From an uncultured Bacteroidales bacterium (GTDB taxonomy: Bacteria; Bacteroidota; Bacteroidia; Bacteroidales; F082): a DNA stretch of 64,000 nt. Below are positions 1-64,000 of the stretch, one piece after another. Location: the NCBI GenBank assembly GCA_947166105.1, contig CAMVCZ010000013.1:1-64000 (forward strand), in the 5' to 3' direction. Position 1 is the first letter of the stretch. Each line of letters opens with the position of its first letter. The translations under genes and the position numbers were made by a program. The notes under the pieces are model-generated. The model saw nothing but the letters and a program-made list of their open reading frames with translations. It was not told the origin of the DNA and searched no databases.

Positions 1-2
1 CG

Positions 3-257
3 GGCACGGCGAGCAATGGCATGATTCTCTTGCGCGAGATCGACCCGAAGTTTGAAACGCCTGCCGCCAACAACCTCGTGTTGCAAACTCTTTCGGCCAT
101 CGTTTTGGGCTTCCCCGTGCTGCTTTTGGTGGGTTATGCCCCGCAAAGCCTCTCGGCCACTTGGATCACCTTGGGCATTTTGGTCGTTTTTTGGGCCGCG
201 CTGACGGTTTTCATGCTAAGGACGAAAATTTTCAAAGGAAAGAAGCGGAAGGAATGA
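3..257 (+). CDS. C-terminal part of a sodium:glutamate symporter-like membrane protein (5' end outside window)
   Basis: The reading frame is open from the window edge and ends at a TGA at 255-257. It begins GTASNGMILLREIDP, which resembles the last segments of GltS-type sodium/glutamate symporters; this is recognition by eye from a short fragment. Two hydrophobic stretches follow, the second (ITLGILVVFWAALTVFML) ending in a basic tail (KIFKGKKRKE), as expected for a last membrane helix with a cytoplasmic C-terminus. The stop codon overlaps the ATG of the next small frame. Another secondary transporter family is possible. Confidence 0.55.
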   Translation, partial: GTASNGMILLREIDPKFETPAANNLVLQTLSAIVLGFPVLLLVGYAPQSLSATWITLGILVVFWAALTVFMLRTKIFKGKKRKE

Positions 258-397
258 CGCTTTTTTTAAACGGAAAACAAATGTTCCGAAATGCTTATGT
301 CATAGCCTTGGTTTTGCTGGCCCTTGCCGCCTGCTACAGCCCGCAACGCGAGGCGCATGGTACGCCAAGCCAAGTGGACGGAAAGTTTGTCACATAG
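254..397 (+). CDS. Small lipoprotein-like frame, possibly a gene remnant
   Basis: A 47-residue frame starts on an ATGA overlap with the transporter stop. A second in-frame ATG at 281 would begin a lipoprotein-like signal (VIALVLLALAAC, then YSPQ), so a lipobox-type Cys is visible. After the Cys only about 20 residues remain before the stop, so this looks like the head of a longer lipoprotein cut off by a frameshift or deletion. No function can be assigned. It may not be expressed as a stable protein. Confidence 0.3.
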   Translation: MTLFLNGKQMFRNAYVIALVLLALAACYSPQREAHGTPSQVDGKFVT

Positions 398-517
398 AAC
401 AGAAATGCATACCTTTGCGCCGAGTTGAAAGGGCTGCCCAAACGGGACTTCGGCATCCTCACAACTCGAAAATATGTAAATCAAGTATATTAGAAGTCCC
501 CATAAAACCAGAAAACA

Positions 518-1717
518 ATGAAAAAGTTATTTCTATTACTGGTTCTAATCAGTACATTCAAGGTGGGTGATGCTCAAAGCATACCTTATAAAGCCGTTAT
601 CAAAACCATGAAAGATTTCATGATTGCTTCCAAAAAAATGATGGATAATCATACAGACGGTATTGTCGCAAAGAATGTAAAGGTCTATTACGGTAAGGAT
701 GTTTCCGAAATCGAATACTATACTTTTGTGTATGATTTTTCAACAAAAAACCCCTACTATTGTGTGTTAGATACTTCTCTTTTGGACTTCTGTAAAATCG
801 ACAAGAGAAACTTGTACGAGGTGAATATCGGAACAAGAGAGATTACACATTACAAAAGTTCAGATTTGAGATATTTTAAGTCAATGAAAGGATCTGTGGA
901 AGCACAACACAAAATCATTGAATACTACATTTATGGCAATGATAATATTAAGCCACAGGTGAATTACGCCCTATACAAGAAAACCGATACCATCATCAGG
1001 ACAAAACCTTGCCTGGTTTTTTATGCCTCCAACTTCAATAAGGAATACAGAAAGGATGCCATATACTACATTGACAAATCCAACTACGAACTCGACAGCG
1101 TTATTTGGGTAGGCACAAGAAAAGACGGAAAAAGATATGTATCGAAAAAGGAAATCGTTACCAATGTCGAAAACTTCAACATGAATGAAATTTGCGATTT
1201 GTTCAACTTCGACCATCCACAATACGCAGAGTTTTCAAGACATAACGGCAAAAACGAGCCTTATAGTTTCTCCTATTCAGAGAATGAGGATCTTTCAATT
1301 CCAAAAGTAACCAGTTTTGAATTACAAGACTTGAACAACAACAAAACTTCAATACAAAATGAAAAAGGCTGGGTCTTATTGGATATATGGGAATTCGGCT
1401 GTAAAGGATGCTATGCCGGTTTCAAACGCATGGGGCAGCAAATTGATTCCATTGGGCAAACAGTCCTCGAAAAAAACGGCGTAAAAGTCATTTGCGTCAA
1501 TCCAAAGAGTGACAACATGGAACTTATCGCAAAAGTAGCGGAAAAATACAATGTTCATAACTTGCTTTACGCAGGAAAAGGCTTGACAGCCTTAATAGCA
1601 ATACCATCATACCCCACTTATTACCTGCTTTCACCTCAAAACGAAGTAGTGAAAAAAGGAACTCATTTCACAGATGATGAAATACTGGATGCAATTAAAC
1701 AATATAACCTAAAATGA
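518..1717 (+). CDS. Exported thioredoxin-fold (TlpA/redoxin-like) protein
   Basis: The 399-residue product starts with a signal peptide (LFLLLVLISTFKVGDAQS). The first 260 residues match nothing I recognise; residues about 280-399 look like a TlpA/thioredoxin fold. The active-site segment reads WEFGCKGC, with cysteines at residues 295 and 298, so a CxxC redox pair is present, and a cis-proline-type loop (IPSYPTYYLL) follows. The family usually reduces or isomerises disulfides in the periplasm, often facing the outer membrane in Bacteroidota. The gene stands alone, with spacer repeats downstream. The substrate is unknown. Confidence 0.75.
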   Translation: MKKLFLLLVLISTFKVGDAQSIPYKAVIKTMKDFMIASKKMMDNHTDGIVAKNVKVYYGKDVSEIEYYTFVYDFSTKNPYYCVLDTSLLDFCKIDKRNLYEVNIGTREITHYKSSDLRYFKSMKGSVEAQHKIIEYYIYGNDNIKPQVNYALYKKTDTIIRTKPCLVFYASNFNKEYRKDAIYYIDKSNYELDSVIWVGTRKDGKRYVSKKEIVTNVENFNMNEICDLFNFDHPQYAEFSRHNGKNEPYSFSYSENEDLSIPKVTSFELQDLNNNKTSIQNEKGWVLLDIWEFGCKGCYAGFKRMGQQIDSIGQTVLEKNGVKVICVNPKSDNMELIAKVAEKYNVHNLLYAGKGLTALIAIPSYPTYYLLSPQNEVVKKGTHFTDDEILDAIKQYNLK

Positions 1718-1735
1718 AAAGAAAAACTCTATTGT

Positions 1736-1775
1736 CCCCGTTCTTCCGAGTTTGCAATGCGAGATGAACCATGAG
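1736..1775. repeat. Dispersed spacer repeat, copy 1 (CCGTTCTTCCG...TTTGCAATGCG type)
   Basis: The motif CCGTTCTTCCG, then TTTGCAATGCG, recurs at about 55969-55993 in a more symmetrical, hairpin-forming version. It lies just after the stop of the thioredoxin-fold gene. No coding frame covers it. Confidence 0.5.
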
Positions 1776-1812
1776 CATAGAACAAACATGTTCTATCTAC
1801 GTAACTTTGGTA

Positions 1813-1877
1813 GGCGTGGCAGGGAACCCCGTTAGGGGTGAAAGGATATTAGGCAGGCGGTGTCAACCCCTGCCGGC
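1813..1877. repeat. Dispersed spacer repeat, copy 1 (TAGGCAGGCGGTGT type)
   Basis: This stretch is clearly similar to 57817-57876: both start GGCGT, hold a CCCGT(T)AGGG hairpin, then TGAAAG and the shared string TAGGCAGGCGGTGT, followed by an AACCC(C/T)TGC end. Both copies lie between genes. Confidence 0.55.
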
Positions 1878-1883
1878 AAAACA

Positions 1884-1913
1884 TTGCATTGTCGGTGAAA
1901 ATGATTATTTTTG
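1884..1913 (+). promoter_or_regulatory. Bacteroidota-type promoter with no gene behind it
   Basis: TTG at 1884-1886, a 19-bp spacer, then TATTTTTG at 1906-1913, matching the -33 TTG / -7 TAnnTTTG form used by the Bacteroidota primary sigma factor. No open frame on this strand follows; a terminator starts about 45 bp later. Confidence 0.45.
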
Positions 1914-1919
1914 CAGCGT

Positions 1920-1985
1920 AATACGATCATCATGGCGATAAAATGCCGAAACCAAAAAAAGCCCCGATTGCTCGGGGCTTTTCTT
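1920..1985 (+). ncRNA. Possible small RNA of about 65 nt (promoter-terminator pair)
   Basis: A good promoter ends at 1913 and a strong terminator hairpin with a T-rich tail spans 1959-1985, with no coding frame between them. A transcript starting near 1920 would be about 65 nt. The hairpin also serves the opposite strand, as rplS ends at 2010, so it may exist only for rplS. Confidence 0.3.
1953..1985. terminator. Bidirectional rho-independent terminator
   Basis: Perfect 9-bp stem AAGCCCCGA (1959-1967) / TCGGGGCTT (1972-1980) with a TTGC loop. An A-run precedes it and a T-rich run follows, so it can end transcription both ways. It lies downstream of rplS on the minus strand. Confidence 0.8.
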
Positions 1986-2009
1986 TCGTTGTTGGGATGA
2001 AGGAATCAA

Positions 2010-2363
2010 TCACTTCTTGAGTTCCTTGATCTTGGCCTTCTTGCCGCGCAGTCCGCGCAGGTAGTAGATGCGCGATTGGCGAACCTTGCCCTGCTTGTTG
2101 AGTTCGATGTTCTCAATCATGGGGGAGGCAATCGGGAAACATCTTTCCACACCGATGTTGTTGGAAATCTTGCGGATGGTGAAAGTGCCGGTCTTGCCGT
2201 GGCCGCTGCGCTTCAGGACGATGCCCTGGAACTTTTGCAGACGCTCTTTTTGTCCTTCGATAATCTTGTAGGTCACCGTGATGGTGTCACCTGTCTTGAA
2301 CTTCGGAAAATCTTTTACAACAATTTGATCTTCAACGAATTGAATTAATGCTTGTTTGCTCAT
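2010..2363 (-). CDS. rplS: 50S ribosomal protein L19
   Basis: The 117-residue product matches bacterial L19: basic, with FKTGDTITVTYKIIEG near the start and the C-terminal segment GKVRQSRIYYLRGLRGKKAK. The ATG at 2363 is chosen because upstream in-frame codons are an AT-rich leader with only a TTG; from this ATG the length fits the family. A -7 box (TATCTTTG read on the minus strand, 2404-2411) lies 41 bp upstream. It follows trmD on the same strand, the usual trmD-rplS pairing. L19 sits at the 30S-50S interface. Confidence 0.95.
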   Translation of the reverse strand: MSKQALIQFVEDQIVVKDFPKFKTGDTITVTYKIIEGQKERLQKFQGIVLKRSGHGKTGTFTIRKISNNIGVERCFPIASPMIENIELNKQGKVRQSRIYYLRGLRGKKAKIKELKK

Positions 2364-2434
2364 TTTTATATATTTTTGTATATTTTTCTCCAAAAAGTGG
2401 GTGCAAAGATACGAATAATTTCAATATGTGACAC

Positions 2435-3130
2435 TTATAATGTGCTTTTTTTGAAAATTTCGTACATTTCGGGGCGGCGTTCCTTTGTGCGCTGGATGGC
2501 TTGCTCCAATTTCCATTCGTTGATTTTGAGGTCGTTGCCCGAAAGGAGTATTTCGGGAACCTCCCAACCCTTATAATTGCGGGGGCGGGTGTAGACGGGC
2601 GGCGACACCAACCCGTCTTGGAACGAGTCGGAGAGGGCAGAGGTTTCGTCGCCCAAACTGCCTGGAATGAGGCGCACGAGGCTGTCGACCAACACGGCGG
2701 CACCTAATTCTCCGCCTGAAAGCACATAGTTTCCGATACTTATCTCCTTGGTAATCAAGTGTTCGCGAATGCGCTCGTCGATGCCTTTGTAATGGCCGCA
2801 AAGGATGATGAGGTTCTGTTTCATCGAGAGTTGGTTGCACAAAGGCTGGTCCAAAAGTTGCCCGTCGGGACTCATGTAGATGACCTCGTCATAGTTGCGC
2901 TGGCTTTTCAGGTGGCTGATGCAGTTGTCGACAGGCTCAATCATCATCACCATGCCCGCGCCGGCGGCAAACGAGTAGTCGTCCACCTTGTGGTGCTTGT
3001 CGGTGGTGTAGTCGCGGAGGTTGTGTAGCCCAATCTCCACAATGCCCTTGTTTACAGCGCGTTTGATGATGCTTTCTGTGAAGGGTCCCTCAAACATTTC
3101 GGGGAAAATGGCGATGATGTCGATACGCAT
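2435..3130 (-). CDS. trmD: tRNA (guanine-37-N1)-methyltransferase TrmD
   Basis: At 231 residues it has normal TrmD length. It begins [13 protein letters not shown] and carries the trefoil-knot SAM-binding signatures [13 protein letters not shown] and [20 protein letters not shown]. TrmD methylates G37 next to the anticodon to prevent +1 frameshifting. It lies 71 bp upstream of rplS on the same strand; the two probably share a transcript, although rplS also has its own -7 box. A CAAAAGTA (-7 box read in reverse) at 3153-3160 is the likely start signal. Confidence 0.95.
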
Positions 3131-3253
3131 GATCTGTGTTTTGAATTTTTCGCAAAAGTAGGGATTTTGCTTGAAATTGGTAGGTATATGGCGAAAATAT
3201 GTTATTTTTGCGCGATTTTTGTCACCTATGGAATAAATTCAAATTTCAATACT

Positions 3254-4900
3254 ATGAGAAAAGTATCGTTTTTACTTTTGTTTTTCGTGGTCACTATGTT
3301 TGCCCAAGCGCAAGTTGCGACCAACATTTATTGGGTGCAGTTTACCGACAAGGCCAACTCACCTTATTCTATTGACAATCCCGAGGCTTATCTGAGTGCA
3401 AGGGCTTTGCAACGTCGTGCCAATCAGGGCATTGGCATCGATGAGTACGACATTCCCGTCAATCCGCAGTATCTTCAGGCTGTGGCCGATTGCGGGGCGC
3501 AATTGCTCAATCCTTCGAAATGGCTGAACGGCGTTTCGGTGCGTACAACCGACCCTGCCGTGATTGAGGCCATCAATGCGCTTGAGTTTGTGTCGGTGGT
3601 GCGCAATTGCCCCAACGACCCGAAGGCGCAAGAAATCAAGGAACGCTGGTTGGCCGACGAAATGAAGCCTGTCGAGGGCAAGCGCGGTTTCCGTGGCTAC
3701 TATGGCGGTGCCGAAACCCAAGTGAAGCAACTGAAAGTTGACCAACTGCACGACCAGGGCTTTGATGGCACTGGAATCATCATTGCAGTGCTCGATGGCG
3801 GCTTTGTCGGGACGGAAGAGCAATCCTGTTTCGACAACATGCGCGAGGAGGGCCGTTTGCTCGGTGTGCGCGATTTCGTTTATGGCTCCACCTCTGTTTA
3901 TACGCAAAGCACGCACGGCACCTCATGCCTGAGCACGATGGCCGCCTACGACCCCAACAACATGGTTGGGACGGCGCCGAAGGCTTCCTATTATTTGATT
4001 CATACTGAGGATGGCGAAGGCGAGAACATCATCGAGGAATACAACTGGGTTTCGGGTGCGGAGTATGCCGACAGCCTTGGCGTGGATGTGTGTTCCACTT
4101 CGTTGGGTTACATCGGTTTCGACATGACCCAATGGGATCATCCCTTTGAGCATTTCGATGGTAAAACCGCTCCGATGACGATTGGTGCCGAGATTGCGGC
4201 TTCTCGTGGCATGATTTGCGTCAATGCTGCCGGAAACGAAGGTGGCGGCACCTGCACGTTAGGTATTCCTGCCGATGCCGAGCACATCCTGACCATAGGC
4301 GCAGCCAACGGTAACGGTGTGCGTGCCGATTTCAGTTCGGTTGGTCCTACTTACGACGGTCGTATCAAGCCTGATGTGATGGCGATGGGCGAAGGCACCT
4401 ACGTGGCTTCGGGCTATGGCAGCTGGTGGCCTTACTACAATGGCAACGGCACTTCTTTTGCTACGCCAGTGTTGGCTGGTGCTGTGGCTTGCTTGCGTCA
4501 GGCTCGTCCTTACTCCTCGGTTCAAGAGATTTGCGATGTCATTCGTCAGTGCGGCGACCGTGCCGATAATCCCGACAGTTACAATGGCTATGGTATCCCC
4601 GACTTCAGTCAGGCATTGGAGTTGCTGCACGTTGACGAGAATCCGATGCAAGCCAAGGAAATCATCAATGTGTATCCCAATCCTACTCAAGGTGAGGTGC
4701 ATGTGTCGTTGATAGAAGGTGCGCGAGCTATGGTTATGGTGTATGATTTCATGGGTCGCAGCCTATATACTTACGACTTCAACGGCTTGAACCACACATC
4801 GTTGGAACAATACCTGAACACTTTAAATTCGGGTGTGTATTTCATCAATGCCGTTTCGGAAACGGGAAATCAAACGTTGAAACTTGTGATAGCGAAGTAA
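3254..4900 (+). CDS. Secreted subtilisin-like (S8) serine protease with T9SS sorting domain
   Basis: From the ATG at 3254 the product is 548 residues and opens with a signal peptide (VSFLLLFFVVTMFAQAQ); longer starts would put a non-signal leader ahead of it. The catalytic triad of the S8 family is visible: Asp181 (AVLDGGF), His221 (THGTSCL) and Ser401 (NGTSFATPV), with the oxyanion Asn in AAGNEG. The last 80 residues, starting at NVYPNPTQGEV and ending LKLVIAK, form a type A T9SS sorting domain. The mature enzyme is therefore likely released or anchored on the cell surface. A TATTTTTG box lies at 3203-3210. Substrate unknown. Confidence 0.9.
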   Translation: MRKVSFLLLFFVVTMFAQAQVATNIYWVQFTDKANSPYSIDNPEAYLSARALQRRANQGIGIDEYDIPVNPQYLQAVADCGAQLLNPSKWLNGVSVRTTDPAVIEAINALEFVSVVRNCPNDPKAQEIKERWLADEMKPVEGKRGFRGYYGGAETQVKQLKVDQLHDQGFDGTGIIIAVLDGGFVGTEEQSCFDNMREEGRLLGVRDFVYGSTSVYTQSTHGTSCLSTMAAYDPNNMVGTAPKASYYLIHTEDGEGENIIEEYNWVSGAEYADSLGVDVCSTSLGYIGFDMTQWDHPFEHFDGKTAPMTIGAEIAASRGMICVNAAGNEGGGTCTLGIPADAEHILTIGAANGNGVRADFSSVGPTYDGRIKPDVMAMGEGTYVASGYGSWWPYYNGNGTSFATPVLAGAVACLRQARPYSSVQEICDVIRQCGDRADNPDSYNGYGIPDFSQALELLHVDENPMQAKEIINVYPNPTQGEVHVSLIEGARAMVMVYDFMGRSLYTYDFNGLNHTSLEQYLNTLNSGVYFINAVSETGNQTLKLVIAK

Positions 4901-5020
4901 GAAAATATTATTTGAAGGTTAGTGTTTTTTTGTCGAAAAAAGGTGGGGTCAACCCGCCTTTTTTCCTATTTTTGTGGTCGCAACAATTCAACAACCAACA
5001 ATTCAACGATTCAACAAAAA

Positions 5021-9455
<4,435 letters not shown>

Positions 9456-9534
9456 AAAAAGGCTCAATCAAAAATTAAAGTGCTGTCTTTGGTGGTTTTT
9501 TGGAAAAAACTACCAATAATAAACATACAATTTG

Positions 9535-9542
9535 TATTTTTG
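9535..9542 (+). promoter_or_regulatory. -7 promoter element for the structured RNA
   Basis: TATTTTTG followed by CAGCG; no clear TTG at the usual distance upstream. It lies about 30 bp before the outermost RNA stem and is the only plausible start signal in this gap. Confidence 0.45.
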
Positions 9543-9572
9543 CAGCGCATCACTTTCTGACTTTTGAAGAAG

Positions 9573-9844
9573 AGCGTGGATGCAACGTATTATCGATAAA
9601 GCGTAACTTGCGCTTTGGTGTTGACGACCTGAAACTTCGCAACTTTCAATCCAGTCAATAGTCAAAGTAACGAGATACGTCTTGGTATGTCTTTGATACG
9701 GTTTCAGTATTCCAACAATGCTTTGGAAGGCTTGAAAACGTGACATATCTGGCGTGGGTTTTTCGTTGCTCGTCTTGACTGGATGGGCATGCGAAGGCCT
9801 CAGGTTGTCAGACGAGTGACAGGTCAAGACTCCCACGCTTTTTT
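9573..9844 (+). ncRNA. Long structured non-coding RNA, family not recognised
   Basis: Four helices nest strictly: 9573-9579 with 9833-9839 (AGCGTGG/CCACGCT), 9623-9632 with 9800-9809 (GACGACCTGA/TCAGGTTGTC), 9635-9641 with 9790-9796 (CTTCGCA/TGCGAAG), and a perfect 10-bp helix 9649-9658 with 9775-9784 (ATCCAGTCAA/TTGACTGGAT). Local hairpins add to this: 9598-9603 with 9611-9616, 9662-9667 with 9691-9696, and 9710-9714 with 9724-9728. Six Ts at 9839-9844 follow the closing stem, as in a terminator. No coding frame of note runs through on this strand. The rod-like outer architecture recalls 6S RNA, but I cannot confirm a family; it could also be a leader of the downstream HTH gene at 9896. Confidence 0.6.
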
Positions 9845-9895
9845 GTATTATGCACATTGACAGGGAGTTTTCAAGTGCAAAGCGGATGGAAACCA

Positions 9896-10120
9896 ATGTC
9901 TGTTCATATCGGAAAAGCTATCAAGAAAAAGATGAAGGAGCGCGGCCTGACCGTAATCGGTCTGTCTCGTGAGTTGGGCTGCCATCGCACCAACATATAC
10001 CGTATTTTTGATTCACCTACCGTGGATACAGGTGTTTTACATAGGCTTTCTTCCATATTGCACTATGATTTTTTTAAGATTTATTCCAAAGATTTGGAAT
10101 CAAGGATTGACGAAAAATGA
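9896..10120 (+). CDS. Small helix-turn-helix DNA-binding protein
   Basis: The 74-residue product (start MSVHIGKAIKKKM, ATG at 9896) has a XRE/Cro-like helix-turn-helix: residues about 5-55 with KERGLTVIGLSRELGCHRTN and IYRIFDSPTVDTGVLHRLS. It is basic and has no other domain. It follows the structured RNA and precedes a perfect palindrome at 10136-10171, which is a natural candidate for its operator. It may control itself and the ten-gene kinase/FHA operon that starts at 10257. The link to that operon is inferred from position only. Confidence 0.7.
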   Translation: MSVHIGKAIKKKMKERGLTVIGLSRELGCHRTNIYRIFDSPTVDTGVLHRLSSILHYDFFKIYSKDLESRIDEK

Positions 10121-10135
10121 ATTATTGCGACAATG

Positions 10136-10171
10136 TGTAGCGGAATTGTGACATGTCACAATTCCGCTACA
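10136..10171. promoter_or_regulatory. Perfect 36-bp palindrome, candidate operator or terminator
   Basis: Two 18-base arms (TGTAGCGGAATTGTGACA and its exact complement) meet with no spacer. It lies 15 bp after the HTH gene stop and about 85 bp before the first gene of the kinase/FHA operon. With no loop bases and no T-run it is a poor rho-independent terminator, which favours a protein-binding role. Confidence 0.6.
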
Positions 10172-10256
10172 TACTTATGAGTTTTGTTATGGAAAATTGT
10201 TTTTTCTTTGCAAAAAAATACAAAATACACGAAATTCTAATTGTAATTCATACATT

Positions 10257-11003
10257 ATGTCACAAAACAAAACGAGATTTCCTGGAATGGAAAACGCAGG
10301 TGGTAATCCTTACAATAGAGATGCATACACTAGTAGCGACAATAATTTTAGGCAACCTCCCACGAGACGGAACAATGAAAAGGCGACACGGTTTCCAGGT
10401 ATGGAGGCCATTTCCGAAGAACACCAACAGCAGCAAGCCAACGACCAACATGATCCAATAGTCGGATTCTTGTTCTCGGTGTCGAGAACACCGTTTGGGG
10501 AATATTGGCCTCTTTATCTTGGTCCTAACAAGATAGGTCGAGCCGTTCATAATTCAGTGAGTTTGCCAGAAGGATCGGTTTCGGGCGAACATGCAAACCT
10601 CGTTATTGAGCAATATACCAATCCCAATGTGACCATTGCTGTTTTGGAGAACAAAGGTTCCAAAAACGGCACATTCGTAAATGGAAAACCTGTTTTCTAT
10701 GGTAGGACAGAAGAATGTAAGAACGGAGATATTCTCCGCTTTGGTAGCAGTTATGAATGTTTGCTCACTTTGATTGATGTCAGAGAATTGGGCTTGAAAA
10801 AAGCAGATGGTTTCATTTCGGTTGATATTGAGGAAGAACAGGATTCCAACGACTGGGACGATTGGAGTGCTGATGATCCTTACAAACGTCGTGATAATGA
10901 GCAGGACATGCCTTTCTTCAATCAAGGGACACAAAAAGGCACAACTCCAATGAGTGGCTCTACTCCTTATGGTGGAGGAAAACATAAAACCGAACTCATG
11001 TAA
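10257..11003 (+). CDS. FHA-domain phosphothreonine-binding protein (cytoplasmic)
   Basis: The 248-residue product has a disordered N-terminus with a duplicated motif (TRFPGME at residues about 5-11 and 44-50) and one FHA domain at about 75-180. FHA hallmarks are present: KIGRAVHNSVSL, SVSGEHANL and KGSKNGTFVNG (Arg, Ser-x-x-His and Asn-Gly positions). The tail is acidic, then Gly/Ser/Thr-rich, ending KTELM. FHA domains bind phosphothreonine peptides, so it likely reads kinase output. It is the first gene of a co-directional run, 12 bp before the first kinase. The ATG at 10257 is preferred over 10197, which lies in the promoter-like TTTCTTTG region. Confidence 0.88.
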   Translation: MSQNKTRFPGMENAGGNPYNRDAYTSSDNNFRQPPTRRNNEKATRFPGMEAISEEHQQQQANDQHDPIVGFLFSVSRTPFGEYWPLYLGPNKIGRAVHNSVSLPEGSVSGEHANLVIEQYTNPNVTIAVLENKGSKNGTFVNGKPVFYGRTEECKNGDILRFGSSYECLLTLIDVRELGLKKADGFISVDIEEEQDSNDWDDWSADDPYKRRDNEQDMPFFNQGTQKGTTPMSGSTPYGGGKHKTELM

Positions 11004-11015
11004 TATTGTATAGTT

Positions 11016-12626
11016 ATGTCAGTAATCAGATTACAGAACAGTAGTGGTGATAATATCTATTATGAATTTGACCCTGCACAAAAGCCGTTGGGTGAGGGTG
11101 GTATGGGACGGGTATTTCGTGGAATTCAGATAGATGATAGCAATGGCTCCAACAGGAAACGCGATGTGGCCATCAAACTGCTGTTCGATGACCTTCCTGA
11201 ACATGCCATTAAAAGGGCGCGACGTGAAGCCTCTGTCCGCATCAAAAATGACAATCTCGTCGAGATGATAGATTTCGTGGAAAACTGTGACGAAATTACA
11301 CATTCGATACATTATCATGTAGTCAGCGAGTTTCTCAATGGGGTGAATCTTGACGAAATGCTTGAAGGAAAGATAACAAATCACGATGGAAGCCGAAATC
11401 CTACAGCAGAAAGACTTCTCAATGCATATAATAATCGCAGAAAGGCTTTTGCTGGAGAGGTGTTCAGAAGTATTTTGTCTGGCATTATGGCACTGCACGA
11501 TGCGGGTTACATTCACCGCGACATTGACCCTTCAAACATCATGGTGACAACTGAAGGTCAAATCAAGTTAGTCGATTTCGGCATTGCAAAAAAAGTGAAC
11601 GAGTTAGGCACCAATGACAAGCAACTGACTTCAGCAGGACTGTTCGTGGGGAAGACACATTATGCCGCTCCTGAACTGTTGCTTGGTGACCTTCAACATC
11701 AAAACCGAACAACAGATGTCTATTCTCTTGGTATTACATTGTTCCAGTTGATCACTGGTCATTTGCCTTTTGAAGGAACGTTTCAGGAAGTGTATGAGAA
11801 GCAATTGCACGAGAAACTTCCTTTAAAAGAAGTAGAAGATAAAACGGTGCGTAAAATTATTGAGAAAGCTACTGAAAAAGACCAAAAAAAGCGTTATCAG
11901 AGTGCTTCCGAGTTTCGAGTTGACATAGACAACTGGATGGCGTTGCATACTGAGAGCAATGATACAAAACGAGTTACGTTGGATTTAAGTATTCCAAGGC
12001 CCAATTCAGATTTCAAAAAGATTGCACTTATTGCTGCGAGTGTTATGATTTTTGCTGTGGCTTCTTTTTTTATTGTTAAGACAATTATTAGCAATGGCAA
12101 TAGTGATGATTATGTGGGTTCTCAAGGCGCTCCAAATACTTTATTTAATTCGCCCACACCGAAAGAATTGAGTGTCAATCAGATTAGAGATCTTCTCATG
12201 GAAGGAGACTCGAAGAAAATTGAAACGCTTAGGAATATGTCCCTTCAGGGCGATTATAAAGCTTCTTTCCTATTGAGCCGAGTTTATTTCAATCCTGAAG
12301 ATGTGGTAAAAGAAGGTGCTGGATTTTACAATGAGGATTGGACAACTATTCGAAACAAGTGCGGTATTGAGCCTGACAACGCTAAAGCGCATCACTATTT
12401 GATGAGTGCATATCAGACCGATGAAGGGAAAAAAGACCCAGTATTGCTTTACGAATTAGGCTGCGACTTTATGTATGAAGGCAGAGGTGCGACTAAAGAT
12501 TGGGGAAAGGCTCGTACTTGTTTTGAAGCGGTAGACAAATTGGTGAACTCAGATTCGCTCTACAAAGAAGCCGTTGCAAACAGACTGAGGAGAATTGGGA
12601 AAACCCTTGCAAAACCAATCGAATAA
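11016..12626 (+). CDS. Membrane Ser/Thr protein kinase with atypical catalytic loop and Sel1-like C-terminus
   Basis: The 536-residue product has a Hanks-type kinase domain (about 20-310): GEGGMGRVFRG loop, VAIK lysine, DFGIAKK and YAAPELLLG. The catalytic loop reads HRDIDPSN (His167-Asn174), so the usual Lys two residues after HRD is Asp171. A transmembrane helix follows (about 333-355, IALIAASVMIFAVASFFIV), and the C-terminal part resembles Sel1/TPR-type repeats (AKAHHYLMSAYQTDEGKKD, LGCDFMYEGRG). Kinase inside, repeats outside is the likely topology. It lies 12 bp after the FHA gene and 19 bp before the second kinase. Confidence 0.9.
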   Translation: MSVIRLQNSSGDNIYYEFDPAQKPLGEGGMGRVFRGIQIDDSNGSNRKRDVAIKLLFDDLPEHAIKRARREASVRIKNDNLVEMIDFVENCDEITHSIHYHVVSEFLNGVNLDEMLEGKITNHDGSRNPTAERLLNAYNNRRKAFAGEVFRSILSGIMALHDAGYIHRDIDPSNIMVTTEGQIKLVDFGIAKKVNELGTNDKQLTSAGLFVGKTHYAAPELLLGDLQHQNRTTDVYSLGITLFQLITGHLPFEGTFQEVYEKQLHEKLPLKEVEDKTVRKIIEKATEKDQKKRYQSASEFRVDIDNWMALHTESNDTKRVTLDLSIPRPNSDFKKIALIAASVMIFAVASFFIVKTIISNGNSDDYVGSQGAPNTLFNSPTPKELSVNQIRDLLMEGDSKKIETLRNMSLQGDYKASFLLSRVYFNPEDVVKEGAGFYNEDWTTIRNKCGIEPDNAKAHHYLMSAYQTDEGKKDPVLLYELGCDFMYEGRGATKDWGKARTCFEAVDKLVNSDSLYKEAVANRLRRIGKTLAKPIE

Positions 12627-12645
12627 AGATTTAATCCGAATAATC

Positions 12646-13584
12646 ATGCCACCCAACCAAAATAGAAAGACGGTGTTTCAACGCCCAGGAGACCCATATT
12701 TATACTTATATGTGGAGCGGGAATGGTATTGCTATGACCCTAATGAGGAACCATTGGGCAGTGGTGCCATGGGGACGGTTTGGCGCGGCTATCGTGTGAA
12801 GAATGGCGATCTAATTGCCATAAAACGTGTGAAGGACGAATATGTCAATATTCCTATTATTCGCGAACGTGCGCGTTTGGAATCTTCAATGGCTTTCCGT
12901 CATCAGAATCTTATAGAGATGATTGGCTGTTGCATGGTTCATCCCAATAGAGGTCCTATTTGGCTGTTGAGCAAATTTGTTTCTGGCGAGGAGATAGACA
13001 AGTTTGCCAAAAGGTTTTCTGATGTGGAAACAAAAGTTGAAGTTATTTCAAAACTTATATGTCAAGTGCTTAATGCTTTGGAATATATCCATGCCAACGG
13101 TATCATTCATCGTGACATCAAGCCGTCGAATATTATGATTGAGGAAGGTTCAAATGCCAGGTTGATGGACTTGGGCATTGCACGTATGAGTGGCGGTAAC
13201 AAGTTTTCGCAATCGGGCTTCATCGGAACGCCCCAATATGCAGCCCCCGAACAGATTACCCGAGATACTAATAGTATTATCCCAATCAATGCAGCTACAG
13301 ACATTTACGCGCTTGGCGTGACCTTTTACGAATTGTTGACTGATTTGAATCCTTTTGACAGCGAAAGCGAAATGGAAACTTTGACACGCCAACTGCGTGA
13401 TCTTTTGCCGAAAAGCGATCTGATTCCCAAGAGGTTGATGCAGGTGCTACTAAAGGCAACAGAGAAAGAACAGCCCAAACGATATCAAACAGCCGCCGAG
13501 TTTCGGGATGCTATCATAGTGGCAATGGTACCTCCTCCGACAATCTGGCAGAGGATGGGAAGCTGGTTTTCAGGAAAATCATAA
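12646..13584 (+). CDS. Soluble Ser/Thr protein kinase
   Basis: The 312-residue product is almost entirely a Hanks-type kinase: GSGAMGTVWRG, IAIKRVK, HRDIKPSN (His155-Asn162), metal-binding segment DLG (Asp175) instead of DFG, and YAAPEQIT. No transmembrane segment or sensor domain is present, only an N-terminal segment (PGDPYLYLYVEREWYCYDPNEE-like) before the kinase. It may be recruited by the FHA proteins. The ATG at 12646 avoids overlap with the upstream kinase; an upstream ATG at 12595 is in frame. PP2C follows after 18 bp. Confidence 0.9.
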   Translation: MPPNQNRKTVFQRPGDPYLYLYVEREWYCYDPNEEPLGSGAMGTVWRGYRVKNGDLIAIKRVKDEYVNIPIIRERARLESSMAFRHQNLIEMIGCCMVHPNRGPIWLLSKFVSGEEIDKFAKRFSDVETKVEVISKLICQVLNALEYIHANGIIHRDIKPSNIMIEEGSNARLMDLGIARMSGGNKFSQSGFIGTPQYAAPEQITRDTNSIIPINAATDIYALGVTFYELLTDLNPFDSESEMETLTRQLRDLLPKSDLIPKRLMQVLLKATEKEQPKRYQTAAEFRDAIIVAMVPPPTIWQRMGSWFSGKS

Positions 13585-13602
13585 ACAGAAACAAGAAAGA
13601 AA

Positions 13603-14604
13603 ATGGAATTGCATCAAATTAATACAAAACTGCCGTTTGTATGTTTCGGCGAGTCGCGCATCGGGGGACGTCCTGAGAATCAGGATTCGTTTGGTTATGC
13701 GGATACCAAATTCGGCCTATTAGTCACCGTTTGTGATGGTATGGGTGGTGGACCCGGTGGCAAGGCAGCTTCAAGTATTGCGGTCAAAGAAATCATCGAT
13801 GGAGTGTTGGAAACCAGCGGTGATGAGACACCCTCAAATGCTTTGCTGAAAGCGATTCATCGTGCCAATCACGCTATATTGGAAGCTGTGGATGAAAACC
13901 CGAAACTGAACGGTATGGGAACCACCTGTACGGCACTTTTAATTAATAAGGTGTCGGCAATTGTTGCTCATGTGGGTGACAGCCGGGTTTATCAGTTACG
14001 TGGTCGCCGCAAAGTGTTCCGAACTTTCGACCATTCCATGGTTTTTGGGCTAGTGAAGGAGAAAGTCATCACTGAAGAACAGGCGCGTCTTTCAGAGCAG
14101 TCGAACATTATTACCCGTGCACTTGGCTTAAAACCCGAGCTTGAAATAGACATTACGGAACGACCCTACGAAAAGGGTGACCGCTTTATGCTCTGCACCG
14201 ATGGCATCCACGGCACCATGCCGGAGCCTGAACTGATAAAGAGAGCTACTGACGACGGAAATTTAGGCCAAGTCGTGGACAATATCGCCACCTTCGTTGA
14301 CGGCGAAGGAAGAAAAATAGGCGGTGGCCACGACAATCTCACTTTAGTTATCATCGAAACTCAAAACCATTCAATACTCAAGGAAAAAATGAGCAAACTC
14401 AACAAAATCATCCTAATAGGCATTGCGGTACTACTGACCGCGAGTGTTGTGCTGAATATCACACAATGCTCAAGAATCAAGAAAAACGTAGGATTGGAAA
14501 TGGGTAGGACCATAGTGTACGATTCTATAAGGTTCAAAGCCGACTCGACCATAGATGTCCATTCCCAAGGAACACATTATCAATTCATCATGAAAAAGAA
14601 ATAA
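13603..14604 (+). CDS. PP2C-family protein phosphatase, membrane anchored
   Basis: The 333-residue product has the PP2C metal-binding motifs: GRPENQDSF near residue 25, CDGMGGGPGG (Asp45), HVGDSRVYQL, LCTDGIHG and GGHDNL (Asp244). A single helix (about 265-287, IILIGIAVLLTASVVLNI) follows, then about 45 residues outside. It should remove phosphates put on by the two kinases in this operon. Kinase-phosphatase-FHA grouping is a known pattern in bacterial phospho-signalling. It starts 18 bp after the second kinase and ends 10 bp before the next FHA gene. Confidence 0.92.
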   Translation: MELHQINTKLPFVCFGESRIGGRPENQDSFGYADTKFGLLVTVCDGMGGGPGGKAASSIAVKEIIDGVLETSGDETPSNALLKAIHRANHAILEAVDENPKLNGMGTTCTALLINKVSAIVAHVGDSRVYQLRGRRKVFRTFDHSMVFGLVKEKVITEEQARLSEQSNIITRALGLKPELEIDITERPYEKGDRFMLCTDGIHGTMPEPELIKRATDDGNLGQVVDNIATFVDGEGRKIGGGHDNLTLVIIETQNHSILKEKMSKLNKIILIGIAVLLTASVVLNITQCSRIKKNVGLEMGRTIVYDSIRFKADSTIDVHSQGTHYQFIMKKK

Positions 14605-14614
14605 ATATCATATT

Positions 14615-15562
14615 ATGAAAACTTATTCAATTGGAAGAGACAATGCCTGCGACATCGTGCTGAATGACCATACCGATGTCATCAGCAGGCGCCATGCGGT
14701 GATTACCGTGTCGTCATCGGGAAAGATGACCATCACCGACCAAAGTACCAACGGCACATATATCAATGGTCAGAAGATTTCATCCAATGTGCCGGTTCCT
14801 GTTACCCGTAAAGATTCTGTCTCATTTGCCCATGTTTCAACACTTGATTGGAATATGATTCCAAAGTCAAGCAAGGTGGGAACATATCTGTTCATTGGTC
14901 TTGCTGTGGCAATTGTGGCGGCATTAGCCATATTCTATTTCCTGCGTGAAAAGCCTGTCAAGCCTGTTCAAGACGAACCACTTGTCGTGGACACCATAAA
15001 ACCAGTGGAAGCCCCCACTTATAAAGTGACCTTTGATCCCAACGAAGGTCAAGGAACGATGGAACCTCAGCAAGTTCCGATCGGCAAGAAAACGGGTCTT
15101 GTTGGAAACACTTTCACCCGTGAAGGCTATGACTTCATTGGATGGAACACACAAGCCGATGGAAAGGGCACTGCCTATGAAGACAAGGCTACGGTGACAT
15201 TCAAAGGTGACATCACACTGTATGCCCAATGGAAACAGCGTACCCATAAGATAACCTTTGTCCCCAACGCCAATAATGTAAGAAACAAAATGGCGGAGCA
15301 AGAGGTTGTGGAAGGCACCGATACGGAAATTGCCCAAAATGAATTCAAGCGGAAGGGCTTCACTTTTGTCGGGTGGAACACACAAGCCGATGGCAACGGC
15401 ACTGTGTATGCCGACAAGGCCTTGGTGAACCTGAAAACCGACCTTAAACTCTATGCACAATGGAAATCGAATGGCAGTAGCAAGACGGATGATTCCGGGC
15501 AGAAAGGAAAAACGGGTACGGGTGAAAAAGAGACACCAGATAAAGGTCTGGGTAGATTTTAA
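14615..15562 (+). CDS. Membrane FHA protein with two Listeria-Bacteroides repeats
   Basis: The 315-residue product has an N-terminal FHA domain (SIGRDNACDIVL, VISRRHAVI, DQSTNGTYINGQ; residues 1-80), one transmembrane helix (about 90-112), and two Listeria-Bacteroides (InlB B-type) repeats: about 135-208 and 210-288, each ending in TLYAQWK or KLYAQWK and containing FIGWNTQADG or FVGWNTQADG. The tail is polar. An FHA domain inside the cell joined to extracytoplasmic beta-grasp repeats suggests a way to pass a phosphorylation signal across the membrane. Partner on the outside is unknown. Confidence 0.88.
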   Translation: MKTYSIGRDNACDIVLNDHTDVISRRHAVITVSSSGKMTITDQSTNGTYINGQKISSNVPVPVTRKDSVSFAHVSTLDWNMIPKSSKVGTYLFIGLAVAIVAALAIFYFLREKPVKPVQDEPLVVDTIKPVEAPTYKVTFDPNEGQGTMEPQQVPIGKKTGLVGNTFTREGYDFIGWNTQADGKGTAYEDKATVTFKGDITLYAQWKQRTHKITFVPNANNVRNKMAEQEVVEGTDTEIAQNEFKRKGFTFVGWNTQADGNGTVYADKALVNLKTDLKLYAQWKSNGSSKTDDSGQKGKTGTGEKETPDKGLGRF

Positions 15563-15597
15563 TTTGGATATAAATAACAATAAAATCAGATACTATT

Positions 15598-17208
15598 ATG
15601 AGTTTAAGAATTGGAAGTTCGCCCGAGAACGATATAGTGTTCAATAGCAAAAAAGTAAGTGGGCGTCATGCAGAAATTGCTGTACTCAACAATGGAGATA
15701 TTCTCCTTAAAGATAAGAACAGTACCAATGGCACCTTTGTAAACAATCAACCTGTCCAACCAGGGGTGTGGGTGCCGATTCGCAGGGGAGACCTCGTGCG
15801 TTTTGCGGACATGGAACTCCAGTGGGCCTCGGTGCCGCAAGTCAACTATGGATTGTTCAAGAAGATTTACGGTATCGGTAAAAATGCGCACTATAATGAG
15901 ATTGTAGTGAATGGCAACACCGTGAGTGATTTCCATGCCACGTTAAAAATCGACAAACAAGGGCATGCCTTTATCGAGGACCATAGTCTGAATGGCACCA
16001 CGGTGAATGGCAGGCGTATCACTGCGCATCAGGACTTTCGTATCAAGCGTAGTGATGCAGTGGTTGTTGGTGGAGTGCCTGTCAACCTGACGAGTTTTAT
16101 ACCACCCGAAATTTGGCTAAACGTATTGAAAGTTGCGGGAGGTATCGCTGCTATGGCCGCAGTGGTGGCATTGGTGGTGATGCTGATTAAACCTAAGGAG
16201 TCTCAACCCAAGACCAATCTTGTCGACCAACCGACTGTTGACACCACCGTAACGCAAGTTCCCAAGATTGTCAATCCTTCAATTGATGACTTGTGGAATG
16301 CCACGGTTTATGTGTATGGTGCGTTCAAGGTGGACTTGACCATCAAGAATGACCCGTTCAAAGGCCGTCCTGGTTGGCCTGAAGTATGGGAATTCGGATA
16401 TACCCGGAATGGTGGCTGGGAACTCTTCGGGGAAAACGCTTGTTGGTATTCGGGTACGGCGTTTTTCGTCTCTCCATACGGCGAGATGGCCACTAACCGG
16501 CATGTCGCCTATCCTTGGCTTATGGGAGTAGTTGACGATGAGAGTGTAGTGACAGAGATCAAGGCCCAAATGATTACCATTTTCAACCGTCTCCTGAACA
16601 GGGATTACTTCCAGAGCAATCTTGGCATTAATTATAACAACGAGGGCGACAGATCAAAGATGCAGCTTCTGCTCCAGTCCGATTTCGAAATTTCAGGTCA
16701 CCACGAATTCCTTGGAGTGTTACCGCCTCATCAGACCTTCAGCTCCACCAAAGATTTTTTGGACTGTAAGCCCATTGCAGAGTCGGGTGACTCCAAGAAG
16801 GATGTGGCTCTCTTGAGATTGAACTCTCAACAGACTCCCCCTGATATTGTGAAAAATGGTTATTACCGACTGGAAAACGCTCGTGTTGACCAAACCACAA
16901 TTGAGTTGAACGAGCCATTGAATAGCATCGGCTATCCTACTGGACAGTTTTTGAGCACTTTTATAGGAAATGCCAATGAAAGCACACCAACGTTCACCAA
17001 CCTCACCGTGAGCAAAAGACCCGATGAATACCAGTTCCAGGCCCAGGGCCTCAGCATTGGAGGCGCTAGCGGATCTCCAGTTCTTGACAAAGACCGTAAC
17101 CTCGTAGGTGTGCTATGGGGACGTGCAGGTGCTTCCGACCAAGTCGTGTTTATCTGCAACATCAAGCATTTTATTGAAATATACGAAAAACATAAAGTAA
17201 TGAAATGA
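15598..17208 (+). CDS. Membrane protein with two FHA domains and a trypsin-like serine protease domain
   Basis: The 536-residue product has FHA domain 1 (residues 1-80: RIGSSPENDIVF, VSGRHAEI, NSTNGTFVNNQ), FHA domain 2 (about 85-170: GIGKNAHYNEIV, VSDFHATL, LNGTTVNGR), a transmembrane helix (about 178-200) and an extracytoplasmic trypsin/HtrA-like protease. A plausible triad is His302 (TNRHVAYP), Asp402 (KKDVALLRL) and Ser491 (GGASGSPV). There is no PDZ domain. Fusion of phosphopeptide readers to a protease across one membrane suggests regulated proteolysis in the periplasm. The next gene starts on a 4-bp overlap. Confidence 0.88.
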   Translation: MSLRIGSSPENDIVFNSKKVSGRHAEIAVLNNGDILLKDKNSTNGTFVNNQPVQPGVWVPIRRGDLVRFADMELQWASVPQVNYGLFKKIYGIGKNAHYNEIVVNGNTVSDFHATLKIDKQGHAFIEDHSLNGTTVNGRRITAHQDFRIKRSDAVVVGGVPVNLTSFIPPEIWLNVLKVAGGIAAMAAVVALVVMLIKPKESQPKTNLVDQPTVDTTVTQVPKIVNPSIDDLWNATVYVYGAFKVDLTIKNDPFKGRPGWPEVWEFGYTRNGGWELFGENACWYSGTAFFVSPYGEMATNRHVAYPWLMGVVDDESVVTEIKAQMITIFNRLLNRDYFQSNLGINYNNEGDRSKMQLLLQSDFEISGHHEFLGVLPPHQTFSSTKDFLDCKPIAESGDSKKDVALLRLNSQQTPPDIVKNGYYRLENARVDQTTIELNEPLNSIGYPTGQFLSTFIGNANESTPTFTNLTVSKRPDEYQFQAQGLSIGGASGSPVLDKDRNLVGVLWGRAGASDQVVFICNIKHFIEIYEKHKVMK

Positions 17209-18692
17209 TGAAACATTGTCTTACACTTGTTATGGCAGTTTTGCTGTTCACCTTCTCTATTCACGCCCAAACCGTGAAATGGTGCATCCATCCTGAATAC
17301 GATGATATTACATATTTCGGGGAAGACCTCTTCAAATGTGTAGACCGTTCAGGGAAGGTGCAACTTATTAACTGGGACGGCAAGGAACTACTCCCTGTTG
17401 ATGCGGATGCCGTTACGGATTTCGTTGAAGGTTATACCATTGTACTCCAAGGAAGCAAGATCAAAGGTCTCCTTGCCGAAACCAACGGACATAGCTTTCA
17501 ATTAGTGACAGGCGATTATTCAATAACGCAATATCCGTTTTTCTCAGAAGGGCTTCTTGCTGTTGTCAATGGTGAAGGTAAGATGGGCTATATGGATGCT
17601 CAAGGCAAGATTGTCATTCCTTGCAAATATGTTGAGGCACGCCCTTTCAAACAGGGTTGGGCTTCTGTCGAAAAGAAAAAGAAAGAGGTTTGGTATGTCA
17701 ATCCTCAAGGCAGAGAGATGAGGCCTGATGGATTTCATGGAGGCAAACTCACAAAAGGTTCAAGTTTTAACGAGTATGGTGAAGCAGTGGTGGCCAATTA
17801 TCAGGATTATGCTATCATCGGAAGCAAAATGCAGGTGAAACGAAAGATAAAATACACACCCGAATTACCTGTACGTTCGTGCGATTATTCCTATGCAGAA
17901 AAGGCTGGGGGCGATTGTTATGAAACAGGCGTCTTTGAATTAGAGGAAGATAATCGTATTGAGAGTTATTCAAAAAATGGCGTCTATGGTTACCGATGGA
18001 ATAATAGTGGAGAAGAGAATGGACTTCCTGCCCAATTTAATGATGCACAGCCATTTTTTAAGGGTCGTGCTATCGTTGCAAAGAACGGAAAGTATGGTGT
18101 GCTTGAATTGTTGGAAGGCGAATTTGTTGCAAATTGGCCAAAGGATTTGCGAGTATATCCCGATGGCAAAAGTAATCTCTTGCGATTTTCGCTTGAAGTA
18201 CCTTCTTCGCTTGATAGTAAACAAGTTGACCTCGAATTTGATGAAGGTAATGGAAACTATGAGAAAAGCACGCCGTTAAGCTATGAGTTTAGGCCTAATC
18301 TTTCACATGGTTCAAATTATTGTACTTTAAGGGGAAAGGCTACCTGTGAAGGGCTTCTGCTTTGGGATAGTTCGGAGGACATAAAAATCAACCGTATTTC
18401 TATCGACATCAAACGTCCTACTGTAACCACTGAATTTGCAGATGAAAATGACGAACAAATTGTGCGAGCTGTCGTTACGAACGAATCTAACGTTAGTGTT
18501 TCGGTGGAAGCGACACTCAAGGTGGCTGGACATACTACACCATTTAAAGGAATGCTTAAACCTAAGCAGTCTAAAGAATTATTTGTAAAGGTGAAAGTGA
18601 CGGAGTCGAAACAGGTTCCGGCTTCGGTGTCGGTTAGGGTTGATGGCCATGCTTGCGGAGACGAAACATCTCAAGTTTCACTGAAAATATAA
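17205..18692 (+). CDS. Exported WG-repeat protein
   Basis: The 495-residue product has a signal peptide (MKHCLTLVMAVLLFTFSIHAQ). Residues about 40-330 hold WG-type repeats, seen as GYMDAQGKIVIPCKYVEARP, CVDRSGKVQLINWDGKELLP and GVYGYRWNNSGEENGLPAQF. The last 100 residues look like an Ig-like or CARDB-like beta domain (RAVVTNESNVSVSVEATLKV). WG repeats are thought to form solenoids for protein contact. ATG codons at 17205 and 17208 are both possible; the first gives an ATGA overlap with the protease gene, which supports translational coupling. Confidence 0.85.
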   Translation: MMKHCLTLVMAVLLFTFSIHAQTVKWCIHPEYDDITYFGEDLFKCVDRSGKVQLINWDGKELLPVDADAVTDFVEGYTIVLQGSKIKGLLAETNGHSFQLVTGDYSITQYPFFSEGLLAVVNGEGKMGYMDAQGKIVIPCKYVEARPFKQGWASVEKKKKEVWYVNPQGREMRPDGFHGGKLTKGSSFNEYGEAVVANYQDYAIIGSKMQVKRKIKYTPELPVRSCDYSYAEKAGGDCYETGVFELEEDNRIESYSKNGVYGYRWNNSGEENGLPAQFNDAQPFFKGRAIVAKNGKYGVLELLEGEFVANWPKDLRVYPDGKSNLLRFSLEVPSSLDSKQVDLEFDEGNGNYEKSTPLSYEFRPNLSHGSNYCTLRGKATCEGLLLWDSSEDIKINRISIDIKRPTVTTEFADENDEQIVRAVVTNESNVSVSVEATLKVAGHTTPFKGMLKPKQSKELFVKVKVTESKQVPASVSVRVDGHACGDETSQVSLKI

Positions 18693-18732
18693 AAAATAGA
18701 TCAATAACTAACTAAATTAAAATCATTAAATT

Positions 18733-19374
18733 ATGCGTAAACATTTGTTATTTGTTATGCTTGCAGTACTATGCTGTAGCAGCCTATTCGCACAAGAGTG
18801 CGAGGACGACAGACCCTATCGAATTGCTTTAGGGCCGAAAGTAGGGATTGGTTTGGATATGGGAAGCCATTCCAAACAAGAGAATTTGGATTTCGGAATG
18901 GGATTTGGATACCAGGTTGGTGCCGTGTTCAATGTCCATTTTGGACGCCGTTATGAAATGAGTTGTGGAGGAACTGGATGGTTCGGCCTGCAAGTCGAAG
19001 CCATGTATGGTGGCCGTAACATTAAACTCGGATCCACAAGTTTGGGAACGAGTTGCCTTGAAGTGCCCATTTTGGCACAATTGTATGTCATTCCGAATCT
19101 CGCTATTGAAGCTGGTGCCACAATGGTAAAGGTGTTTGGTGCATCACCTGACCAGCTTAACTATCAAGGAGTCACTTATGGCACGGGTGAAATCAAGGGT
19201 AGCGATGTAATGATAACCGCTGGTTTAGCCTATAAGACATCTATCAATACGAGTTCATCGTTGATGATGGATGTGCGTTACAACTTGGGTATGAGCCCGT
19301 TGGCAGGTAACTTCGACACCAAGGTCAGTTCGCTCATGTTCTCGTTTGTTTATCTTTTCAACATTGTCAAATAA
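18733..19374 (+). CDS. Outer-membrane beta-barrel protein
   Basis: The 213-residue product starts with a signal peptide (LLFVMLAVLCCSSLFAQ) and shows alternating amphipathic strands with aromatic ends (GLQVEAMYGGRNIKLG, SDVMITAGLAYKTSI, SLMFSFVYLF), typical of small PorT/OmpA-like barrels of Bacteroidota. It lies in the kinase/FHA operon, 40 bp after the WG-repeat gene and 9 bp before a lipoprotein gene. Its job there is unknown; it could form the outer-membrane end of the system. Confidence 0.78.
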   Translation: MRKHLLFVMLAVLCCSSLFAQECEDDRPYRIALGPKVGIGLDMGSHSKQENLDFGMGFGYQVGAVFNVHFGRRYEMSCGGTGWFGLQVEAMYGGRNIKLGSTSLGTSCLEVPILAQLYVIPNLAIEAGATMVKVFGASPDQLNYQGVTYGTGEIKGSDVMITAGLAYKTSINTSSSLMMDVRYNLGMSPLAGNFDTKVSSLMFSFVYLFNIVK

Positions 19375-19383
19375 CCAAAAATA

Positions 19384-20376
19384 ATGAAAGTCATGAAGAA
19401 ATATATGATTATGTGCATGGCAGTGGTTGCCTTGCTGTTTGCATCTTGTAAAAATGAAGACATTTCGATTTCGAGAGAAGTCAATTTTGAAGTGAACCCA
19501 TACAAAGTTATATCTGAGTTTTCTCAACATCAAGTAAATGACGATGATTTTGATTTTTTGAGTGGTGATTGGTTGCGTGTCCATTTATTCGTTTATGATA
19601 CTAAGGGTGATTTGGTTGCCTCGGATGTTCAATTCCTCAGCGGATACCGTTCAACGATGAATTCATCTTTTAATCTTGCAGATGGCAATTATATAGTGGT
19701 TGCGACTTCTGATGTTACATCATTGAGCAATGGGAATGTGTCATTCGAGTATTGGGAGTTTTCTGGAATGAACCGTCTTGCAGATTTGAGAATTACGGAT
19801 GCGAGTGGATTGATAGGGGGGGATGATAAGATTTTAGGTGTTACGAGTAATCAAGTCTCGGTAAATGCAAATAATGTTAATCATTCAATTGATGTGAATC
19901 CTGCGGGAGCGTTGTTCTTAGTTCATACTAATGGAATTCACAATTTTAGTGACGTGATTTCTTATCACCTTTATGTTGACAAGAACTCTGATTATTGTTC
20001 TTTTGGGAACGATGGCACTATGATTCCGACAATCAATGCTGGGACTACTTATAATTGGCAATTATCAACGCAAAGCACAAGCAGTTCAGGGAATAACTAT
20101 TATTCATATAGGTTTGTTCTTCCTTTGGGTAATACTAATTTTATCTGGTTTGCGAAAATTAATGATGATGGTTCAGGATACTTATTGGACGATACACATA
20201 ATCAGGTTAATGTTAAGTTGGGAAAGATGTACAATTGTATTTTCGATATTCCAAATTTGACTTGTGATTTATACGAATTCACAGATGGTATGAAGTTTTA
20301 TTTGCCATCCGGGTTTGAAAATAGTCGAAAATTGGGACAATTCAAAAGTCTATCCATGGACAAATCTGTTAAATAA
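19384..20376 (+). CDS. Lipoprotein, FimB/Mfa2-like
   Basis: The 330-residue product has a lipoprotein signal (VVALLFASC, Cys near residue 22). The early mature part (WLRVHLFVYDTKGDLVASDV, NLADGNYIVVATSD) resembles the FimB/Mfa2 fimbrial anchor family, which has a transthyretin-like fold; similarity is by pattern only. A second ATG at 19393 is also possible. It sits between the barrel gene and the last gene of the operon with gaps of 9 and 6 bp. The region is more AT-rich than its neighbours. Confidence 0.6.
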   Translation: MKVMKKYMIMCMAVVALLFASCKNEDISISREVNFEVNPYKVISEFSQHQVNDDDFDFLSGDWLRVHLFVYDTKGDLVASDVQFLSGYRSTMNSSFNLADGNYIVVATSDVTSLSNGNVSFEYWEFSGMNRLADLRITDASGLIGGDDKILGVTSNQVSVNANNVNHSIDVNPAGALFLVHTNGIHNFSDVISYHLYVDKNSDYCSFGNDGTMIPTINAGTTYNWQLSTQSTSSSGNNYYSYRFVLPLGNTNFIWFAKINDDGSGYLLDDTHNQVNVKLGKMYNCIFDIPNLTCDLYEFTDGMKFYLPSGFENSRKLGQFKSLSMDKSVK

Positions 20377-20382
20377 TTGCCT

Positions 20383-21627
20383 ATGAAGAAACAAATAATG
20401 ATTCTGGCCTTGGTCGTTGGCTGTATGCTGACGGCCAAAGCTCAAATCGTGCAGACTATGACCCTGAAAAACGGCTCAAAGTTGCATGGTTATATGAACA
20501 AACAGACAGATGTCAGTGGCATCATTTTTTATGCCGAATACGCTGAAATTATCATGGATGGCCAGAAAGTGAAGAACATTAGTGGCATAAAAAAGTCCTA
20601 TAATAGTTTGCCCGAAGAATGGAAACACTATGCCGACGAGAACGAACTTTTGGACAAGAATCGCGAATTGACGCTCAGCAGTATCGACACGGGCGGTATG
20701 ATTAACAATGTCCTCATCCTTGAACAAGGCAAGACGATGAAGTATATCGAGCTGAAACATTATTATGCCTTCCGTTTGTCTGATATCGCTTTCGTCGAGT
20801 ACCCGACGAGGGACGAGTTGCTGCTGACCGGAATCGACCGAATCCTAACCGTGAAGGATGGCAACACAACGAGGATTATTAAAGGTCAGTGCATTAAAGA
20901 GATACCTGGGTTGGAAACGTATCTTCTGAAAGAAGACGGGGTGGTGGAGTCTATTGACATAAATAATCTTGTGAAAGACAACGCTATCAAGCATAACCCT
21001 AACCAGTCTCTTTTTGAGCAGAGTAGGTTGCTTGACAAAATCATAACGAAGGAAGGTACTGAATATGTTGGCATTATTACCGAACGCAATTACGAGCTTG
21101 CCAATTATTGTTTCGTAATCACTATGGAAAGTGGTGGAGTGGAATCTACCCAAACAGTTTGGATGGATAAGGTGATTGAGATAAGCAAATTGAACAATCC
21201 TAAGTATAAGGAAGTGCGAGACATTAAACTAAATCCTGGTATAATTATGGTGAACCGCAATGAAGTTGAGCAGGAATCTTTGAGTGAACAGAACGGGATG
21301 TTTGTGATCACACCATCAATGAAACGTGTGGATCTTAAGTTAGATGGTAAGGAACTTGATATTGATGTTGAAGCTAACTTTAAAGACATGAAAAATGCGG
21401 TGGACAATTATTTTATCAAGGTAAAGCCCTCAGACAAAAAGGATAGGAAACGAAAAGGTTTATTCTTCTTTAGTTACCGAGATATGATTGAATCTGCGTT
21501 TTCTCCTATTGAAACTGTGACAAGCATGAATAATACAACGAAGATTTCTTACAGAGTGAACTCAACGGGGCTTTATGTGTTTTTTAACTCTAACACGAAA
21601 AAAGCAGTTGTGATTAATGTGGAATGA
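20383..21627 (+). CDS. Exported protein of unknown function
   Basis: The 414-residue product has a signal peptide (QIMILALVVGCMLTAKAQ) and no domain I recognise. Several short segments repeat a pattern of a charged strand plus a turn (MTLKNGSKLHGYM, LTVKDGNTTRIIKGQ, KIITKEGTEYVGIITE), which suggests repeated beta units. The C-terminal 110 residues are Lys-rich then beta-rich. It is the last gene of the run and is followed 30 bp later by a strong terminator. The ATG at 20383 follows the lipoprotein stop by 6 bp. Confidence 0.7.
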   Translation: MKKQIMILALVVGCMLTAKAQIVQTMTLKNGSKLHGYMNKQTDVSGIIFYAEYAEIIMDGQKVKNISGIKKSYNSLPEEWKHYADENELLDKNRELTLSSIDTGGMINNVLILEQGKTMKYIELKHYYAFRLSDIAFVEYPTRDELLLTGIDRILTVKDGNTTRIIKGQCIKEIPGLETYLLKEDGVVESIDINNLVKDNAIKHNPNQSLFEQSRLLDKIITKEGTEYVGIITERNYELANYCFVITMESGGVESTQTVWMDKVIEISKLNNPKYKEVRDIKLNPGIIMVNRNEVEQESLSEQNGMFVITPSMKRVDLKLDGKELDIDVEANFKDMKNAVDNYFIKVKPSDKKDRKRKGLFFFSYRDMIESAFSPIETVTSMNNTTKISYRVNSTGLYVFFNSNTKKAVVINVE

Positions 21628-21656
21628 ACTCAGTTGTTGCAATGATTAGAGTTTTA

Positions 21657-21686
21657 AAATGCCGCTTGGGAATCCGAGCGGCATTT
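21657..21686. terminator. Terminator closing the kinase/FHA operon and arcA
   Basis: Perfect 10-bp stem AAATGCCGCT (21657-21666) / AGCGGCATTT (21677-21686), continued inward by GGG/CCG pairing. It lies between two converging genes, so it can serve both. Confidence 0.75.
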
Positions 21687-21708
21687 CTTCATTTCGTAGT
21701 TGTTATTC

Positions 21709-22956
21709 TTACCATTCCACAGCCATTCGCTGCACTGGCATCGTCATGCACCGTGCGCCGCCGCCGCCACGGGAGAGTTCGTTGCCCTCGAAAGCGACAA
21801 TGCACTTCTTGCCGCTGCTGAGATCGAACTTGCCGTTGACCACATCGGCAGCCGTCACCACATTGAAGCCGGCTTTGTTGAGGGCTTGCAAGGTTCGCTG
21901 GTTGCGACCGTAGCCCAAGAATTGTCCGGGGGCGAAGCAGAAGAAGTTGCAACCGCTGTGCCATTGCTCGCGGGCGGCAAAGTCGTTGTTGCGGTTGCCG
22001 CAATAAACGGGTTCGAGGTCGAGACCCACCGACTTGAGTGCCGAGAGCAGGTCGGGTACTTCGGTGCCGACGGCCTTCTGTCCGTCGATGGTGATATGGA
22101 AGGTCTTGAACGCGCTGTTCATAATGACAGGCTCGAAAACCATGCACTTGTCGACATCCAACATGGTGAAAACCATGTCGAGGTGGATGAAGGAATCGGG
22201 CGTGAGAGGCAACTCTTGGAATATCAGGTGCTTCACTCCCGGCTTGGTCTTCAAATGCTCAACTAAGGCTTCCACGCCGTGCATGTTGGTTCGTGCTCCC
22301 AAACCGCAAATCACCACATCGTCGCGGATGATTTGCACATCGCCGCCTTCCACCGTGCCAATGCCGTGGATGTCATAATTCATCACCGGATTGACAACCT
22401 TGGTCTCGAACATCGGATGGAGGTTGTAGATGGCGTCCAAAATCATGCACTCGCGGGCGCGCACCTGCGTGGCCATGTTGCTGATCATGATGTTGTCGAA
22501 CATGGTGAACGAAGCATCGCGCATGAAGAACAGGTTGGGCACAGGCGTGAGTGCAGCCTTCTCGTTATTGATATAGGTGATGTCGTCAAGATAAACGCCT
22601 TCAATGAGTTGGCGGGAAAGTTCCTCTGCCGGGAGCGATTTCAAGTAGGCTGCAATGAAGCCCTTGCTTTCTGCCTTGCAGATGCGGTCGACAAGGCCGT
22701 TTTTCACGTTTTCCGAGCGGAGAATGTCGGTCAGGAGGTCGCCGATTTCGTGGACTTGCGCCACTTTTTGCAGCACTTTTTTGAAATAGCTGTATTCCTT
22801 TTGTGCGACTTGCATATTCAAAATGTCGCTGAAAAGGTAAGTGTGCGCGTTTTCAGGAGTTATTTTTTCCAATTCAGGGCCGGGGGTATGAATCAGAACA
22901 TGTTGGAGTTTGCCAATTTCCGAGTTTACACTGACATTGATGGGTTGGGAATCCAT
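21709..22956 (-). CDS. arcA: Arginine deiminase
   Basis: The 415-residue product matches ArcA: FMRDASFTMFDN, EGGDVQIIRDDV, IHLDMVFTMLD and a C-terminal GGGGARCMTMPV with the nucleophilic Cys at about residue 403. It hydrolyses arginine to citrulline and ammonia, the first step of the arginine deiminase route to ATP and acid resistance. No ornithine carbamoyltransferase or carbamate kinase gene is adjacent, so the rest of the pathway lies elsewhere or the enzyme works alone. A well-formed promoter lies about 60 bp upstream. Confidence 0.93.
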   Translation of the reverse strand: MDSQPINVSVNSEIGKLQHVLIHTPGPELEKITPENAHTYLFSDILNMQVAQKEYSYFKKVLQKVAQVHEIGDLLTDILRSENVKNGLVDRICKAESKGFIAAYLKSLPAEELSRQLIEGVYLDDITYINNEKAALTPVPNLFFMRDASFTMFDNIMISNMATQVRARECMILDAIYNLHPMFETKVVNPVMNYDIHGIGTVEGGDVQIIRDDVVICGLGARTNMHGVEALVEHLKTKPGVKHLIFQELPLTPDSFIHLDMVFTMLDVDKCMVFEPVIMNSAFKTFHITIDGQKAVGTEVPDLLSALKSVGLDLEPVYCGNRNNDFAAREQWHSGCNFFCFAPGQFLGYGRNQRTLQALNKAGFNVVTAADVVNGKFDLSSGKKCIVAFEGNELSRGGGGARCMTMPVQRMAVEW

Positions 22957-23014
22957 AAAGATTATTTTGATGAAACAATGGGAACTGGCGTTTTGCCCGT
23001 TCCGAATATCGCTG

Positions 23015-23044
23015 CAAAGGTAAGAAATCTTCCTTGATTGGCAA
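23015..23044 (-). promoter_or_regulatory. Promoter of arcA
   Basis: Read on the minus strand: TTG (23042-23044), 19 bp, TACCTTTG (23015-23022). This leaves a leader of roughly 50 nt before the arcA ATG. Confidence 0.7.
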
Positions 23045-23061
23045 GGGCAAAATTCAAAAAA

Positions 23062-23808
23062 CTAATCATAAACCCGAAACGTGACTTTTTCGGGTTGCTC
23101 GATGTGGAGAAACAACGCCTCGCATTCCTTTCCGCCCCAGTTGCCCACCATGCTTGCTTCTCGCGTCAGAATTTTCAATTCATTGATAAACTCGCTGCGG
23201 GGCATGGTATAAGCACCCAAACTCATCAGATGGCTTGTTTCTTGCTGGCAATCAATAAGTTTGAAACCGTTGATTTTCAAAAATTGATGTAGATGATAAA
23301 ATGTCACTTTGGAAGCATCGGTCACGGTGTGGAACATTGACTCGCCGAAAAAGACCTTCCCAATGGAAACGCCATATAATCCGCCCACCAACTTGCCGTC
23401 AAGATAACACTCGAAGGAATGGGCGATACCTAATTCATGCAGGTGACAATATGCCTCAATCATCTCGTCTAAAATCCAAGTGCCGTCCTGTCCCTCGCGT
23501 GGTGTTTCGGCACAATGCGTTATCACCTCTCGGAAACGGGTGTCGATTCTCATATCAAATTTTCCTGACCGCAATGTATGGCGTAATGACTTGCTGACTT
23601 TCATCTCGCCGGGACGAATGACCAATCGAGGGTCAAGCGACCACCAAAGGATAGGTTCGTCTTCGTTGTACCACGGGAAGATGCCGTTGGCATAGGACAT
23701 GATGAGGCGTTGGGGCGTGAGGTCGCCGCCAAAGGCCAAAAGGCCATCTCGGTTGGCGTGGTCAACAGGTGGGAAAAAGCAATTGTCGTCGTTGAGTTGA
23801 TAAATCAT
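23062..23808 (-). CDS. aat: Leucyl/phenylalanyl-tRNA--protein transferase
   Basis: From the ATG at 23808 the product is 248 residues. It carries the family landmarks FPPVDHANRDGLLAFGGDL, YANGIFPWYNEDEPILWWS and GLYGVSIGKVFFGESMFH. The enzyme adds Leu or Phe to proteins with N-terminal Lys or Arg, marking them for ClpAP degradation. Longer in-frame starts would run antisense through truA and are rejected. It is divergent from truA, with only 54 bp between start codons. Confidence 0.93.
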   Translation of the reverse strand: MIYQLNDDNCFFPPVDHANRDGLLAFGGDLTPQRLIMSYANGIFPWYNEDEPILWWSLDPRLVIRPGEMKVSKSLRHTLRSGKFDMRIDTRFREVITHCAETPREGQDGTWILDEMIEAYCHLHELGIAHSFECYLDGKLVGGLYGVSIGKVFFGESMFHTVTDASKVTFYHLHQFLKINGFKLIDCQQETSHLMSLGAYTMPRSEFINELKILTREASMVGNWGGKECEALFLHIEQPEKVTFRVYD

Positions 23809-23812
23809 GGCG

Positions 23813-23841
23813 CAAAAGTACAGAATAATTCCGTATTTTTG
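23813..23841. promoter_or_regulatory. Back-to-back promoters of aat and truA
   Basis: A minus-strand -7 box (TACTTTTG; 23813-23820) and a plus-strand -7 box (TATTTTTG; 23834-23841) are 13 bp apart. Each one's expected -33 region falls on or next to the other's -7 box. Confidence 0.6.
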
Positions 23842-23862
23842 CGAGTTCAAAAACGCAACGCG

Positions 23863-24624
23863 ATGCCTCGGTATTTCATCCACATGGCCTACAACGGTAG
23901 CCGCTACAATGGCTATCAGATTCAGCCTCACGCGCCAAGCGTTCAGGCTACGGTGGAGCGTTGTTTGAGCCTCAAATTGGGGCAAAAGGTTGGCATCACG
24001 GGCTGCGGGCGAACCGACACGGGTGTCCATGCCCGAAATTATTACGCCCATTTCGACCTTGAAAACGAAATCAAGGACACAGAAACGCTTGCACGTCAGA
24101 TGAATACGTTTCTTCCCGAGGACATCGTGATTTATCGGATTTGGCAGGTCGCGCCCGACATGCACGCCCGTTTCGATGCCGTTTCGCGCACCTATCACTA
24201 TTACATCATGCGCACTAAGAACCCGTTCCACACGCGCGATGCCTATTTCCTTTACGGCAACCTGGACATCCATAAAATGCAGGAAGCCGCAAATCTTCTC
24301 TTTGAGTATGAGGATTTTACGAGTTTCTCAAAAGTCCATACCCAAGTAAAGACCAACAATTGCAAAATCATGGAGGCACGTTGGTTTGAACAAGACGGTT
24401 TGCTCGTTTTTCGTATCAAGGCCGACCGTTTTTTGCGCAATATGGTGCGGGCTATCGTTGGCACGTTGTTGGAGATAGGGAAGGGGCGCATGACTTTGGA
24501 AGAGTTTCGCGCCGTCATCGAGCGGAAAGACCGCTGCGAAGCCGGAACCTCTGTGCCTGCCCATGCGCTTTTCCTTGAAGAAGTCGAGTATGATACCGGC
24601 CCTTCGGCAAGCTCAGGGACCTAA
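23863..24624 (+). CDS. truA: tRNA pseudouridine(38-40) synthase TruA
   Basis: The 253-residue product shows the TruA signature GCGRTDTGVHA with the catalytic Asp, plus FDAVSRTYHYYI and FLRNMVRAIVGTLLEIG. TruA makes pseudouridine at positions 38-40 of the anticodon arm. The last residues (GPSASSGT) are encoded by the left arm of a REP-like inverted repeat that also supplies the stop codon, so the natural C-terminus seems to have been replaced or lengthened by the repeat. The ATG at 23863 matches the family start (MPRYFIHMAYNGSRYNG). Confidence 0.94.
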   Translation: MPRYFIHMAYNGSRYNGYQIQPHAPSVQATVERCLSLKLGQKVGITGCGRTDTGVHARNYYAHFDLENEIKDTETLARQMNTFLPEDIVIYRIWQVAPDMHARFDAVSRTYHYYIMRTKNPFHTRDAYFLYGNLDIHKMQEAANLLFEYEDFTSFSKVHTQVKTNNCKIMEARWFEQDGLLVFRIKADRFLRNMVRAIVGTLLEIGKGRMTLEEFRAVIERKDRCEAGTSVPAHALFLEEVEYDTGPSASSGT

Positions 24625-24650
24625 GGCCATTGAGCCTGTCGAAATGCCGA
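24599..24650. repeat. REP-like inverted repeat, copy 1
   Basis: Left arm TTCGGCAAGCTCA and right arm TGAGCCTGTCGAA are imperfect complements (10 of 13). The left arm lies inside the 3' end of truA. Copies 2 and 3 lie at 34246-34300 and 41934-41989. Confidence 0.75.
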
Positions 24651-24656
24651 CTTGTC

Positions 24657-24689
24657 TTAAATCATTAAATCTTAAATCTTTAAATCCAA
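24657..24689 (+). repeat. AT-rich microrepeat before atoE
   Basis: Four TTAAATC-type units (TTAAATCATTAAATC..., TTAAATCTTTAAATC) end 5 bp before the atoE start codon, in the same position as microrepeats before other genes in the window. Confidence 0.6.
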
Positions 24690-24693
24690 GAAT

Positions 24694-26043
24694 ATGTTCC
24701 AAAAAATCATTCGTTTTTGTGTCAAGTTAGTTCAGAAATACCTACCTGAACCTTTCATTTTTGCTGTCGTTTTGACTTTGTTGGCCTTCATTATCGCCAT
24801 GCCGATTTGCAAGCAATCGCCCATTGAGGTGGTTGAACATTGGGGCAACGGGGTTTGGTCGCTGTTGGCCTTCGCTATGCAGATGGCTTTGGTGTTGGTA
24901 AGCGGTTCGGCCTTGGCTGCTGCGCCGTCCATCAAGCGGGGCATTAGCGCATTGGCGGCCAAGCCGAAAACGCCTGCGGGAGCCATCGCCTTGGTGACGG
25001 GCATTTCGGCCATCGCGTGTTGGCTCAACTGGGGCTTTGGCCTTATCGTTGGAGTTATCTTCGCCAAGGAAATCGCCAAGAAGCTGAAAGGCGTTGATTA
25101 TCGGCTACTTATTGCCTCGGCATACAGTGGTTTCGTTGTTTGGCACGCCGGACTTTCAGGCTCTATTCCGCTGACGATGGCCACTGAAGGCTCTAATCTG
25201 GAAGCCGTCACGAAAGGGGCTTTGACGCATCCTGTTCCCATTGGCCAAACCATCCTTGCACCGCAAAATCTGATTATGGTTGCAGTGGTCATCGTGGCCA
25301 TTGTGGTGGTCAATTCGCTAATGCATCCCAAAGACGACCAAGTGGTTAGCATCGAGCCGTCCTTGCTTTTTGAAGAAGAACCCAAGCCAGTACCAAAAGC
25401 GACATCTCCCGCCGAAAAAATGGAAAACAGTCGTGTCCTTTCTTGGATTATCTCCATATTGGGCCTGTCGTATTTGGTCATCAAATTGTTCTTCAAAGGC
25501 GGCAGTTTCGACCTCGGCGCGGTCATTATGCTGTTCCTTTTCCTCGGTATTATCCTGCATGGCACGCCGTTGGCATACGTCAGGGCTTTTGGAAAATCGG
25601 TGAATGGCGCGGCGGGCATTTTGTTGCAATTCCCGTTTTATGCGGGCATTATGGGCATCATTACGGGCGTGGGCGAGTCGGGGATTTGCTTGGGAGAGGT
25701 GATTAGCAATGCCTGTGTATCTATTTCAACGCCAAAGACTTATCCATTGTTTACCTTCTTCTGTGCTGCCATTTTGAACATGTTCGTCCCTTCGGGCGGC
25801 GGTCACTGGGCCATTCAAGCCCCGATTATGTTCACGGCGGGTGCGGCCTTGGGTGTGGATGCCGGTTTGACGGGCATGGCCATTTCTTGGGGCGACGCTT
25901 GGACCAACCTGATTCAGCCTTTTTGGGCTTTGCCGGCCTTGGCCATAGCCAAATTGAGTGCCAAAGACATCATGGGCTTCTGCATCATCGACTTGTTCGT
26001 CACCGGCTTGATTATCTGCGGGGGATTGCTGCTTTGGGCGTGA
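24694..26043 (+). CDS. atoE: Short-chain fatty acid transporter, AtoE family
   Basis: The 449-residue product is strongly hydrophobic with about 10-12 membrane helices and family landmarks WLNWGFGLIVGVIFAKEIAK, FVVWHAGLSGSIPLT and FVPSGGGHWAIQAP. AtoE-family proteins carry short-chain fatty acids such as acetoacetate or butyrate across the inner membrane. A charged cytoplasmic loop sits near residues 210-250. No ato degradation genes are next to it. It converges with the lipoprotein gene downstream, with one base between stop codons. Confidence 0.88.
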   Translation: MFQKIIRFCVKLVQKYLPEPFIFAVVLTLLAFIIAMPICKQSPIEVVEHWGNGVWSLLAFAMQMALVLVSGSALAAAPSIKRGISALAAKPKTPAGAIALVTGISAIACWLNWGFGLIVGVIFAKEIAKKLKGVDYRLLIASAYSGFVVWHAGLSGSIPLTMATEGSNLEAVTKGALTHPVPIGQTILAPQNLIMVAVVIVAIVVVNSLMHPKDDQVVSIEPSLLFEEEPKPVPKATSPAEKMENSRVLSWIISILGLSYLVIKLFFKGGSFDLGAVIMLFLFLGIILHGTPLAYVRAFGKSVNGAAGILLQFPFYAGIMGIITGVGESGICLGEVISNACVSISTPKTYPLFTFFCAAILNMFVPSGGGHWAIQAPIMFTAGAALGVDAGLTGMAISWGDAWTNLIQPFWALPALAIAKLSAKDIMGFCIIDLFVTGLIICGGLLLWA

Positions 26044-26044
26044 T

Positions 26045-26620
26045 TTAGAAGGAATCCATCCCGTCCCATTCCACAAGGTCGTGGCGCACATAGCCCACCT
26101 TGCCTTTCACGCGGATTTTGTACCAACCTCGGGTCTTGCCCAAGCAGGGATAGGTTTCGGGAGTTTTGTCCTTGTCGAAGGAAATCTGCGTGATGACGGG
26201 CGATTCCAAGGTCGGTTGGGTTCGGATATTGACGTGCGTCCGATGGGTGAAAAGCACGCCTTGGCCGTTTTTGGCACTGTAAGTCACGATTTTATGTCCG
26301 ATTTTCGGAATCTCCACATCGTCTTGCACCGCTACAGTGTATGAAGTTTGGTTGGTGCGCACATATCGTCCAACCGCATTTCCACGGCTGTCGATGACCA
26401 TTTTCATGTGGTCGACGGAAGCGGCCTTGATTTTCGGGTCGCCATCGGCCTCTTCATCGTATGTGTCAGTTTCCGTTTCCGTAATTTCGGCATCGGAAAC
26501 ATCAGTCAGTTCCGTTTCCGTCGGGGTAGCGTCGTCGTTTTTGCCGCCTTTTCCGCCACAAGAACAGCACATGAACACTAAACCCATCGCAAGTGCCGCA
26601 GCATACCAATATCTTTTCAT
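26045..26620 (-). CDS. Lipoprotein with SH3-like domain
   Basis: The 191-residue product has a lipoprotein-type signal (YAAALAMGLVFMCCSC), a Thr/Glu/Asp-rich linker (about 25-60), and a C-terminal bacterial SH3 domain (HVNIRTQPTLESPVITQI ... KVGYVRHDLVEW; about 125-190). Such domains often bind peptidoglycan or proteins. It is likely attached to the outer membrane on its periplasmic side. It has its own promoter. Partner unknown. Confidence 0.75.
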   Translation of the reverse strand: MKRYWYAAALAMGLVFMCCSCGGKGGKNDDATPTETELTDVSDAEITETETDTYDEEADGDPKIKAASVDHMKMVIDSRGNAVGRYVRTNQTSYTVAVQDDVEIPKIGHKIVTYSAKNGQGVLFTHRTHVNIRTQPTLESPVITQISFDKDKTPETYPCLGKTRGWYKIRVKGKVGYVRHDLVEWDGMDSF

Positions 26621-26648
26621 AAACCAGTCGTTTTAAGGTTTTGTCCGA

Positions 26649-26677
26649 CAAAGGTACAAAGAAAAACCGTTTCGCAA
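26649..26677 (-). promoter_or_regulatory. Promoter of the SH3-domain lipoprotein
   Basis: Minus strand: TTG (26675-26677), 18 bp, TACCTTTG (26649-26656), about 28 bp before the start codon. Confidence 0.65.
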
Positions 26678-26710
26678 GAAAAAAGCGTGATTTTTGCCGA
26701 TAAACGAAAA

Positions 26711-26732
26711 AAGCAAGGCGCGTACCTTGCTT
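26711..26732 (-). terminator. Terminator of the tRNA-Met gene
   Basis: Perfect 8-bp stem AAGCAAGG / CCTTGCTT (26711-26718 with 26725-26732). Read on the minus strand it ends in a run of six Ts, just after the tRNA. Confidence 0.8.
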
Positions 26733-26737
26733 CAAAG

Positions 26738-26811
26738 TAGCGGGGATGAGAATTGAACTCATGACCTCCGGGTTATGAATCCGACGCTCTAACCAACTGA
26801 GCTACCCCGCC
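26738..26811 (-). tRNA. tRNA-Met (anticodon CAT)
   Basis: Read on the minus strand the 74-nt sequence folds as a cloverleaf: acceptor GGCGGGG/CCCCGCT (first pair G-U), D arm with AGCTCAGTTGGTTAGAGC, anticodon CAT at 26775-26777 in loop TTCATAA, and T arm ATGAG-TTCAATT-CTCAT. The start is not the unpaired C-A of initiator tRNAs, so it is an elongator Met tRNA, or less likely the Ile tRNA whose CAT is modified to lysidine. CCA is not encoded. It has its own promoter and terminator. Confidence 0.95.
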
Positions 26812-26824
26812 GTCTTTCGGGTTG

Positions 26825-26854
26825 CAAAAGTAGAGAAAAAATCAATACGAACAA
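26825..26854 (-). promoter_or_regulatory. Promoter of tRNA-Met
   Basis: Minus strand: TTG (26852-26854), 19 bp, TACTTTTG (26825-26832), 13 bp before the tRNA 5' end. Confidence 0.75.
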
Positions 26855-26855
26855 T

Positions 26856-26887
26856 AAAAAAGCGGAAAAATATTTTTCCGCTTTTTT
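26856..26887 (-). terminator. Terminator of the phosphoglucomutase gene
   Basis: Near-perfect AT-flanked palindrome (AAAAAAGCGGAAAAAT and its complement) 17 bp after the stop, with a T-run on the minus strand. Confidence 0.8.
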
Positions 26888-26903
26888 ATCAATGCTTTAA
26901 CTA

Positions 26904-28625
26904 TCAGGCTGTCAATAGTTTGGCGGCCTTCTCAAGTTTGTCGTCAAGTGTCTTCATGGCTTGTTCGAGGCCGTTTTTCACGTCGCCCTTCATGCCAAAG
27001 TAGAACTTGATTTTCGGCTCGGTGCCTGAAGGACGCACCGTAATCTTCGAACCACTTTCAGTAAAGAATTGAAGCACGTCGCTCTTAGGCAATGCGATAG
27101 GCGTGACTTTGCCCGTTTGCAAGTCCTTGGCCTGCTGCAACTTATAGTCGCGGATTTCTACAACCTTATCGCCTTCGATGTCGGTGGGAGGCGTGTTGCG
27201 GAGGCGTTCCATCATGGCCTTGATTTCCTCGGTGCCGCTGATGCCTTTCTTGGTCAGCGAAACGAGTTTTTCACGATAGAGGCCAAACTCGTTGTAGATG
27301 TCCATGAGCACTTGGTAGAGCGTCTTGCCCTGCTCGGCGGCCCAAGCAGCGGCTTCGGCGACCATGCTCGTGGCAATGACGGCATCCTTGTCGCGGACGA
27401 AATCGCCTGCAAGGTAGCCATAACTCTCCTCGCCGCCGCCGATGAATTGCTTCTTTCCTTCAAGTTCAAGGATTTTGTCGGCGATGTACTTGAAGCCAGT
27501 CAGCACGTCGTAGCGGTCCACATTGTACTTTTTGGCCATCTCAAACAACAGTTCAGTGGTGACAATGGTTTTCACAATGTACTCTTTTCCAGTGAGTTTG
27601 CCCAATTCGCTCCAACGGCGAAGCAAGTAGTAGACAAAAAGGCTGGCGGTTTGGTTGCCGTTGAGCAAGATAAACTCGCCCTTGTCGTCTTTCACGGCGA
27701 TGCCAACGCGGTCGGCGTCGGGGTCGGTGGCCATGACGAGGTCGGCGTTCAGCTCCTTGGCTTTATTGACGGCCAAGGCCATAGCGGCAGGTTCCTCTGG
27801 GTTGGGTGACTTCACGGTTGGGAAGTTGCCGTCAACAACCATCTGCTCCTCAACGCAATACACATTCTCGAAACCTTTCATCTTCAGGATTTCTGGCACC
27901 AAGCGGCGACCAGTGCCATGAATCGGGGTATAGACAATCTTCAAATCCTTGTGCTTCTTTATGAGGTCGAGCGAAAGGGAAAGGCCGTACACCTTATTTA
28001 AATAGATGTCGTCAAACTTCTCGTCCAAAACGGTAATGAGGTCAGGGTTGCGCTTGAAGTTCACCATCGAGGGGTCGGTGATTTTCTCCACCTCGGCAAT
28101 GACGTTCTTGTCGTGCGGGCTGACTAATTGTCCGCCGTCGTTCCAATAGGCCTTGTAGCCGTTGTATTCCTTGGGGTTGTGCGAGGCGGTCACCATCACG
28201 CCAGCGTCGCATTTCATTTCGCGCACGGCGAAGGAAAGTTCTGGCGTAGGACGCAGACAATCAAAGATGTAGACCTTGATGCCGTTGGCCGACATCACAT
28301 CGGCTGTGACGTTGGCGAAGGCGGGGCTGTTGTTGCGGCCATCGTATGAAATGGCGACGCTCAAGTCCTTCTTGTCGGGGTTCATCTTCTTGATGTAGTT
28401 GGCGAAGCCTTGTGTGGCCATGGCCACGGTGTAGATGTTCATGCGGTTGGTACCGACACCCATGATGCCGCGCAGTCCGCCAGTGCCGAACTCGAGGTTG
28501 CGGTAGAAGCTCTCAGTGAGTTCGTTAGGGTCGTTGTCGAGCATGTTTTGCACGCTCTTTCTTGTTTCTTCATCGTATTGCTCTGTGAGCCACGATTTTG
28601 CTCTTTCGATTATTTTAGGATCCAT
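26904..28625 (-). CDS. Phosphoglucomutase/phosphomannomutase family protein
   Basis: The 573-residue product has the alpha-D-phosphohexomutase landmarks in order: GTGGLRGIMG, catalytic serine loop VTASHNPKEYNGYK, metal loop ATDPDADRVGIA, sugar-binding GGGEESYGYL, and phosphate-binding RPSGTEPKIKFYF. Length and sequence fit the PgcA-type enzymes of Bacteroidota that interconvert glucose-1-P and glucose-6-P, feeding nucleotide-sugar synthesis, which fits the neighbouring rfbD. Mannose or pentose phosphates are possible other substrates. Confidence 0.92.
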   Translation of the reverse strand: MDPKIIERAKSWLTEQYDEETRKSVQNMLDNDPNELTESFYRNLEFGTGGLRGIMGVGTNRMNIYTVAMATQGFANYIKKMNPDKKDLSVAISYDGRNNSPAFANVTADVMSANGIKVYIFDCLRPTPELSFAVREMKCDAGVMVTASHNPKEYNGYKAYWNDGGQLVSPHDKNVIAEVEKITDPSMVNFKRNPDLITVLDEKFDDIYLNKVYGLSLSLDLIKKHKDLKIVYTPIHGTGRRLVPEILKMKGFENVYCVEEQMVVDGNFPTVKSPNPEEPAAMALAVNKAKELNADLVMATDPDADRVGIAVKDDKGEFILLNGNQTASLFVYYLLRRWSELGKLTGKEYIVKTIVTTELLFEMAKKYNVDRYDVLTGFKYIADKILELEGKKQFIGGGEESYGYLAGDFVRDKDAVIATSMVAEAAAWAAEQGKTLYQVLMDIYNEFGLYREKLVSLTKKGISGTEEIKAMMERLRNTPPTDIEGDKVVEIRDYKLQQAKDLQTGKVTPIALPKSDVLQFFTESGSKITVRPSGTEPKIKFYFGMKGDVKNGLEQAMKTLDDKLEKAAKLLTA

Positions 28626-28689
28626 GATGTTATATTTTTGTTGGTTGTTTGTCTTGATAGGGCAGGGACTTACGTCGCCTGCTTATTGA

Positions 28690-28750
28690 TGTGTCGCCCC
28701 TACGGGGCTGGTCGGGCGGGGATTGAAATCCCCGTTGTGATAGTGTCGCC
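28690..28750. repeat. Hairpin-rich spacer repeat
   Basis: Two perfect short hairpins: GCCCCTACGGGGC (28696-28708) and CGGGGATTGAAATCCCCG (28717-28734), between the mutase start and the rfbD stop. The first recalls the CCCGTAGGG hairpin of the repeats at 1813 and 57817. Confidence 0.5.
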
Positions 28751-28775
28751 CATTGACTTCGTCGAATCTTCGATT

Positions 28776-29651
28776 TCAGGGCTTGACTTCCTTCAAATTC
28801 AATTCTTCTATGCACTTTACCAAACTCTCCCGCCAATCTGGTATCTCAATCCCGGCGTAAGCCTTTATCTTGTTCAAATCCAGCACACTATAAGCAGGGC
28901 GCTTGGCTTTGGTGGGATATTGGTCAGTCGTTATCGGGTTCACTTTGCAACGCTTTCCGCCTATTTCCATGATGGCGGTGGCGAAGTCGTGCCAAGTGAT
29001 TTGTCCCTCGTTGGTGAAGTGGAAAGTCTCGTGGACTTCGTTCTTGCCGTTCTTGTTGAGCAAGGTCACGAGGGCAACGGCCAAGTCGTAAGCCCATGTG
29101 GGACAACCTTTTTGGTCGGCCACCACATTAATTTCGTCTTTCGTGTCGCCGAGCATGAGCATGGTCTTCACGAAGTTCTTTCCAACGGATGAATAAAGCC
29201 AGGCCGTGCGCACAATCATGTGGTTGCAGCCGCTCTCTCGTATGAGCCTTTCGCCCTCGGCCTTGGTCTTGCCGTAAACCGATTGCGGGTTGATGGCATC
29301 GTCCACCTTGTAAGGCTCGTTGGCATCGCCGCCAAAGACATAGTCGGTGGAGACATGAATCAGCAAAGCCTTGTGTTTCAGGCAAGTTTCGGCCAACACT
29401 TGAGGCGCGTAGGCATTGATTCTTTCGGCCAATGCTGGTTCGTCCTCGGCCTTGTCGACGGCAGTATAGGCCGCGCAGTTGATGCAGGCTTCAATTTGGT
29501 TTTCTGCAAAGCAGCGTTCAACGGCGGCCTTGTCGCAAATGTCCAAGGTGTCAACATCGGTGAAAGTCCATTGATGCTGCGTGCCCCTTGCAGCGATTTT
29601 CTGAAGTTCTGTTCCTAATTGGCCTTTACAGCCTGTTACTAATATATTCAT
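28776..29651 (-). CDS. rfbD: dTDP-4-dehydrorhamnose reductase
   Basis: From the ATG at 29651 the product is 291 residues. The Rossmann start (NILVTGCKGQLGTEL), STDYVFGG and the YGKTKAEGE active-site motif (Tyr and Lys) mark it as an RmlD-type reductase, the last step of dTDP-L-rhamnose synthesis. The start is chosen because the TGxxGQLG motif is normally at the very N-terminus. It ends just before a spacer repeat; no rmlABC genes are next to it. It follows the DUF3078 gene by 10 bp, so the two may be co-transcribed. Confidence 0.92.
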   Translation of the reverse strand: MNILVTGCKGQLGTELQKIAARGTQHQWTFTDVDTLDICDKAAVERCFAENQIEACINCAAYTAVDKAEDEPALAERINAYAPQVLAETCLKHKALLIHVSTDYVFGGDANEPYKVDDAINPQSVYGKTKAEGERLIRESGCNHMIVRTAWLYSSVGKNFVKTMLMLGDTKDEINVVADQKGCPTWAYDLAVALVTLLNKNGKNEVHETFHFTNEGQITWHDFATAIMEIGGKRCKVNPITTDQYPTKAKRPAYSVLDLNKIKAYAGIEIPDWRESLVKCIEELNLKEVKP

Positions 29652-29661
29652 TTCCAGTGGT

Positions 29662-30918
29662 TTAAAAATTGTGTACAAATGCAATGCCTAACGATTCCTT
29701 GACTTGGAGCTTCGGCACATTGTCTACTACGGTTTCCACGCCTTCAACGGTTTCGTAAACGGGGAAGGTGGTGTTGTGGTCATACTTCAGGTGTACGAAG
29801 AGCATCGTCGTCAGGTGTTTGCTGATGGCGAAGTTGATGTTGTTTTCCCAGTTGAAATCTGCGGTCAAAAGGTTGTCGTCGCGTTTCTCGGTGTAGTTGT
29901 AGAATCCGTTGAGAATGGTCGTGTAGGTGACGTTTTTCCCGATGGGTTGCTTGTAGTTGATGATGACGTTAACACCCAAGGCTGCCGCGATGTTCTCGCC
30001 CGGAATCCAATTGCCATCTTGGTCGTAATAGCCTTTTTTCACGCCGAAATTGCCCGCATCAGCCAAGTCTTGGTTGAACACGAAAGTGACTTTACCGGCC
30101 ATTGGGCTTAGGAAGATTTGGAAACGCTCGTTTTTTGTTTTGTAGGTGTAACCTGCTGAAAGCGTGAGGTATGCGGGAGCGAAAAAGGTGGAAATCACGG
30201 TGGAGTCGTTGGGATATTTGTAGCCGTCGGCAAACTGCGTATTGAAGGTGGCCACCATCGAAAGGTTCCAGCGTGTCTTGCTGTTGAGCGAGAGGGCATA
30301 GGTGAGGTCGATCTTGTCATCTTGCTTTTCAAGGCGTTTGTCGGCGAAACGCGAAATGCCGAAAGCGAAGGCTCCGACAAATTTTTGTTCAAAGGTCTTG
30401 TTTTGGTAAACGAGCGAAAAGTTGGCAAAGGCTTTTCCAGCCCATGAGTTTTCGCCACCTGCCGCCCAGTTGGATAGGGCCAATTGGTTGATGTTCAGGC
30501 CATAATTGCCATGAAACGAAAGCCTTTCGCTGAGGATGTCGATGATGTTCATCTTGGGTCGTGGCCCATCAGGGCGCTTTGGGGTGAGCGAGTCGATATG
30601 GCGGTTGATGGCGGCCAACTCCGATTCAACGGTTTGCTGCTCGTTGATGCTCTGCTCGAGATGCCGATTGAGTATGTCGATGGTGTTGCGCAGCTGCATC
30701 ACATCCTGATCAATGGCGAATTGCTGCATGACGAGCGATTGTCTGATGCGGATATAGTCGAGCGAGTTGCGGCAGATGGAATCGACTTCGGGGGTAAAAA
30801 AAGAATAGCGCACTTGCCCATAAATCGGGCAAGCGGCTATTGTTGATGTGATAATCAATAAGATACGAAATAACTGCCTTGGTAATCTCATTTGGAAACT
30901 AACGCAGGTTTTAGGCAA
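29662..30918 (-). CDS. DUF3078 family outer-membrane-associated protein
   Basis: The 418-residue product has a signal segment (LFRILLIITSTIAACPIYGQ), a helical, probably coiled-coil stretch (about 60-110, DVMQLRNTIDILNRHLEQ), and a beta-rich C-terminal part beginning LALSNWAAGGENSWAGKAFA, the mark of DUF3078. It ends in an aromatic residue (FVHNF), as outer-membrane barrels often do. The function of the family is not known. A second ATG nine codons in (30891) is an equally good start. Confidence 0.8.
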   Translation of the reverse strand: MPKTCVSFQMRLPRQLFRILLIITSTIAACPIYGQVRYSFFTPEVDSICRNSLDYIRIRQSLVMQQFAIDQDVMQLRNTIDILNRHLEQSINEQQTVESELAAINRHIDSLTPKRPDGPRPKMNIIDILSERLSFHGNYGLNINQLALSNWAAGGENSWAGKAFANFSLVYQNKTFEQKFVGAFAFGISRFADKRLEKQDDKIDLTYALSLNSKTRWNLSMVATFNTQFADGYKYPNDSTVISTFFAPAYLTLSAGYTYKTKNERFQIFLSPMAGKVTFVFNQDLADAGNFGVKKGYYDQDGNWIPGENIAAALGVNVIINYKQPIGKNVTYTTILNGFYNYTEKRDDNLLTADFNWENNINFAISKHLTTMLFVHLKYDHNTTFPVYETVEGVETVVDNVPKLQVKESLGIAFVHNF

Positions 30919-30921
30919 TTA

Positions 30922-31647
30922 TTATTCTGCATCCAACGGAATTTTGTGGTTGGTTTGGTAGAGGTGCTTTTTGACGTTCTCGTATTGGTAAGAAACCTTG
31001 GTCCAGAGTTCGACGCTTTTCTTGATGCCGAGGATGCGGCGCGTAGTGGTGCGAAGGTCCTGACCTAAACTGTGGTAAATGTTTCCTGAGATACCCACAT
31101 AGAAAGGACGCGCGCATTCCTTCGAGATGCGCATGGCCTTCAAAATGGAGGTGCCAAACCATGAAATGTGCTCTCCGCCATTGTCTGACTGGCATTTGGT
31201 CCCCATGATATGCCCGTGATCAAGGCCCATAGCAAACTCCAATGCCGACAGGTTCGTGAACTGTTGTTTGAAGGTCTCGCTAATGGCGTAGGAGATTTTC
31301 ATGGCTCCGGTGACGGGTTTCTTGTAGTCTTGGTCGGTGCCGGGATAAATGATAAGGAAAGCATTAGGTGCAAAGCAGTTGACAAAAGCACCGTCTTGTT
31401 TTGCGATGGCCGTCAGCACTTCTTTGTACATGGTGTAGATTTGGGCGGTCTTGCGTCGTCCGTTTTCCTTGAGAAGATAACTCAAGTTCTTGATTTCAAA
31501 ATAGATGACCGTGGCTTGCATGTAGATGCCTGTGCAGCCAAGGTCGAGCTTGGAGGCTTCACGAATGTCTGATGTTTCGATATAGTCGAACTCGGCACCA
31601 GCTAAAGAGTTCACCTTATCGATTAAAGATTGTTCCCAATCGCTCAT
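30922..31647 (-). CDS. Degenerate class III nucleotidyl cyclase-like protein
   Basis: The 241-residue product resembles the class III adenylate/guanylate cyclase fold: VIYFEIKNLSYLL stands where active cyclases have FxDIxGFTxL, and FAMGLDHGHIMGT where they have a GI-x-x-G-x-V segment. The first metal-binding Asp is Glu, and the second (normally in GDG) is not visible (APNAFLIIYPG), so catalysis is doubtful. No signal peptide or membrane segment. It lies 3 bp upstream of the DUF3078 gene on the same strand. It may be a cytosolic sensor. Confidence 0.6.
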   Translation of the reverse strand: MSDWEQSLIDKVNSLAGAEFDYIETSDIREASKLDLGCTGIYMQATVIYFEIKNLSYLLKENGRRKTAQIYTMYKEVLTAIAKQDGAFVNCFAPNAFLIIYPGTDQDYKKPVTGAMKISYAISETFKQQFTNLSALEFAMGLDHGHIMGTKCQSDNGGEHISWFGTSILKAMRISKECARPFYVGISGNIYHSLGQDLRTTTRRILGIKKSVELWTKVSYQYENVKKHLYQTNHKIPLDAE

Positions 31648-31682
31648 AATAATTTGATTTATTAGGTTTTAAGTTTGTCAAA

Positions 31683-32411
31683 TTACTCCATGTTGGTATA
31701 AACGGCCTGCACGTCTTCATCCTCGTCGATTTTGTCGAGGAACTTCTCGATTTCCACCATCTGCTCGTCGGTGAAACTGACGGTTTGGTTGGGGAAACGC
31801 TGCAAGTTGGCCTTCACGATGTTGATTTTGCGCTCTTCGAGGGCGTCGTGCATGGTGCCATAGTCGGTCCAAGCGGTGTAGACGGTGGTCGTGGTGGTGC
31901 CTTCCTCTTCGTCTGTCTCGCTGACGATTTCGTCCAAACCGTAGTCGATGAGTTCAAGTTCCAGTTCGTCTTTGTCCATGCCGGCGGGCATCTCGATTTC
32001 GAAGACGGCCTTGCGCGTGAACATGAATTCCAACGAGCCGATGGGCAGGAACGAGCCGCCGCACTTGTTGAAGTACGACTTCACGTTGGCCACGGTGCGC
32101 GTGGTGTTGTCGGTGGCGCACTCCACCATGCACTGGATGCCGTAGGGGCCTTTGCCTTCATAGCAAATTTCAACGAGGTTGGCAGCGTCCTTGTCGGTGG
32201 CGCGCTTGATGGCGGCATCGATGTTGTCCTTGGGCATGTTCTCCGCCTTGGCGTTCTGGATGGCCTGGCGCAGTTTGGGGTTCATGTCGGGGTCGGGACC
32301 GCCTTCCTTGGCAGCGATGGTGATCAGTTTTCCGAGTTTCGGGAACACTCTCGACATGTGTCCCCATCTTTTCAATTTGGCCGCTTTGCGGTATTCAAAT
32401 GCTCTTCCCAT
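31683..32411 (-). CDS. yebC: YebC/PmpR family protein
   Basis: The 242-residue product matches the family from start (MGRAFEYRKAAKLKRWGHMS) to end, with GGPDPDMNPKLRQAIQNAK and NMPKDNIDAAIKRA. Family members bind DNA as regulators or help ribosomes through difficult sequences, in a way related to mitochondrial TACO1. It is acidic in the C-terminal half (DEEEGTTTTTV). It is divergent from the phosphatase-like gene; both have well-formed promoters in the 129-bp gap. Confidence 0.93.
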   Translation of the reverse strand: MGRAFEYRKAAKLKRWGHMSRVFPKLGKLITIAAKEGGPDPDMNPKLRQAIQNAKAENMPKDNIDAAIKRATDKDAANLVEICYEGKGPYGIQCMVECATDNTTRTVANVKSYFNKCGGSFLPIGSLEFMFTRKAVFEIEMPAGMDKDELELELIDYGLDEIVSETDEEEGTTTTTVYTAWTDYGTMHDALEERKINIVKANLQRFPNQTVSFTDEQMVEIEKFLDKIDEDEDVQAVYTNME

Positions 32412-32444
32412 ATTTTAAGTTTTTGTTGATTTCGTTTTAGGGCG

Positions 32445-32474
32445 CAAAGTTAGGAAATTGCCTTGAACTGACAA
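32445..32474 (-). promoter_or_regulatory. Promoter of yebC
   Basis: Minus strand: TTG (32472-32474), 19 bp, TAACTTTG (32445-32452). Confidence 0.7.
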
Positions 32475-32492
32475 TTTTTCTGTCGAAAAAAC

Positions 32493-32521
32493 TTGCGTTT
32501 TGTCGTTTTCGGCTATTTTTG
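32493..32521 (+). promoter_or_regulatory. Promoter of the phosphatase-like gene
   Basis: TTG (32493-32495), 18 bp, TATTTTTG (32514-32521), 19 bp before the ATG at 32541. Confidence 0.7.
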
Positions 32522-32540
32522 CGGCACAAATTAATAAGGT

Positions 32541-32909
32541 ATGAGGATTTTGGTGTTTACGGAAACCGATGCTTGTTGCGGCCCGATGGCTGCAGCATTT
32601 TTGCATGACTATTCGACCTCGATTGAGGTGGTTTCGGCGGGAAGGAATCCTGCGGAAACCATTGAACCATTGTTGATTACGGCGATGAAAGAATGTTTGT
32701 TTGACTTGTCAGGCTATCAACCGAAAAATGTTACAGAATTCGACTTTTCCGCTTTCGATGCAGTGTACGAGTGTCCCGATTTTCCCGCGCCAACAACCCT
32801 CGAAGAATTTCGCGAACTACGCGACTTCATCAAAAACGAGGCATATCTGTTTTTCCTAAGCATTCGCCAATCTCCCCAACATCCCTCAACCCCAAACTCT
32901 CAACTCTAA
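32541..32909 (+). CDS. Low-molecular-weight phosphatase/ArsC-like protein lacking the catalytic motif
   Basis: The 122-residue product follows the LMW-PTP/arsenate reductase pattern: ILVFTETDACCGPMAAAFL, VVSAGRNPAE, FDLSGYQPKNVTEF and FDAVYECPDF. In active enzymes the first segment is ILxxCxxNxCRS with a CX5R loop; here the catalytic Cys is Thr and the Arg is Cys, so catalysis by the usual mechanism is not expected. The last residues (TPNSQL) are encoded by a heptamer microrepeat that runs on past the stop. It might bind a phosphate-like ligand without turning it over. Confidence 0.6.
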   Translation: MRILVFTETDACCGPMAAAFLHDYSTSIEVVSAGRNPAETIEPLLITAMKECLFDLSGYQPKNVTEFDFSAFDAVYECPDFPAPTTLEEFRELRDFIKNEAYLFFLSIRQSPQHPSTPNSQL

Positions 32910-32936
32910 ACTCTAAACTCTCAACTCTCAACTATT
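32886..32936. repeat. Heptamer microrepeat between converging genes
   Basis: Seven or so AACTCTA / AACTCTC units in tandem, overlapping the 3' end of the phosphatase-like gene and touching the end of the LuxR gene. Confidence 0.85.
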
Positions 32937-33525
32937 TATAAACCTCGTTCTCGTCAATCAAATTATTCAACAAAGCATACACCGTCAGGCCCGAAACAGA
33001 CTTGATTCCGGTCTTGCGCGTGATGTTCTTTCGGTGCGAGATGACAGTGTGGATTGAAATGTTCATCTGGTCGGCTATCTCCTTGTTCATCAAGCCTTTG
33101 GCAACGGCAACAAGCACATCGATTTCGCGTTTCGAGAGTTCCACGTCGTCAGGTTTCTCGTTTTTGTCGGTGCTTTGAGCGATTTGGTTCAGTTTGTTGA
33201 TGATTTTCAATTTGCTGTCGTTGATGCCGATGATGCCGTCAAAACCCTTAAGGGCCGACTCATCCGTGTAGACGGTCACCAAGGCGATGCGAACCAATTG
33301 CGGGTTTTCCTTGACCCATTGCGACACCATGCTTTGGCAGTTGAAACCCAATAACAATGGGTTTATTATCAGTATGTTGGCATCCGAAACGAGCAGTTTT
33401 TCCGATAGGTTTTCAGGAGAGTCCAACCGCATGACGACATCGAAGCCCGCCATGCCTTGGATGATTTCGTGCAGCCCGTTGGTGATGATTTCGGAGGCTT
33501 CGCAAATGATGACACGGTTACTCAT
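32932..33525 (-). CDS. LuxR-family regulator with pseudo-receiver domain
   Basis: The 197-residue product has an N-terminal receiver-like domain (1-115) and a C-terminal LuxR/NarL helix-turn-helix (about 130-190: LSKREIDVLVAVAKGLMNKE, MNISIHTVISHRKNITRK). At the phosphorylation site the expected Asp is Asn55 (NILIINPLLL), so normal phosphorelay control is unlikely. It overlaps the hemerythrin gene by 4 bp (ATGA), which suggests the two act together, perhaps sensing oxygen or nitric oxide by protein contact. No histidine kinase is near. Confidence 0.85.
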   Translation of the reverse strand: MSNRVIICEASEIITNGLHEIIQGMAGFDVVMRLDSPENLSEKLLVSDANILIINPLLLGFNCQSMVSQWVKENPQLVRIALVTVYTDESALKGFDGIIGINDSKLKIINKLNQIAQSTDKNEKPDDVELSKREIDVLVAVAKGLMNKEIADQMNISIHTVISHRKNITRKTGIKSVSGLTVYALLNNLIDENEVYK

Positions 33526-34214
33526 GGCTTGGCGTTTTCGAGGGATTCGACGAAGGGGATGAGGATGTGCTCCTCAATGAGCGAGTGGCTGCTGAGGTCG
33601 GCTGAAAGCTCGATGATGTCGGTGGCGATGCACACGCGCTCCGAGGGCAAAATGTTGCCCGGCAGGTACTTGATGAGGATGTTGGTCATGTCCTCAAGTG
33701 CATCCTCGATGTTGCTGTGGTTGTGGCGGAACTGATCGATGCTGTAGTCGGTTTTTTCGCCTTTGCGCAAAGCGGTGATATACGGAAACACCACTTCCTC
33801 CTCGTATTTAAAATGCTTCACCATTTCGCGCTTGTATTCGTTGTAGAAATGGTCGAGCATGTTGCCGTATTTCGGTCCTGCGGCCTTGATGATTCGACTG
33901 AGATGCTCCTCGATGTGGGGGAATCGCTCGTCCAAATAGGCTCTGTGCGAAGCACTTAGGTAGGAGAGGAGCGAGGTGAGGTCAACATCGTTGGGTGCTT
34001 CGATGCGGACGGGCGTGTTGGGGTCGAAGTGGAGGCTGCACACGGCGAGAAACAGGCGCGTGCTGACCTTGTCTTGCTGGCACACCTCGGCCACGCTGCG
34101 GTCGCCGAAGCCCAATTGTATGCCGAAACGAGGGAGAAGTTGCAGCAGCTTCGGGTTGTCTGCAATCATCTCATAGAGTTTCGATTTTTCGGAAAAAAGA
34201 GGTTGTTTGCTCAT
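33522..34214 (-). CDS. Hemerythrin-domain protein (RIC/ScdA-like)
   Basis: The 230-residue product has an N-terminal segment like ScdA/DUF542 (LLPRFGIQLGFGDRSVAEVC) without the usual Cys pair, and a hemerythrin domain (about 85-225) with candidate di-iron ligands in SHRAYLDERFPHIEEHL, MVKHFKYEEEVVFPYI, FRHNHSNIEDAL and HSLIEEHILIPFVE. Relatives bind oxygen or nitric oxide or repair iron-sulfur clusters. Its stop overlaps the start of the LuxR gene, so both are made from one transcript. Confidence 0.87.
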   Translation of the reverse strand: MSKQPLFSEKSKLYEMIADNPKLLQLLPRFGIQLGFGDRSVAEVCQQDKVSTRLFLAVCSLHFDPNTPVRIEAPNDVDLTSLLSYLSASHRAYLDERFPHIEEHLSRIIKAAGPKYGNMLDHFYNEYKREMVKHFKYEEEVVFPYITALRKGEKTDYSIDQFRHNHSNIEDALEDMTNILIKYLPGNILPSERVCIATDIIELSADLSSHSLIEEHILIPFVESLENAKP

Positions 34215-34245
34215 CGTATTGGCGTTTGAATGGTGAAGATTGGCA

Positions 34246-34300
34246 TTCGTTAGGCTCAGGAGCCCTGATGGGTCGCGGTCGTTGAGCCTGTCGAAACGCC
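34246..34300. repeat. REP-like inverted repeat, copy 2
   Basis: Left arm TTCGTTAGGCTCA (degraded), right arm TGAGCCTGTCGAA followed by ACGCCG, as in copies 1 and 3. Confidence 0.7.
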
Positions 34301-34326
34301 GCTTCTCGTTGTTTTGGACTGCAAAA

Positions 34327-34360
34327 ATAAAAAAAACCGCCCGATTGGGAGCGGTTTTTC
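34327..34360 (-). terminator. Terminator of rpsP
   Basis: Stem AAACCGC (34334-34340) / GCGGTTT (34351-34357) with a T-run on the minus strand, 22 bp after the rpsP stop. Confidence 0.8.
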
Positions 34361-34381
34361 GTGTTTTCTGAAATATCGCGT

Positions 34382-34948
34382 TTAGGCTTCGGCAGGTGCT
34401 TCGGCTGCCGGGGCTTCCTCAGCGGGAGCCTCTTCGGCGGCAGCTTGAGCAGCGGCTTCGGCTTCAGCGGCTTTCTTGGCTTCCATTTCAGCAATGCGCT
34501 TCTTGGCCAATTCGGCGGCGCGGGCCTCGTTCACTTGCTTTTCGGCTTCCAGACGGATCTTCTTTTCGCCACGAGCCTTCTCTTCGTTGGCCTTGATGAT
34601 GTTGGCGGCCTTGGCTTCCTTCTCCTTCATCCAGTTCTGGAACTTGATTTCGGCTTGTTCCTCGGTCATAGCGCCTTTCTGGACACCACGCATCAGGTGA
34701 TACTTCATCATCACGCCGGTCTTGCTGAGCAGTGAGCGGGCGGTGTCGGAGGGCTGAGCGCCAACGCTGTACCAATACAAAGCCCTGTCAAACTTGATGT
34801 TGATTTGGGCCGGTTCGGTGAGCGGGTTGTAGGTGCCTAATTTCTCAATGAATTTGCCATCACGTGGTGAGCGAGAGTCGGCAACTACGATGTGATAGAA
34901 GGGTTGACCCTTCTTGCCATGTCTTTGCAATCTAATTTTTGCAGGCAT
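34382..34948 (-). CDS. rpsP: 30S ribosomal protein S16 with long Ala/Glu-rich C-terminal extension
   Basis: Residues 1-85 are a normal S16 ([35 protein letters not shown]). The full 188 residues are about twice the usual bacterial length: the extra 100 form a charged helical segment ([17 protein letters not shown]) and then an Ala/Glu/Pro-rich tail ([15 protein letters not shown]). Such extensions occur in Bacteroidota S16. S16 binds 16S rRNA in early 30S assembly. It has a -7 box (TATTTTTG on the minus strand, 35010-35017) and a terminator, so it is a single-gene unit. Confidence 0.95.
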
Positions 34949-35080
34949 AATTTAATGTTTTAAGTTGATTTTTAATGAATTAACTAAAATCTACCCGAGA
35001 TTTCGGGTGCAAAAATACAAATTTTCGGCGAACCGGCTCACAAAATTCCATAAATTTGCGAACTTTTTTGAAATCGCAAT

Positions 35081-35980
35081 ATGAATAGGGAAAAGGAAGT
35101 CTATAAAGTGACCCTTTGGGGCAGTGCGGTCAATGTGGTGCTGGTGGTGTTCAAGTTTGTGGCGGGCATCGTCGGCCATAGTTCAGCCATGATTGCCGAC
35201 GCGGTACATTCGGTTTCCGATTTTGCAACCGACATCATCGTTTTGGCCTTTGTGCGCATCAGCCACCGGCCCAAGGACAAGTCGCACGACTACGGTCACG
35301 GCAAGTTTGAGACCTTGGCAACCACGCTCATCGGCATTGCGCTTTTCGCGGTCGCCGTGGGCATTTTCATTGACGGTGCCAAGAAAATCGCATTTTGGGC
35401 CAAAGGCGGCATTTTGCCCCAGCCCGGAATGTTGGCATTGGTGGCGGCTTTGGTTTCCATCTTGCTGAAAGAGTTGACGTTCCAATACACCAAGCGCAAG
35501 GCCGACCAACTCGATTCGCAGGCCATGAAAGCCAACGCTTGGCACCATCGCAGTGATGCTCTGTCGTCGGTCGGCACTGCTATTGGTATCGGTGGAGCCA
35601 TCCTCTTGGGTGAACGTTGGGCTGTTCTTGACCCCATCGCTTCCATTGCCGTGGGTGCGCTCATTGTCAAGGTGGCCATCGACTTGCTCAAGAATGGCAT
35701 GGGTGAGTTGATGGAACAATCCTTGCCCGATGAGGTGGAGAACGAGATTTTGGACATTGTGAGGCGTGTGCCGGGCGTCGCCGAGCCACACGACCTTTGC
35801 ACCCGTCGCATCGGCAACCATTATGCCATCGAAATGCACATCCTCATGGACGGCGACATCCCGCTAAAGGAAGCCCACGACAAAGCCTCCGAAATGGAAC
35901 GCTTGCTGAAAGAACGCTACGGCGAGGAAACACACATTTCCATCCATGTGGAGCCGAAGGAGGAAAAGATTTCTGTTTGA
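35081..35980 (+). CDS. Cation diffusion facilitator (FieF/CzcD-type metal exporter)
   Basis: The 299-residue product has six membrane helices and the paired metal-site motifs of the family: DAVHSVSDFATD in helix 2 and HHRSDALSS in helix 5, with HDYGHGKFET between. The cytoplasmic C-terminal domain (MEMHILMDGDIPLKEAHDKA, THISIHVEP) is typical. These proteins exchange Zn, Fe or other divalent metals for protons at the inner membrane. A -7 box (TAAATTTG, 35051-35058) lies 22 bp before the start. Metal choice cannot be told. Confidence 0.9.
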   Translation: MNREKEVYKVTLWGSAVNVVLVVFKFVAGIVGHSSAMIADAVHSVSDFATDIIVLAFVRISHRPKDKSHDYGHGKFETLATTLIGIALFAVAVGIFIDGAKKIAFWAKGGILPQPGMLALVAALVSILLKELTFQYTKRKADQLDSQAMKANAWHHRSDALSSVGTAIGIGGAILLGERWAVLDPIASIAVGALIVKVAIDLLKNGMGELMEQSLPDEVENEILDIVRRVPGVAEPHDLCTRRIGNHYAIEMHILMDGDIPLKEAHDKASEMERLLKERYGEETHISIHVEPKEEKISV

Positions 35981-36050
35981 GGAAAGCAGTTGAATGATGG
36001 TTTGACTGAGCGGATTAGAAGAGTATTATGTTTATGATGGAACGATTATC

Positions 36051-36081
36051 TTGCACCATTTCCAAAATTTCCCTATCTTTG
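36051..36081 (+). promoter_or_regulatory. Promoter of dnaE
   Basis: TTG (36051-36053), 20 bp, TATCTTTG (36074-36081); the leader of about 60 nt contains the heptamer microrepeat. Confidence 0.65.
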
Positions 36082-36109
36082 AACCCCGAAATTTAGAGTC
36101 GATTTTATC

Positions 36110-36143
36110 CCAACTCTAAACTCTAACCCCTAAACTCTCAACT
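36110..36143 (+). repeat. Heptamer microrepeat before dnaE
   Basis: AACTCTA / AACTCTC units with one AACCCCT variant, ending 4 bp before the dnaE ATG. Confidence 0.85.
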
Positions 36144-36147
36144 GATT

Positions 36148-39100
36148 ATGTTTTTAGTCTTCGATACAGAGACCACGGGTCTCCCAAAAATAGACAACGC
36201 TCCGTTGACCGATTTCGACAATTGGCCGCGTATGGTGCAATTGGCTTGGCAGGTTCACGATGACCAAGGCCGATTTGTGGAAAACCATAACTATCTCGTT
36301 CATCCAGAGGGCTTTGAGATTCCCATTGCTGCCAAGATGGTGCATGGCATCTCCACCGAACATGCCATGAAACACGGTAAACCTCTCAATGAGGTGCTGG
36401 ATATTTTCATGCAGTCGGCGGCCAAAGCCAAGTATTTGGTTGGGCACAACATCAAATTCGACCTCAATGTGTTGGGCTGCGAGTTTTTGCGTAGCGGTCG
36501 CGAGAATCCTTTGCGCCGTTGGCAGATTATTGACACCTGCACGGAAAAGACTGCCGATTTTTGCCAACTTCCGGGCGGCAAAAATGGTAAGTTCAAGTTC
36601 CCCAAGTTGGAAGAAATCCACCAAATCCTGTTTGGCGAGAAGTTCGACTCGGCGCACAATGCTTCCGCCGATGTGGAGGCTACGGCGCGTGTTTTCCTCG
36701 AATTGGTTCGTCGCGGCGTGATTGACGAAAATGACTTGCGCGTTGATTCCCAATTCATTGCCGACTTCAAAGCCGCCAATCCCGATGTGATTCAGCCGGC
36801 AGGAATCAAAGTTGAAGCCAATTTCGACGATGAGGAAGTGGAGGAGGAATCGGTGCCGGAAATCGGTAATTATATCCCGCAGCATTTCACACACCTGCAC
36901 GTCCACTCGCATTATTCCATGCTCGATGGCATGTCGAAAGTGCCTGATTTGGTGGAGAAATGCAAGAAATACGGCATGTATAGCCTCGCCCTCACCGACC
37001 ACGGCAATATGTTCGGTATCAAGGACTTCGCCGATACAGTGAACAAGGAAAACGGCAAAGTGAAAGACGCCATCAAGGAGCAGCAGGCTATCATCGCAAA
37101 GCCTGAATCGACCGAGGAAGAAAAGATTGCCGCCCAAGAGCAAATCGAAAAACTGAACAAGCAGTTCTTCAAGCCGATTTACGGAATAGAAACTTATTGT
37201 GCGCCAGTCAGCATTGACAAGCGGGATGGCCGACAAGACCGAGGCTGGCACCTTATTTTATTGGCCAAGAACAAGCAAGGCTATCACAGCCTTTGCAAGT
37301 TGAGTTCCATCGCCTACACGGATGGTTTTTATTACAATCCGCGCATTGACCACAGCCTTTTGGAGCAGTACCACGATGGCGTGATTTGCAGTTCTGCCTG
37401 TCTTGCAGGCGAGGTACCGCAAAAAATCATGAACGGCGACATAAAAGGTGCAGAAGAGTCAATCGAGTGGTTCAAGAGTCTGTTTGGAGAGGATTATTAT
37501 CTTGAGGTTCAGCGACATAAAACCGACAAACCGGGGGGCGACACCGAGGTTTACGAGCGCCAAAAAGAGGTGAACAAAATCATTTTTGGTTTGGCGAAGA
37601 AGCACAATGTGAAGGTTATTGCCACCAACGACGTACACTTTGTGGAGGAGGAACACGGCGAGGCGCACGACCGCCTCATCTGCCTCAGCACGGGCAAGGA
37701 CTTAGACGACCCCACGCGAATGCACTACACCAAGCAAGAGTGGTTGAAAACGCCTGCCGAGATGGGCCGCATCTTCTCCGATCATCCCGAAGTGCTTGAA
37801 AATACACAGGAAATTGTCGATAAAGTCGAAAACTATAGCATTGATTCCGACCCGATTATGCCAGTTTTTCCGATTCCAGAGGATTTTGGAACGGAGGAAG
37901 AATATCGACAAAAATACACCGAAGAAGACCTGTTCAACGAGTTCACCCGCGACGAGCACGGCAATGCGGTTTTGTCGCAAGAGGAAGCCGAAAAGAAGGT
38001 CAAGAAATTGGGCGGCTACAACCGTTTGTATCGTATCAAACTCGAAGCGGATTATTTGGCCAAACTGACTTGGGACGGTGCGCACCAACGTTATGGCGAA
38101 AACCTCACCGAGGAACAGATTGAGCGCATCAAGTTTGAGCTTCATGTGATGAAGACAATGGGTTTCCCAGGCTACTTCCTCATCGTGAGCGACTATATCC
38201 GTGCAGCGCGTGAGGAATTGGGTGTTTCAGTGGGGCCGGGTCGTGGCTCGGCGGCTGGTTCAGTAGTGGCCTATTGCTTGAAAATCACCGACTTAGACCC
38301 ACTAAAATACGACTTGCTGTTTGAGCGTTTCCTCAATCCCGACCGTATCTCGCTGCCCGATATTGACGTGGACTTCGATGATGATGGCCGCGAGCGCGTA
38401 TTGGACTGGGTGACAAAGAAATACGGCAAGGAAAAGGTGGCGCACATCATCACCTATGGCACGATGGCGGCCAAGTCTGCCATTGCCGATGTGGGGCGTG
38501 TGCAAAAGGTGCCGTTGCCCGAGGTGAACAAGATTAAGGGCTACATTCCTGACCGCAATTTCGATGAAGCAGCAGTGAAGGCCGTGGAAGGCACGCTGCC
38601 CAAAAAAATGCCAAAAGTCAACCTGAAAAACTGCTACAAATACATCCCCGAACTGCATGAATTGCTGACTGGCAAGGACGAGAATATCTCCTCCATGCTG
38701 ACTTACGCCGAGGAGTTGGAGGACACCAACCGACAAATCGGTATCCACGCTTGCGGCGTGATTATCGGTGCCGACGACCTGACGAATGTCGCGCCAGTCG
38801 CCACGGTGGAAGATAAATTGACGAAGAATAAAGTCGTTGTAACTCAATACGATGGCCATGTCATTGAAACCGTCGGCTTGATTAAGATGGACTTCTTGGG
38901 CCTGAAGACGCTTACATTAATAAAGGATGCGCTGCGCAACATCAAGAAAACGCGCGGCATCGAAATTGACATCGACCACATACCGATTGACGACAAGGAA
39001 ACCTACGAGTTGTATTCGGCGGGCAACACCATCGGCACGTTCCAGTTTGAATCGCCCGGAATGCAGAAATATTTGCGCGAGTTGCAGCCTTCTGTCATCG

Positions 39101-40779
39101 GCGACATCATCGCAATGAACGCCCTCTATCGCCCCGGACCGATGGACAACATTCCCGACTTCATCGCCCGCAAGCAAGGCCGACAACAAATCACATACGA
39201 CTTTGATTGCATGGAGAAGTACCTAAAGGACACCTATGGCATTTGCGTGTATCAGGAGCAGGTGATGTTGCTTTCGCGCGAGTTGGCCGACTTTACGAGA
39301 GGTGAATCTGACACTTTGCGTAAAGCAATGGGTAAGAAGCAGTTGGCCAAGATGGAGGAGCTTTACGGCAAGTTCATGAAACAAGGTGTGGCCAAGTTGA
39401 CCAAAACCGAAAACCTGCCCGAAGACGAGGTGAAAAAACGCCTCGAAAAGATTTGGGAGGAGTGGAAAAAGTTTGCTTCCTATGCTTTCAACAAGTCGCA
39501 CGCGGCCTGCTATTCGTGGGTGTCGTACCAAACGGCCTACCTGAAGGCACACTATCCGGCAGAGTTCATGGCGGCGGTCTTGAACAACGAATTGGGCGAC
39601 ATCAAGAAGGTGAACTTCATGACCGAGGAGTGCAAACGCATGAAAATCGCGGTGTTAGGCCCCGATGTGAACGAGTCGGAATACACGTTTTCGGTCAACG
39701 AAAAGGGCGAAATCCGTTACGGCATGGGCGGCATCAAGAATGTGGGCGAGGCGGTTGTGTCGGGTATTGTTGCCGAGCGCGAAGCCAATGGCAAGTTCAA
39801 GGACTTCGGCGACTTTTTGATGCGTATTGCAGACAAAGCCTTTAATGTCAGGGCGTTGGAGAGTATGGGCATGGCGGGCTGTTTTGACAGTTTCAAGGGC
39901 TTCCATCGTGCCATGCTGTTCAACATTGCACCCAACGAGTCCTCGCCTTTCTCCGAAAAGGCTTTGCGCATGGTGGCTTCCTACAACGAGCGCAAGAACT
40001 CATCCCAAATGGATCTCTTTGGTTTTGGCGGCGACGAAGGTGGGGCAGAGGAGGCTTTCTCCATGCCGCTGCCCGACTGCGAGCCGTGGTCGAAAATGAA
40101 GGAGCTGGAGATGGAAAAGGAGGCTTTAGGCTTCTATATTTCCTCGCACCCGATGGAGGTTTATCACCTGCCGCTGAAATATTTCGCCAATTGTGACGTG
40201 GAAGGCCTGAAAAACGCCATGAACGATGTGGAGAAAAACCTCAGAAGAGCGGTGCGCCTTGGCGGACAAATCACTCGTGCTGAGGAGTTTACAGCGAAAA
40301 ACGGCAATCCATACGGGCGTTTCACCATCGAAGACCAGAGCGGCGCGTTGCAGTTTGCCTTGTTCAAGGAGAACTACCTGAATTGCCGAAACTTATTGAC
40401 AGTCAACTCGTTTGTGATGCTTTATGGCACTTTGGACAGACCCTTCCCGCGTCCTGGCCAAGACCCCAACGCGGCTCCTACGACGCTTGAGGTGCGTTTC
40501 ACCGAAGTCCGTTTGCTGGATTCGCTGTTGGAAAGCACTTCAAAGACGGTTTACCTTACGCTCAATGTGGCTGAAATGAGCCAGACCGAGATGGAGGAAT
40601 TTGTTAAGATGATAAAGCAAAATGTTGGAAAACAGAACTATAAGATTCATCTTGTCGACCCGTTAGGCAAAAAGTCCTGCAACATGACCCCTGTAAAAGG
40701 CTCGATTAATGCTCAGGAGGTTCTGCCGTTGTTGGAGAAAGCCCCATTCTCGAATTTTGTGGAGTTTGATTTGCGGTAA
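36148..40779 (+). CDS. dnaE: DNA polymerase III alpha subunit with fused N-terminal 3'-5' exonuclease
   Basis: The 1543-residue product has a DnaQ-like exonuclease (about 1-195): Asp6-Thr-Glu8 in VFDTETTGLP, VGHNIKFDLNVL and HNASADVEATARVF. A PHP domain follows from about residue 248 (THLHVHSHYSMLDG), then the polymerase core with catalytic Asp motif PDIDVDFDDDGRERV (about 737), GPGRGSAAGSVVAYC and helix-hairpin-helix and OB-fold regions (RFTIEDQSGALQFALF near 1390). A proofreading domain joined to a DnaE-type polymerase is less common than the separate DnaQ of proteobacteria. It is the replicative polymerase. Confidence 0.95.
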   Translation: MFLVFDTETTGLPKIDNAPLTDFDNWPRMVQLAWQVHDDQGRFVENHNYLVHPEGFEIPIAAKMVHGISTEHAMKHGKPLNEVLDIFMQSAAKAKYLVGHNIKFDLNVLGCEFLRSGRENPLRRWQIIDTCTEKTADFCQLPGGKNGKFKFPKLEEIHQILFGEKFDSAHNASADVEATARVFLELVRRGVIDENDLRVDSQFIADFKAANPDVIQPAGIKVEANFDDEEVEEESVPEIGNYIPQHFTHLHVHSHYSMLDGMSKVPDLVEKCKKYGMYSLALTDHGNMFGIKDFADTVNKENGKVKDAIKEQQAIIAKPESTEEEKIAAQEQIEKLNKQFFKPIYGIETYCAPVSIDKRDGRQDRGWHLILLAKNKQGYHSLCKLSSIAYTDGFYYNPRIDHSLLEQYHDGVICSSACLAGEVPQKIMNGDIKGAEESIEWFKSLFGEDYYLEVQRHKTDKPGGDTEVYERQKEVNKIIFGLAKKHNVKVIATNDVHFVEEEHGEAHDRLICLSTGKDLDDPTRMHYTKQEWLKTPAEMGRIFSDHPEVLENTQEIVDKVENYSIDSDPIMPVFPIPEDFGTEEEYRQKYTEEDLFNEFTRDEHGNAVLSQEEAEKKVKKLGGYNRLYRIKLEADYLAKLTWDGAHQRYGENLTEEQIERIKFELHVMKTMGFPGYFLIVSDYIRAAREELGVSVGPGRGSAAGSVVAYCLKITDLDPLKYDLLFERFLNPDRISLPDIDVDFDDDGRERVLDWVTKKYGKEKVAHIITYGTMAAKSAIADVGRVQKVPLPEVNKIKGYIPDRNFDEAAVKAVEGTLPKKMPKVNLKNCYKYIPELHELLTGKDENISSMLTYAEELEDTNRQIGIHACGVIIGADDLTNVAPVATVEDKLTKNKVVVTQYDGHVIETVGLIKMDFLGLKTLTLIKDALRNIKKTRGIEIDIDHIPIDDKETYELYSAGNTIGTFQFESPGMQKYLRELQPSVIGDIIAMNALYRPGPMDNIPDFIARKQGRQQITYDFDCMEKYLKDTYGICVYQEQVMLLSRELADFTRGESDTLRKAMGKKQLAKMEELYGKFMKQGVAKLTKTENLPEDEVKKRLEKIWEEWKKFASYAFNKSHAACYSWVSYQTAYLKAHYPAEFMAAVLNNELGDIKKVNFMTEECKRMKIAVLGPDVNESEYTFSVNEKGEIRYGMGGIKNVGEAVVSGIVAEREANGKFKDFGDFLMRIADKAFNVRALESMGMAGCFDSFKGFHRAMLFNIAPNESSPFSEKALRMVASYNERKNSSQMDLFGFGGDEGGAEEAFSMPLPDCEPWSKMKELEMEKEALGFYISSHPMEVYHLPLKYFANCDVEGLKNAMNDVEKNLRRAVRLGGQITRAEEFTAKNGNPYGRFTIEDQSGALQFALFKENYLNCRNLLTVNSFVMLYGTLDRPFPRPGQDPNAAPTTLEVRFTEVRLLDSLLESTSKTVYLTLNVAEMSQTEMEEFVKMIKQNVGKQNYKIHLVDPLGKKSCNMTPVKGSINAQEVLPLLEKAPFSNFVEFDLR

Positions 40780-40800
40780 TCGGAAAAATTTGTATCTTTG
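40770..40800 (+). promoter_or_regulatory. Promoter of the MNT-HEPN pair
   Basis: TTTG (40770-40773), 19 bp, TATCTTTG (40793-40800). The -33 element lies inside the last codons of dnaE. Confidence 0.7.
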
Positions 40801-40822
40801 CAAAACGGAAAAAACTTGCGTT

Positions 40823-41137
40823 ATGGATAAAGGTCAGATATTGGAGAGAATCAAGCAGTTGGCAATGGCCGTGTTGCCCCAAGGCAGTTCGCTTTGGCTA
40901 TATGGCTCCCGCGCCCGTGGCGATGAAAGCCAAAACAGTGACTGGGATTTGCTTATCTTGATCGACAAGTCAAAAATCACTTCCGAAGACTACGATTTGG
41001 CTTATTTTTTCCGTGAATTGGGTTGGGAATTGAACGCTGAAATCAGTCCGCATATCTATTCCAAAAAGCAATGGCAAGGGTGGAGCTTCCTTCCTTATTA
41101 CAAGAATGTTGAACAGGATAAAATCGTATTGGTATGA
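40823..41137 (+). CDS. MNT-type nucleotidyltransferase (antitoxin-like)
   Basis: From the ATG at 40823 the product is 104 residues. It has the minimal nucleotidyltransferase signature GS-X10-DxD: Gly28-Ser29, then Asp40-Trp-Asp42 (LYGSRARGDE ... SDWDLLIL). In MNT-HEPN (MntA-HepT type) pairs this protein adds AMP groups to its HEPN partner and blocks its RNase activity. It overlaps the HEPN gene by 4 bp (ATGA) and has its own promoter. It could have another nucleotide-transfer role. Confidence 0.88.
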   Translation: MDKGQILERIKQLAMAVLPQGSSLWLYGSRARGDESQNSDWDLLILIDKSKITSEDYDLAYFFRELGWELNAEISPHIYSKKQWQGWSFLPYYKNVEQDKIVLV

Positions 41138-41532
41138 GTTTGAGCGATGAAGAACGCAAAACGATGGTTCAATTGGAGATGGAGCGAGCCAAACGGACTT
41201 TTCAGGAAGTAGAGATTTTGAAAGAGGCTGGTTTGTGGAACGGCGTTTCAAACAGGTTGTATTATGCTGTTTTTCATGCTATTTCAGCTTTGTTCATTCA
41301 CGATGGGCATCAAGTGCATACACATCACGGCTCTCATGCCTTGTTTGGACAGAATTATATCAAAACTGGCGTGTTGCCTGCCGATTATGGGAAATTGTAC
41401 AATCAATTGCAAACGATGCGCGAACAAAGTGACTATAATTGTGCATTTGAGGCGGATCCAGAGGAATTGAAAGATAAAATTGAACCCGCAAAACAAATGA
41501 TTGAAACGATTTGTAAGATGATTAATGATTGA
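41134..41532 (+). CDS. HEPN-domain protein (putative RNase toxin)
   Basis: The 132-residue, mostly helical product has the HEPN active-site pattern R-X6-H: Arg41 and His48 in NRLYYAVFHAIS. HEPN toxins cut RNA as dimers. It starts inside the stop region of the MNT gene, the standard layout of a toxin-antitoxin pair. Domestic roles of HEPN-MNT pairs (stress or phage response) are known only in some cases. No mobile element markers lie beside the pair. Confidence 0.87.
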   Translation: MSLSDEERKTMVQLEMERAKRTFQEVEILKEAGLWNGVSNRLYYAVFHAISALFIHDGHQVHTHHGSHALFGQNYIKTGVLPADYGKLYNQLQTMREQSDYNCAFEADPEELKDKIEPAKQMIETICKMIND

Positions 41533-41557
41533 TTTTATCGAAATTTTTGTATCTTTG
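41529..41557 (+). promoter_or_regulatory. Promoter of trxA
   Basis: TTG (41529-41531), 18 bp, TATCTTTG (41550-41557). The -33 element overlaps the HEPN stop codon. Confidence 0.65.
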
Positions 41558-41608
41558 CAATCTCATTTATTGAAAATTAGTATCATTATAAACTAAACTA
41601 ACAAGAAA

Positions 41609-41929
41609 ATGGCAGTAATTCAAATGACTGACGACCGTTTTGAAGAAGTCGTCCTGAAATCGGAACTCCCTGTGATGGTGGACTTTGGCGCCACTTGGTG
41701 CGGCCCTTGCAAGAAGGTTGAACCCATCATCGAAGAACTCTCGGAAGAATATGCAGGCAAGGTGATTGCCGTGAAATGCGACGTGGAGGAATGTCCCGGC
41801 ACCGCTGGCAAGTATGGCATTATGAACATCCCCACCGTCCTGTTTTTCAAGGGTGGACAGCCCGTCGACAAGAACGTCGGAGCCGCTCCCAAGAAGGTGT
41901 TTGTGGAGAAATTAGAGAAGTTGTTCTAA
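41609..41929 (+). CDS. trxA: Thioredoxin
   Basis: The 106-residue product is a classic cytosolic thioredoxin with WCGPC (GATWCGPCKK, Cys at about 32 and 35), the cis-proline loop NIPTVLFFKGGQ, and no signal peptide. It reduces protein disulfides with electrons from thioredoxin reductase. A single promoter lies upstream, and a REP-like repeat follows the stop by 4 bp, which may stabilise or end the transcript. Confidence 0.95.
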   Translation: MAVIQMTDDRFEEVVLKSELPVMVDFGATWCGPCKKVEPIIEELSEEYAGKVIAVKCDVEECPGTAGKYGIMNIPTVLFFKGGQPVDKNVGAAPKKVFVEKLEKLF

Positions 41930-41933
41930 AAGG

Positions 41934-41989
41934 TTCGGCCCTTCGACAGGCTCAGGGACCGAGGTCGTTGAGCCTGTCGAAACGCCGAA
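41934..41989. repeat. REP-like inverted repeat, copy 3 (most complete)
   Basis: Perfect 13-bp arms TTCGACAGGCTCA (41942-41954) and TGAGCCTGTCGAA (41969-41981), flanked by an outer pair TTCGGC / GCCGAA (41934-41939, 41984-41989). Confidence 0.85.
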
Positions 41990-42009
41990 ATTAGAAGCAT
42001 TTACATCCT

Positions 42010-42945
42010 TTGGACTTTTCAATCGATAGGAACCGGCTCACGCAGTTCGGCAGCCTTGAGTTTTTGGCACGACAAATCGTGGAGGGATTCATCACGGGTT
42101 TACACAAGAGTCCTTTCCACGGTTTTTCCGTTGAGTTTGCCGAACATCGCCTCTACAACACGGGCGAACCCATCCGTCATATCGACTGGAAACTCTATGG
42201 CCGCACGGAGAAACTCTTCGTGAAACGCTACGAGGAGGAAACCAACCTGCGCTGCCAATTGGTCATCGACCAAAGTTCAAGTATGTGCTTTCCCGTGAGG
42301 CAAAAGGTTGACTTTGAGCATCCTAACAAACTCTTTTTCTCCATTTATGCCGCCGCCTCGCTGATGGAACTGATGCGCCGCCAACGCGATGCCGTAGGCT
42401 TGGACTTGTTTGACGAAACGATTGCCTTCCACGAGCCAGCCAAGTCGTCAATGGTTCACAATAAGTTGATTTATAGTGAATTGGAGAAACTGATTGACGA
42501 TTACGACAAAAACAACCGAAAAACCACATCAACGCCTCAATGCCTGCACCAGATTGCTGAAATGACGCATCGCCGCAGTCTCGTGGTGATTTTCACCGAT
42601 ATGCTTGATGGCCTTGCCGACTACAAGCCGATGTTTGAGGCCTTGGAGCATTTGAAATACAACAAGCACGAAGTCATCTTGTTCCACGTGTTTGACAGCA
42701 ATTTGGAACAAAACTTAGACTTCGAGAACCGCCCGTACCGTTTTGTCGATTTGGAGACGGGCGACACGCTGAAACTCAACCCCATAGAGGTTCAGGAAAC
42801 CTACAAAAAGATAATGACCGAGCGCAAAGAAGCCCTGCTACGCCATTGCTACCAATACCAAATCGATTACGTTGAGGCCGATATTAATAAGGATTATAAT
42901 CAAGTGTTGACGAGTTACTTGATTAAGCGGACGAAATTGCATTAA
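42010..42945 (+). CDS. DUF58 family protein
   Basis: The 311-residue product has the DUF58 core (GFSVEFAEHRLYNTGEPI, HIDWKLYGRTEKLFVKRY) with a von Willebrand A-like fold (LVIDQSSSMCFP, a DxSxS metal site). In many bacteria DUF58 genes sit beside MoxR ATPases and vWA proteins in envelope assembly or maturation clusters; none is next to it here. No ATG fits the expected start, so a TTG at 42010 (MDFSIDRNRL) is used; it lies 20 bp after the REP-like repeat. Function unproven. Confidence 0.85.
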   Translation: MDFSIDRNRLTQFGSLEFLARQIVEGFITGLHKSPFHGFSVEFAEHRLYNTGEPIRHIDWKLYGRTEKLFVKRYEEETNLRCQLVIDQSSSMCFPVRQKVDFEHPNKLFFSIYAAASLMELMRRQRDAVGLDLFDETIAFHEPAKSSMVHNKLIYSELEKLIDDYDKNNRKTTSTPQCLHQIAEMTHRRSLVVIFTDMLDGLADYKPMFEALEHLKYNKHEVILFHVFDSNLEQNLDFENRPYRFVDLETGDTLKLNPIEVQETYKKIMTERKEALLRHCYQYQIDYVEADINKDYNQVLTSYLIKRTKLH

Positions 42946-43009
42946 TTTTTTCCAATAAAGTGTAAGATTTCCCGACTTTCTACGATTATCAAATAGAAAG
43001 AAGCGGAAA

Positions 43010-43507
43010 ATGACCGATCAGGAATTCAGAAACCGGGTGCTGCAATGGCAGCCTTATATGCAGAAGTTGGCGGAACAACTGCTCGACGATGCCGACAACG
43101 CCTCTGATGCCGTACAGGATACCGTGGTCAGTTTGTGGGAGAAACGCAAAGAATGGGACGACTCCGCCGACCTGAAATCGTTGTGGAGCACTGTCGTGAA
43201 ACGCCGCTGCATCGACCAACTTCGGAAACAACGCCCCACGGTTCCCATTGACACGGAAAGCCTGATGCTGACGGAACCTTCGCCCGACGACCTTTCGGAA
43301 GAACGCTACCAATTGGCGCGACAACTCGTTGACCGCCTGCCAAAACGCCAACGCGACGCCATCCTGATGAAATACGAACAAGGGATGAGCAACGCTGAAA
43401 TCGAGCAAGCGACGGGGATGAGCAGCACGCACCTCTACGCGACCCTCTCGCGGGCTTACAAATCACTCAGAAACGCTATCGAACAACATAAAAACGCACA
43501 AAGATGA
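43010..43507 (+). CDS. ECF-type RNA polymerase sigma factor
   Basis: The 165-residue product has sigma region 2 (about 10-75, LLDDADNASDAVQDTVVSLW) and region 4 (about 105-160, LPKRQRDAILMKYEQGMSNA, TGMSSTHLYATLSRAYKSLR). It should direct transcription of a small set of genes in response to an envelope signal. It overlaps the next gene by 4 bp (ATGA), the usual sigma/anti-sigma arrangement, and a two-domain outer-membrane protein completes the operon. No clear self-promoter motif can be read. Confidence 0.92.
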   Translation: MTDQEFRNRVLQWQPYMQKLAEQLLDDADNASDAVQDTVVSLWEKRKEWDDSADLKSLWSTVVKRRCIDQLRKQRPTVPIDTESLMLTEPSPDDLSEERYQLARQLVDRLPKRQRDAILMKYEQGMSNAEIEQATGMSSTHLYATLSRAYKSLRNAIEQHKNAQR

Positions 43508-44190
43508 AAGAAGAAAACGAAATAAACGACGAACTCAGGCAACTGCTTGACGCACTGGAAGAACACGGACGCAATGCCCGCCGGCAAAAGGAACTCGGCG
43601 CATTGTTGGACCGCCTCTCCAAACAAGAATCTGAAAAACAAAGCAGGAAGCCCATCGCGCTTTGGTGGACTTTAGGTGCGGCTGCGGCTTGTCTGGCGGT
43701 TTGGTTGTTGCTGAAACCGACAACAAAGCAAGAACAGATTAGGGAAAAAGAATGGTTTGCGGAGGAGGTTGTTCCTGTCGATACGGCGATTTCCAGATTG
43801 GAAGAAATAACCGTCTTTGAAGAAGCGGTCTTTGCCGAGGAACCGATTGCGGAAGTGAAACCCGTTAAACCGAAAAAGGCCAAAGCCAAAGTGGAGAAAC
43901 CTGCGGAAGAGGCTGAGCCTTTAGAGGAAATGTTGGATACAGCGAAGGTTCATACGGAAAAGCCGACAATTCTCCCTGAAGAGCCATTGGCCGTGCAACA
44001 ACCCAAACGGAGAATCATCCGAAGTGAAAACTTGGTGGGTTATGATAAACGAGGAAAACCGACCGCTGAACCGAAAACCAAGCCTATTTTGGAGGACAAG
44101 ACCATCTTCGGGCAGCCGCAAGATCCCAATATGAAAAACGGTATGTTGGCAATGGAAATCAACCTTGAAAATTTACTAATTAACAATTAA
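43504..44190 (+). CDS. Single-pass membrane protein, probable anti-sigma factor
   Basis: The 228-residue product has a charged cytosolic head (1-55, DELRQLLDALEEHGRNARRQ), one membrane helix (about 58-76, ALWWTLGAAAACLAVWLLL) and a Glu/Lys/Pro-rich periplasmic tail (VKPKKAKAKVEKPAEEAEP). No named anti-sigma domain is recognised. Its role is inferred from the 4-bp overlap with the sigma gene and from topology. It is followed 12 bp later by the barrel-like gene. Confidence 0.65.
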   Translation: MKEENEINDELRQLLDALEEHGRNARRQKELGALLDRLSKQESEKQSRKPIALWWTLGAAAACLAVWLLLKPTTKQEQIREKEWFAEEVVPVDTAISRLEEITVFEEAVFAEEPIAEVKPVKPKKAKAKVEKPAEEAEPLEEMLDTAKVHTEKPTILPEEPLAVQQPKRRIIRSENLVGYDKRGKPTAEPKTKPILEDKTIFGQPQDPNMKNGMLAMEINLENLLINN

Positions 44191-44202
44191 AATTTATACA
44201 AA

Positions 44203-45474
44203 ATGAAACGCATCACCTTACTAATTATGTCGCTTTGCCTGACCAGGTTAGGCATTGCCCAAGAAGAAATCGCAATCGAGCAAACCATCAACCAACCCAT
44301 TGGCTATTTGGAAATTGGCGCAGGATGGGATGTGCGACTTATGAACCGAAACACGGATTCCTACCGCTTTGCTGTAGTTGTCCCCGATAAGTTCGCTGGA
44401 ATCGCCAATGAAACTCGTGTCTGCAACTTTGCTGGCGACACACTGACCATTCTCGAAAACACCATACTGCCTAAAGGCACGGTGGTGGAATTGGAAGGTC
44501 GTCTGGGTTTCAGGAAAATCAATGCTTTTGACAAGTCCACCGTTATGGCAGAGCAAATCGACATTCCCGAAAACGCTGATCCAGTGTACATTGAACTCGG
44601 AGAAAAAGCCGATCTGAGCATCAAAAAGTTGGTTTGCCAAGGCGACCCGCATTTCGAAATGGGAGAACGCAGCCGTTTGAACATCGACACTATTTGCGGA
44701 AGTGGCGACATCCATATTGCTCGGCATAATGCTGAATTTCAATATGGAACAAGCCTGAAAGAAGGAAAAATCCACATTGACATTTATGAAAGGCCGAGTT
44801 GGTATTATGTGAAAGAGAATCCAATCATCATCACAACGAAGTTGGAAGACGGACAGCCTGTTACCACGGAACGCAATCGGATTTGGGACAATTCTTTGTC
44901 CATTAGTCTTGGAGTTGGCTATCGGAATGGACTCAACCCTGTGAATCGCAACAGCCCGTATACCAATTCTGGTGGTCTTGACGTTCCCATCGGCTTGTTG
45001 ACAGGTTTCGTGTTCACCCCGCATCTCAGTTTGACAACAGGTCTGCAACTGAATCTCAACCAACGTTGGATGGATTATCCTGTGAAAATGGGGGAAAATG
45101 GTTTGGAGGTCATAGAAAATCCCGAAATGACCCAACATAACAAACTTGTTTCCACTTATTTATGTATTCCCGCAGAACTGTACTATTATTTTGGAAAGAG
45201 TAAATCCTACGGCATTTCAATGGATGTCAGACTTGGTTACCTGGTTGGTGCTCAACTTATTACACGCTTTCCGAGCATTGGCAATCAAGGTTCCGTTGGT
45301 GAAAATGCTCGCTCTTTGTTCAACCCGTGGAAGCTGGAAGCAGGCATCAGTTTCAATACCAATGTGTTAGGCATCATTCACGGTATTCGGGTCTATACCA
45401 ACCTCTTGCCCGAATACAACAAGGCAGTTACAACGGAAAAGTTCAGGAGCATTGGTGTTGAGATAAAATTCTGA
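44203..45474 (+). CDS. Exported protein with DUF2807-like region and outer-membrane barrel
   Basis: The 423-residue product has a signal peptide (ITLLIMSLCLTRLGIAQ). Residues about 25-215 look like the beta-helical DUF2807 (head of putative autotransporter-like adhesins: CGSGDIHIARHNAEF). Residues about 230-423 show amphipathic strands of an outer-membrane barrel (LSISLGVGYRNGL, SYGISMDVRLGYLVGAQL) and end in KF. Grouping with an ECF sigma factor suggests that it is made in response to, or helps sense, envelope stress. Confidence 0.7.
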   Translation: MKRITLLIMSLCLTRLGIAQEEIAIEQTINQPIGYLEIGAGWDVRLMNRNTDSYRFAVVVPDKFAGIANETRVCNFAGDTLTILENTILPKGTVVELEGRLGFRKINAFDKSTVMAEQIDIPENADPVYIELGEKADLSIKKLVCQGDPHFEMGERSRLNIDTICGSGDIHIARHNAEFQYGTSLKEGKIHIDIYERPSWYYVKENPIIITTKLEDGQPVTTERNRIWDNSLSISLGVGYRNGLNPVNRNSPYTNSGGLDVPIGLLTGFVFTPHLSLTTGLQLNLNQRWMDYPVKMGENGLEVIENPEMTQHNKLVSTYLCIPAELYYYFGKSKSYGISMDVRLGYLVGAQLITRFPSIGNQGSVGENARSLFNPWKLEAGISFNTNVLGIIHGIRVYTNLLPEYNKAVTTEKFRSIGVEIKF

Positions 45475-45496
45475 CAATCAATTCTATGTCGCAGAA

Positions 45497-45533
45497 AAAA
45501 GTCCGAGAGCCACGCTCCCGGACTTTTCTTTTT
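45497..45533. terminator. Bidirectional terminator between converging genes
   Basis: 9-bp stem AAAAGTCCG (45497-45505) / CGGACTTTT (45519-45527) plus GAG/CTC inside, with T-rich tail on the plus strand and A-run on the other. Confidence 0.8.
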
Positions 45534-45551
45534 CCCCGAAAGGAGAAACTT

Positions 45552-48500
45552 TTACTTAACAATGACTTTCACGGAAACCTTGTTCTGATTGTTCTGTAAA
45601 TTGATGACATACAAGCCAGTGGCAAGATTGTGGCCAATGCGTTCGGTGCTGCCAGCGTTGATTTGCTGCTGCATCATCGGCTGGCCGAGAACATTGTAAA
45701 CCGTCATCGTGTAGTGGCTGTTGTCGCCGTTCTCGATGATGAATTCGTTGTCGGAGCTCCAAATCTTCACATTGGTTTCTGCGGATTCCCCAACACCGAC
45801 ATCTGTCAGGTCGATGAAGATGGGTTCATCGAGGCCGTTGGTCGGATTGACGGTGTTGGCATTGGGATACCATTGACCGTTATACTCGGTAGTGCGATAT
45901 TCTTGGTACCAATAGTGCGTTATGTCGTAGACCATAATTTTGTTAATGCCATACTCGTTGTCGTTGGGCAGGATGCCTCCAAACCAGCCGTCCTTGCCAG
46001 CCACCTCTTCCTTGTAGAAGTCAGCGTACTGGTTGATATTGCCAAAATCTACACCTGTGGTCTCGACAATAGTGGCGAATATCGGATGTTCGTTAGGGTT
46101 TTGGTTGATATACATTTGGGCAAAGGTCATCGGGTTCTCATTGCTCTTGACATAAAATGCCGAGCCTTGGTTAGCATCGTGTTCAGTGCCGAAGTTGATT
46201 ACGGTGGCGTAGCGTTGGGTAGTGAGGGTGTGGGCCACCGTGGTTCCATCGTGACCGTCATTGAGGCGGATACGCAGATAAACATAGTTGCCGGGCGTAA
46301 AGCGGGCATTGGCTGTAGGCTCATTGACGAACCAAACATGAGCATCTCCATCCCAACTGGTTGTAAATTCACCGTAGCCGCCTTCGGTAGCTAAACTCGG
46401 GCTGGTGCTGCGGTAGAAGCCATCCAAGTTGGCGTAAATCACATTGCCGGCACCGGCGGTCTCGGGACCGTCGTTTTCGTCAACAAATTGGTTGGTGTAA
46501 CGGTAGGTTGTGTGTGGTTCAAGGTTACCGAGCCATACGTATGTGGCGACAGGTACACGGTTGTTATTGGAACCATTGTTGCCTTGGATATAATACGGCA
46601 AATCGTCCCATAATATGGAAGGATCGTTCTCGTAGTGGACGATACCAGACACATTGACTACTACAGCGGCATAGTTGATGTCGTCATAGTATTCATTAGC
46701 GATGTAAACTCCATCGTATGTATTGGGGGCAAGGCTATCCATCATGCGGACATAGACGGTCGCAGGTAGGTCGGTGCAGGGGAATTCAAGCACTTCTGTA
46801 AACGTTTCATTATCCAAAGAAATCTCGTACCATGAGCAAGAAACTATGTGGATATAGCCTTCGTCTTCGAGGTTGACACCAGATAAGACGTAACTCTGTG
46901 ATTCTGACGGGCCATGACCCACCACATAACTGAAGTCACCAAGGTAATTAGGTGTGGCAATGAGAGTTGGGGTGGGCGAAGTGCTTCCAGAAGCAAGTTT
47001 GATGTCGTCAACCTCCCAACCAGCTGCGTCTTCGTCACTGGTGTATTTGAAGCCAATGTAGCAGTTCGAGCCGCTGAATTCGTCAAGGCTGATGTCGCCC
47101 GATGCAACCCAATTCCAACCACCTTGCGAGAGTTCGCACGGCAAGGGAATCCAAGTTGCACCATCAGGATTTTCGCCGTCGTAATCATTGGAGAAGAACA
47201 CTTCGAGGTCGGGACCGTTATAGTTCTTGGCGGTATTAAAGGTCAGCACCACATCATCGTAACTGTCCAAGTCGAATGCGGGCGAGATGAGCCAGTCAAT
47301 GGTTTGAGGATGGTTGTAGCCGTTGGCGTAGGCGTAATGGTTGCCGCCGTATGAAGCAACGCGCCAGAGTGAGTCGCCCATAGTGCAGCGTTCAGTCCAG
47401 CCCTGCCAAGGCTCCCAGTCGTTTTCCCATTCTTGCCAGAAGATGACGACGATGTCGTTTTGGATGAGGTATCCCGCATTGACAACAGGGCTGTCGTTGT
47501 AACCTTCCTTCGAGGCGTAGGCCCAGATGGAAGCAAACTCTTCAACCGTGATGGCTTCTGTGTACGGAGTCCAAGGACCATTTCCTGAAATGAGGCTGTA
47601 CCAAATGGTGGCTCCCTCTGTAGCACAACTGATGGTCACGTTTTGTGGTTCATAGTATGTGCCTCCCGCAGGGTTGAAAGTCGGGGCAGCCACGGTAGGA
47701 ATGGGCGGTTCGCCGCCTTCGCCTTGCATAAAGATGTCTAAGAAGAAGTTGTACTCGCCATTGGCCATATTGCTGGTGGCGTAGGCTTTCACGATGTTTT
47801 CCGTTTCGGTGACACGCAAGGCAAAGGCACGGTTTTCGGTGGTGGCATTAACGATGTTGAAACCTTGGTAGTTGGGCACCAATGAGCCTTCTTCTGAAAT
47901 GCCGTTGGCAATGGTCCAAAGGGTCTTTTCGCTGTTCATCACGAAGTTGGTGCCGCTGTTGCCGTAGCCAATCGTGTCGCCGTTGGCATTGGTGAAGGTG
48001 TAGCCGTCGGCAGTGATGCCCACCGTCCAATAATAGTTGTCCTCGTCGGCCAAGATATTGGCGGGGATGATTTCGTCAGTGCCACTCATCTCGCTCATGA
48101 ACTCGGTTGTGGCAAGTTTGCCGCTCGATGGGGTGCTTTCGATGGCCAAGTAGGCACCCGTCATTTCGTTGTAGCGCGAAGCCAAAATGACTTTGTTGCC
48201 CGCCGCAAGTTGGGCGACATCCAGGATTCGGACATAATCGCCTCCCGGAACAGGCGGCTCGGTGACGACGCCATTCAAAGTTACGGTGGTTTGATCTGAT
48301 GAAGATGAGTGAATGTTAATAACACCACTATATTGGCCGACTTCCGAACCGTTCATTCTCACATAAACTGGGGTGGGTGGGAGCGTTCCAGCGATGTCAT
48401 CAATGTAGAGCTGCCATGTAAATTCCTCGTTGTCAAAAGAAATTTCAAATTCGTTTTCCATGGATTGAATGATAACGCTACCTGTTGAGCCGCCACCCGG

Positions 48501-51500
48501 TGCAGGACCGATGTTGACCCCCGACAAAGTGAAATATTGTGATTCTGACGGGCCTTCTCCTACAACATGTGTGAACCCTGACAATGAGTTTGGTGTTGCA
48601 GTAAGATTCGGGACAGTGGTGAATCCAATGAGTGTGATGTCGTCAACTTCCCAAGCCGCTGCCTCGGTTTCTGTTGATGTGTATTTGAAAGCGATGTAGC
48701 AGTCGTGGGCTGGATAAGGGGTAATGCTAATGTGTATATTGCCTGACTCAACCCAAGTGTATGACCCTGGCGACATGTTGAAATCAAATGTCCACCAATT
48801 GGCTGCTGTTGGGTCAACGCCGTCGTAATTGGTTGAGTATTTCAGTTCCAAATCCGGACCAGTGTAGTTCTTGGCATTTCTGAACGTCAAGATTACATTG
48901 TCGTAATCGTGCATGTTGAACGCGGGGGAGATGCACCATTGCTCATTGACGCCGCCGTTGTAACCGTTGGCGTAAGCGTAATGGTTGCCTTGATGCTCAC
49001 CGACAGTCCAGGGCTTGTTGCCTTCAACGGTGACAAATGTCCAGCCGTTCATTTCGCCTTCCCAGTCTTGGTTGAAGATGGTGACTGCACCAAGTTGGAT
49101 GGTATAGGTGGCTTCGGCAATATCGCTGTCGTTGTAGCCTTCTTTCGTGGCGTATGCCCAAATCGTCATGTTTTCCTCCACGCTGATGGCTTCGGTGTAT
49201 TCCGTCCAAGGGCCGTTTGCTGAAACCGTGCTGTAATAAATGGTGGCACCTTCGGTTGTGCAACTGATGGTGACTTCTTGAACTTCATAATAAGTGCCAG
49301 CGGCAGGGGTGAAGGTCGGGGTGGCCACAGTGGGTGTGGGCGGAACGGGCGGCTCGCCTCCTTCGGCCTTCACGAAGAGGTCGAGGAAGAAGTTGTAACC
49401 GCTGCCATTCATGTTTTGGATGTGGTAAGGGCCAAAGTTATGGTTGCTGTTCAAAGCAAAAGCTCTGAGCGGGTTGTTGACATTGCCCACAACGAAACCA
49501 GTGTAGTTGGGTACCATGGCACCTTCTTCAGAGGTTTGTATGGTGATGGCCCATTCGGCGTTGTCGCCGCCTGTCGCGAAGTTGGTGCCCGAAATGTAAC
49601 CAATTGTTTCGCCAGCGGCATTGGTGAAGGTGAACCCGTTGGTTGTCACGCCGACCGTCCAATAATAGTTGCTTTCCTCGTCCGTGATGGATGTGGGAAG
49701 GATCTCGTTACCCTCGTCGGTAGTCGAGGCGAACAACACGCCCGTGGGCTTGCCCGACGATTGGTTGCTCATGGCGTAGTAGTCGGTGGCGTTTTCATCA
49801 AAACGTGCAGCGAAAACTACATAGCTGCCTTCCGTGAGTTGGCTCAAGTCGCTGATGCGGACATATTCGCCTTCCGGTGTGGGTGGGGTAGGTGGGGTAG
49901 GCTCGCCGCCCGTCACTTCGCCCGCGACATTAATAAATAAGGTGTCGACTCCTTCGGTGACGGCATAAACCTGTTCGCTGTAAGTGCCGACTTCAAGACC
50001 TGCTTTCATGCGCACATAAATGTTGAAGTTGCTGAAATGGCCGGAGTTGTAAATGACGACTGGGTTTTCGGCAATGAAAAGATTGCCGCCCAAAGTGGAA
50101 ACCTCAAAACTCTCCGATGGATAAACAAAAGCGGAGCCGACAAGGTTGTTGCCGCTCAACTGGAAATCCATGATTTCGGAAGGACCTTCTTCGTAGGTGT
50201 AGGTGAAGCCCGTGAGTTCGTTGGGAATTGCACTCAGTTCGGGTTCAGGCTGGGCTGGCGTGTTCAAGGTCACGTCCGAGGCCAACGCCACACGGATTTG
50301 CGGCACATTGAAGTAACCCACCACGCCAATCACATCCACCACATCGCCTTCCTCGATGCCCGTCAAGGCGGGCACCTTATATATATTAATGGTGTTTTCG
50401 CCTTGCGTCAAGGGTGTGTTGCCGCTCGTGTTGATGGCACCGATGGTGGCCTCCTCAATCATCACGCGGGTGCATTGCAGGGCTTCGTCGCCGCTTTCGT
50501 TGATTTCGGCAATGGTCTTGGTGGCCAAGGGCAGCGGATTGTTTGAGGAAAGAATGTCGAACTCATCGGAGTTGTTGCCGCTGATGTTCGACAACTCCTT
50601 GAGGCCGTTGTAGTTGGCGCGTTTTCCGTAGGCTTGTACCATGTCGCCAAGGGCAAGTTCTGAAGGAACGGTGCCGCTGTTCAGGAATAGGCAGATGCCG
50701 CCCGTAGCGTCCTGAACATAGATGTTGCGGTTGTCAATGAAATTGACCACACCTTGCACCATAGCATACTCGTTGACCTCGAGGGCGCGGGCTTCGGCGA
50801 TGGTGAGCAGGGTGGGGAAGGTGTAGGTGGCCGAAGCGATATTGCTGGCGGTGTAGCCTTCTTTCCATGCCTTGACCTTCACGGTGGTGGTTTCGTTGAT
50901 GGTCAAGGGTGAAGTGTAGAGACTGCTGGTTTCGGTCGGGTCGGTGCCGTCCGTGGTGTAGCGGATTTCGGCATTTTCAGTGGTGCAACTGATGCTCACC
51001 GATTGGGCATCATAGTAGGAGCCGCCTGCCGGGTCGAAGGTCGGGGTGGCCACGGTTGGCTGCTGGCCGCCCGTGTCGTAAGTCACCGTCATAGCGCAAA
51101 TGCGGCGGTGCCCCGAAGTGCCTTCGATGGTGAAGGTCACCTCGTTTGATTCGCCAGTCCAAGTGGGAGATTCAAAAGTGCCGACTTCGGTGGTAATTTC
51201 ATTGGAGCCTTCTCCAGAGGCGAAAGAGAGCGTGATGGAACTGATGCTTCCCGTGGAGGCGACCACGAAATTGTTGCCTCCATAAACTCTGATGGCCGTG
51301 CCAGTGTTGTAATACTTCGGCGGGTTGTTGCCCGTGCCTTTGTTGAACACGACGGTAACATTGTCGTCAATGTCGATGACGACGCCGTCCAAGTCTTGGC
51401 CGTTTTCGTAGCCTTGCTCCGCGAAGTTGATGGAGGCTTCAGTCCTTGCTTGGGCAAACAAGGCGGTTCCAGTCAACAGGCATAGCACTGTCAACAAAAA

Positions 51501-51518
51501 TGTAAGTTTTTGTTTCAT
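45552..51518 (-). CDS. Very large T9SS-secreted multidomain surface protein
   Basis: The 1988-residue product has a signal peptide (LTFLLTVLCLLTGTALFAQ) and a C-terminal T9SS sorting domain (about 1910-1988, YTMTVYNVLGQPMMQQQI to VSVKVIVK). Between them are a chitobiase C-terminal-like domain (about 155-230), an OB-fold-like DUF5689-type region (about 232-425), and a module present twice (about 550-1090 and 1093-1600): an EYVRI/DYVRI domain, another chitobiase-like domain, a choice-of-anchor/MAM-like jelly roll (HYAYANGY ... WEVDDI) and an Ig-like domain (GPSESQ). No catalytic domain is seen, so adhesion or polysaccharide binding is likely. Confidence 0.88.
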   Translation of the reverse strand: MKQKLTFLLTVLCLLTGTALFAQARTEASINFAEQGYENGQDLDGVVIDIDDNVTVVFNKGTGNNPPKYYNTGTAIRVYGGNNFVVASTGSISSITLSFASGEGSNEITTEVGTFESPTWTGESNEVTFTIEGTSGHRRICAMTVTYDTGGQQPTVATPTFDPAGGSYYDAQSVSISCTTENAEIRYTTDGTDPTETSSLYTSPLTINETTTVKVKAWKEGYTASNIASATYTFPTLLTIAEARALEVNEYAMVQGVVNFIDNRNIYVQDATGGICLFLNSGTVPSELALGDMVQAYGKRANYNGLKELSNISGNNSDEFDILSSNNPLPLATKTIAEINESGDEALQCTRVMIEEATIGAINTSGNTPLTQGENTINIYKVPALTGIEEGDVVDVIGVVGYFNVPQIRVALASDVTLNTPAQPEPELSAIPNELTGFTYTYEEGPSEIMDFQLSGNNLVGSAFVYPSESFEVSTLGGNLFIAENPVVIYNSGHFSNFNIYVRMKAGLEVGTYSEQVYAVTEGVDTLFINVAGEVTGGEPTPPTPPTPEGEYVRISDLSQLTEGSYVVFAARFDENATDYYAMSNQSSGKPTGVLFASTTDEGNEILPTSITDEESNYYWTVGVTTNGFTFTNAAGETIGYISGTNFATGGDNAEWAITIQTSEEGAMVPNYTGFVVGNVNNPLRAFALNSNHNFGPYHIQNMNGSGYNFFLDLFVKAEGGEPPVPPTPTVATPTFTPAAGTYYEVQEVTISCTTEGATIYYSTVSANGPWTEYTEAISVEENMTIWAYATKEGYNDSDIAEATYTIQLGAVTIFNQDWEGEMNGWTFVTVEGNKPWTVGEHQGNHYAYANGYNGGVNEQWCISPAFNMHDYDNVILTFRNAKNYTGPDLELKYSTNYDGVDPTAANWWTFDFNMSPGSYTWVESGNIHISITPYPAHDCYIAFKYTSTETEAAAWEVDDITLIGFTTVPNLTATPNSLSGFTHVVGEGPSESQYFTLSGVNIGPAPGGGSTGSVIIQSMENEFEISFDNEEFTWQLYIDDIAGTLPPTPVYVRMNGSEVGQYSGVINIHSSSSDQTTVTLNGVVTEPPVPGGDYVRILDVAQLAAGNKVILASRYNEMTGAYLAIESTPSSGKLATTEFMSEMSGTDEIIPANILADEDNYYWTVGITADGYTFTNANGDTIGYGNSGTNFVMNSEKTLWTIANGISEEGSLVPNYQGFNIVNATTENRAFALRVTETENIVKAYATSNMANGEYNFFLDIFMQGEGGEPPIPTVAAPTFNPAGGTYYEPQNVTISCATEGATIWYSLISGNGPWTPYTEAITVEEFASIWAYASKEGYNDSPVVNAGYLIQNDIVVIFWQEWENDWEPWQGWTERCTMGDSLWRVASYGGNHYAYANGYNHPQTIDWLISPAFDLDSYDDVVLTFNTAKNYNGPDLEVFFSNDYDGENPDGATWIPLPCELSQGGWNWVASGDISLDEFSGSNCYIGFKYTSDEDAAGWEVDDIKLASGSTSPTPTLIATPNYLGDFSYVVGHGPSESQSYVLSGVNLEDEGYIHIVSCSWYEISLDNETFTEVLEFPCTDLPATVYVRMMDSLAPNTYDGVYIANEYYDDINYAAVVVNVSGIVHYENDPSILWDDLPYYIQGNNGSNNNRVPVATYVWLGNLEPHTTYRYTNQFVDENDGPETAGAGNVIYANLDGFYRSTSPSLATEGGYGEFTTSWDGDAHVWFVNEPTANARFTPGNYVYLRIRLNDGHDGTTVAHTLTTQRYATVINFGTEHDANQGSAFYVKSNENPMTFAQMYINQNPNEHPIFATIVETTGVDFGNINQYADFYKEEVAGKDGWFGGILPNDNEYGINKIMVYDITHYWYQEYRTTEYNGQWYPNANTVNPTNGLDEPIFIDLTDVGVGESAETNVKIWSSDNEFIIENGDNSHYTMTVYNVLGQPMMQQQINAGSTERIGHNLATGLYVINLQNNQNKVSVKVIVK

Positions 51519-51695
51519 AGGATAAATATTTAATTATTTGATACTTAATGATTTGATTCCAAAGAAAGGCTTTATAGTCAAAGTATCAAAATTATGAAAA
51601 TGTCATGGAAAGAAGTAATTGAAACTCAATAAGTTTTCAACAATTTTTCAACATATTTTGTTGATAACTTTTTGTCGAAACGAAGCTGAGAAGTC

Positions 51696-53420
51696 TTATT
51701 CTGGCCTCCTGAACCGCTCTCCCGTCTGTTCAATCACGGCTTTTTTCCATGAATCAGGATAGCCGGGTTGCTTGGGTCGGACAGGGTAGCCGTAGCCGTT
51801 GCGCTTGAACTGACCGTTTTCCTCTTGTTTGACATTGCTGTCCAAATACTTTACTAACAGGTAGTTGTCCAATTCTTTCCAAGTGGTCACAGTGTTGTGT
51901 CCGGCTTGGTTGGAGAAGTCGGTGAGGTAGGCGATGGCCTTTTGCGGGTCTTGTTCGTAAAGGCTCAAAGCCTGATTGTCGGCATAGTTCACTTGCTCTT
52001 GATAGCCGCTTTCCAATTCGTTCTGCACGGACTGAATGTCGCCGATGACCCTATTATAAAATAGGTATTTGAAATGCGCCAAGCGGTTGAAGACCCAGAA
52101 TGCGGCGTTGTCGCTGTAAGTCAGCATGTCACCGTTGCCCACGCGGTATTCAATCGGCACTTCGGTGATGGAACAATAGAAGGGTGTGTAAACCGTTGAA
52201 TTTGTGTCGTCTACGCCAAACCAAATGATGCCGCCGATGGGATTGGGCAGCCAGTTTCTACTCTGCGCGATGAAGGAGAAACCCGTTTGCACCACTTCAA
52301 TGCTCCTTTCATTGAGGTAAGGCTTGCCCTCGTATTCCCAATATAGCGGGTTGAAACGGAAGGGCGAACCGAAGGGACCGCCGCCCACGTCCTTGGTTTT
52401 GTCCAATTCCGTGCCTTGGAAGTGGTCGCGCTGGAATGCCATCATATCACTGAGGCTGACTTTCTGCTTCGGCTTGACATACAGCGGCATACGGTGCGTC
52501 AAATCCTTGCCAGTGACATAATCCCAATACTCGTCCATGCCGTCGCAAACCTTGTTGAACATCGTCCAAACGCGGAGGTCGCACACACGCGCTGCGCTGA
52601 AATCGACGGGGGCGTAGGCCGCCGAAAAATCGAAGTCCTTGTCCTTGCCGCTGAAATATCCCTTGCGACGGGCGAAGTCGATGATGTCGTGCTTATAAAT
52701 CACCTCAACTTGCTCATTATAAAGTTTTTTCCAGTCCTTGTCGGTGATGGAGGTCTTGCCGTCGCGCAAGGGGAAAGTGGTGATTCTTGCGGCGTTGGCG
52801 TGACCGCTCACACAGCCGTCGGGGATGCGGATGGCCACCCACACCGCGCCACGGTCGGCGTTGATGGTGTCGCCAGTTTTTGTCACGGTCGGCGTGTAGC
52901 CTTTTGGCATGATTTCCATGTACCAAACCTCGTTGGCATCGCTGATGCTAAACGACTCGCCGTCAGAGCCGTAGCCGTATTCCTCCACCAAGTCTGCCAT
53001 CACTTTGATGGCTTCACGGGCCGACTTGCTACGCTCCAAGGCGATGAACATGAGGCTGCCGTAATCCACGATGCCCGTCGGGTCGATAAGTTCCTCTCGA
53101 CCGCCGAAAGTGGTCTCGCCGAGGGACACTTGAAACTCGTTGATGTAGCCCACAACTTGGTAGGTGTGAGGCGGTTGCGGCACGCTGCCACGCGGCGCGT
53201 TGGTGCCACGGTCGTAGCACACGCGCATACTGCCCGCCGGCCAATCGGCTGCAGGGGTGAAGTAGAGCTCGCCGTAGCGGATGTGCGAGTCGGCGCAATA
53301 GCTGATCATCGTGGAGCCGTCCACGCTGGCTCCTTTGGTAATCAGGAAGTTGGTGCAGGCCTGCACCGCGTTGAAGGCGGCGAGCAGGGCGAGAAGAAGG
53401 AGGGATTTGATGGTGTTCAT
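51696..53420 (-). CDS. Exported C69-family dipeptidase (PepD-like)
   Basis: From the ATG at 53420 the product is 574 residues, with a signal peptide (SLLLLALLAAFNAVQA) directly followed by Cys22 (CTNFLITKGASVDGSTM), the N-terminal nucleophile expected in peptidase family C69 after cleavage. Other landmarks are HTYQVVGYINEFQVSLGETT and NEVWYMEIM. It should cleave dipeptides outside the cytoplasm. The longer in-frame start at 53474 would spoil the signal. A 177-bp AT-rich gap separates it from the large T9SS gene upstream. Confidence 0.9.
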   Translation of the reverse strand: MNTIKSLLLLALLAAFNAVQACTNFLITKGASVDGSTMISYCADSHIRYGELYFTPAADWPAGSMRVCYDRGTNAPRGSVPQPPHTYQVVGYINEFQVSLGETTFGGREELIDPTGIVDYGSLMFIALERSKSAREAIKVMADLVEEYGYGSDGESFSISDANEVWYMEIMPKGYTPTVTKTGDTINADRGAVWVAIRIPDGCVSGHANAARITTFPLRDGKTSITDKDWKKLYNEQVEVIYKHDIIDFARRKGYFSGKDKDFDFSAAYAPVDFSAARVCDLRVWTMFNKVCDGMDEYWDYVTGKDLTHRMPLYVKPKQKVSLSDMMAFQRDHFQGTELDKTKDVGGGPFGSPFRFNPLYWEYEGKPYLNERSIEVVQTGFSFIAQSRNWLPNPIGGIIWFGVDDTNSTVYTPFYCSITEVPIEYRVGNGDMLTYSDNAAFWVFNRLAHFKYLFYNRVIGDIQSVQNELESGYQEQVNYADNQALSLYEQDPQKAIAYLTDFSNQAGHNTVTTWKELDNYLLVKYLDSNVKQEENGQFKRNGYGYPVRPKQPGYPDSWKKAVIEQTGERFRRPE

Positions 53421-53430
53421 ATTGAATCGT

Positions 53431-53775
53431 TTATTGGGCAATAAGGAAATCGACAAGTTGTTTTTGGTTTTCAAATTTGTACATTTTAGGATGGGGTAAT
53501 CCTAATTTGCGCTCATGTTCACGTCCTTCCGACACGGATTTTAGCATGGCTTTGGTCGTTTCGTTACAATTCAAGAAATTGAATGTTTTGTCGCAGTTTG
53601 CGACGATGATGTTGAAGAGTTCATCGGTGAACGAACGCGACATGAAATTGATGCCATAAAAATCCAATGACACTTCATTTGCATTATGGATGATTTTGGC
53701 GTTGAGTTCACTGGCTTTGGCTCTTGAAAAGAGGTCTGTGCCGAAAATGTCAATAAGTTTGATGTTTTGTTTCAT
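53431..53775 (-). CDS. STAS-like protein (DUF4325 type)
   Basis: The 114-residue product matches the STAS-like DUF4325 pattern: NEVSLDFYGINFMSRSFTDE, then LFNIIVANCDKTFNFLNCNE. In anti-anti-sigma STAS proteins a Ser at the end of that strand is phosphorylated; here Ser residues lie in MSRSFTD. It follows the ATPase gene by 12 bp on the same strand, and such pairs are found in many genomes as switch modules. The peptidase gene begins 10 bp after its stop, so all three may share a transcript. Confidence 0.75.
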   Translation of the reverse strand: MKQNIKLIDIFGTDLFSRAKASELNAKIIHNANEVSLDFYGINFMSRSFTDELFNIIVANCDKTFNFLNCNETTKAMLKSVSEGREHERKLGLPHPKMYKFENQKQLVDFLIAQ

Positions 53776-53787
53776 TTTTATAGTAGT

Positions 53788-54720
53788 CTATTCTAAATAA
53801 TCAATGTAATTGAAATTGGAAGGAGCTGAAATAGGAATATGCAATAGAATCAAAGTGCCGTTCCAATGGAAAAACTTTCCTACATCGGCATAATAGTTAA
53901 TGTCAGATTTCTCGTAACGGTGGAAAGCGCTGCCAGAAAGCATAAAAAACGACCCCCCAAGACCTTCGACGAGCATTCGTTTTGAGGTCGATATGCCATA
54001 ACCTCTGTTCTCTGCTCCAGGACGGTTTTTCGTTGATCGGCCTTCGTTGGCTAACCGCAATGATTCTGATTCATCTTGTCCGATTTCTTCCTGAAACAGA
54101 CCTGCTTTTTCATAGCTTTTAAAAATAGTGATGCCCGAGTCGGCAATGCACAAATCGATACAACCTTCTTGTTCAAGAAATTGTGAAAACAGGAAACCGT
54201 TTGGGCTTTCGGAGTGTTCATAAATGTTGTCAATCAGTTCGCTGATGAAATAACTTATTGGGGTTGAAATGCCTGCACCGACTTTGGCTTGCCTAACGAT
54301 AAGGTCACGGGCGATGGAACTGAAAGCGTCTTTATTGGCATCAGTCATTGAGAAACTGCATAATGGGATGTGTGTGTGACTGGCATATTGTTCAATTACC
54401 ATTTCCGCAGTTTCTTTGGCTGCATTTTCGAAATGGAGCATCCGGTCAAAATAGATGCTATTCAAATAGGATTGCATTGGTAACGAGATGCTTTCACAGA
54501 CAATTTCTTTGACCGTTTGGCTCTTGTAAATGGCTAATGGGGCAAGGAAAAATGGGTGCAAAAAAGTGACATCACTAAAATCCCAAACCACTTTGCCAAG
54601 TGTCCGTTCGGTTTCTTCCACAACTTTAACGAGATGATTGAAACTGCTTCCTATGGACTCGTTTTCCTTTTCGTTAGGTATGTGTATTCTGGAGTTTTCC
54701 ATTTCGCACAATATATTCAC
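53788..54720 (-). CDS. GHKL-type ATPase / anti-sigma-like kinase
   Basis: The 310-residue product has an N-terminal alpha/beta region (1-150) and a C-terminal HATPase domain (about 165-300): N-box YFISELIDNIYEHSES, DSGITIF, and a G-box-like ENRGYGISTSKRMLVEGLGG. Such proteins act as partner-switching serine kinases for STAS proteins, which fits the downstream DUF4325 gene. No sensor or membrane segment is seen. A second Met at residue 7 (MENSRIHIPNE) is a possible start. Its target is unknown. Confidence 0.75.
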   Translation of the reverse strand: MNILCEMENSRIHIPNEKENESIGSSFNHLVKVVEETERTLGKVVWDFSDVTFLHPFFLAPLAIYKSQTVKEIVCESISLPMQSYLNSIYFDRMLHFENAAKETAEMVIEQYASHTHIPLCSFSMTDANKDAFSSIARDLIVRQAKVGAGISTPISYFISELIDNIYEHSESPNGFLFSQFLEQEGCIDLCIADSGITIFKSYEKAGLFQEEIGQDESESLRLANEGRSTKNRPGAENRGYGISTSKRMLVEGLGGSFFMLSGSAFHRYEKSDINYYADVGKFFHWNGTLILLHIPISAPSNFNYIDYLE

Positions 54721-54724
54721 GGGA

Positions 54725-54732
54725 CAAAAATA
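54725..54732 (-). promoter_or_regulatory. -7 element for the ATPase/STAS-like genes
   Basis: TATTTTTG on the minus strand, 4 bp before the annotated start codon at 54720; this closeness favours the second Met (18 bp further in) as the real start. Confidence 0.5.
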
Positions 54733-54752
54733 GTGAAAATAATGCAGTTTTG

Positions 54753-54782
54753 TTTGTTGAAGCGCTTTTTTTCGTTTCTTTG
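54753..54782 (+). promoter_or_regulatory. Promoter of the leader RNA/acyltransferase unit
   Basis: TTTG (54753-54756), 18 bp, TTTCTTTG (54775-54782); the -7 box lacks the usual A. Confidence 0.5.
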
Positions 54783-54787
54783 CAGTG

Positions 54788-54971
54788 TCTTTTTCGGAAA
54801 CGAGGAGGATGACATAACAAGAAGGCGTTTGCTAACGCTTGTTTTTGGTTAGTTTTGAACCTGAGAAATTCGGACTTGTAAATCAAAAGCATGTCAGAGG
54901 TGGATGCCGCGCGGTGAAGTGTATTACTTCCCGTTAGTGTGCAGAGGTGCAAAAGCCTCATGCACACTTTT
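54788..54971 (+). ncRNA. Possible structured leader or small RNA ending in a terminator
   Basis: Between the promoter at 54753-54782 and a strong hairpin (GTGTGCA-GAGG 54937-54947 with CCTC-A-TGCACAC 54956-54967, then TTTT) there is no coding frame on this strand. Local hairpins are visible at GCGTT-TGCT-AACGC and GAAGT-GTATT-ACTTC. The acyltransferase start lies 130-210 bp beyond, so this could be an attenuating leader or a free RNA of about 185 nt. Confidence 0.45.
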
Positions 54972-55100
54972 CGGGTTTAATGTTTATACCGCTTGCGTGG
55001 GTATCAATCTGTTTGTTTATTTACAAGGGTTTCTCAGGACCTAAAACTACGAACAAGCAGAGGCATAAGATACCCCGCTTTTCTTTTGTGTGGTTTGGAA

Positions 55101-55859
55101 ATGAAGTTTAATCTGTCCGGGTTTGGGTATTTGACGGGCGTTTTTTTAGCCGTTATGTTTATTGTAAAGTTATTGAAAAAAATGAAAAGAATAAGTCTTT
55201 TGGAATTGCAAGAAGTTAATCTTTTGAAAACCATTTATTTCAATTTCCATTATTTCCCGTTTAAGAAAGCGATTCATCTACCTGTTTTGATTTGCTGGCG
55301 CTCGGAACTTTTTAAGGTCAATGGCAGAATTGTTATTTCTGGTCCTTTGAAAACAGGTATGGTAAGGTTTGGGGCTCATACTTTGGGAACACAAGATTTG
55401 TTGTATTCAAGGACGATGTGGGAGGTTTTTGGAACATTGGTCATCAAAGGACAAACTTTTATCGGAAGAGGTAGTAAAATTAGTGTAGGGAAAGATGCAA
55501 CTTTGACAATCGGAGAGAACTTTGCGATAACAGGTAATTCAGAAATTATATGTCAAAAGGAAATCACTTTTGGTAGGGATTGCCTTTTGTCCTGGGACAT
55601 TCTCATAATGGATTCTGATTTTCATCATATATTGGATGAAAACGAGACGGTAATAAATGCTCCTGCCCCAATTGTGATTGGTAATCATGTATGGATTGGT
55701 TGCAGAAATACGATACTTAAAGGTGTTTCGATTGCCGATAATACTATTGTTGCAGCTAACTCAACAATAACTCAAACTATTCTGGATAAAAACTGTGTTA
55801 TAGGAGGGCATGGCAAGTCTCTCGAGATACTTAAAAGAAACGTAGGTTGGAAAAATTGA
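55101..55859 (+). CDS. Hexapeptide-repeat acyltransferase
   Basis: The 252-residue product has left-handed beta-helix repeats in its C-terminal 140 residues (ISVGKDATLTIGENFAITGN, PIVIGNHVWIGCRNTILKGV, IADNTIVAANS), as in acetyltransferases of surface polysaccharide synthesis. The first 27 residues are a hydrophobic stretch (YLTGVFLAVMFIVKLLKK); the real start may be the ATG at 55182 (MKRISLLELQ), which removes it. It stands alone behind the possible leader RNA. Donor and acceptor unknown. Confidence 0.8.
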   Translation: MKFNLSGFGYLTGVFLAVMFIVKLLKKMKRISLLELQEVNLLKTIYFNFHYFPFKKAIHLPVLICWRSELFKVNGRIVISGPLKTGMVRFGAHTLGTQDLLYSRTMWEVFGTLVIKGQTFIGRGSKISVGKDATLTIGENFAITGNSEIICQKEITFGRDCLLSWDILIMDSDFHHILDENETVINAPAPIVIGNHVWIGCRNTILKGVSIADNTIVAANSTITQTILDKNCVIGGHGKSLEILKRNVGWKN

Positions 55860-55966
55860 ATGGGTGATTTGTATCTTTTATAAGCTATCCTCTCGCTTAC
55901 AATTGAAAAAATAGAGTAGGAGGGTCGGCTTGTTTTTGTGCATTCAAGTAGGATTATGCATCCGTT

Positions 55967-56024
55967 CTCCGTTCTTCCGCATTTGCAATGCGGAAGTCGT
56001 GAGTATTAGCATTTGCAATGCGGG
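55967..56024. repeat. Dispersed spacer repeat, copy 2 (GCATTTGCAATGCGG type)
   Basis: CCGTTCTTCCGCATTTGCAA followed by TGCGGAA forms an 8-bp hairpin with a TTGCA loop (55975-55995). The ATTTGCAATGCGGG half is repeated at 56010-56024. Copy 1 is at 1736-1775. The rest of 55860-56088 shows nothing else. Confidence 0.6.
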
Positions 56025-56088
56025 AAAACAACGATATGTGGCAGCCGCAAATTTGTTTAGATTTATGTGAGATTTGTTTCCTCTGTCG

Positions 56089-56298
56089 TCAACCTTCCAG
56101 CACAAACTCCTCAAAAACATCTGGCGTAATCACCTTGAATGTTGTGGTGGGGTATGCCTCGGCGAAATGCTTTGGTATGACTACCTTTTTCTTGTGGCTA
56201 TACTTGAATTCAAAAGCGGAAAGCTGGCCATCGCGGTCTTCCACATAGTCTATCTCCTTTTGTTCGTGGGTGCGCCAAAAATAGCGGTTGCACCACAA
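56089..56298 (-). pseudogene. C-terminal remnant of a DUF4143 AAA-type ATPase
   Basis: The minus-strand frame encodes the characteristic end of DUF4143 ATPases: RYFWRTHEQKEIDYVEDRDG, AFEFKYSHKKKVVIP, AYPTTTFKVITPDVFEEFVL. The 5' part with the P-loop is gone; upstream of about 56298 the frame runs into a 32-bp tandem repeat. Intact relatives are about 380-400 residues. It is a decayed gene left by a deletion or rearrangement. Confidence 0.8.
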
Positions 56299-56309
56299 AT
56301 GGCAGTAAC

Positions 56310-56435
56310 ATTGAATACAATCCACAAATTTTGCCAAAATCGTGGAATTGAATCCAAGAATTTTGCCAAAATCGTGGAATTGAATCCATGAATTTTGCCA
56401 AAATCGTGGAATTGAATCCGTAAATTTTTCTAAAA
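56310..56435. repeat. 32-bp tandem repeat (minisatellite)
   Basis: The unit AATTTTGCCAAAATCGTGGA plus ATTGAATCCnnn begins at 56327, 56359 and 56391, with a decayed fourth at 56423: period 32, no spacers. It sits exactly where the ATPase remnant breaks off. Confidence 0.9.
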
Positions 56436-56458
56436 TGATAGCAAACAAAAAATAGTTG

Positions 56459-56466
56459 TACCTTTG
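56459..56466 (+). promoter_or_regulatory. -7 promoter element of rarA
   Basis: TACCTTTG followed by CG, 16 bp before the rarA ATG; no clear TTG at the usual distance because the tandem repeat lies there. Confidence 0.6.
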
Positions 56467-56482
56467 CGCAAAATATTCAGCG

Positions 56483-57763
<1,281 letters not shown>

Positions 57764-57766
<3 letters not shown>

Positions 57767-57796
57767 TTTAGAGTTGAGTGTTTAGAGTTTAGAGTC
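57764..57796. repeat. Heptamer microrepeat after rarA (reverse orientation)
   Basis: TAGAGTT / TAGAGTG-type units, the complement of the AACTCTA family, starting at the rarA stop codon. Confidence 0.8.
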
Positions 57797-57816
57797 AGTT
57801 GATAGATGTTTAGTTT

Positions 57817-57876
57817 GGCGTTGTAGCGAATCCCGTAGGGATGAAAGATAATAGGCAGGCGGTGTAAACCCTTGCG
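57817..57876. repeat. Dispersed spacer repeat, copy 2 (TAGGCAGGCGGTGT type)
   Basis: Shares its order of blocks with 1813-1877; ends 15 bp before the EcsC gene. Confidence 0.55.
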
Positions 57877-57890
57877 CAAAAATCGAAGAT

Positions 57891-58622
57891 ATGAGCGAAG
57901 AAACCAAAGAAAAAAGCGTCAGTTTGTGGAACAAAGTGCTGGAAACCAGCCTGCGGTTGCCTTTCGTGAAGGTGAACCGCGAGGAGTTCCTGACAAAGGA
58001 ACTGACCAAGTTCTGTACTCCGATGGAGGTGATGACAGCCTTGGACGACACACCTCTCAAAGTGTTGAACAAAAAGGAAATAGACAAATTGGCCAACCAA
58101 TGTATCAACTACCATTTGACTATGGTGTGTGGCACTTCGGCTTTGATGGGCTTGCCCGGCGGATGGTGGATGGCGGGTACCATACCCACCGACCTTACCC
58201 AGTTCTACGGCCACATCCTCTCGCTGATGCAAAAACTGATTTACCTCTATGGCTGGCCCTCGCTGACCAATGTCAACCAACAATTGGACGACGAGTCGCT
58301 GAACATTATGACCCTTTTCGTCGGTGTGATGATGGGCAACAAATTGGCTGTGGAGGCACTGACCAAGGTGGTCGGGCAGATGTCGAAGAATGCGGGCATC
58401 AAGATTTCGGAGGGCATCATGGCGCATTACATCATCAAGATTGCGCAATGGATTGGCATCAACATGACCAAGGAAGGCTTTGCCAAAGGAATGGGAAAGG
58501 TGCTACCCTTGGTGGGCGCACCTATCTCTGCCACAATTACTTACTATACATTCCGACCCATGGCGCGTCGGCTCAAGAAGCATCTTGACGATCTTTATGA
58601 CATGCGCCACGGCGAGTTTTAA
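57891..58622 (+). CDS. EcsC family protein
   Basis: The 243-residue product resembles the EcsC family: GLPGGWWMAGTIPTDLTQFY and LPLVGAPISATITYYTFRPM, with two hydrophobic stretches that may sit in or on the membrane. EcsC is named from an ABC-transporter operon of Bacillus, but its function is unclear, and no transporter genes are near. It converges with a small gene whose stop overlaps its own by 4 bp. Confidence 0.8.
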   Translation: MSEETKEKSVSLWNKVLETSLRLPFVKVNREEFLTKELTKFCTPMEVMTALDDTPLKVLNKKEIDKLANQCINYHLTMVCGTSALMGLPGGWWMAGTIPTDLTQFYGHILSLMQKLIYLYGWPSLTNVNQQLDDESLNIMTLFVGVMMGNKLAVEALTKVVGQMSKNAGIKISEGIMAHYIIKIAQWIGINMTKEGFAKGMGKVLPLVGAPISATITYYTFRPMARRLKKHLDDLYDMRHGEF

Positions 58623-58858
58623 CGCTTGTACTCGAACAAGAACATGTCGTGCAGTTCGTGGTCAGCCGTTTGAAGGATGGCCTTGTAATTGAGTTTTTTC
58701 TCGTTCATCAGCCAGAAGATGAATTCATCTACGAACTCCTTGATTTCAGACTGGTTCATCTTGATATACAGCAAGTTGAGTTTTGCCTTGGCTTCGGTTT
58801 CGTTGAGACCGTCATTGGTCTTGATCATTTCGGTGAGTTTGTCCATTGCTTTTGCCAT
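58619..58858 (-). CDS. Small helical protein of unknown function
   Basis: The 79-residue product (start MAKAMDKLTEMIKTNDGLNE) is acidic and helical throughout, without signal or membrane segment. I do not recognise the family. A real gene is likely because codon use fits the neighbours and it closes tail to tail with EcsC. The upstream CAAATATA (58877-58884) could be a weak -7 box on the minus strand. Confidence 0.65.
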   Translation of the reverse strand: MAKAMDKLTEMIKTNDGLNETEAKAKLNLLYIKMNQSEIKEFVDEFIFWLMNEKKLNYKAILQTADHELHDMFLFEYKR

Positions 58859-59058
58859 ATCGTTGTGTTTTAAATTTCAGGTTGCAAATATAGGAAAGAA
58901 TTGTTCTTTTGTCAAGTCGGTGATGGAAAAAAACACGGAAATTTGCCTCATTGGACAAAAAGTGGACAAATTATCCCCTTGAAATCCACAGATTTTGGAT
59001 TTATTTTCCAATATCGAAAAAAATTGAAATAAAATGTTTCTGTGAATTAAAAAAGTAG

Positions 59059-59066
59059 TACTTTTG
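59059..59066 (+). promoter_or_regulatory. -7 promoter element of a small RNA
   Basis: TACTTTTG followed by CAGCGG; upstream has TTTCTG at 59037 rather than a clean TTG. No coding frame of note follows. Confidence 0.5.
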
Positions 59067-59072
59067 CAGCGG

Positions 59073-59180
59073 TTCTTATCATTAAGACCTGTGGCCGTGA
59101 GAACGGCTACAAAAGGTTTCATAAATTTTGGTTTTTGGTTCTTGAAAATCCCGGCGCATTTTTTTGCTGGGATTTTCTTG
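59073..59180 (+). ncRNA. Possible small RNA with two hairpins and a terminator
   Basis: After the -7 box come three stem-loops: GGT(T)CTTA-TCAT-TAAGACC (59071-59089), an 8-bp stem GTGGCCGT / ACGGCTAC closed by a GAGA tetraloop (59091-59110), and a 9-bp terminator stem GAAAATCCC (59144-59152) / GGGATTTTC (59169-59177). It lies at the edge of the mobile element, before the integrase. Family not recognised. Confidence 0.5.
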
Positions 59181-59242
59181 TTGTTGGGGGTTGGAAAAAT
59201 CATTCGTGGTGCAATTGTCGGGCAATTGTTCCGCAAAAGAAA

Positions 59243-59280
59243 AACCGTAACCTGATTTTTACCAAGTTACGGCTTTGTTT
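59243..59280 (+). terminator. Hairpin, possible second terminator
   Basis: Stem CCGTAAC (59245-59251) / GTTACGG (59266-59272) followed by CTTTGTTT. It lies between the small RNA and the integrase promoter. Confidence 0.45.
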
Positions 59281-59357
59281 CGTAGCCCATAGCGGAATCA
59301 TAAACCTTATTACGCTGAAATAATTTTATTATTTAATATCATTGATATTCAATTAAA

Positions 59358-59383
59358 TATCCGACAAATTATTAAATCGGATA
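59358..59383. promoter_or_regulatory. Dyad upstream of the integrase
   Basis: TATCCGA (59358-59364) and TCGGATA (59377-59383) face each other across 12 bp of A/T, about 45 bp before the integrase -7 box. It could be a recombinase arm site or an operator. Confidence 0.45.
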
Positions 59384-59427
59384 ATAGAAGTATTACGCTA
59401 TATTGCATTTCTTTCGGGCATTTTTAC

Positions 59428-59435
59428 TATTTTTG
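59428..59435 (+). promoter_or_regulatory. -7 promoter element of the integrase gene
   Basis: TATTTTTG, 29 bp before the ATG. It also lies between CGGGCA and TGCCCG (59415-59439), so the box can be held in a hairpin. Confidence 0.6.
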
Positions 59436-59464
59436 CCCGAAACTAACACACACACATTTTCATT

Positions 59465-60904
59465 ATGGAACGCATTACAATTCTCACCATCGGGACTTTC
59501 AAAGACGATGAAAACGATGGCAAAACAAAAAAGTCCACTAAACACACAAAGAAAACGAGTGGCATTGTAAGATTAAGATTCAGATTCTATGACAGTAAGA
59601 AAGCCGATTTCTCTTATAGGAGTGAAATTGTAGCCGACTTAAAGGATTTGGCAAAGTTCAACAATGATGGTACACTAAAAGCAGGGACGAAGATTTACGA
59701 CCCTGTTTTGGTTAAACAGATTGCCAATGAAATTGACGCGATGAAAAGAGCCTATTCAGCAATGAAACAGGGCGGTTATGACATGACAAGCAAAATGTTT
59801 AATGAAATGGTGTATAGGGAACTTCACCCCGAACAATCTGAGCCAAGCAAAATCGTCACTTTGTTGGAACGCTTAAACGCTTTCATTGAGGATTCATATA
59901 AACAAGGCGTTTGGGGTGAAAGCCGATACTCACTTTATAAACTTGTCGCCAAAGAGGTAGAGCGATTCTTGACCGTGAAAGGTAGAACCTCCATAACGTC
60001 CTCGGATTTCACCCCAAATGATGTAATGGAATATCGCCAATTCATCGTTGATGAATACAAGTATGTGAAGAAATGGCCAAAGTTATACGCAAACGAACCC
60101 TCAAGGCACATTCCTGATGAACCAAGAAACCAAAACACGGCTGCAACCCGCGTGAAACAATTAAAGTCGTTTTTCAGTGCTTTGGAAGATGCTGACGAAA
60201 TCGCAAAGTCACCATTCCGCAAGTTGGGCAAAGATCGTGTAAAGATGGCCACAAAAGAACGCTACGACGAACCTGTTTTTCTCCATTTTGAGGAGTTTAT
60301 GGCCGTGATGAATACCGATGTTCCCGAAAGCCACAGGGAAACAAAGGACGCTTTTTTGTTGCAATGTGCCTTTGGTTGCCGTGTGGCTGACTTTCAGAAA
60401 CTGACGATGGCCAATGTTGGTGTGGATAAAAACGGCATTCCATACATACATTATTTGCCAAATAAGACGAAAAAAGAGCAACGCGACAATTCTGAAATCG
60501 AAACCCCAATAATTCGTTACGCTTTGGATATTGTGAAAAAATACAAGTTCAATTTCCACATTCTCCATTATGTGAGTGGGGAATGGGGGTACAATGCCAA
60601 AATCAAACAATTGTTGCAGATGTGCAAGATTGATAGGGAATGCAATGTTTACAACGAGGAAATAGAGGATAACGAATATAAACCTTTGTATGAGTTGGCT
60701 AGTAGTAAACTTTGCAGAAAAACCCATGTTGATATAATGAATAAGGCGCAAGTCAATCTTTATGCGGCGGGACTTCATCGAATTGGGTCTGATGCTGTGA
60801 ACAGATACACGAAACTTGAATTGTCCGATAAATTCAAACTGATGTGTTTTGCCTTTGGGCAACCTGAGTACAAAGTGGATAAATTATTGAATGTGATTGA
60901 TTGA
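59465..60904 (+). CDS. Tyrosine recombinase (phage/ICE-type integrase)
   Basis: The 479-residue product has an N-terminal arm-binding region, a SAM-like core-binding domain (about 130-260) and a C-terminal catalytic domain. Visible catalytic residues are Arg306 (CAFGCRVADFQKL), Arg418, His438 (AAGLHRIG) and Tyr448 (VNRYTKL). The box that normally reads HxxR is KLCR here, with Lys415 where His is usual. It would insert or excise the element that starts near 59 kb and runs off the window. The region is AT-richer than the chromosomal genes before it. Confidence 0.9.
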   Translation: MERITILTIGTFKDDENDGKTKKSTKHTKKTSGIVRLRFRFYDSKKADFSYRSEIVADLKDLAKFNNDGTLKAGTKIYDPVLVKQIANEIDAMKRAYSAMKQGGYDMTSKMFNEMVYRELHPEQSEPSKIVTLLERLNAFIEDSYKQGVWGESRYSLYKLVAKEVERFLTVKGRTSITSSDFTPNDVMEYRQFIVDEYKYVKKWPKLYANEPSRHIPDEPRNQNTAATRVKQLKSFFSALEDADEIAKSPFRKLGKDRVKMATKERYDEPVFLHFEEFMAVMNTDVPESHRETKDAFLLQCAFGCRVADFQKLTMANVGVDKNGIPYIHYLPNKTKKEQRDNSEIETPIIRYALDIVKKYKFNFHILHYVSGEWGYNAKIKQLLQMCKIDRECNVYNEEIEDNEYKPLYELASSKLCRKTHVDIMNKAQVNLYAAGLHRIGSDAVNRYTKLELSDKFKLMCFAFGQPEYKVDKLLNVID

Positions 60905-61191
60905 AGTTTTATGTGAAAAATGGATTATTTGGACACGTCTAAGTTTGCATATTTCACTATGGGAAATTAGTATTGATGCGTTAATTTTTGAAATATGCTT
61001 GTAACTTATTGATATTCATTTTGTTATTTATGTATTTCGATTTTTTGATTTGAAATCGTGTTTGAGACCAATTTGGGGATTTTTCCCAGTCTATGGATTC
61101 CATATCATTCATAATCAAGTATATAGCAAACTATAGACTGTACAATTAATTGACTATTGAAATTATCGCATCAGTAGTAATGGGAAATGGT

Positions 61192-61222
61192 AAACGCGGT
61201 ATTAAAGGCCGCGTTTCTTTTT
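61192..61222 (+). terminator. Terminator after the integrase region
   Basis: Perfect 8-bp stem AAACGCGG (61192-61199) / CCGCGTTT (61209-61216) followed by CTTTTTG. It lies 290 bp after the integrase stop. The stretch 60905-61190 is AT-rich with no coding frame that I can support. Confidence 0.75.
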
Positions 61223-61242
61223 GTTGAAAAGTTAAACATTAT

Positions 61243-61278
61243 GTTGAAAAAAGGTTGAAAAAGGTTGAAAAAGGTTGA
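61243..61278 (+). repeat. Direct repeats with 10-bp period before the HTH gene
   Basis: GGTTGAAAAA units begin at 61253 and 61263, with GTTGAAAAA before and GGTTGA after. The 10-bp step places each copy on the same face of the DNA, as in cooperative protein-binding sites. Confidence 0.65.
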
Positions 61279-61306
61279 TTATTTAATATGCTATATTTCA
61301 TTATAT

Positions 61307-61314
61307 TACTTTTG
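61307..61314 (+). promoter_or_regulatory. -7 promoter element of the HTH gene
   Basis: TACTTTTG followed by CA, 29 bp before the ATG at 61343; the direct repeats end about 30 bp upstream, in the activator position. Confidence 0.6.
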
Positions 61315-61342
61315 CATCAAATTTCATTAAAACAACAAAGAC

Positions 61343-61621
61343 ATGTTTAAACAACCCACAACACAACAGGCGGTTATTTCAATTCAGATGACCCCTGAAC
61401 AATTCGAGAGAATAGAGAAAATGTTTGATTTGATTGCGGAGCGCACCAAACCCAAAGAAGAAAAGCTTTTGACCATTAAACAAGTGGCGGAACTGTTAGG
61501 AGTGACAGAACCGACCCTTTGGCGATGGAACAAAGAAGGGATTCTTAAAAGGGTGAAAGTGGGCAACAAAGTCCGCTATAAAGAAAGCGATGTTAATAAG
61601 GTGTTGGAGGAAATGGCATGA
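61343..61621 (+). CDS. Helix-turn-helix protein, MerR/excisionase-like
   Basis: The 92-residue product has a C-terminal HTH of the MerR-like 'helix-turn-helix domain 17' type: LLTIKQVAELLGVTEPTLWR and WNKEGILKRVKVGNKVRYKE. Proteins of this kind beside integrases act as excisionases or as regulators of element transfer. Residues 1-45 contain an acidic helix. It is transcribed from its own promoter, and its stop overlaps the ATG of a 31-residue frame. Confidence 0.88.
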   Translation: MFKQPTTQQAVISIQMTPEQFERIEKMFDLIAERTKPKEEKLLTIKQVAELLGVTEPTLWRWNKEGILKRVKVGNKVRYKESDVNKVLEEMA

Positions 61622-61713
61622 CTACAAAAGCAAAGGCTATTCCCGAACCAATTGCTCGTTATCATGACTTTGATGACGATGTAAAGAAGGAATCTGTCAT
61701 GCTATTGGAATAA
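61618..61713 (+). CDS. 31-residue frame coupled to the HTH gene
   Basis: ATG at 61618 overlaps the TGA of the HTH gene (ATGA), a layout typical of translational coupling. The product begins MTTKAKAIPEPIARYHDFDD and is acidic at its end. It is too short to assign. Coupling is the only evidence that it is a gene. Confidence 0.4.
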   Translation: MTTKAKAIPEPIARYHDFDDDVKKESVMLLE

Positions 61714-61746
61714 TTAAAACTGATACATATTAAAACAAATGAGATA

Positions 61747-62703
61747 ATGAAACACTACATCAAAAATAGCAGTTGGTTCCCTGAATATTCAGAAGAAGAC
61801 CTTGGCCGGTATGTTTTTGACGGCTTCCAAGAATTTTACGCGCAAGTTGACAACGCTATAGAAGATAAAGGCTATATTGGAATAAAAGATTACAGATTGA
61901 TTCAGGAATCATTTATTATGACAGAGGTTTGGAACTGGCACATCCTACAAATGAGAGACAACCCTTATTATACAATGACATGGCATGATGATATGAGAAT
62001 AAATGCCACACAAAAGTCGAAAAGGCTTTGCAATGAAATCATCATCAACGAAACCATGAAATTTAGTTGCATAATAGGTACGATAACTGAAGAAGAAATA
62101 AAGAAAAGTGTTAATAATAGGATGGAAGGAAATAAATTACCCGAAGAACTATTAGGAGATTTACAGGATTATTACTATACCGATGAATATTGGGTTAGGC
62201 GATTTAACGATTTGAGGTTTTTGTATTGGCTCCCCAGTGCCCTGTATATCATGTTTTCTGATTTGGTTGAAATCAATGGTATAGAATGGATAGACTTGAT
62301 TTTGAACGATGCGAAAATGGAATATATGGAATTGTTCAGTCAATGGGGTAAAAACAATAGAGACATGTTGACTTACATGGATTTATGTGCTGATAGAGTT
62401 AAGCTGTTGAATGATAAAATGCTTTCACGAATGGATGTGGAATACAAATACAACCCTGAATTGCTTCGAATTTTTCACGACAATAAAAGCAATATGCAAT
62501 TGTTTCTGAAAAACATTCAAGGGCTGAGAGGTGCGGACATTGTTCACCGGGTTACAGCTGCTATTGACCAAAAGATGATTTATGCAGATGATGCAAAAAC
62601 TCCATTGTATAAAGCATTGAAAGCACTTGGTTACCTTGTTACCAGTTTGCAGAATTGGAATAGGGCTCTTTATAGCAAAAAAAGAGTTCCGCTTATTGAA
62701 TAG
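61747..62703 (+). CDS. Protein of unknown function in the mobile element
   Basis: The 318-residue product is rich in aromatic and charged residues (NSSWFPEYSEEDLGRYVFDG, EVWNWHILQMRDNPYYTMTW) and looks helical. No signal peptide, membrane segment or known motif is seen. It is in the same direction as the HTH gene and the replication gene and lies 33 bp after the small frame. A regulatory, defence or transfer role cannot be told. Confidence 0.75.
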   Translation: MKHYIKNSSWFPEYSEEDLGRYVFDGFQEFYAQVDNAIEDKGYIGIKDYRLIQESFIMTEVWNWHILQMRDNPYYTMTWHDDMRINATQKSKRLCNEIIINETMKFSCIIGTITEEEIKKSVNNRMEGNKLPEELLGDLQDYYYTDEYWVRRFNDLRFLYWLPSALYIMFSDLVEINGIEWIDLILNDAKMEYMELFSQWGKNNRDMLTYMDLCADRVKLLNDKMLSRMDVEYKYNPELLRIFHDNKSNMQLFLKNIQGLRGADIVHRVTAAIDQKMIYADDAKTPLYKALKALGYLVTSLQNWNRALYSKKRVPLIE

Positions 62704-62761
62704 ATTGTATCCAAGGCATGTCAAAGGAAAGTGAATTGATGGCTAATCGTGAGGGCAGACA

Positions 62762-64000
62762 ATGATCAATGCACCATTAAATGGGACGAGTGATACCCGT
62801 CCCAATAGTCAAGAAAATGATTGCAATAGCGTAAGTATGGCTGAAAAGAGCTATTGTGAACAGAGACTATTGGCTGTTGGCATTACGGATGATGATAATC
62901 ACCTATTAGGTGTTACTGCTTCCGACGGATTTCATGGGATAAATGAGTTCCGTTTTTTCACTTCCGACAAAAATGAAAATCTCGTTATCAATTACCTTAC
63001 TCCAGACGCACGCATCCTTGAATACGAGGACCATACCCGAAATGAAGGCCGGAACACCCCGCCTTATTTCAGGACACGGCTCAAGAATCCCAAAGACCCA
63101 AAGCAAAAATACATACAGCCTAAAGGAACAGAGGCCTTTCCGTTTTTCACCCCAAAAGCGATAGAGGCATATAAGGCTAAGGAAAAGGTCAACACTTTAT
63201 TCATTGTGGAAGGTGAAATAAAGGCATTTGTGTTGTCGAAATTCGGCCTTTGCGCAATTGGCATTGGCGGTATCTACAATTTCACAGCTAAAGACAAAAT
63301 GAGGTTGCATCCTGACATGGTGGACTTCATCGAGAAGACCAATCCGAGGGAAATCGTAATTCTGCATGATGCTGACGCACTCCAACTGAAAGACTTTGAC
63401 GAGACAAAAGAAGCCACGGAACGTCCGAGACAATTCTCTGAATCGCTAATCAAGTTTTACGACTATCTTAGGGAATCGAAAGTGTATCAGGGAGATGTGT
63501 TTTACGAACACATTTTACGCGATGTGGGAGGTAAGGGCATTGACGACCTGCTTTTCAATGGGCAATGTGACCAAAAGAAATGTATCGCAGAATTGCAGGC
63601 AGTAAAGAAAAATTCCCAAGGCACATACATTGCCGTAGAGAAAATCACTGGAACAAGCCAAATACGTAAATACTTTGGCCTGGATAGCGTCAGGTCGTTT
63701 TACAATCGTTACCAGGAAGATATAGGCGATCGAGAATGGACTTACAACCATACGCGATACTATCGTGACGACATGGGCAAGATCAAGCCTGCCTTTTCCG
63801 AGGACTTGAACAGATACATGATGGTCGGACCTGATTTGTATAAGCTGACCATTGACGACTTGGGAAACCTGTTGTTGACAAAATGGTCAAAACAAAGGCT
63901 GGATGCAGACTTCTCCAATCCGAAAGAGTTCATTCGGCAAATCCCTAAATATGACGGCTTCGCATACGAGCCTGAAAATGATCCGGAGAAATACAATCCT
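62762..64000 (+). CDS. Toprim-type primase/replication protein of the mobile element (3' end outside window)
   Basis: The frame is open for 413 codons to the window edge, starting at ATG 62762 behind GAGGG (62751-62755), a good ribosome-binding site. Residues about 90-230 resemble the Toprim-like domain of phage and plasmid primases (DUF3854 type): LFIVEGEIKAFVLSKFGLCA with the conserved Glu, and IVILHDADALQ with the Asp pair. A helicase domain would be expected further on, outside the window. It probably starts replication of the excised element or plasmid form. A Cys-containing segment (GQCDQKKC) lies near residue 275. Confidence 0.75.
   Translation, partial: MINAPLNGTSDTRPNSQENDCNSVSMAEKSYCEQRLLAVGITDDDNHLLGVTASDGFHGINEFRFFTSDKNENLVINYLTPDARILEYEDHTRNEGRNTPPYFRTRLKNPKDPKQKYIQPKGTEAFPFFTPKAIEAYKAKEKVNTLFIVEGEIKAFVLSKFGLCAIGIGGIYNFTAKDKMRLHPDMVDFIEKTNPREIVILHDADALQLKDFDETKEATERPRQFSESLIKFYDYLRESKVYQGDVFYEHILRDVGGKGIDDLLFNGQCDQKKCIAELQAVKKNSQGTYIAVEKITGTSQIRKYFGLDSVRSFYNRYQEDIGDREWTYNHTRYYRDDMGKIKPAFSEDLNRYMMVGPDLYKLTIDDLGNLLLTKWSKQRLDADFSNPKEFIRQIPKYDGFAYEPENDPEKYNP

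Follow-up and report, generated by a model that had tools for sequence, protein, structure and literature searches.

The locus presented here raises the question of whether phosphorylation inside a bacterial cell may control proteolysis or assembly outside of it, as had been proposed in a preliminary description of the sequence. Bacterial FHA proteins are usually regarded as intracellular readers. Within the window (the whole stretch of 64,000 nucleotides analysed, from an uncultured Bacteroidales bacterium), an operon encoding kinases and a phosphatase also harbours a conserved FHA-TM-serine protease, which makes such inside-to-outside control of proteolysis testable.

Operon architecture

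The ORF check of the window reveals ten co-directional open genes on the forward strand (g02 to g11, 10257-21627), whose nine intergenic gaps amount to 12, 19, 18, 10, 35, -4, 40, 9 and 0 bp, reproducing the range of -4 to 40 bp reported previously. The gene order given in the preliminary description, namely FHA, kinase, kinase, PP2C, FHA-TM-repeat, FHA-FHA-TM-trypsin, WG, barrel, lipoprotein and exported protein, is likewise found in full, and every domain named therein has Pfam support in its gene. From the gene spacing we infer that g02 to g11 may form a single transcript. The operon had been described as extending from 9896 to 21627; position 9896, however, marks the start of an eleventh gene (g01), which lies 136 bp before g02. 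Similarly, the strong terminator placed at the operon end is present as a terminator-like hairpin (21657-21686, forward strand; 13-pair stem, 4-base loop, T-rich tail) but sits 30 bp past 21627. Terminator-like sites show no excess in the stretch (18 observed versus 17.5 expected from shuffles), and the stem of this hairpin is the longest among them, the runner-up comprising 7 pairs. A search of the draft genome found four FHA domains, all of which reside inside the operon (g02, g06 and twice in g07).

The upstream gene g01 (9896-10120, forward strand) encodes a small Cro/C1-type HTH protein of 74 amino acids (PF13443, 1.6e-5, above cut-off), which is likely a local regulator. Its relatives precede the operon in four of twelve operon relatives (G138, G112, G132 and G165) and were not found in the other eight, the search covering ORFs of 60 amino acids or more. 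Between g01 and g02 a perfect palindrome of 36 bp is observed (10136-10171; 18-bp arms, no loop). It is one of two such palindromes in the window, and its inner 28 bp occur once in the window and in none of 100 shuffles. It possibly serves as an operator; as a conserved operator it was rejected since it is not found in front of the relatives' operons.

Kinases, phosphatase and soluble FHA protein

At its N-terminus the soluble FHA protein g02 (10257-11003; PF00498, 1e-12) bears the motif [KR]-T-x-x-P-G-M, and a further Thr is located near the C-terminus. T6, P9, M11 and the C-terminal Thr are invariant in 11 of 11 sequences and also present in the Phocaeicola copy, and the T-x-x-P-G pattern is almost restricted to g02. 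Its FHA domain lacks the Arg in 3/11 and the Asn in 4/11 sequences. A short N-terminal Thr motif ahead of the FHA domain is characteristic of GarA/OdhI-type proteins, from which g02 differs by the motif itself, by the extra Thr near the C-terminus and by the adjacent membrane kinase. The latter, g03 (11016-12626; PF00069, 7.5e-38), is a Ser/Thr kinase with one predicted TM segment (336-354) and a putative periplasmic tail which differs among relatives. Its catalytic K, D, N and D are invariant (11/11), and two positions after HRD the usual Lys is replaced by Asp in all 11 sequences, this being the sole exception to the invariance of the tested active-site residues. The second Ser/Thr kinase, g04 (12646-13584; PF00069, 2.2e-42), is soluble and retains its tested catalytic residues in the 11 uncut sequences. 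In the PP2C-type phosphatase g05 (13603-14604; PF13672, 2.8e-17), which ends in a predicted C-terminal TM segment (269-287), nine tested conserved residues are invariant (12/12).

Membrane FHA proteins

In g06 (14615-15562) an FHA domain (8.2e-19) is followed by a TM segment and Listeria-Bacteroides repeats (PF09479, 2.4e-27). While the phospho-Thr residues of this FHA domain are intact in 12 of 12 sequences, the part outside is not conserved: the repeats, previously named as the outside part, are indeed present here but occur in only 4 of 13 operons across relatives.

The second membrane protein, g07 (15598-17208), combines two FHA domains (PF00498 twice, 2.3e-31) with a single hydrophobic segment (179-197) and a trypsin-like serine protease, predicted to be periplasmic, for which Trypsin_2 (PF13365, 1.2e-9) is the only Pfam model above cut-off. 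The triad of H302, D402 and S491 is invariant in 17 of 17 sequences. Membrane-tethered serine proteases such as DegS and MarP likewise possess an N-terminal anchor and a trypsin-like triad outside; in g07, however, two FHA domains make up the predicted cytosolic part, a PDZ match is not observed, and the MarP model NF033740 reaches 15.5 of 250 bits, i.e. below its cut-off. Among the Bacteroidales sequences tested, the phospho-Thr Arg is absent from FHA2 in 12/12 and from FHA1 in 9/12, so direct docking of this FHA pair to phospho-Thr appears doubtful here. The g07-type sequences of f136, a family outside the class, retain the FHA Arg where readable.

Exported proteins

The four remaining genes encode predicted envelope proteins: g08 (17205-18692; PF14903, 1.5e-21), an exported WG-repeat protein with an N-terminal hydrophobic signal and Gln after the likely cut; g09 (18733-19374; PF13568, 5.2e-12), an outer-membrane beta-barrel with an N-terminal signal; g10 (19384-20376), a lipoprotein whose lipobox LFASC was judged by eye; and g11 (20377-21627), an exported protein with repeated K-[ND]-G-S-x-L-x-G-like units which may be used as an operon marker. 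In Pfam and NCBIfam, g11 matches no family above cut-off, and sequence searches of g10 and g11 against solved structures gave nothing firm.

Conservation across relatives

In a neighbourhood search the gene set was recovered from 12 genomes (that of the window among them), which represent five families, and from one record of Phocaeicola massiliensis, hence from 13 operons. The PP2C (g05), both membrane FHA proteins (g06, g07) and g11 are present in 13/13, and the kinases together with the soluble FHA protein in all operons except where one contig ends. The WG protein is found in 12, the barrel in 10 and the lipoprotein in 9 of the 13, the latter two adjoining each other in 9. Neither g09 nor g10 was found in the operons of P. 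massiliensis, G428 and G443, and both are therefore not considered core. Full-length g11 matches lie exclusively inside operons (8/8 among 99 genus genomes, 6/6 among 393 order genomes), and down to about 25% identity the exported genes stay next to the kinase/FHA genes. This co-occurrence, together with the confinement of full-length g11 to operons, indicates that the exported genes travel with the kinase genes, and it bears out the grouping made in the preliminary description. The distribution of the operon is patchy (8 of 99 genus genomes).

A simpler core (FHA-FHA-TM-protease, FHA, PP2C and kinases) is clustered in five of eight f136 matches, one of which was checked with Pfam. Other FHA/kinase/PP2C clusters (L042-L050, L111 and L112) were discarded as candidates, with no match to the g07 protease part among the matches listed.

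A mobile element was considered and rejected as well. Plasmid searches queried with g11 and with the g07 proteins of both the window and G089 gave one relevant record, OY726067.1, which is labelled a plasmid. Aconitase and citrate synthase are encoded less than 10 kb from its operon. We therefore read the record as chromosome and make no claim that the operon is carried on a plasmid. Over 41.6 kb, the record gave no match to T6SS proteins.

Proposed mechanism

The organisation of the locus resembles the threonine-phosphorylation pathway of T6SS (kinase PpkA, phosphatase PppA, Fha and, outside, the TagQRST sensors) in that a membrane kinase, a PP2C, an FHA reader and exported or outer-membrane partners are united in one locus. 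It differs by its two kinases, three FHA proteins, transmembrane FHA-protease, WG protein and barrel, and no TagQRST relative was named in the searches. We put the chances at about even that the operon constitutes a self-contained, envelope-spanning phosphosignalling cassette akin to that pathway, here controlling envelope proteolysis.

The order of steps and the direction of control would be as follows. Via its variable tail the membrane kinase g03 would sense a periplasmic signal and, jointly with g04, phosphorylate two putative sites of g02, the Thr of [KR]-T-x-x-P-G-M and that near the C-terminus. FHA domains would then recognise the resulting phospho-Thr, chiefly that of the membrane-anchored g06 but also that of g02, while the PP2C g05 would reset the switch. 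The complex might then recruit or reshape g07, with its FHA pair inside and its protease outside, such that the cytosolic phospho-state would set the cleavage of envelope partners, with g08 to g11 as candidate substrates. In the genome of the window no T6SS was detected, and the protease and the envelope proteins would there constitute the output. The predicted topology and the intact catalytic residues agree with the putative control of outside proteolysis proposed earlier. Against the mechanism speak the mostly lost FHA Arg of g07, the missing Arg or Asn in some g02 sequences and the Asp of g03.

Relation to T6SS and alternative interpretations

The previous statement that no T6SS genes are present applies to the scanned ORFs of the window and, with respect to TssC and TssD, to its draft genome, which is 97% complete. 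It does not extend to the relatives: in 3 of the 13 operons T6SS genes are located directly beside the operon, and these represent all three operon genomes having TssC plus TssD. With regard to the Bacteroidota T6SSiii and the gut architectures GA1-GA3, the adjoining T6SS is matched by the TssC and TssD models of Pfam, which derive from Bacteroidota systems. In the three joined loci the distance from the last module gene before it to the start of ClpV is 8, 17 and 27 bp, and in this group of relatives the operon probably controls the adjoining T6SS.

This adjacency bears on an alternative according to which the operon is an orphan T6SS control arm, either left behind after loss of the secretion system or still serving a T6SS that the draft does not contain. 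In favour of it, besides the close junctions, the T6SS cluster of G089 includes another kinase resembling g03 as well as a fusion of kinase and FHA, and G103 groups with the three T6SS-joined relatives yet has no TssC or TssD found in it, as loss would give. We nevertheless consider it unlikely. TssC and TssD are absent from the nearly complete genome of the window, and the eight genomes that do not belong to the T6SS group, that of the window among them, lack TssC/TssD matches but keep the tested active sites (the kinases of G407 being cut) as well as g08 to g11, except for g10 in G112. Moreover, the genus reveals no association: among 99 genomes 8 contain the operon, 13 TssC and one both, the operon thus missing from 12 of 13 TssC-bearing genomes. 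Against the T6SS link of the proposed cassette, comparison of the three joined loci reveals a much higher similarity among their T6SS proteins than among their module proteins; module and T6SS have therefore not simply evolved as one unit. A search for other contractile systems with PF17482 found nothing, but tests little because it missed three T6SS-bearing genomes as well. In a scan of g06 and g07, the TagH/Fha model TIGR03354 scored 43.4 and 52 bits, respectively, below its cut-off of 120.25.

Instead of an envelope-proteolysis cassette, the operon might serve the assembly of a surface appendage, g10 and g09 building a fimbria-like structure whose subunits the protease matures while the kinases time assembly. 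Gingipains are known to mature fimbrial subunits in this way. The lipoprotein g10 has a weak and local match to a putative adhesin of solved structure (E 0.096), and the frequent adjacency of barrel and lipoprotein would agree with this idea; g10, however, matches no family, fimbrial or other, above any cut-off (Pfam, NCBIfam), and the operons devoid of g09 and g10 speak against it, which renders it improbable.

Still somewhat less probable is an anti-phage defence module of the KKP or kinase-abortive-infection type. Two consecutive kinases plus PP2C, the patchy distribution and matches of each kinase to 34 PADLOC kinase models point in this direction, the latter being expected of any Hanks kinase. 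As a catalogued defence system the operon was rejected, with kinase-domain, one PP2C and weak trypsin-part matches only among the PADLOC matches listed. KKP of prophages, as far as described in the part of PMC11341870 considered, shares the triplet of two Hanks kinases and PP2C, with one kinase carrying a C-terminal FHA and the other a cold-shock domain (CSD). Neither fusion is detected in the two kinases of the operon, g03 and g04, with matches considered up to an E of 1; the operon is devoid of CSD, its FHA domains are separate from the kinases, its four exported genes fit poorly, and g07 matches no phage record. Outside-in sensing of envelope stress, in which the protease would cleave an envelope partner on damage and thereby activate the kinases, with regulation through g01, appears very improbable, since the HTH gene occurs in 4/12 relatives and the palindrome is not conserved, even though both precede the operon here and TagQRST-PpkA of P. 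aeruginosa senses outer-membrane damage according to the portion of PMC11881912 considered.

Beyond the envelope-spanning cassette itself, we tentatively suggest, with rather less than even confidence, a broader view. The cassette, distributed over several families of Bacteroidales and present with a simpler core in a family outside the class, would be transferable, and its FHA proteins would link Thr phosphorylation in the cytosol to a protease across the inner membrane. In one group it would have become the control unit of a Bacteroidota T6SS, a phosphorylation pathway not known for that secretion type. The T6SS-linked relatives suggest phosphorylation control of Bacteroidota T6SS. In the main text of PMC10781749 and of PMC4714493, a term check gave 0 occurrences of kinase and of FHA, no protein kinase is named, and GA loci are described to carry TetR regulators. 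Titles and abstract beginnings among the open-access matches listed contain, as a weak negative, neither an FHA-TM-protease operon nor a kinase-linked T6SSiii. Since relatives devoid of T6SS present the control module by itself, sensor and protease are open to study without the weapon, and a named species, P. massiliensis, harbours a compact version of the operon (g02-g08 plus g11). Against the proposed coupling, the protease domain can also exist alone: in three f136 genomes it occurs without FHA or kinase neighbours.

Organisation and conservation of the operon

Since a core of kinase, PP2C phosphatase, FHA readers and FHA-tethered protease is constant, with the exported protein g11 constant as well within the Bacteroidales operons, while the rest of the envelope set and the operon neighbours are variable, the gene set fits what would be a general trans-envelope switch with exchanged outputs. 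The layout had been read accurately in the preliminary description: ten co-directional genes (10257-21627) with gaps of 12, 19, 18, 10, 35, -4, 40, 9 and 0 bp precede a terminator-like hairpin at 21657-21686, whose stem has 13 pairs and whose tail is T-rich. Its domain assignments are likewise reproduced by Pfam, which in gene order finds FHA (g02), kinase (g03), kinase (g04), PP2C (g05), FHA plus Listeria-Bacteroides repeats (g06), double FHA plus trypsin-like protease (g07), WG repeats (g08) and an outer-membrane barrel (g09); the lipoprotein g10 and g11 yield no family match above its cut-off. Hydrophobicity indicates a single transmembrane segment each in g03, g05, g06 and g07; g08 to g11, the final four proteins, each have an N-terminal signal. 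With cut sites read by eye, Gln follows the likely cut in three of these four signals, in keeping with the Bacteroidetes Q-rule (PMC5837995), and the fourth has a lipobox.

Upstream, the small HTH gene g01 (9896-10120) lies 136 bp ahead of the first operon gene, and a perfect 36-bp palindrome without loop at 10136-10171, between g01 and g02, is a possible operator for the HTH protein. A second perfect 36-bp palindrome, AT-rich, is located at 26854-26889 near a tRNA-Met gene (26737-26811). Elsewhere in the draft genome of the window, G000, contig C10 carries another PP2C and kinase pair (37734-40279) without FHA there.

Searches for g07 in 149 genomes of the family and for g11 in 99 genomes of the genus place the operon in eight genomes of the genus, the window included. 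A 393-genome sample of the order contributes four more operon genomes, from four other families, and a Phocaeicola massiliensis record labelled as plasmid contributes one more, giving 13 operons; gene content was recounted for the 12 relatives. All 13 operons contain g05, g06, g07 and g11, and also g04, whose copy in genome G407 is cut by the contig end; g02 and g03 are present in 12, the exception being G407, where the contig ends first. The WG protein g08 occurs in 12 of 13 (absent in genome G103), the barrel in ten and the lipoprotein in nine, genome G112 having a different lipoprotein, truncated at the contig end. Hence the exported genes stay with the kinase genes across these 13 operons, and the loss of this association, named beforehand as grounds for giving up the grouping, is not observed. 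Weaker g11 matches (E >= 8e-10, covering parts of the profile) sit in other, mostly smaller ORFs of three further genus and 49 further order genomes.

Some neighbouring genes deserve mention. A Peptidase_C14 (caspase-like) gene lies just upstream of the operon in genomes G132 and G051 (L038 15404-16552 and L039 15032-16180, respectively), both of which also have a second g03-like kinase behind g11. RHS-repeat proteins adjoin the G112 operon. In the P. massiliensis record (OY726067.1, locus L189), genes for aconitase and citrate synthase lie close to the operon, so that the plasmid label of the record may be wrong.

Catalytic and phospho-reader residues

The catalytic K, D, N and D of g03 are invariant in all 11 aligned relatives, in all of which the second residue after HRD is Asp instead of the customary Lys. 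The tested catalytic residues of g04 (11 uncut copies) and the tested residues of g05 (12/12) are invariant, too. His, Asp and Ser of the g07 protease are retained in 17 of 17 sequences, five of them from a distant family, and by motif check the triad motifs are present in P. massiliensis.

The phospho-Thr residues of the g06 FHA domain (G-R, S-x-x-H, N) are kept in 12 of 12 sequences. Among the 12 Bacteroidales g07 sequences the Arg position is occupied by K, S or T in FHA2 (12/12) and by Ser in FHA1 (9/12). Because Arg is mostly lost from the g07 FHA domains and g06 is intact, g06 and not g07 is the predicted reliable phospho-Thr reader in this lineage; recruitment of g07 may depend on its shape. 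The g02 FHA domain lacks Arg in three and Asn in four of 11 sequences. Together with the Asp of g03, these departures speak against a simple scheme. The Listeria-Bacteroides repeats described for the outer part of g06 occur in four of 13 operons (the window and G165 by domain scans, G132 and G051 from the alignment); seven other operons scanned have FHA without the repeats, and the alignment reveals none in G112 and G103.

In 11 of 11 relatives the g02 N-terminus reads M-x-x-x-[KR]-T-x-x-P-G-M (for G051, downstream of an earlier start picked by the ORF caller), and P. massiliensis agrees. Also invariant, P. massiliensis included, is a Thr close to the C-terminus, which in the window has three residues after it. 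Two copies of T-x-x-P-G-hydrophobic are present in g02 of the window and of five relatives; elsewhere the pattern is rare: among 784 locus ORFs, one FHA protein from a different cluster (two genomes) and two unrelated ORFs have it, and one further window ORF contains it. Both the N-terminal and the C-terminal-region threonine are likely phosphosites. GarA and OdhI carry an N-terminal Thr ahead of their FHA domain, and g02 resembles them in this respect.

Relationship to type VI secretion

The operon would work like the best-known analogue, the threonine-phosphorylation pathway of the type VI secretion system (T6SS), in which, according to PMC11881912 and PMC3953482, an outer lipoprotein and a periplasmic protein feed PpkA, Fha becomes phosphorylated and PppA reverses this. 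It differs in that neither a T6SS nor a TagH/Fha family assignment was obtained in G000, and we therefore do not class it as a member; a search with the T6SS marker TssC (PF17541) finds no match in this draft genome. TssC is present in 13 of 99 genus and 17 of 393 order genomes, and coincides with a full operon in one of 99 and two of 393 (G089, G428, G443). Given eight genomes with the operon and 13 with TssC among the 99 of the genus, a single overlap equals the chance expectation.

Operon and T6SS are physically joined in G089, G428 and G443, where ClpV starts 17, 8 and 27 bp, respectively, past the preceding module gene. A TssB-position protein and TssC come next, plus Hcp in G089 and G428; in G443 the contig ends inside TssC, and Hcp begins another contig. 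Further on, the G089 cluster, with which that of G428 is syntenic, encodes VgrG, a protein resembling TssK (below the cut-off), a fused kinase-FHA protein, one more g03-like kinase and a WG protein. Both loci (L147, L148) have the fusion built in (tested in G089) along with the extra kinase and WG protein, and an M23 peptidase. Of the TssC-bearing genomes that lack the operon (12 in the genus, 15 in the order sample), five were opened (G134, G171, G162, G556, G105), and the 20 kb covered at each T6SS cluster contained neither a kinase nor an FHA match. In the main text of PMC10781749 and PMC4714493, on Bacteroidota T6SS, the terms kinase and FHA do not occur, and kinase-linked regulation such as the G089 and G428 loci point to is not seen there.

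Between G089 and G428, identity of the T6SS core proteins is 65-97%, and between G089 and G443 it is 91-96% for ClpV, the TssB-position protein and the TssC piece; the module proteins reach 25-61% and 24-56%, respectively. As core identity lies far above module identity, either the T6SS core would be under much stronger constraint than the module, or its transfer between lineages would be the more recent. In a tree of five core proteins, G089, G103, G428 and G443 form one group (bootstrap 100 without and 92 with P. massiliensis); g07 alone recovers this group (91), g05 alone does not. Neither TssC nor TssD was found in G103.

Relatives outside the class

At E <= 1e-20 the g07 profile matches 14 of 395 phylum-wide genomes, two of them already known and eight belonging to f136, a family outside the class. 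Neighbourhoods were opened for all eight and for G762 and G744, leaving aside G700 and G874. In five f136 genomes an FHA-TM-protease sits beside FHA, PP2C and kinases (one cluster checked by Pfam), and in the other three the protease stands alone, with neither FHA nor kinases; G762 and G744 show no kinase cluster. Within the f136 clusters g08 to g11 were not found, and their g07 sequences retain Arg in FHA2 (5/5) and in FHA1 (4/4 readable). One of the three f136 genomes in which the protease stands alone carries bchL, which tentatively suggests green sulfur bacteria. Other FHA/kinase/PP2C clusters, without visible protease match, exist in other genomes of the family and order (loci L042-L050, L111, L112), some of them combining very large FHA proteins with small ORFs.
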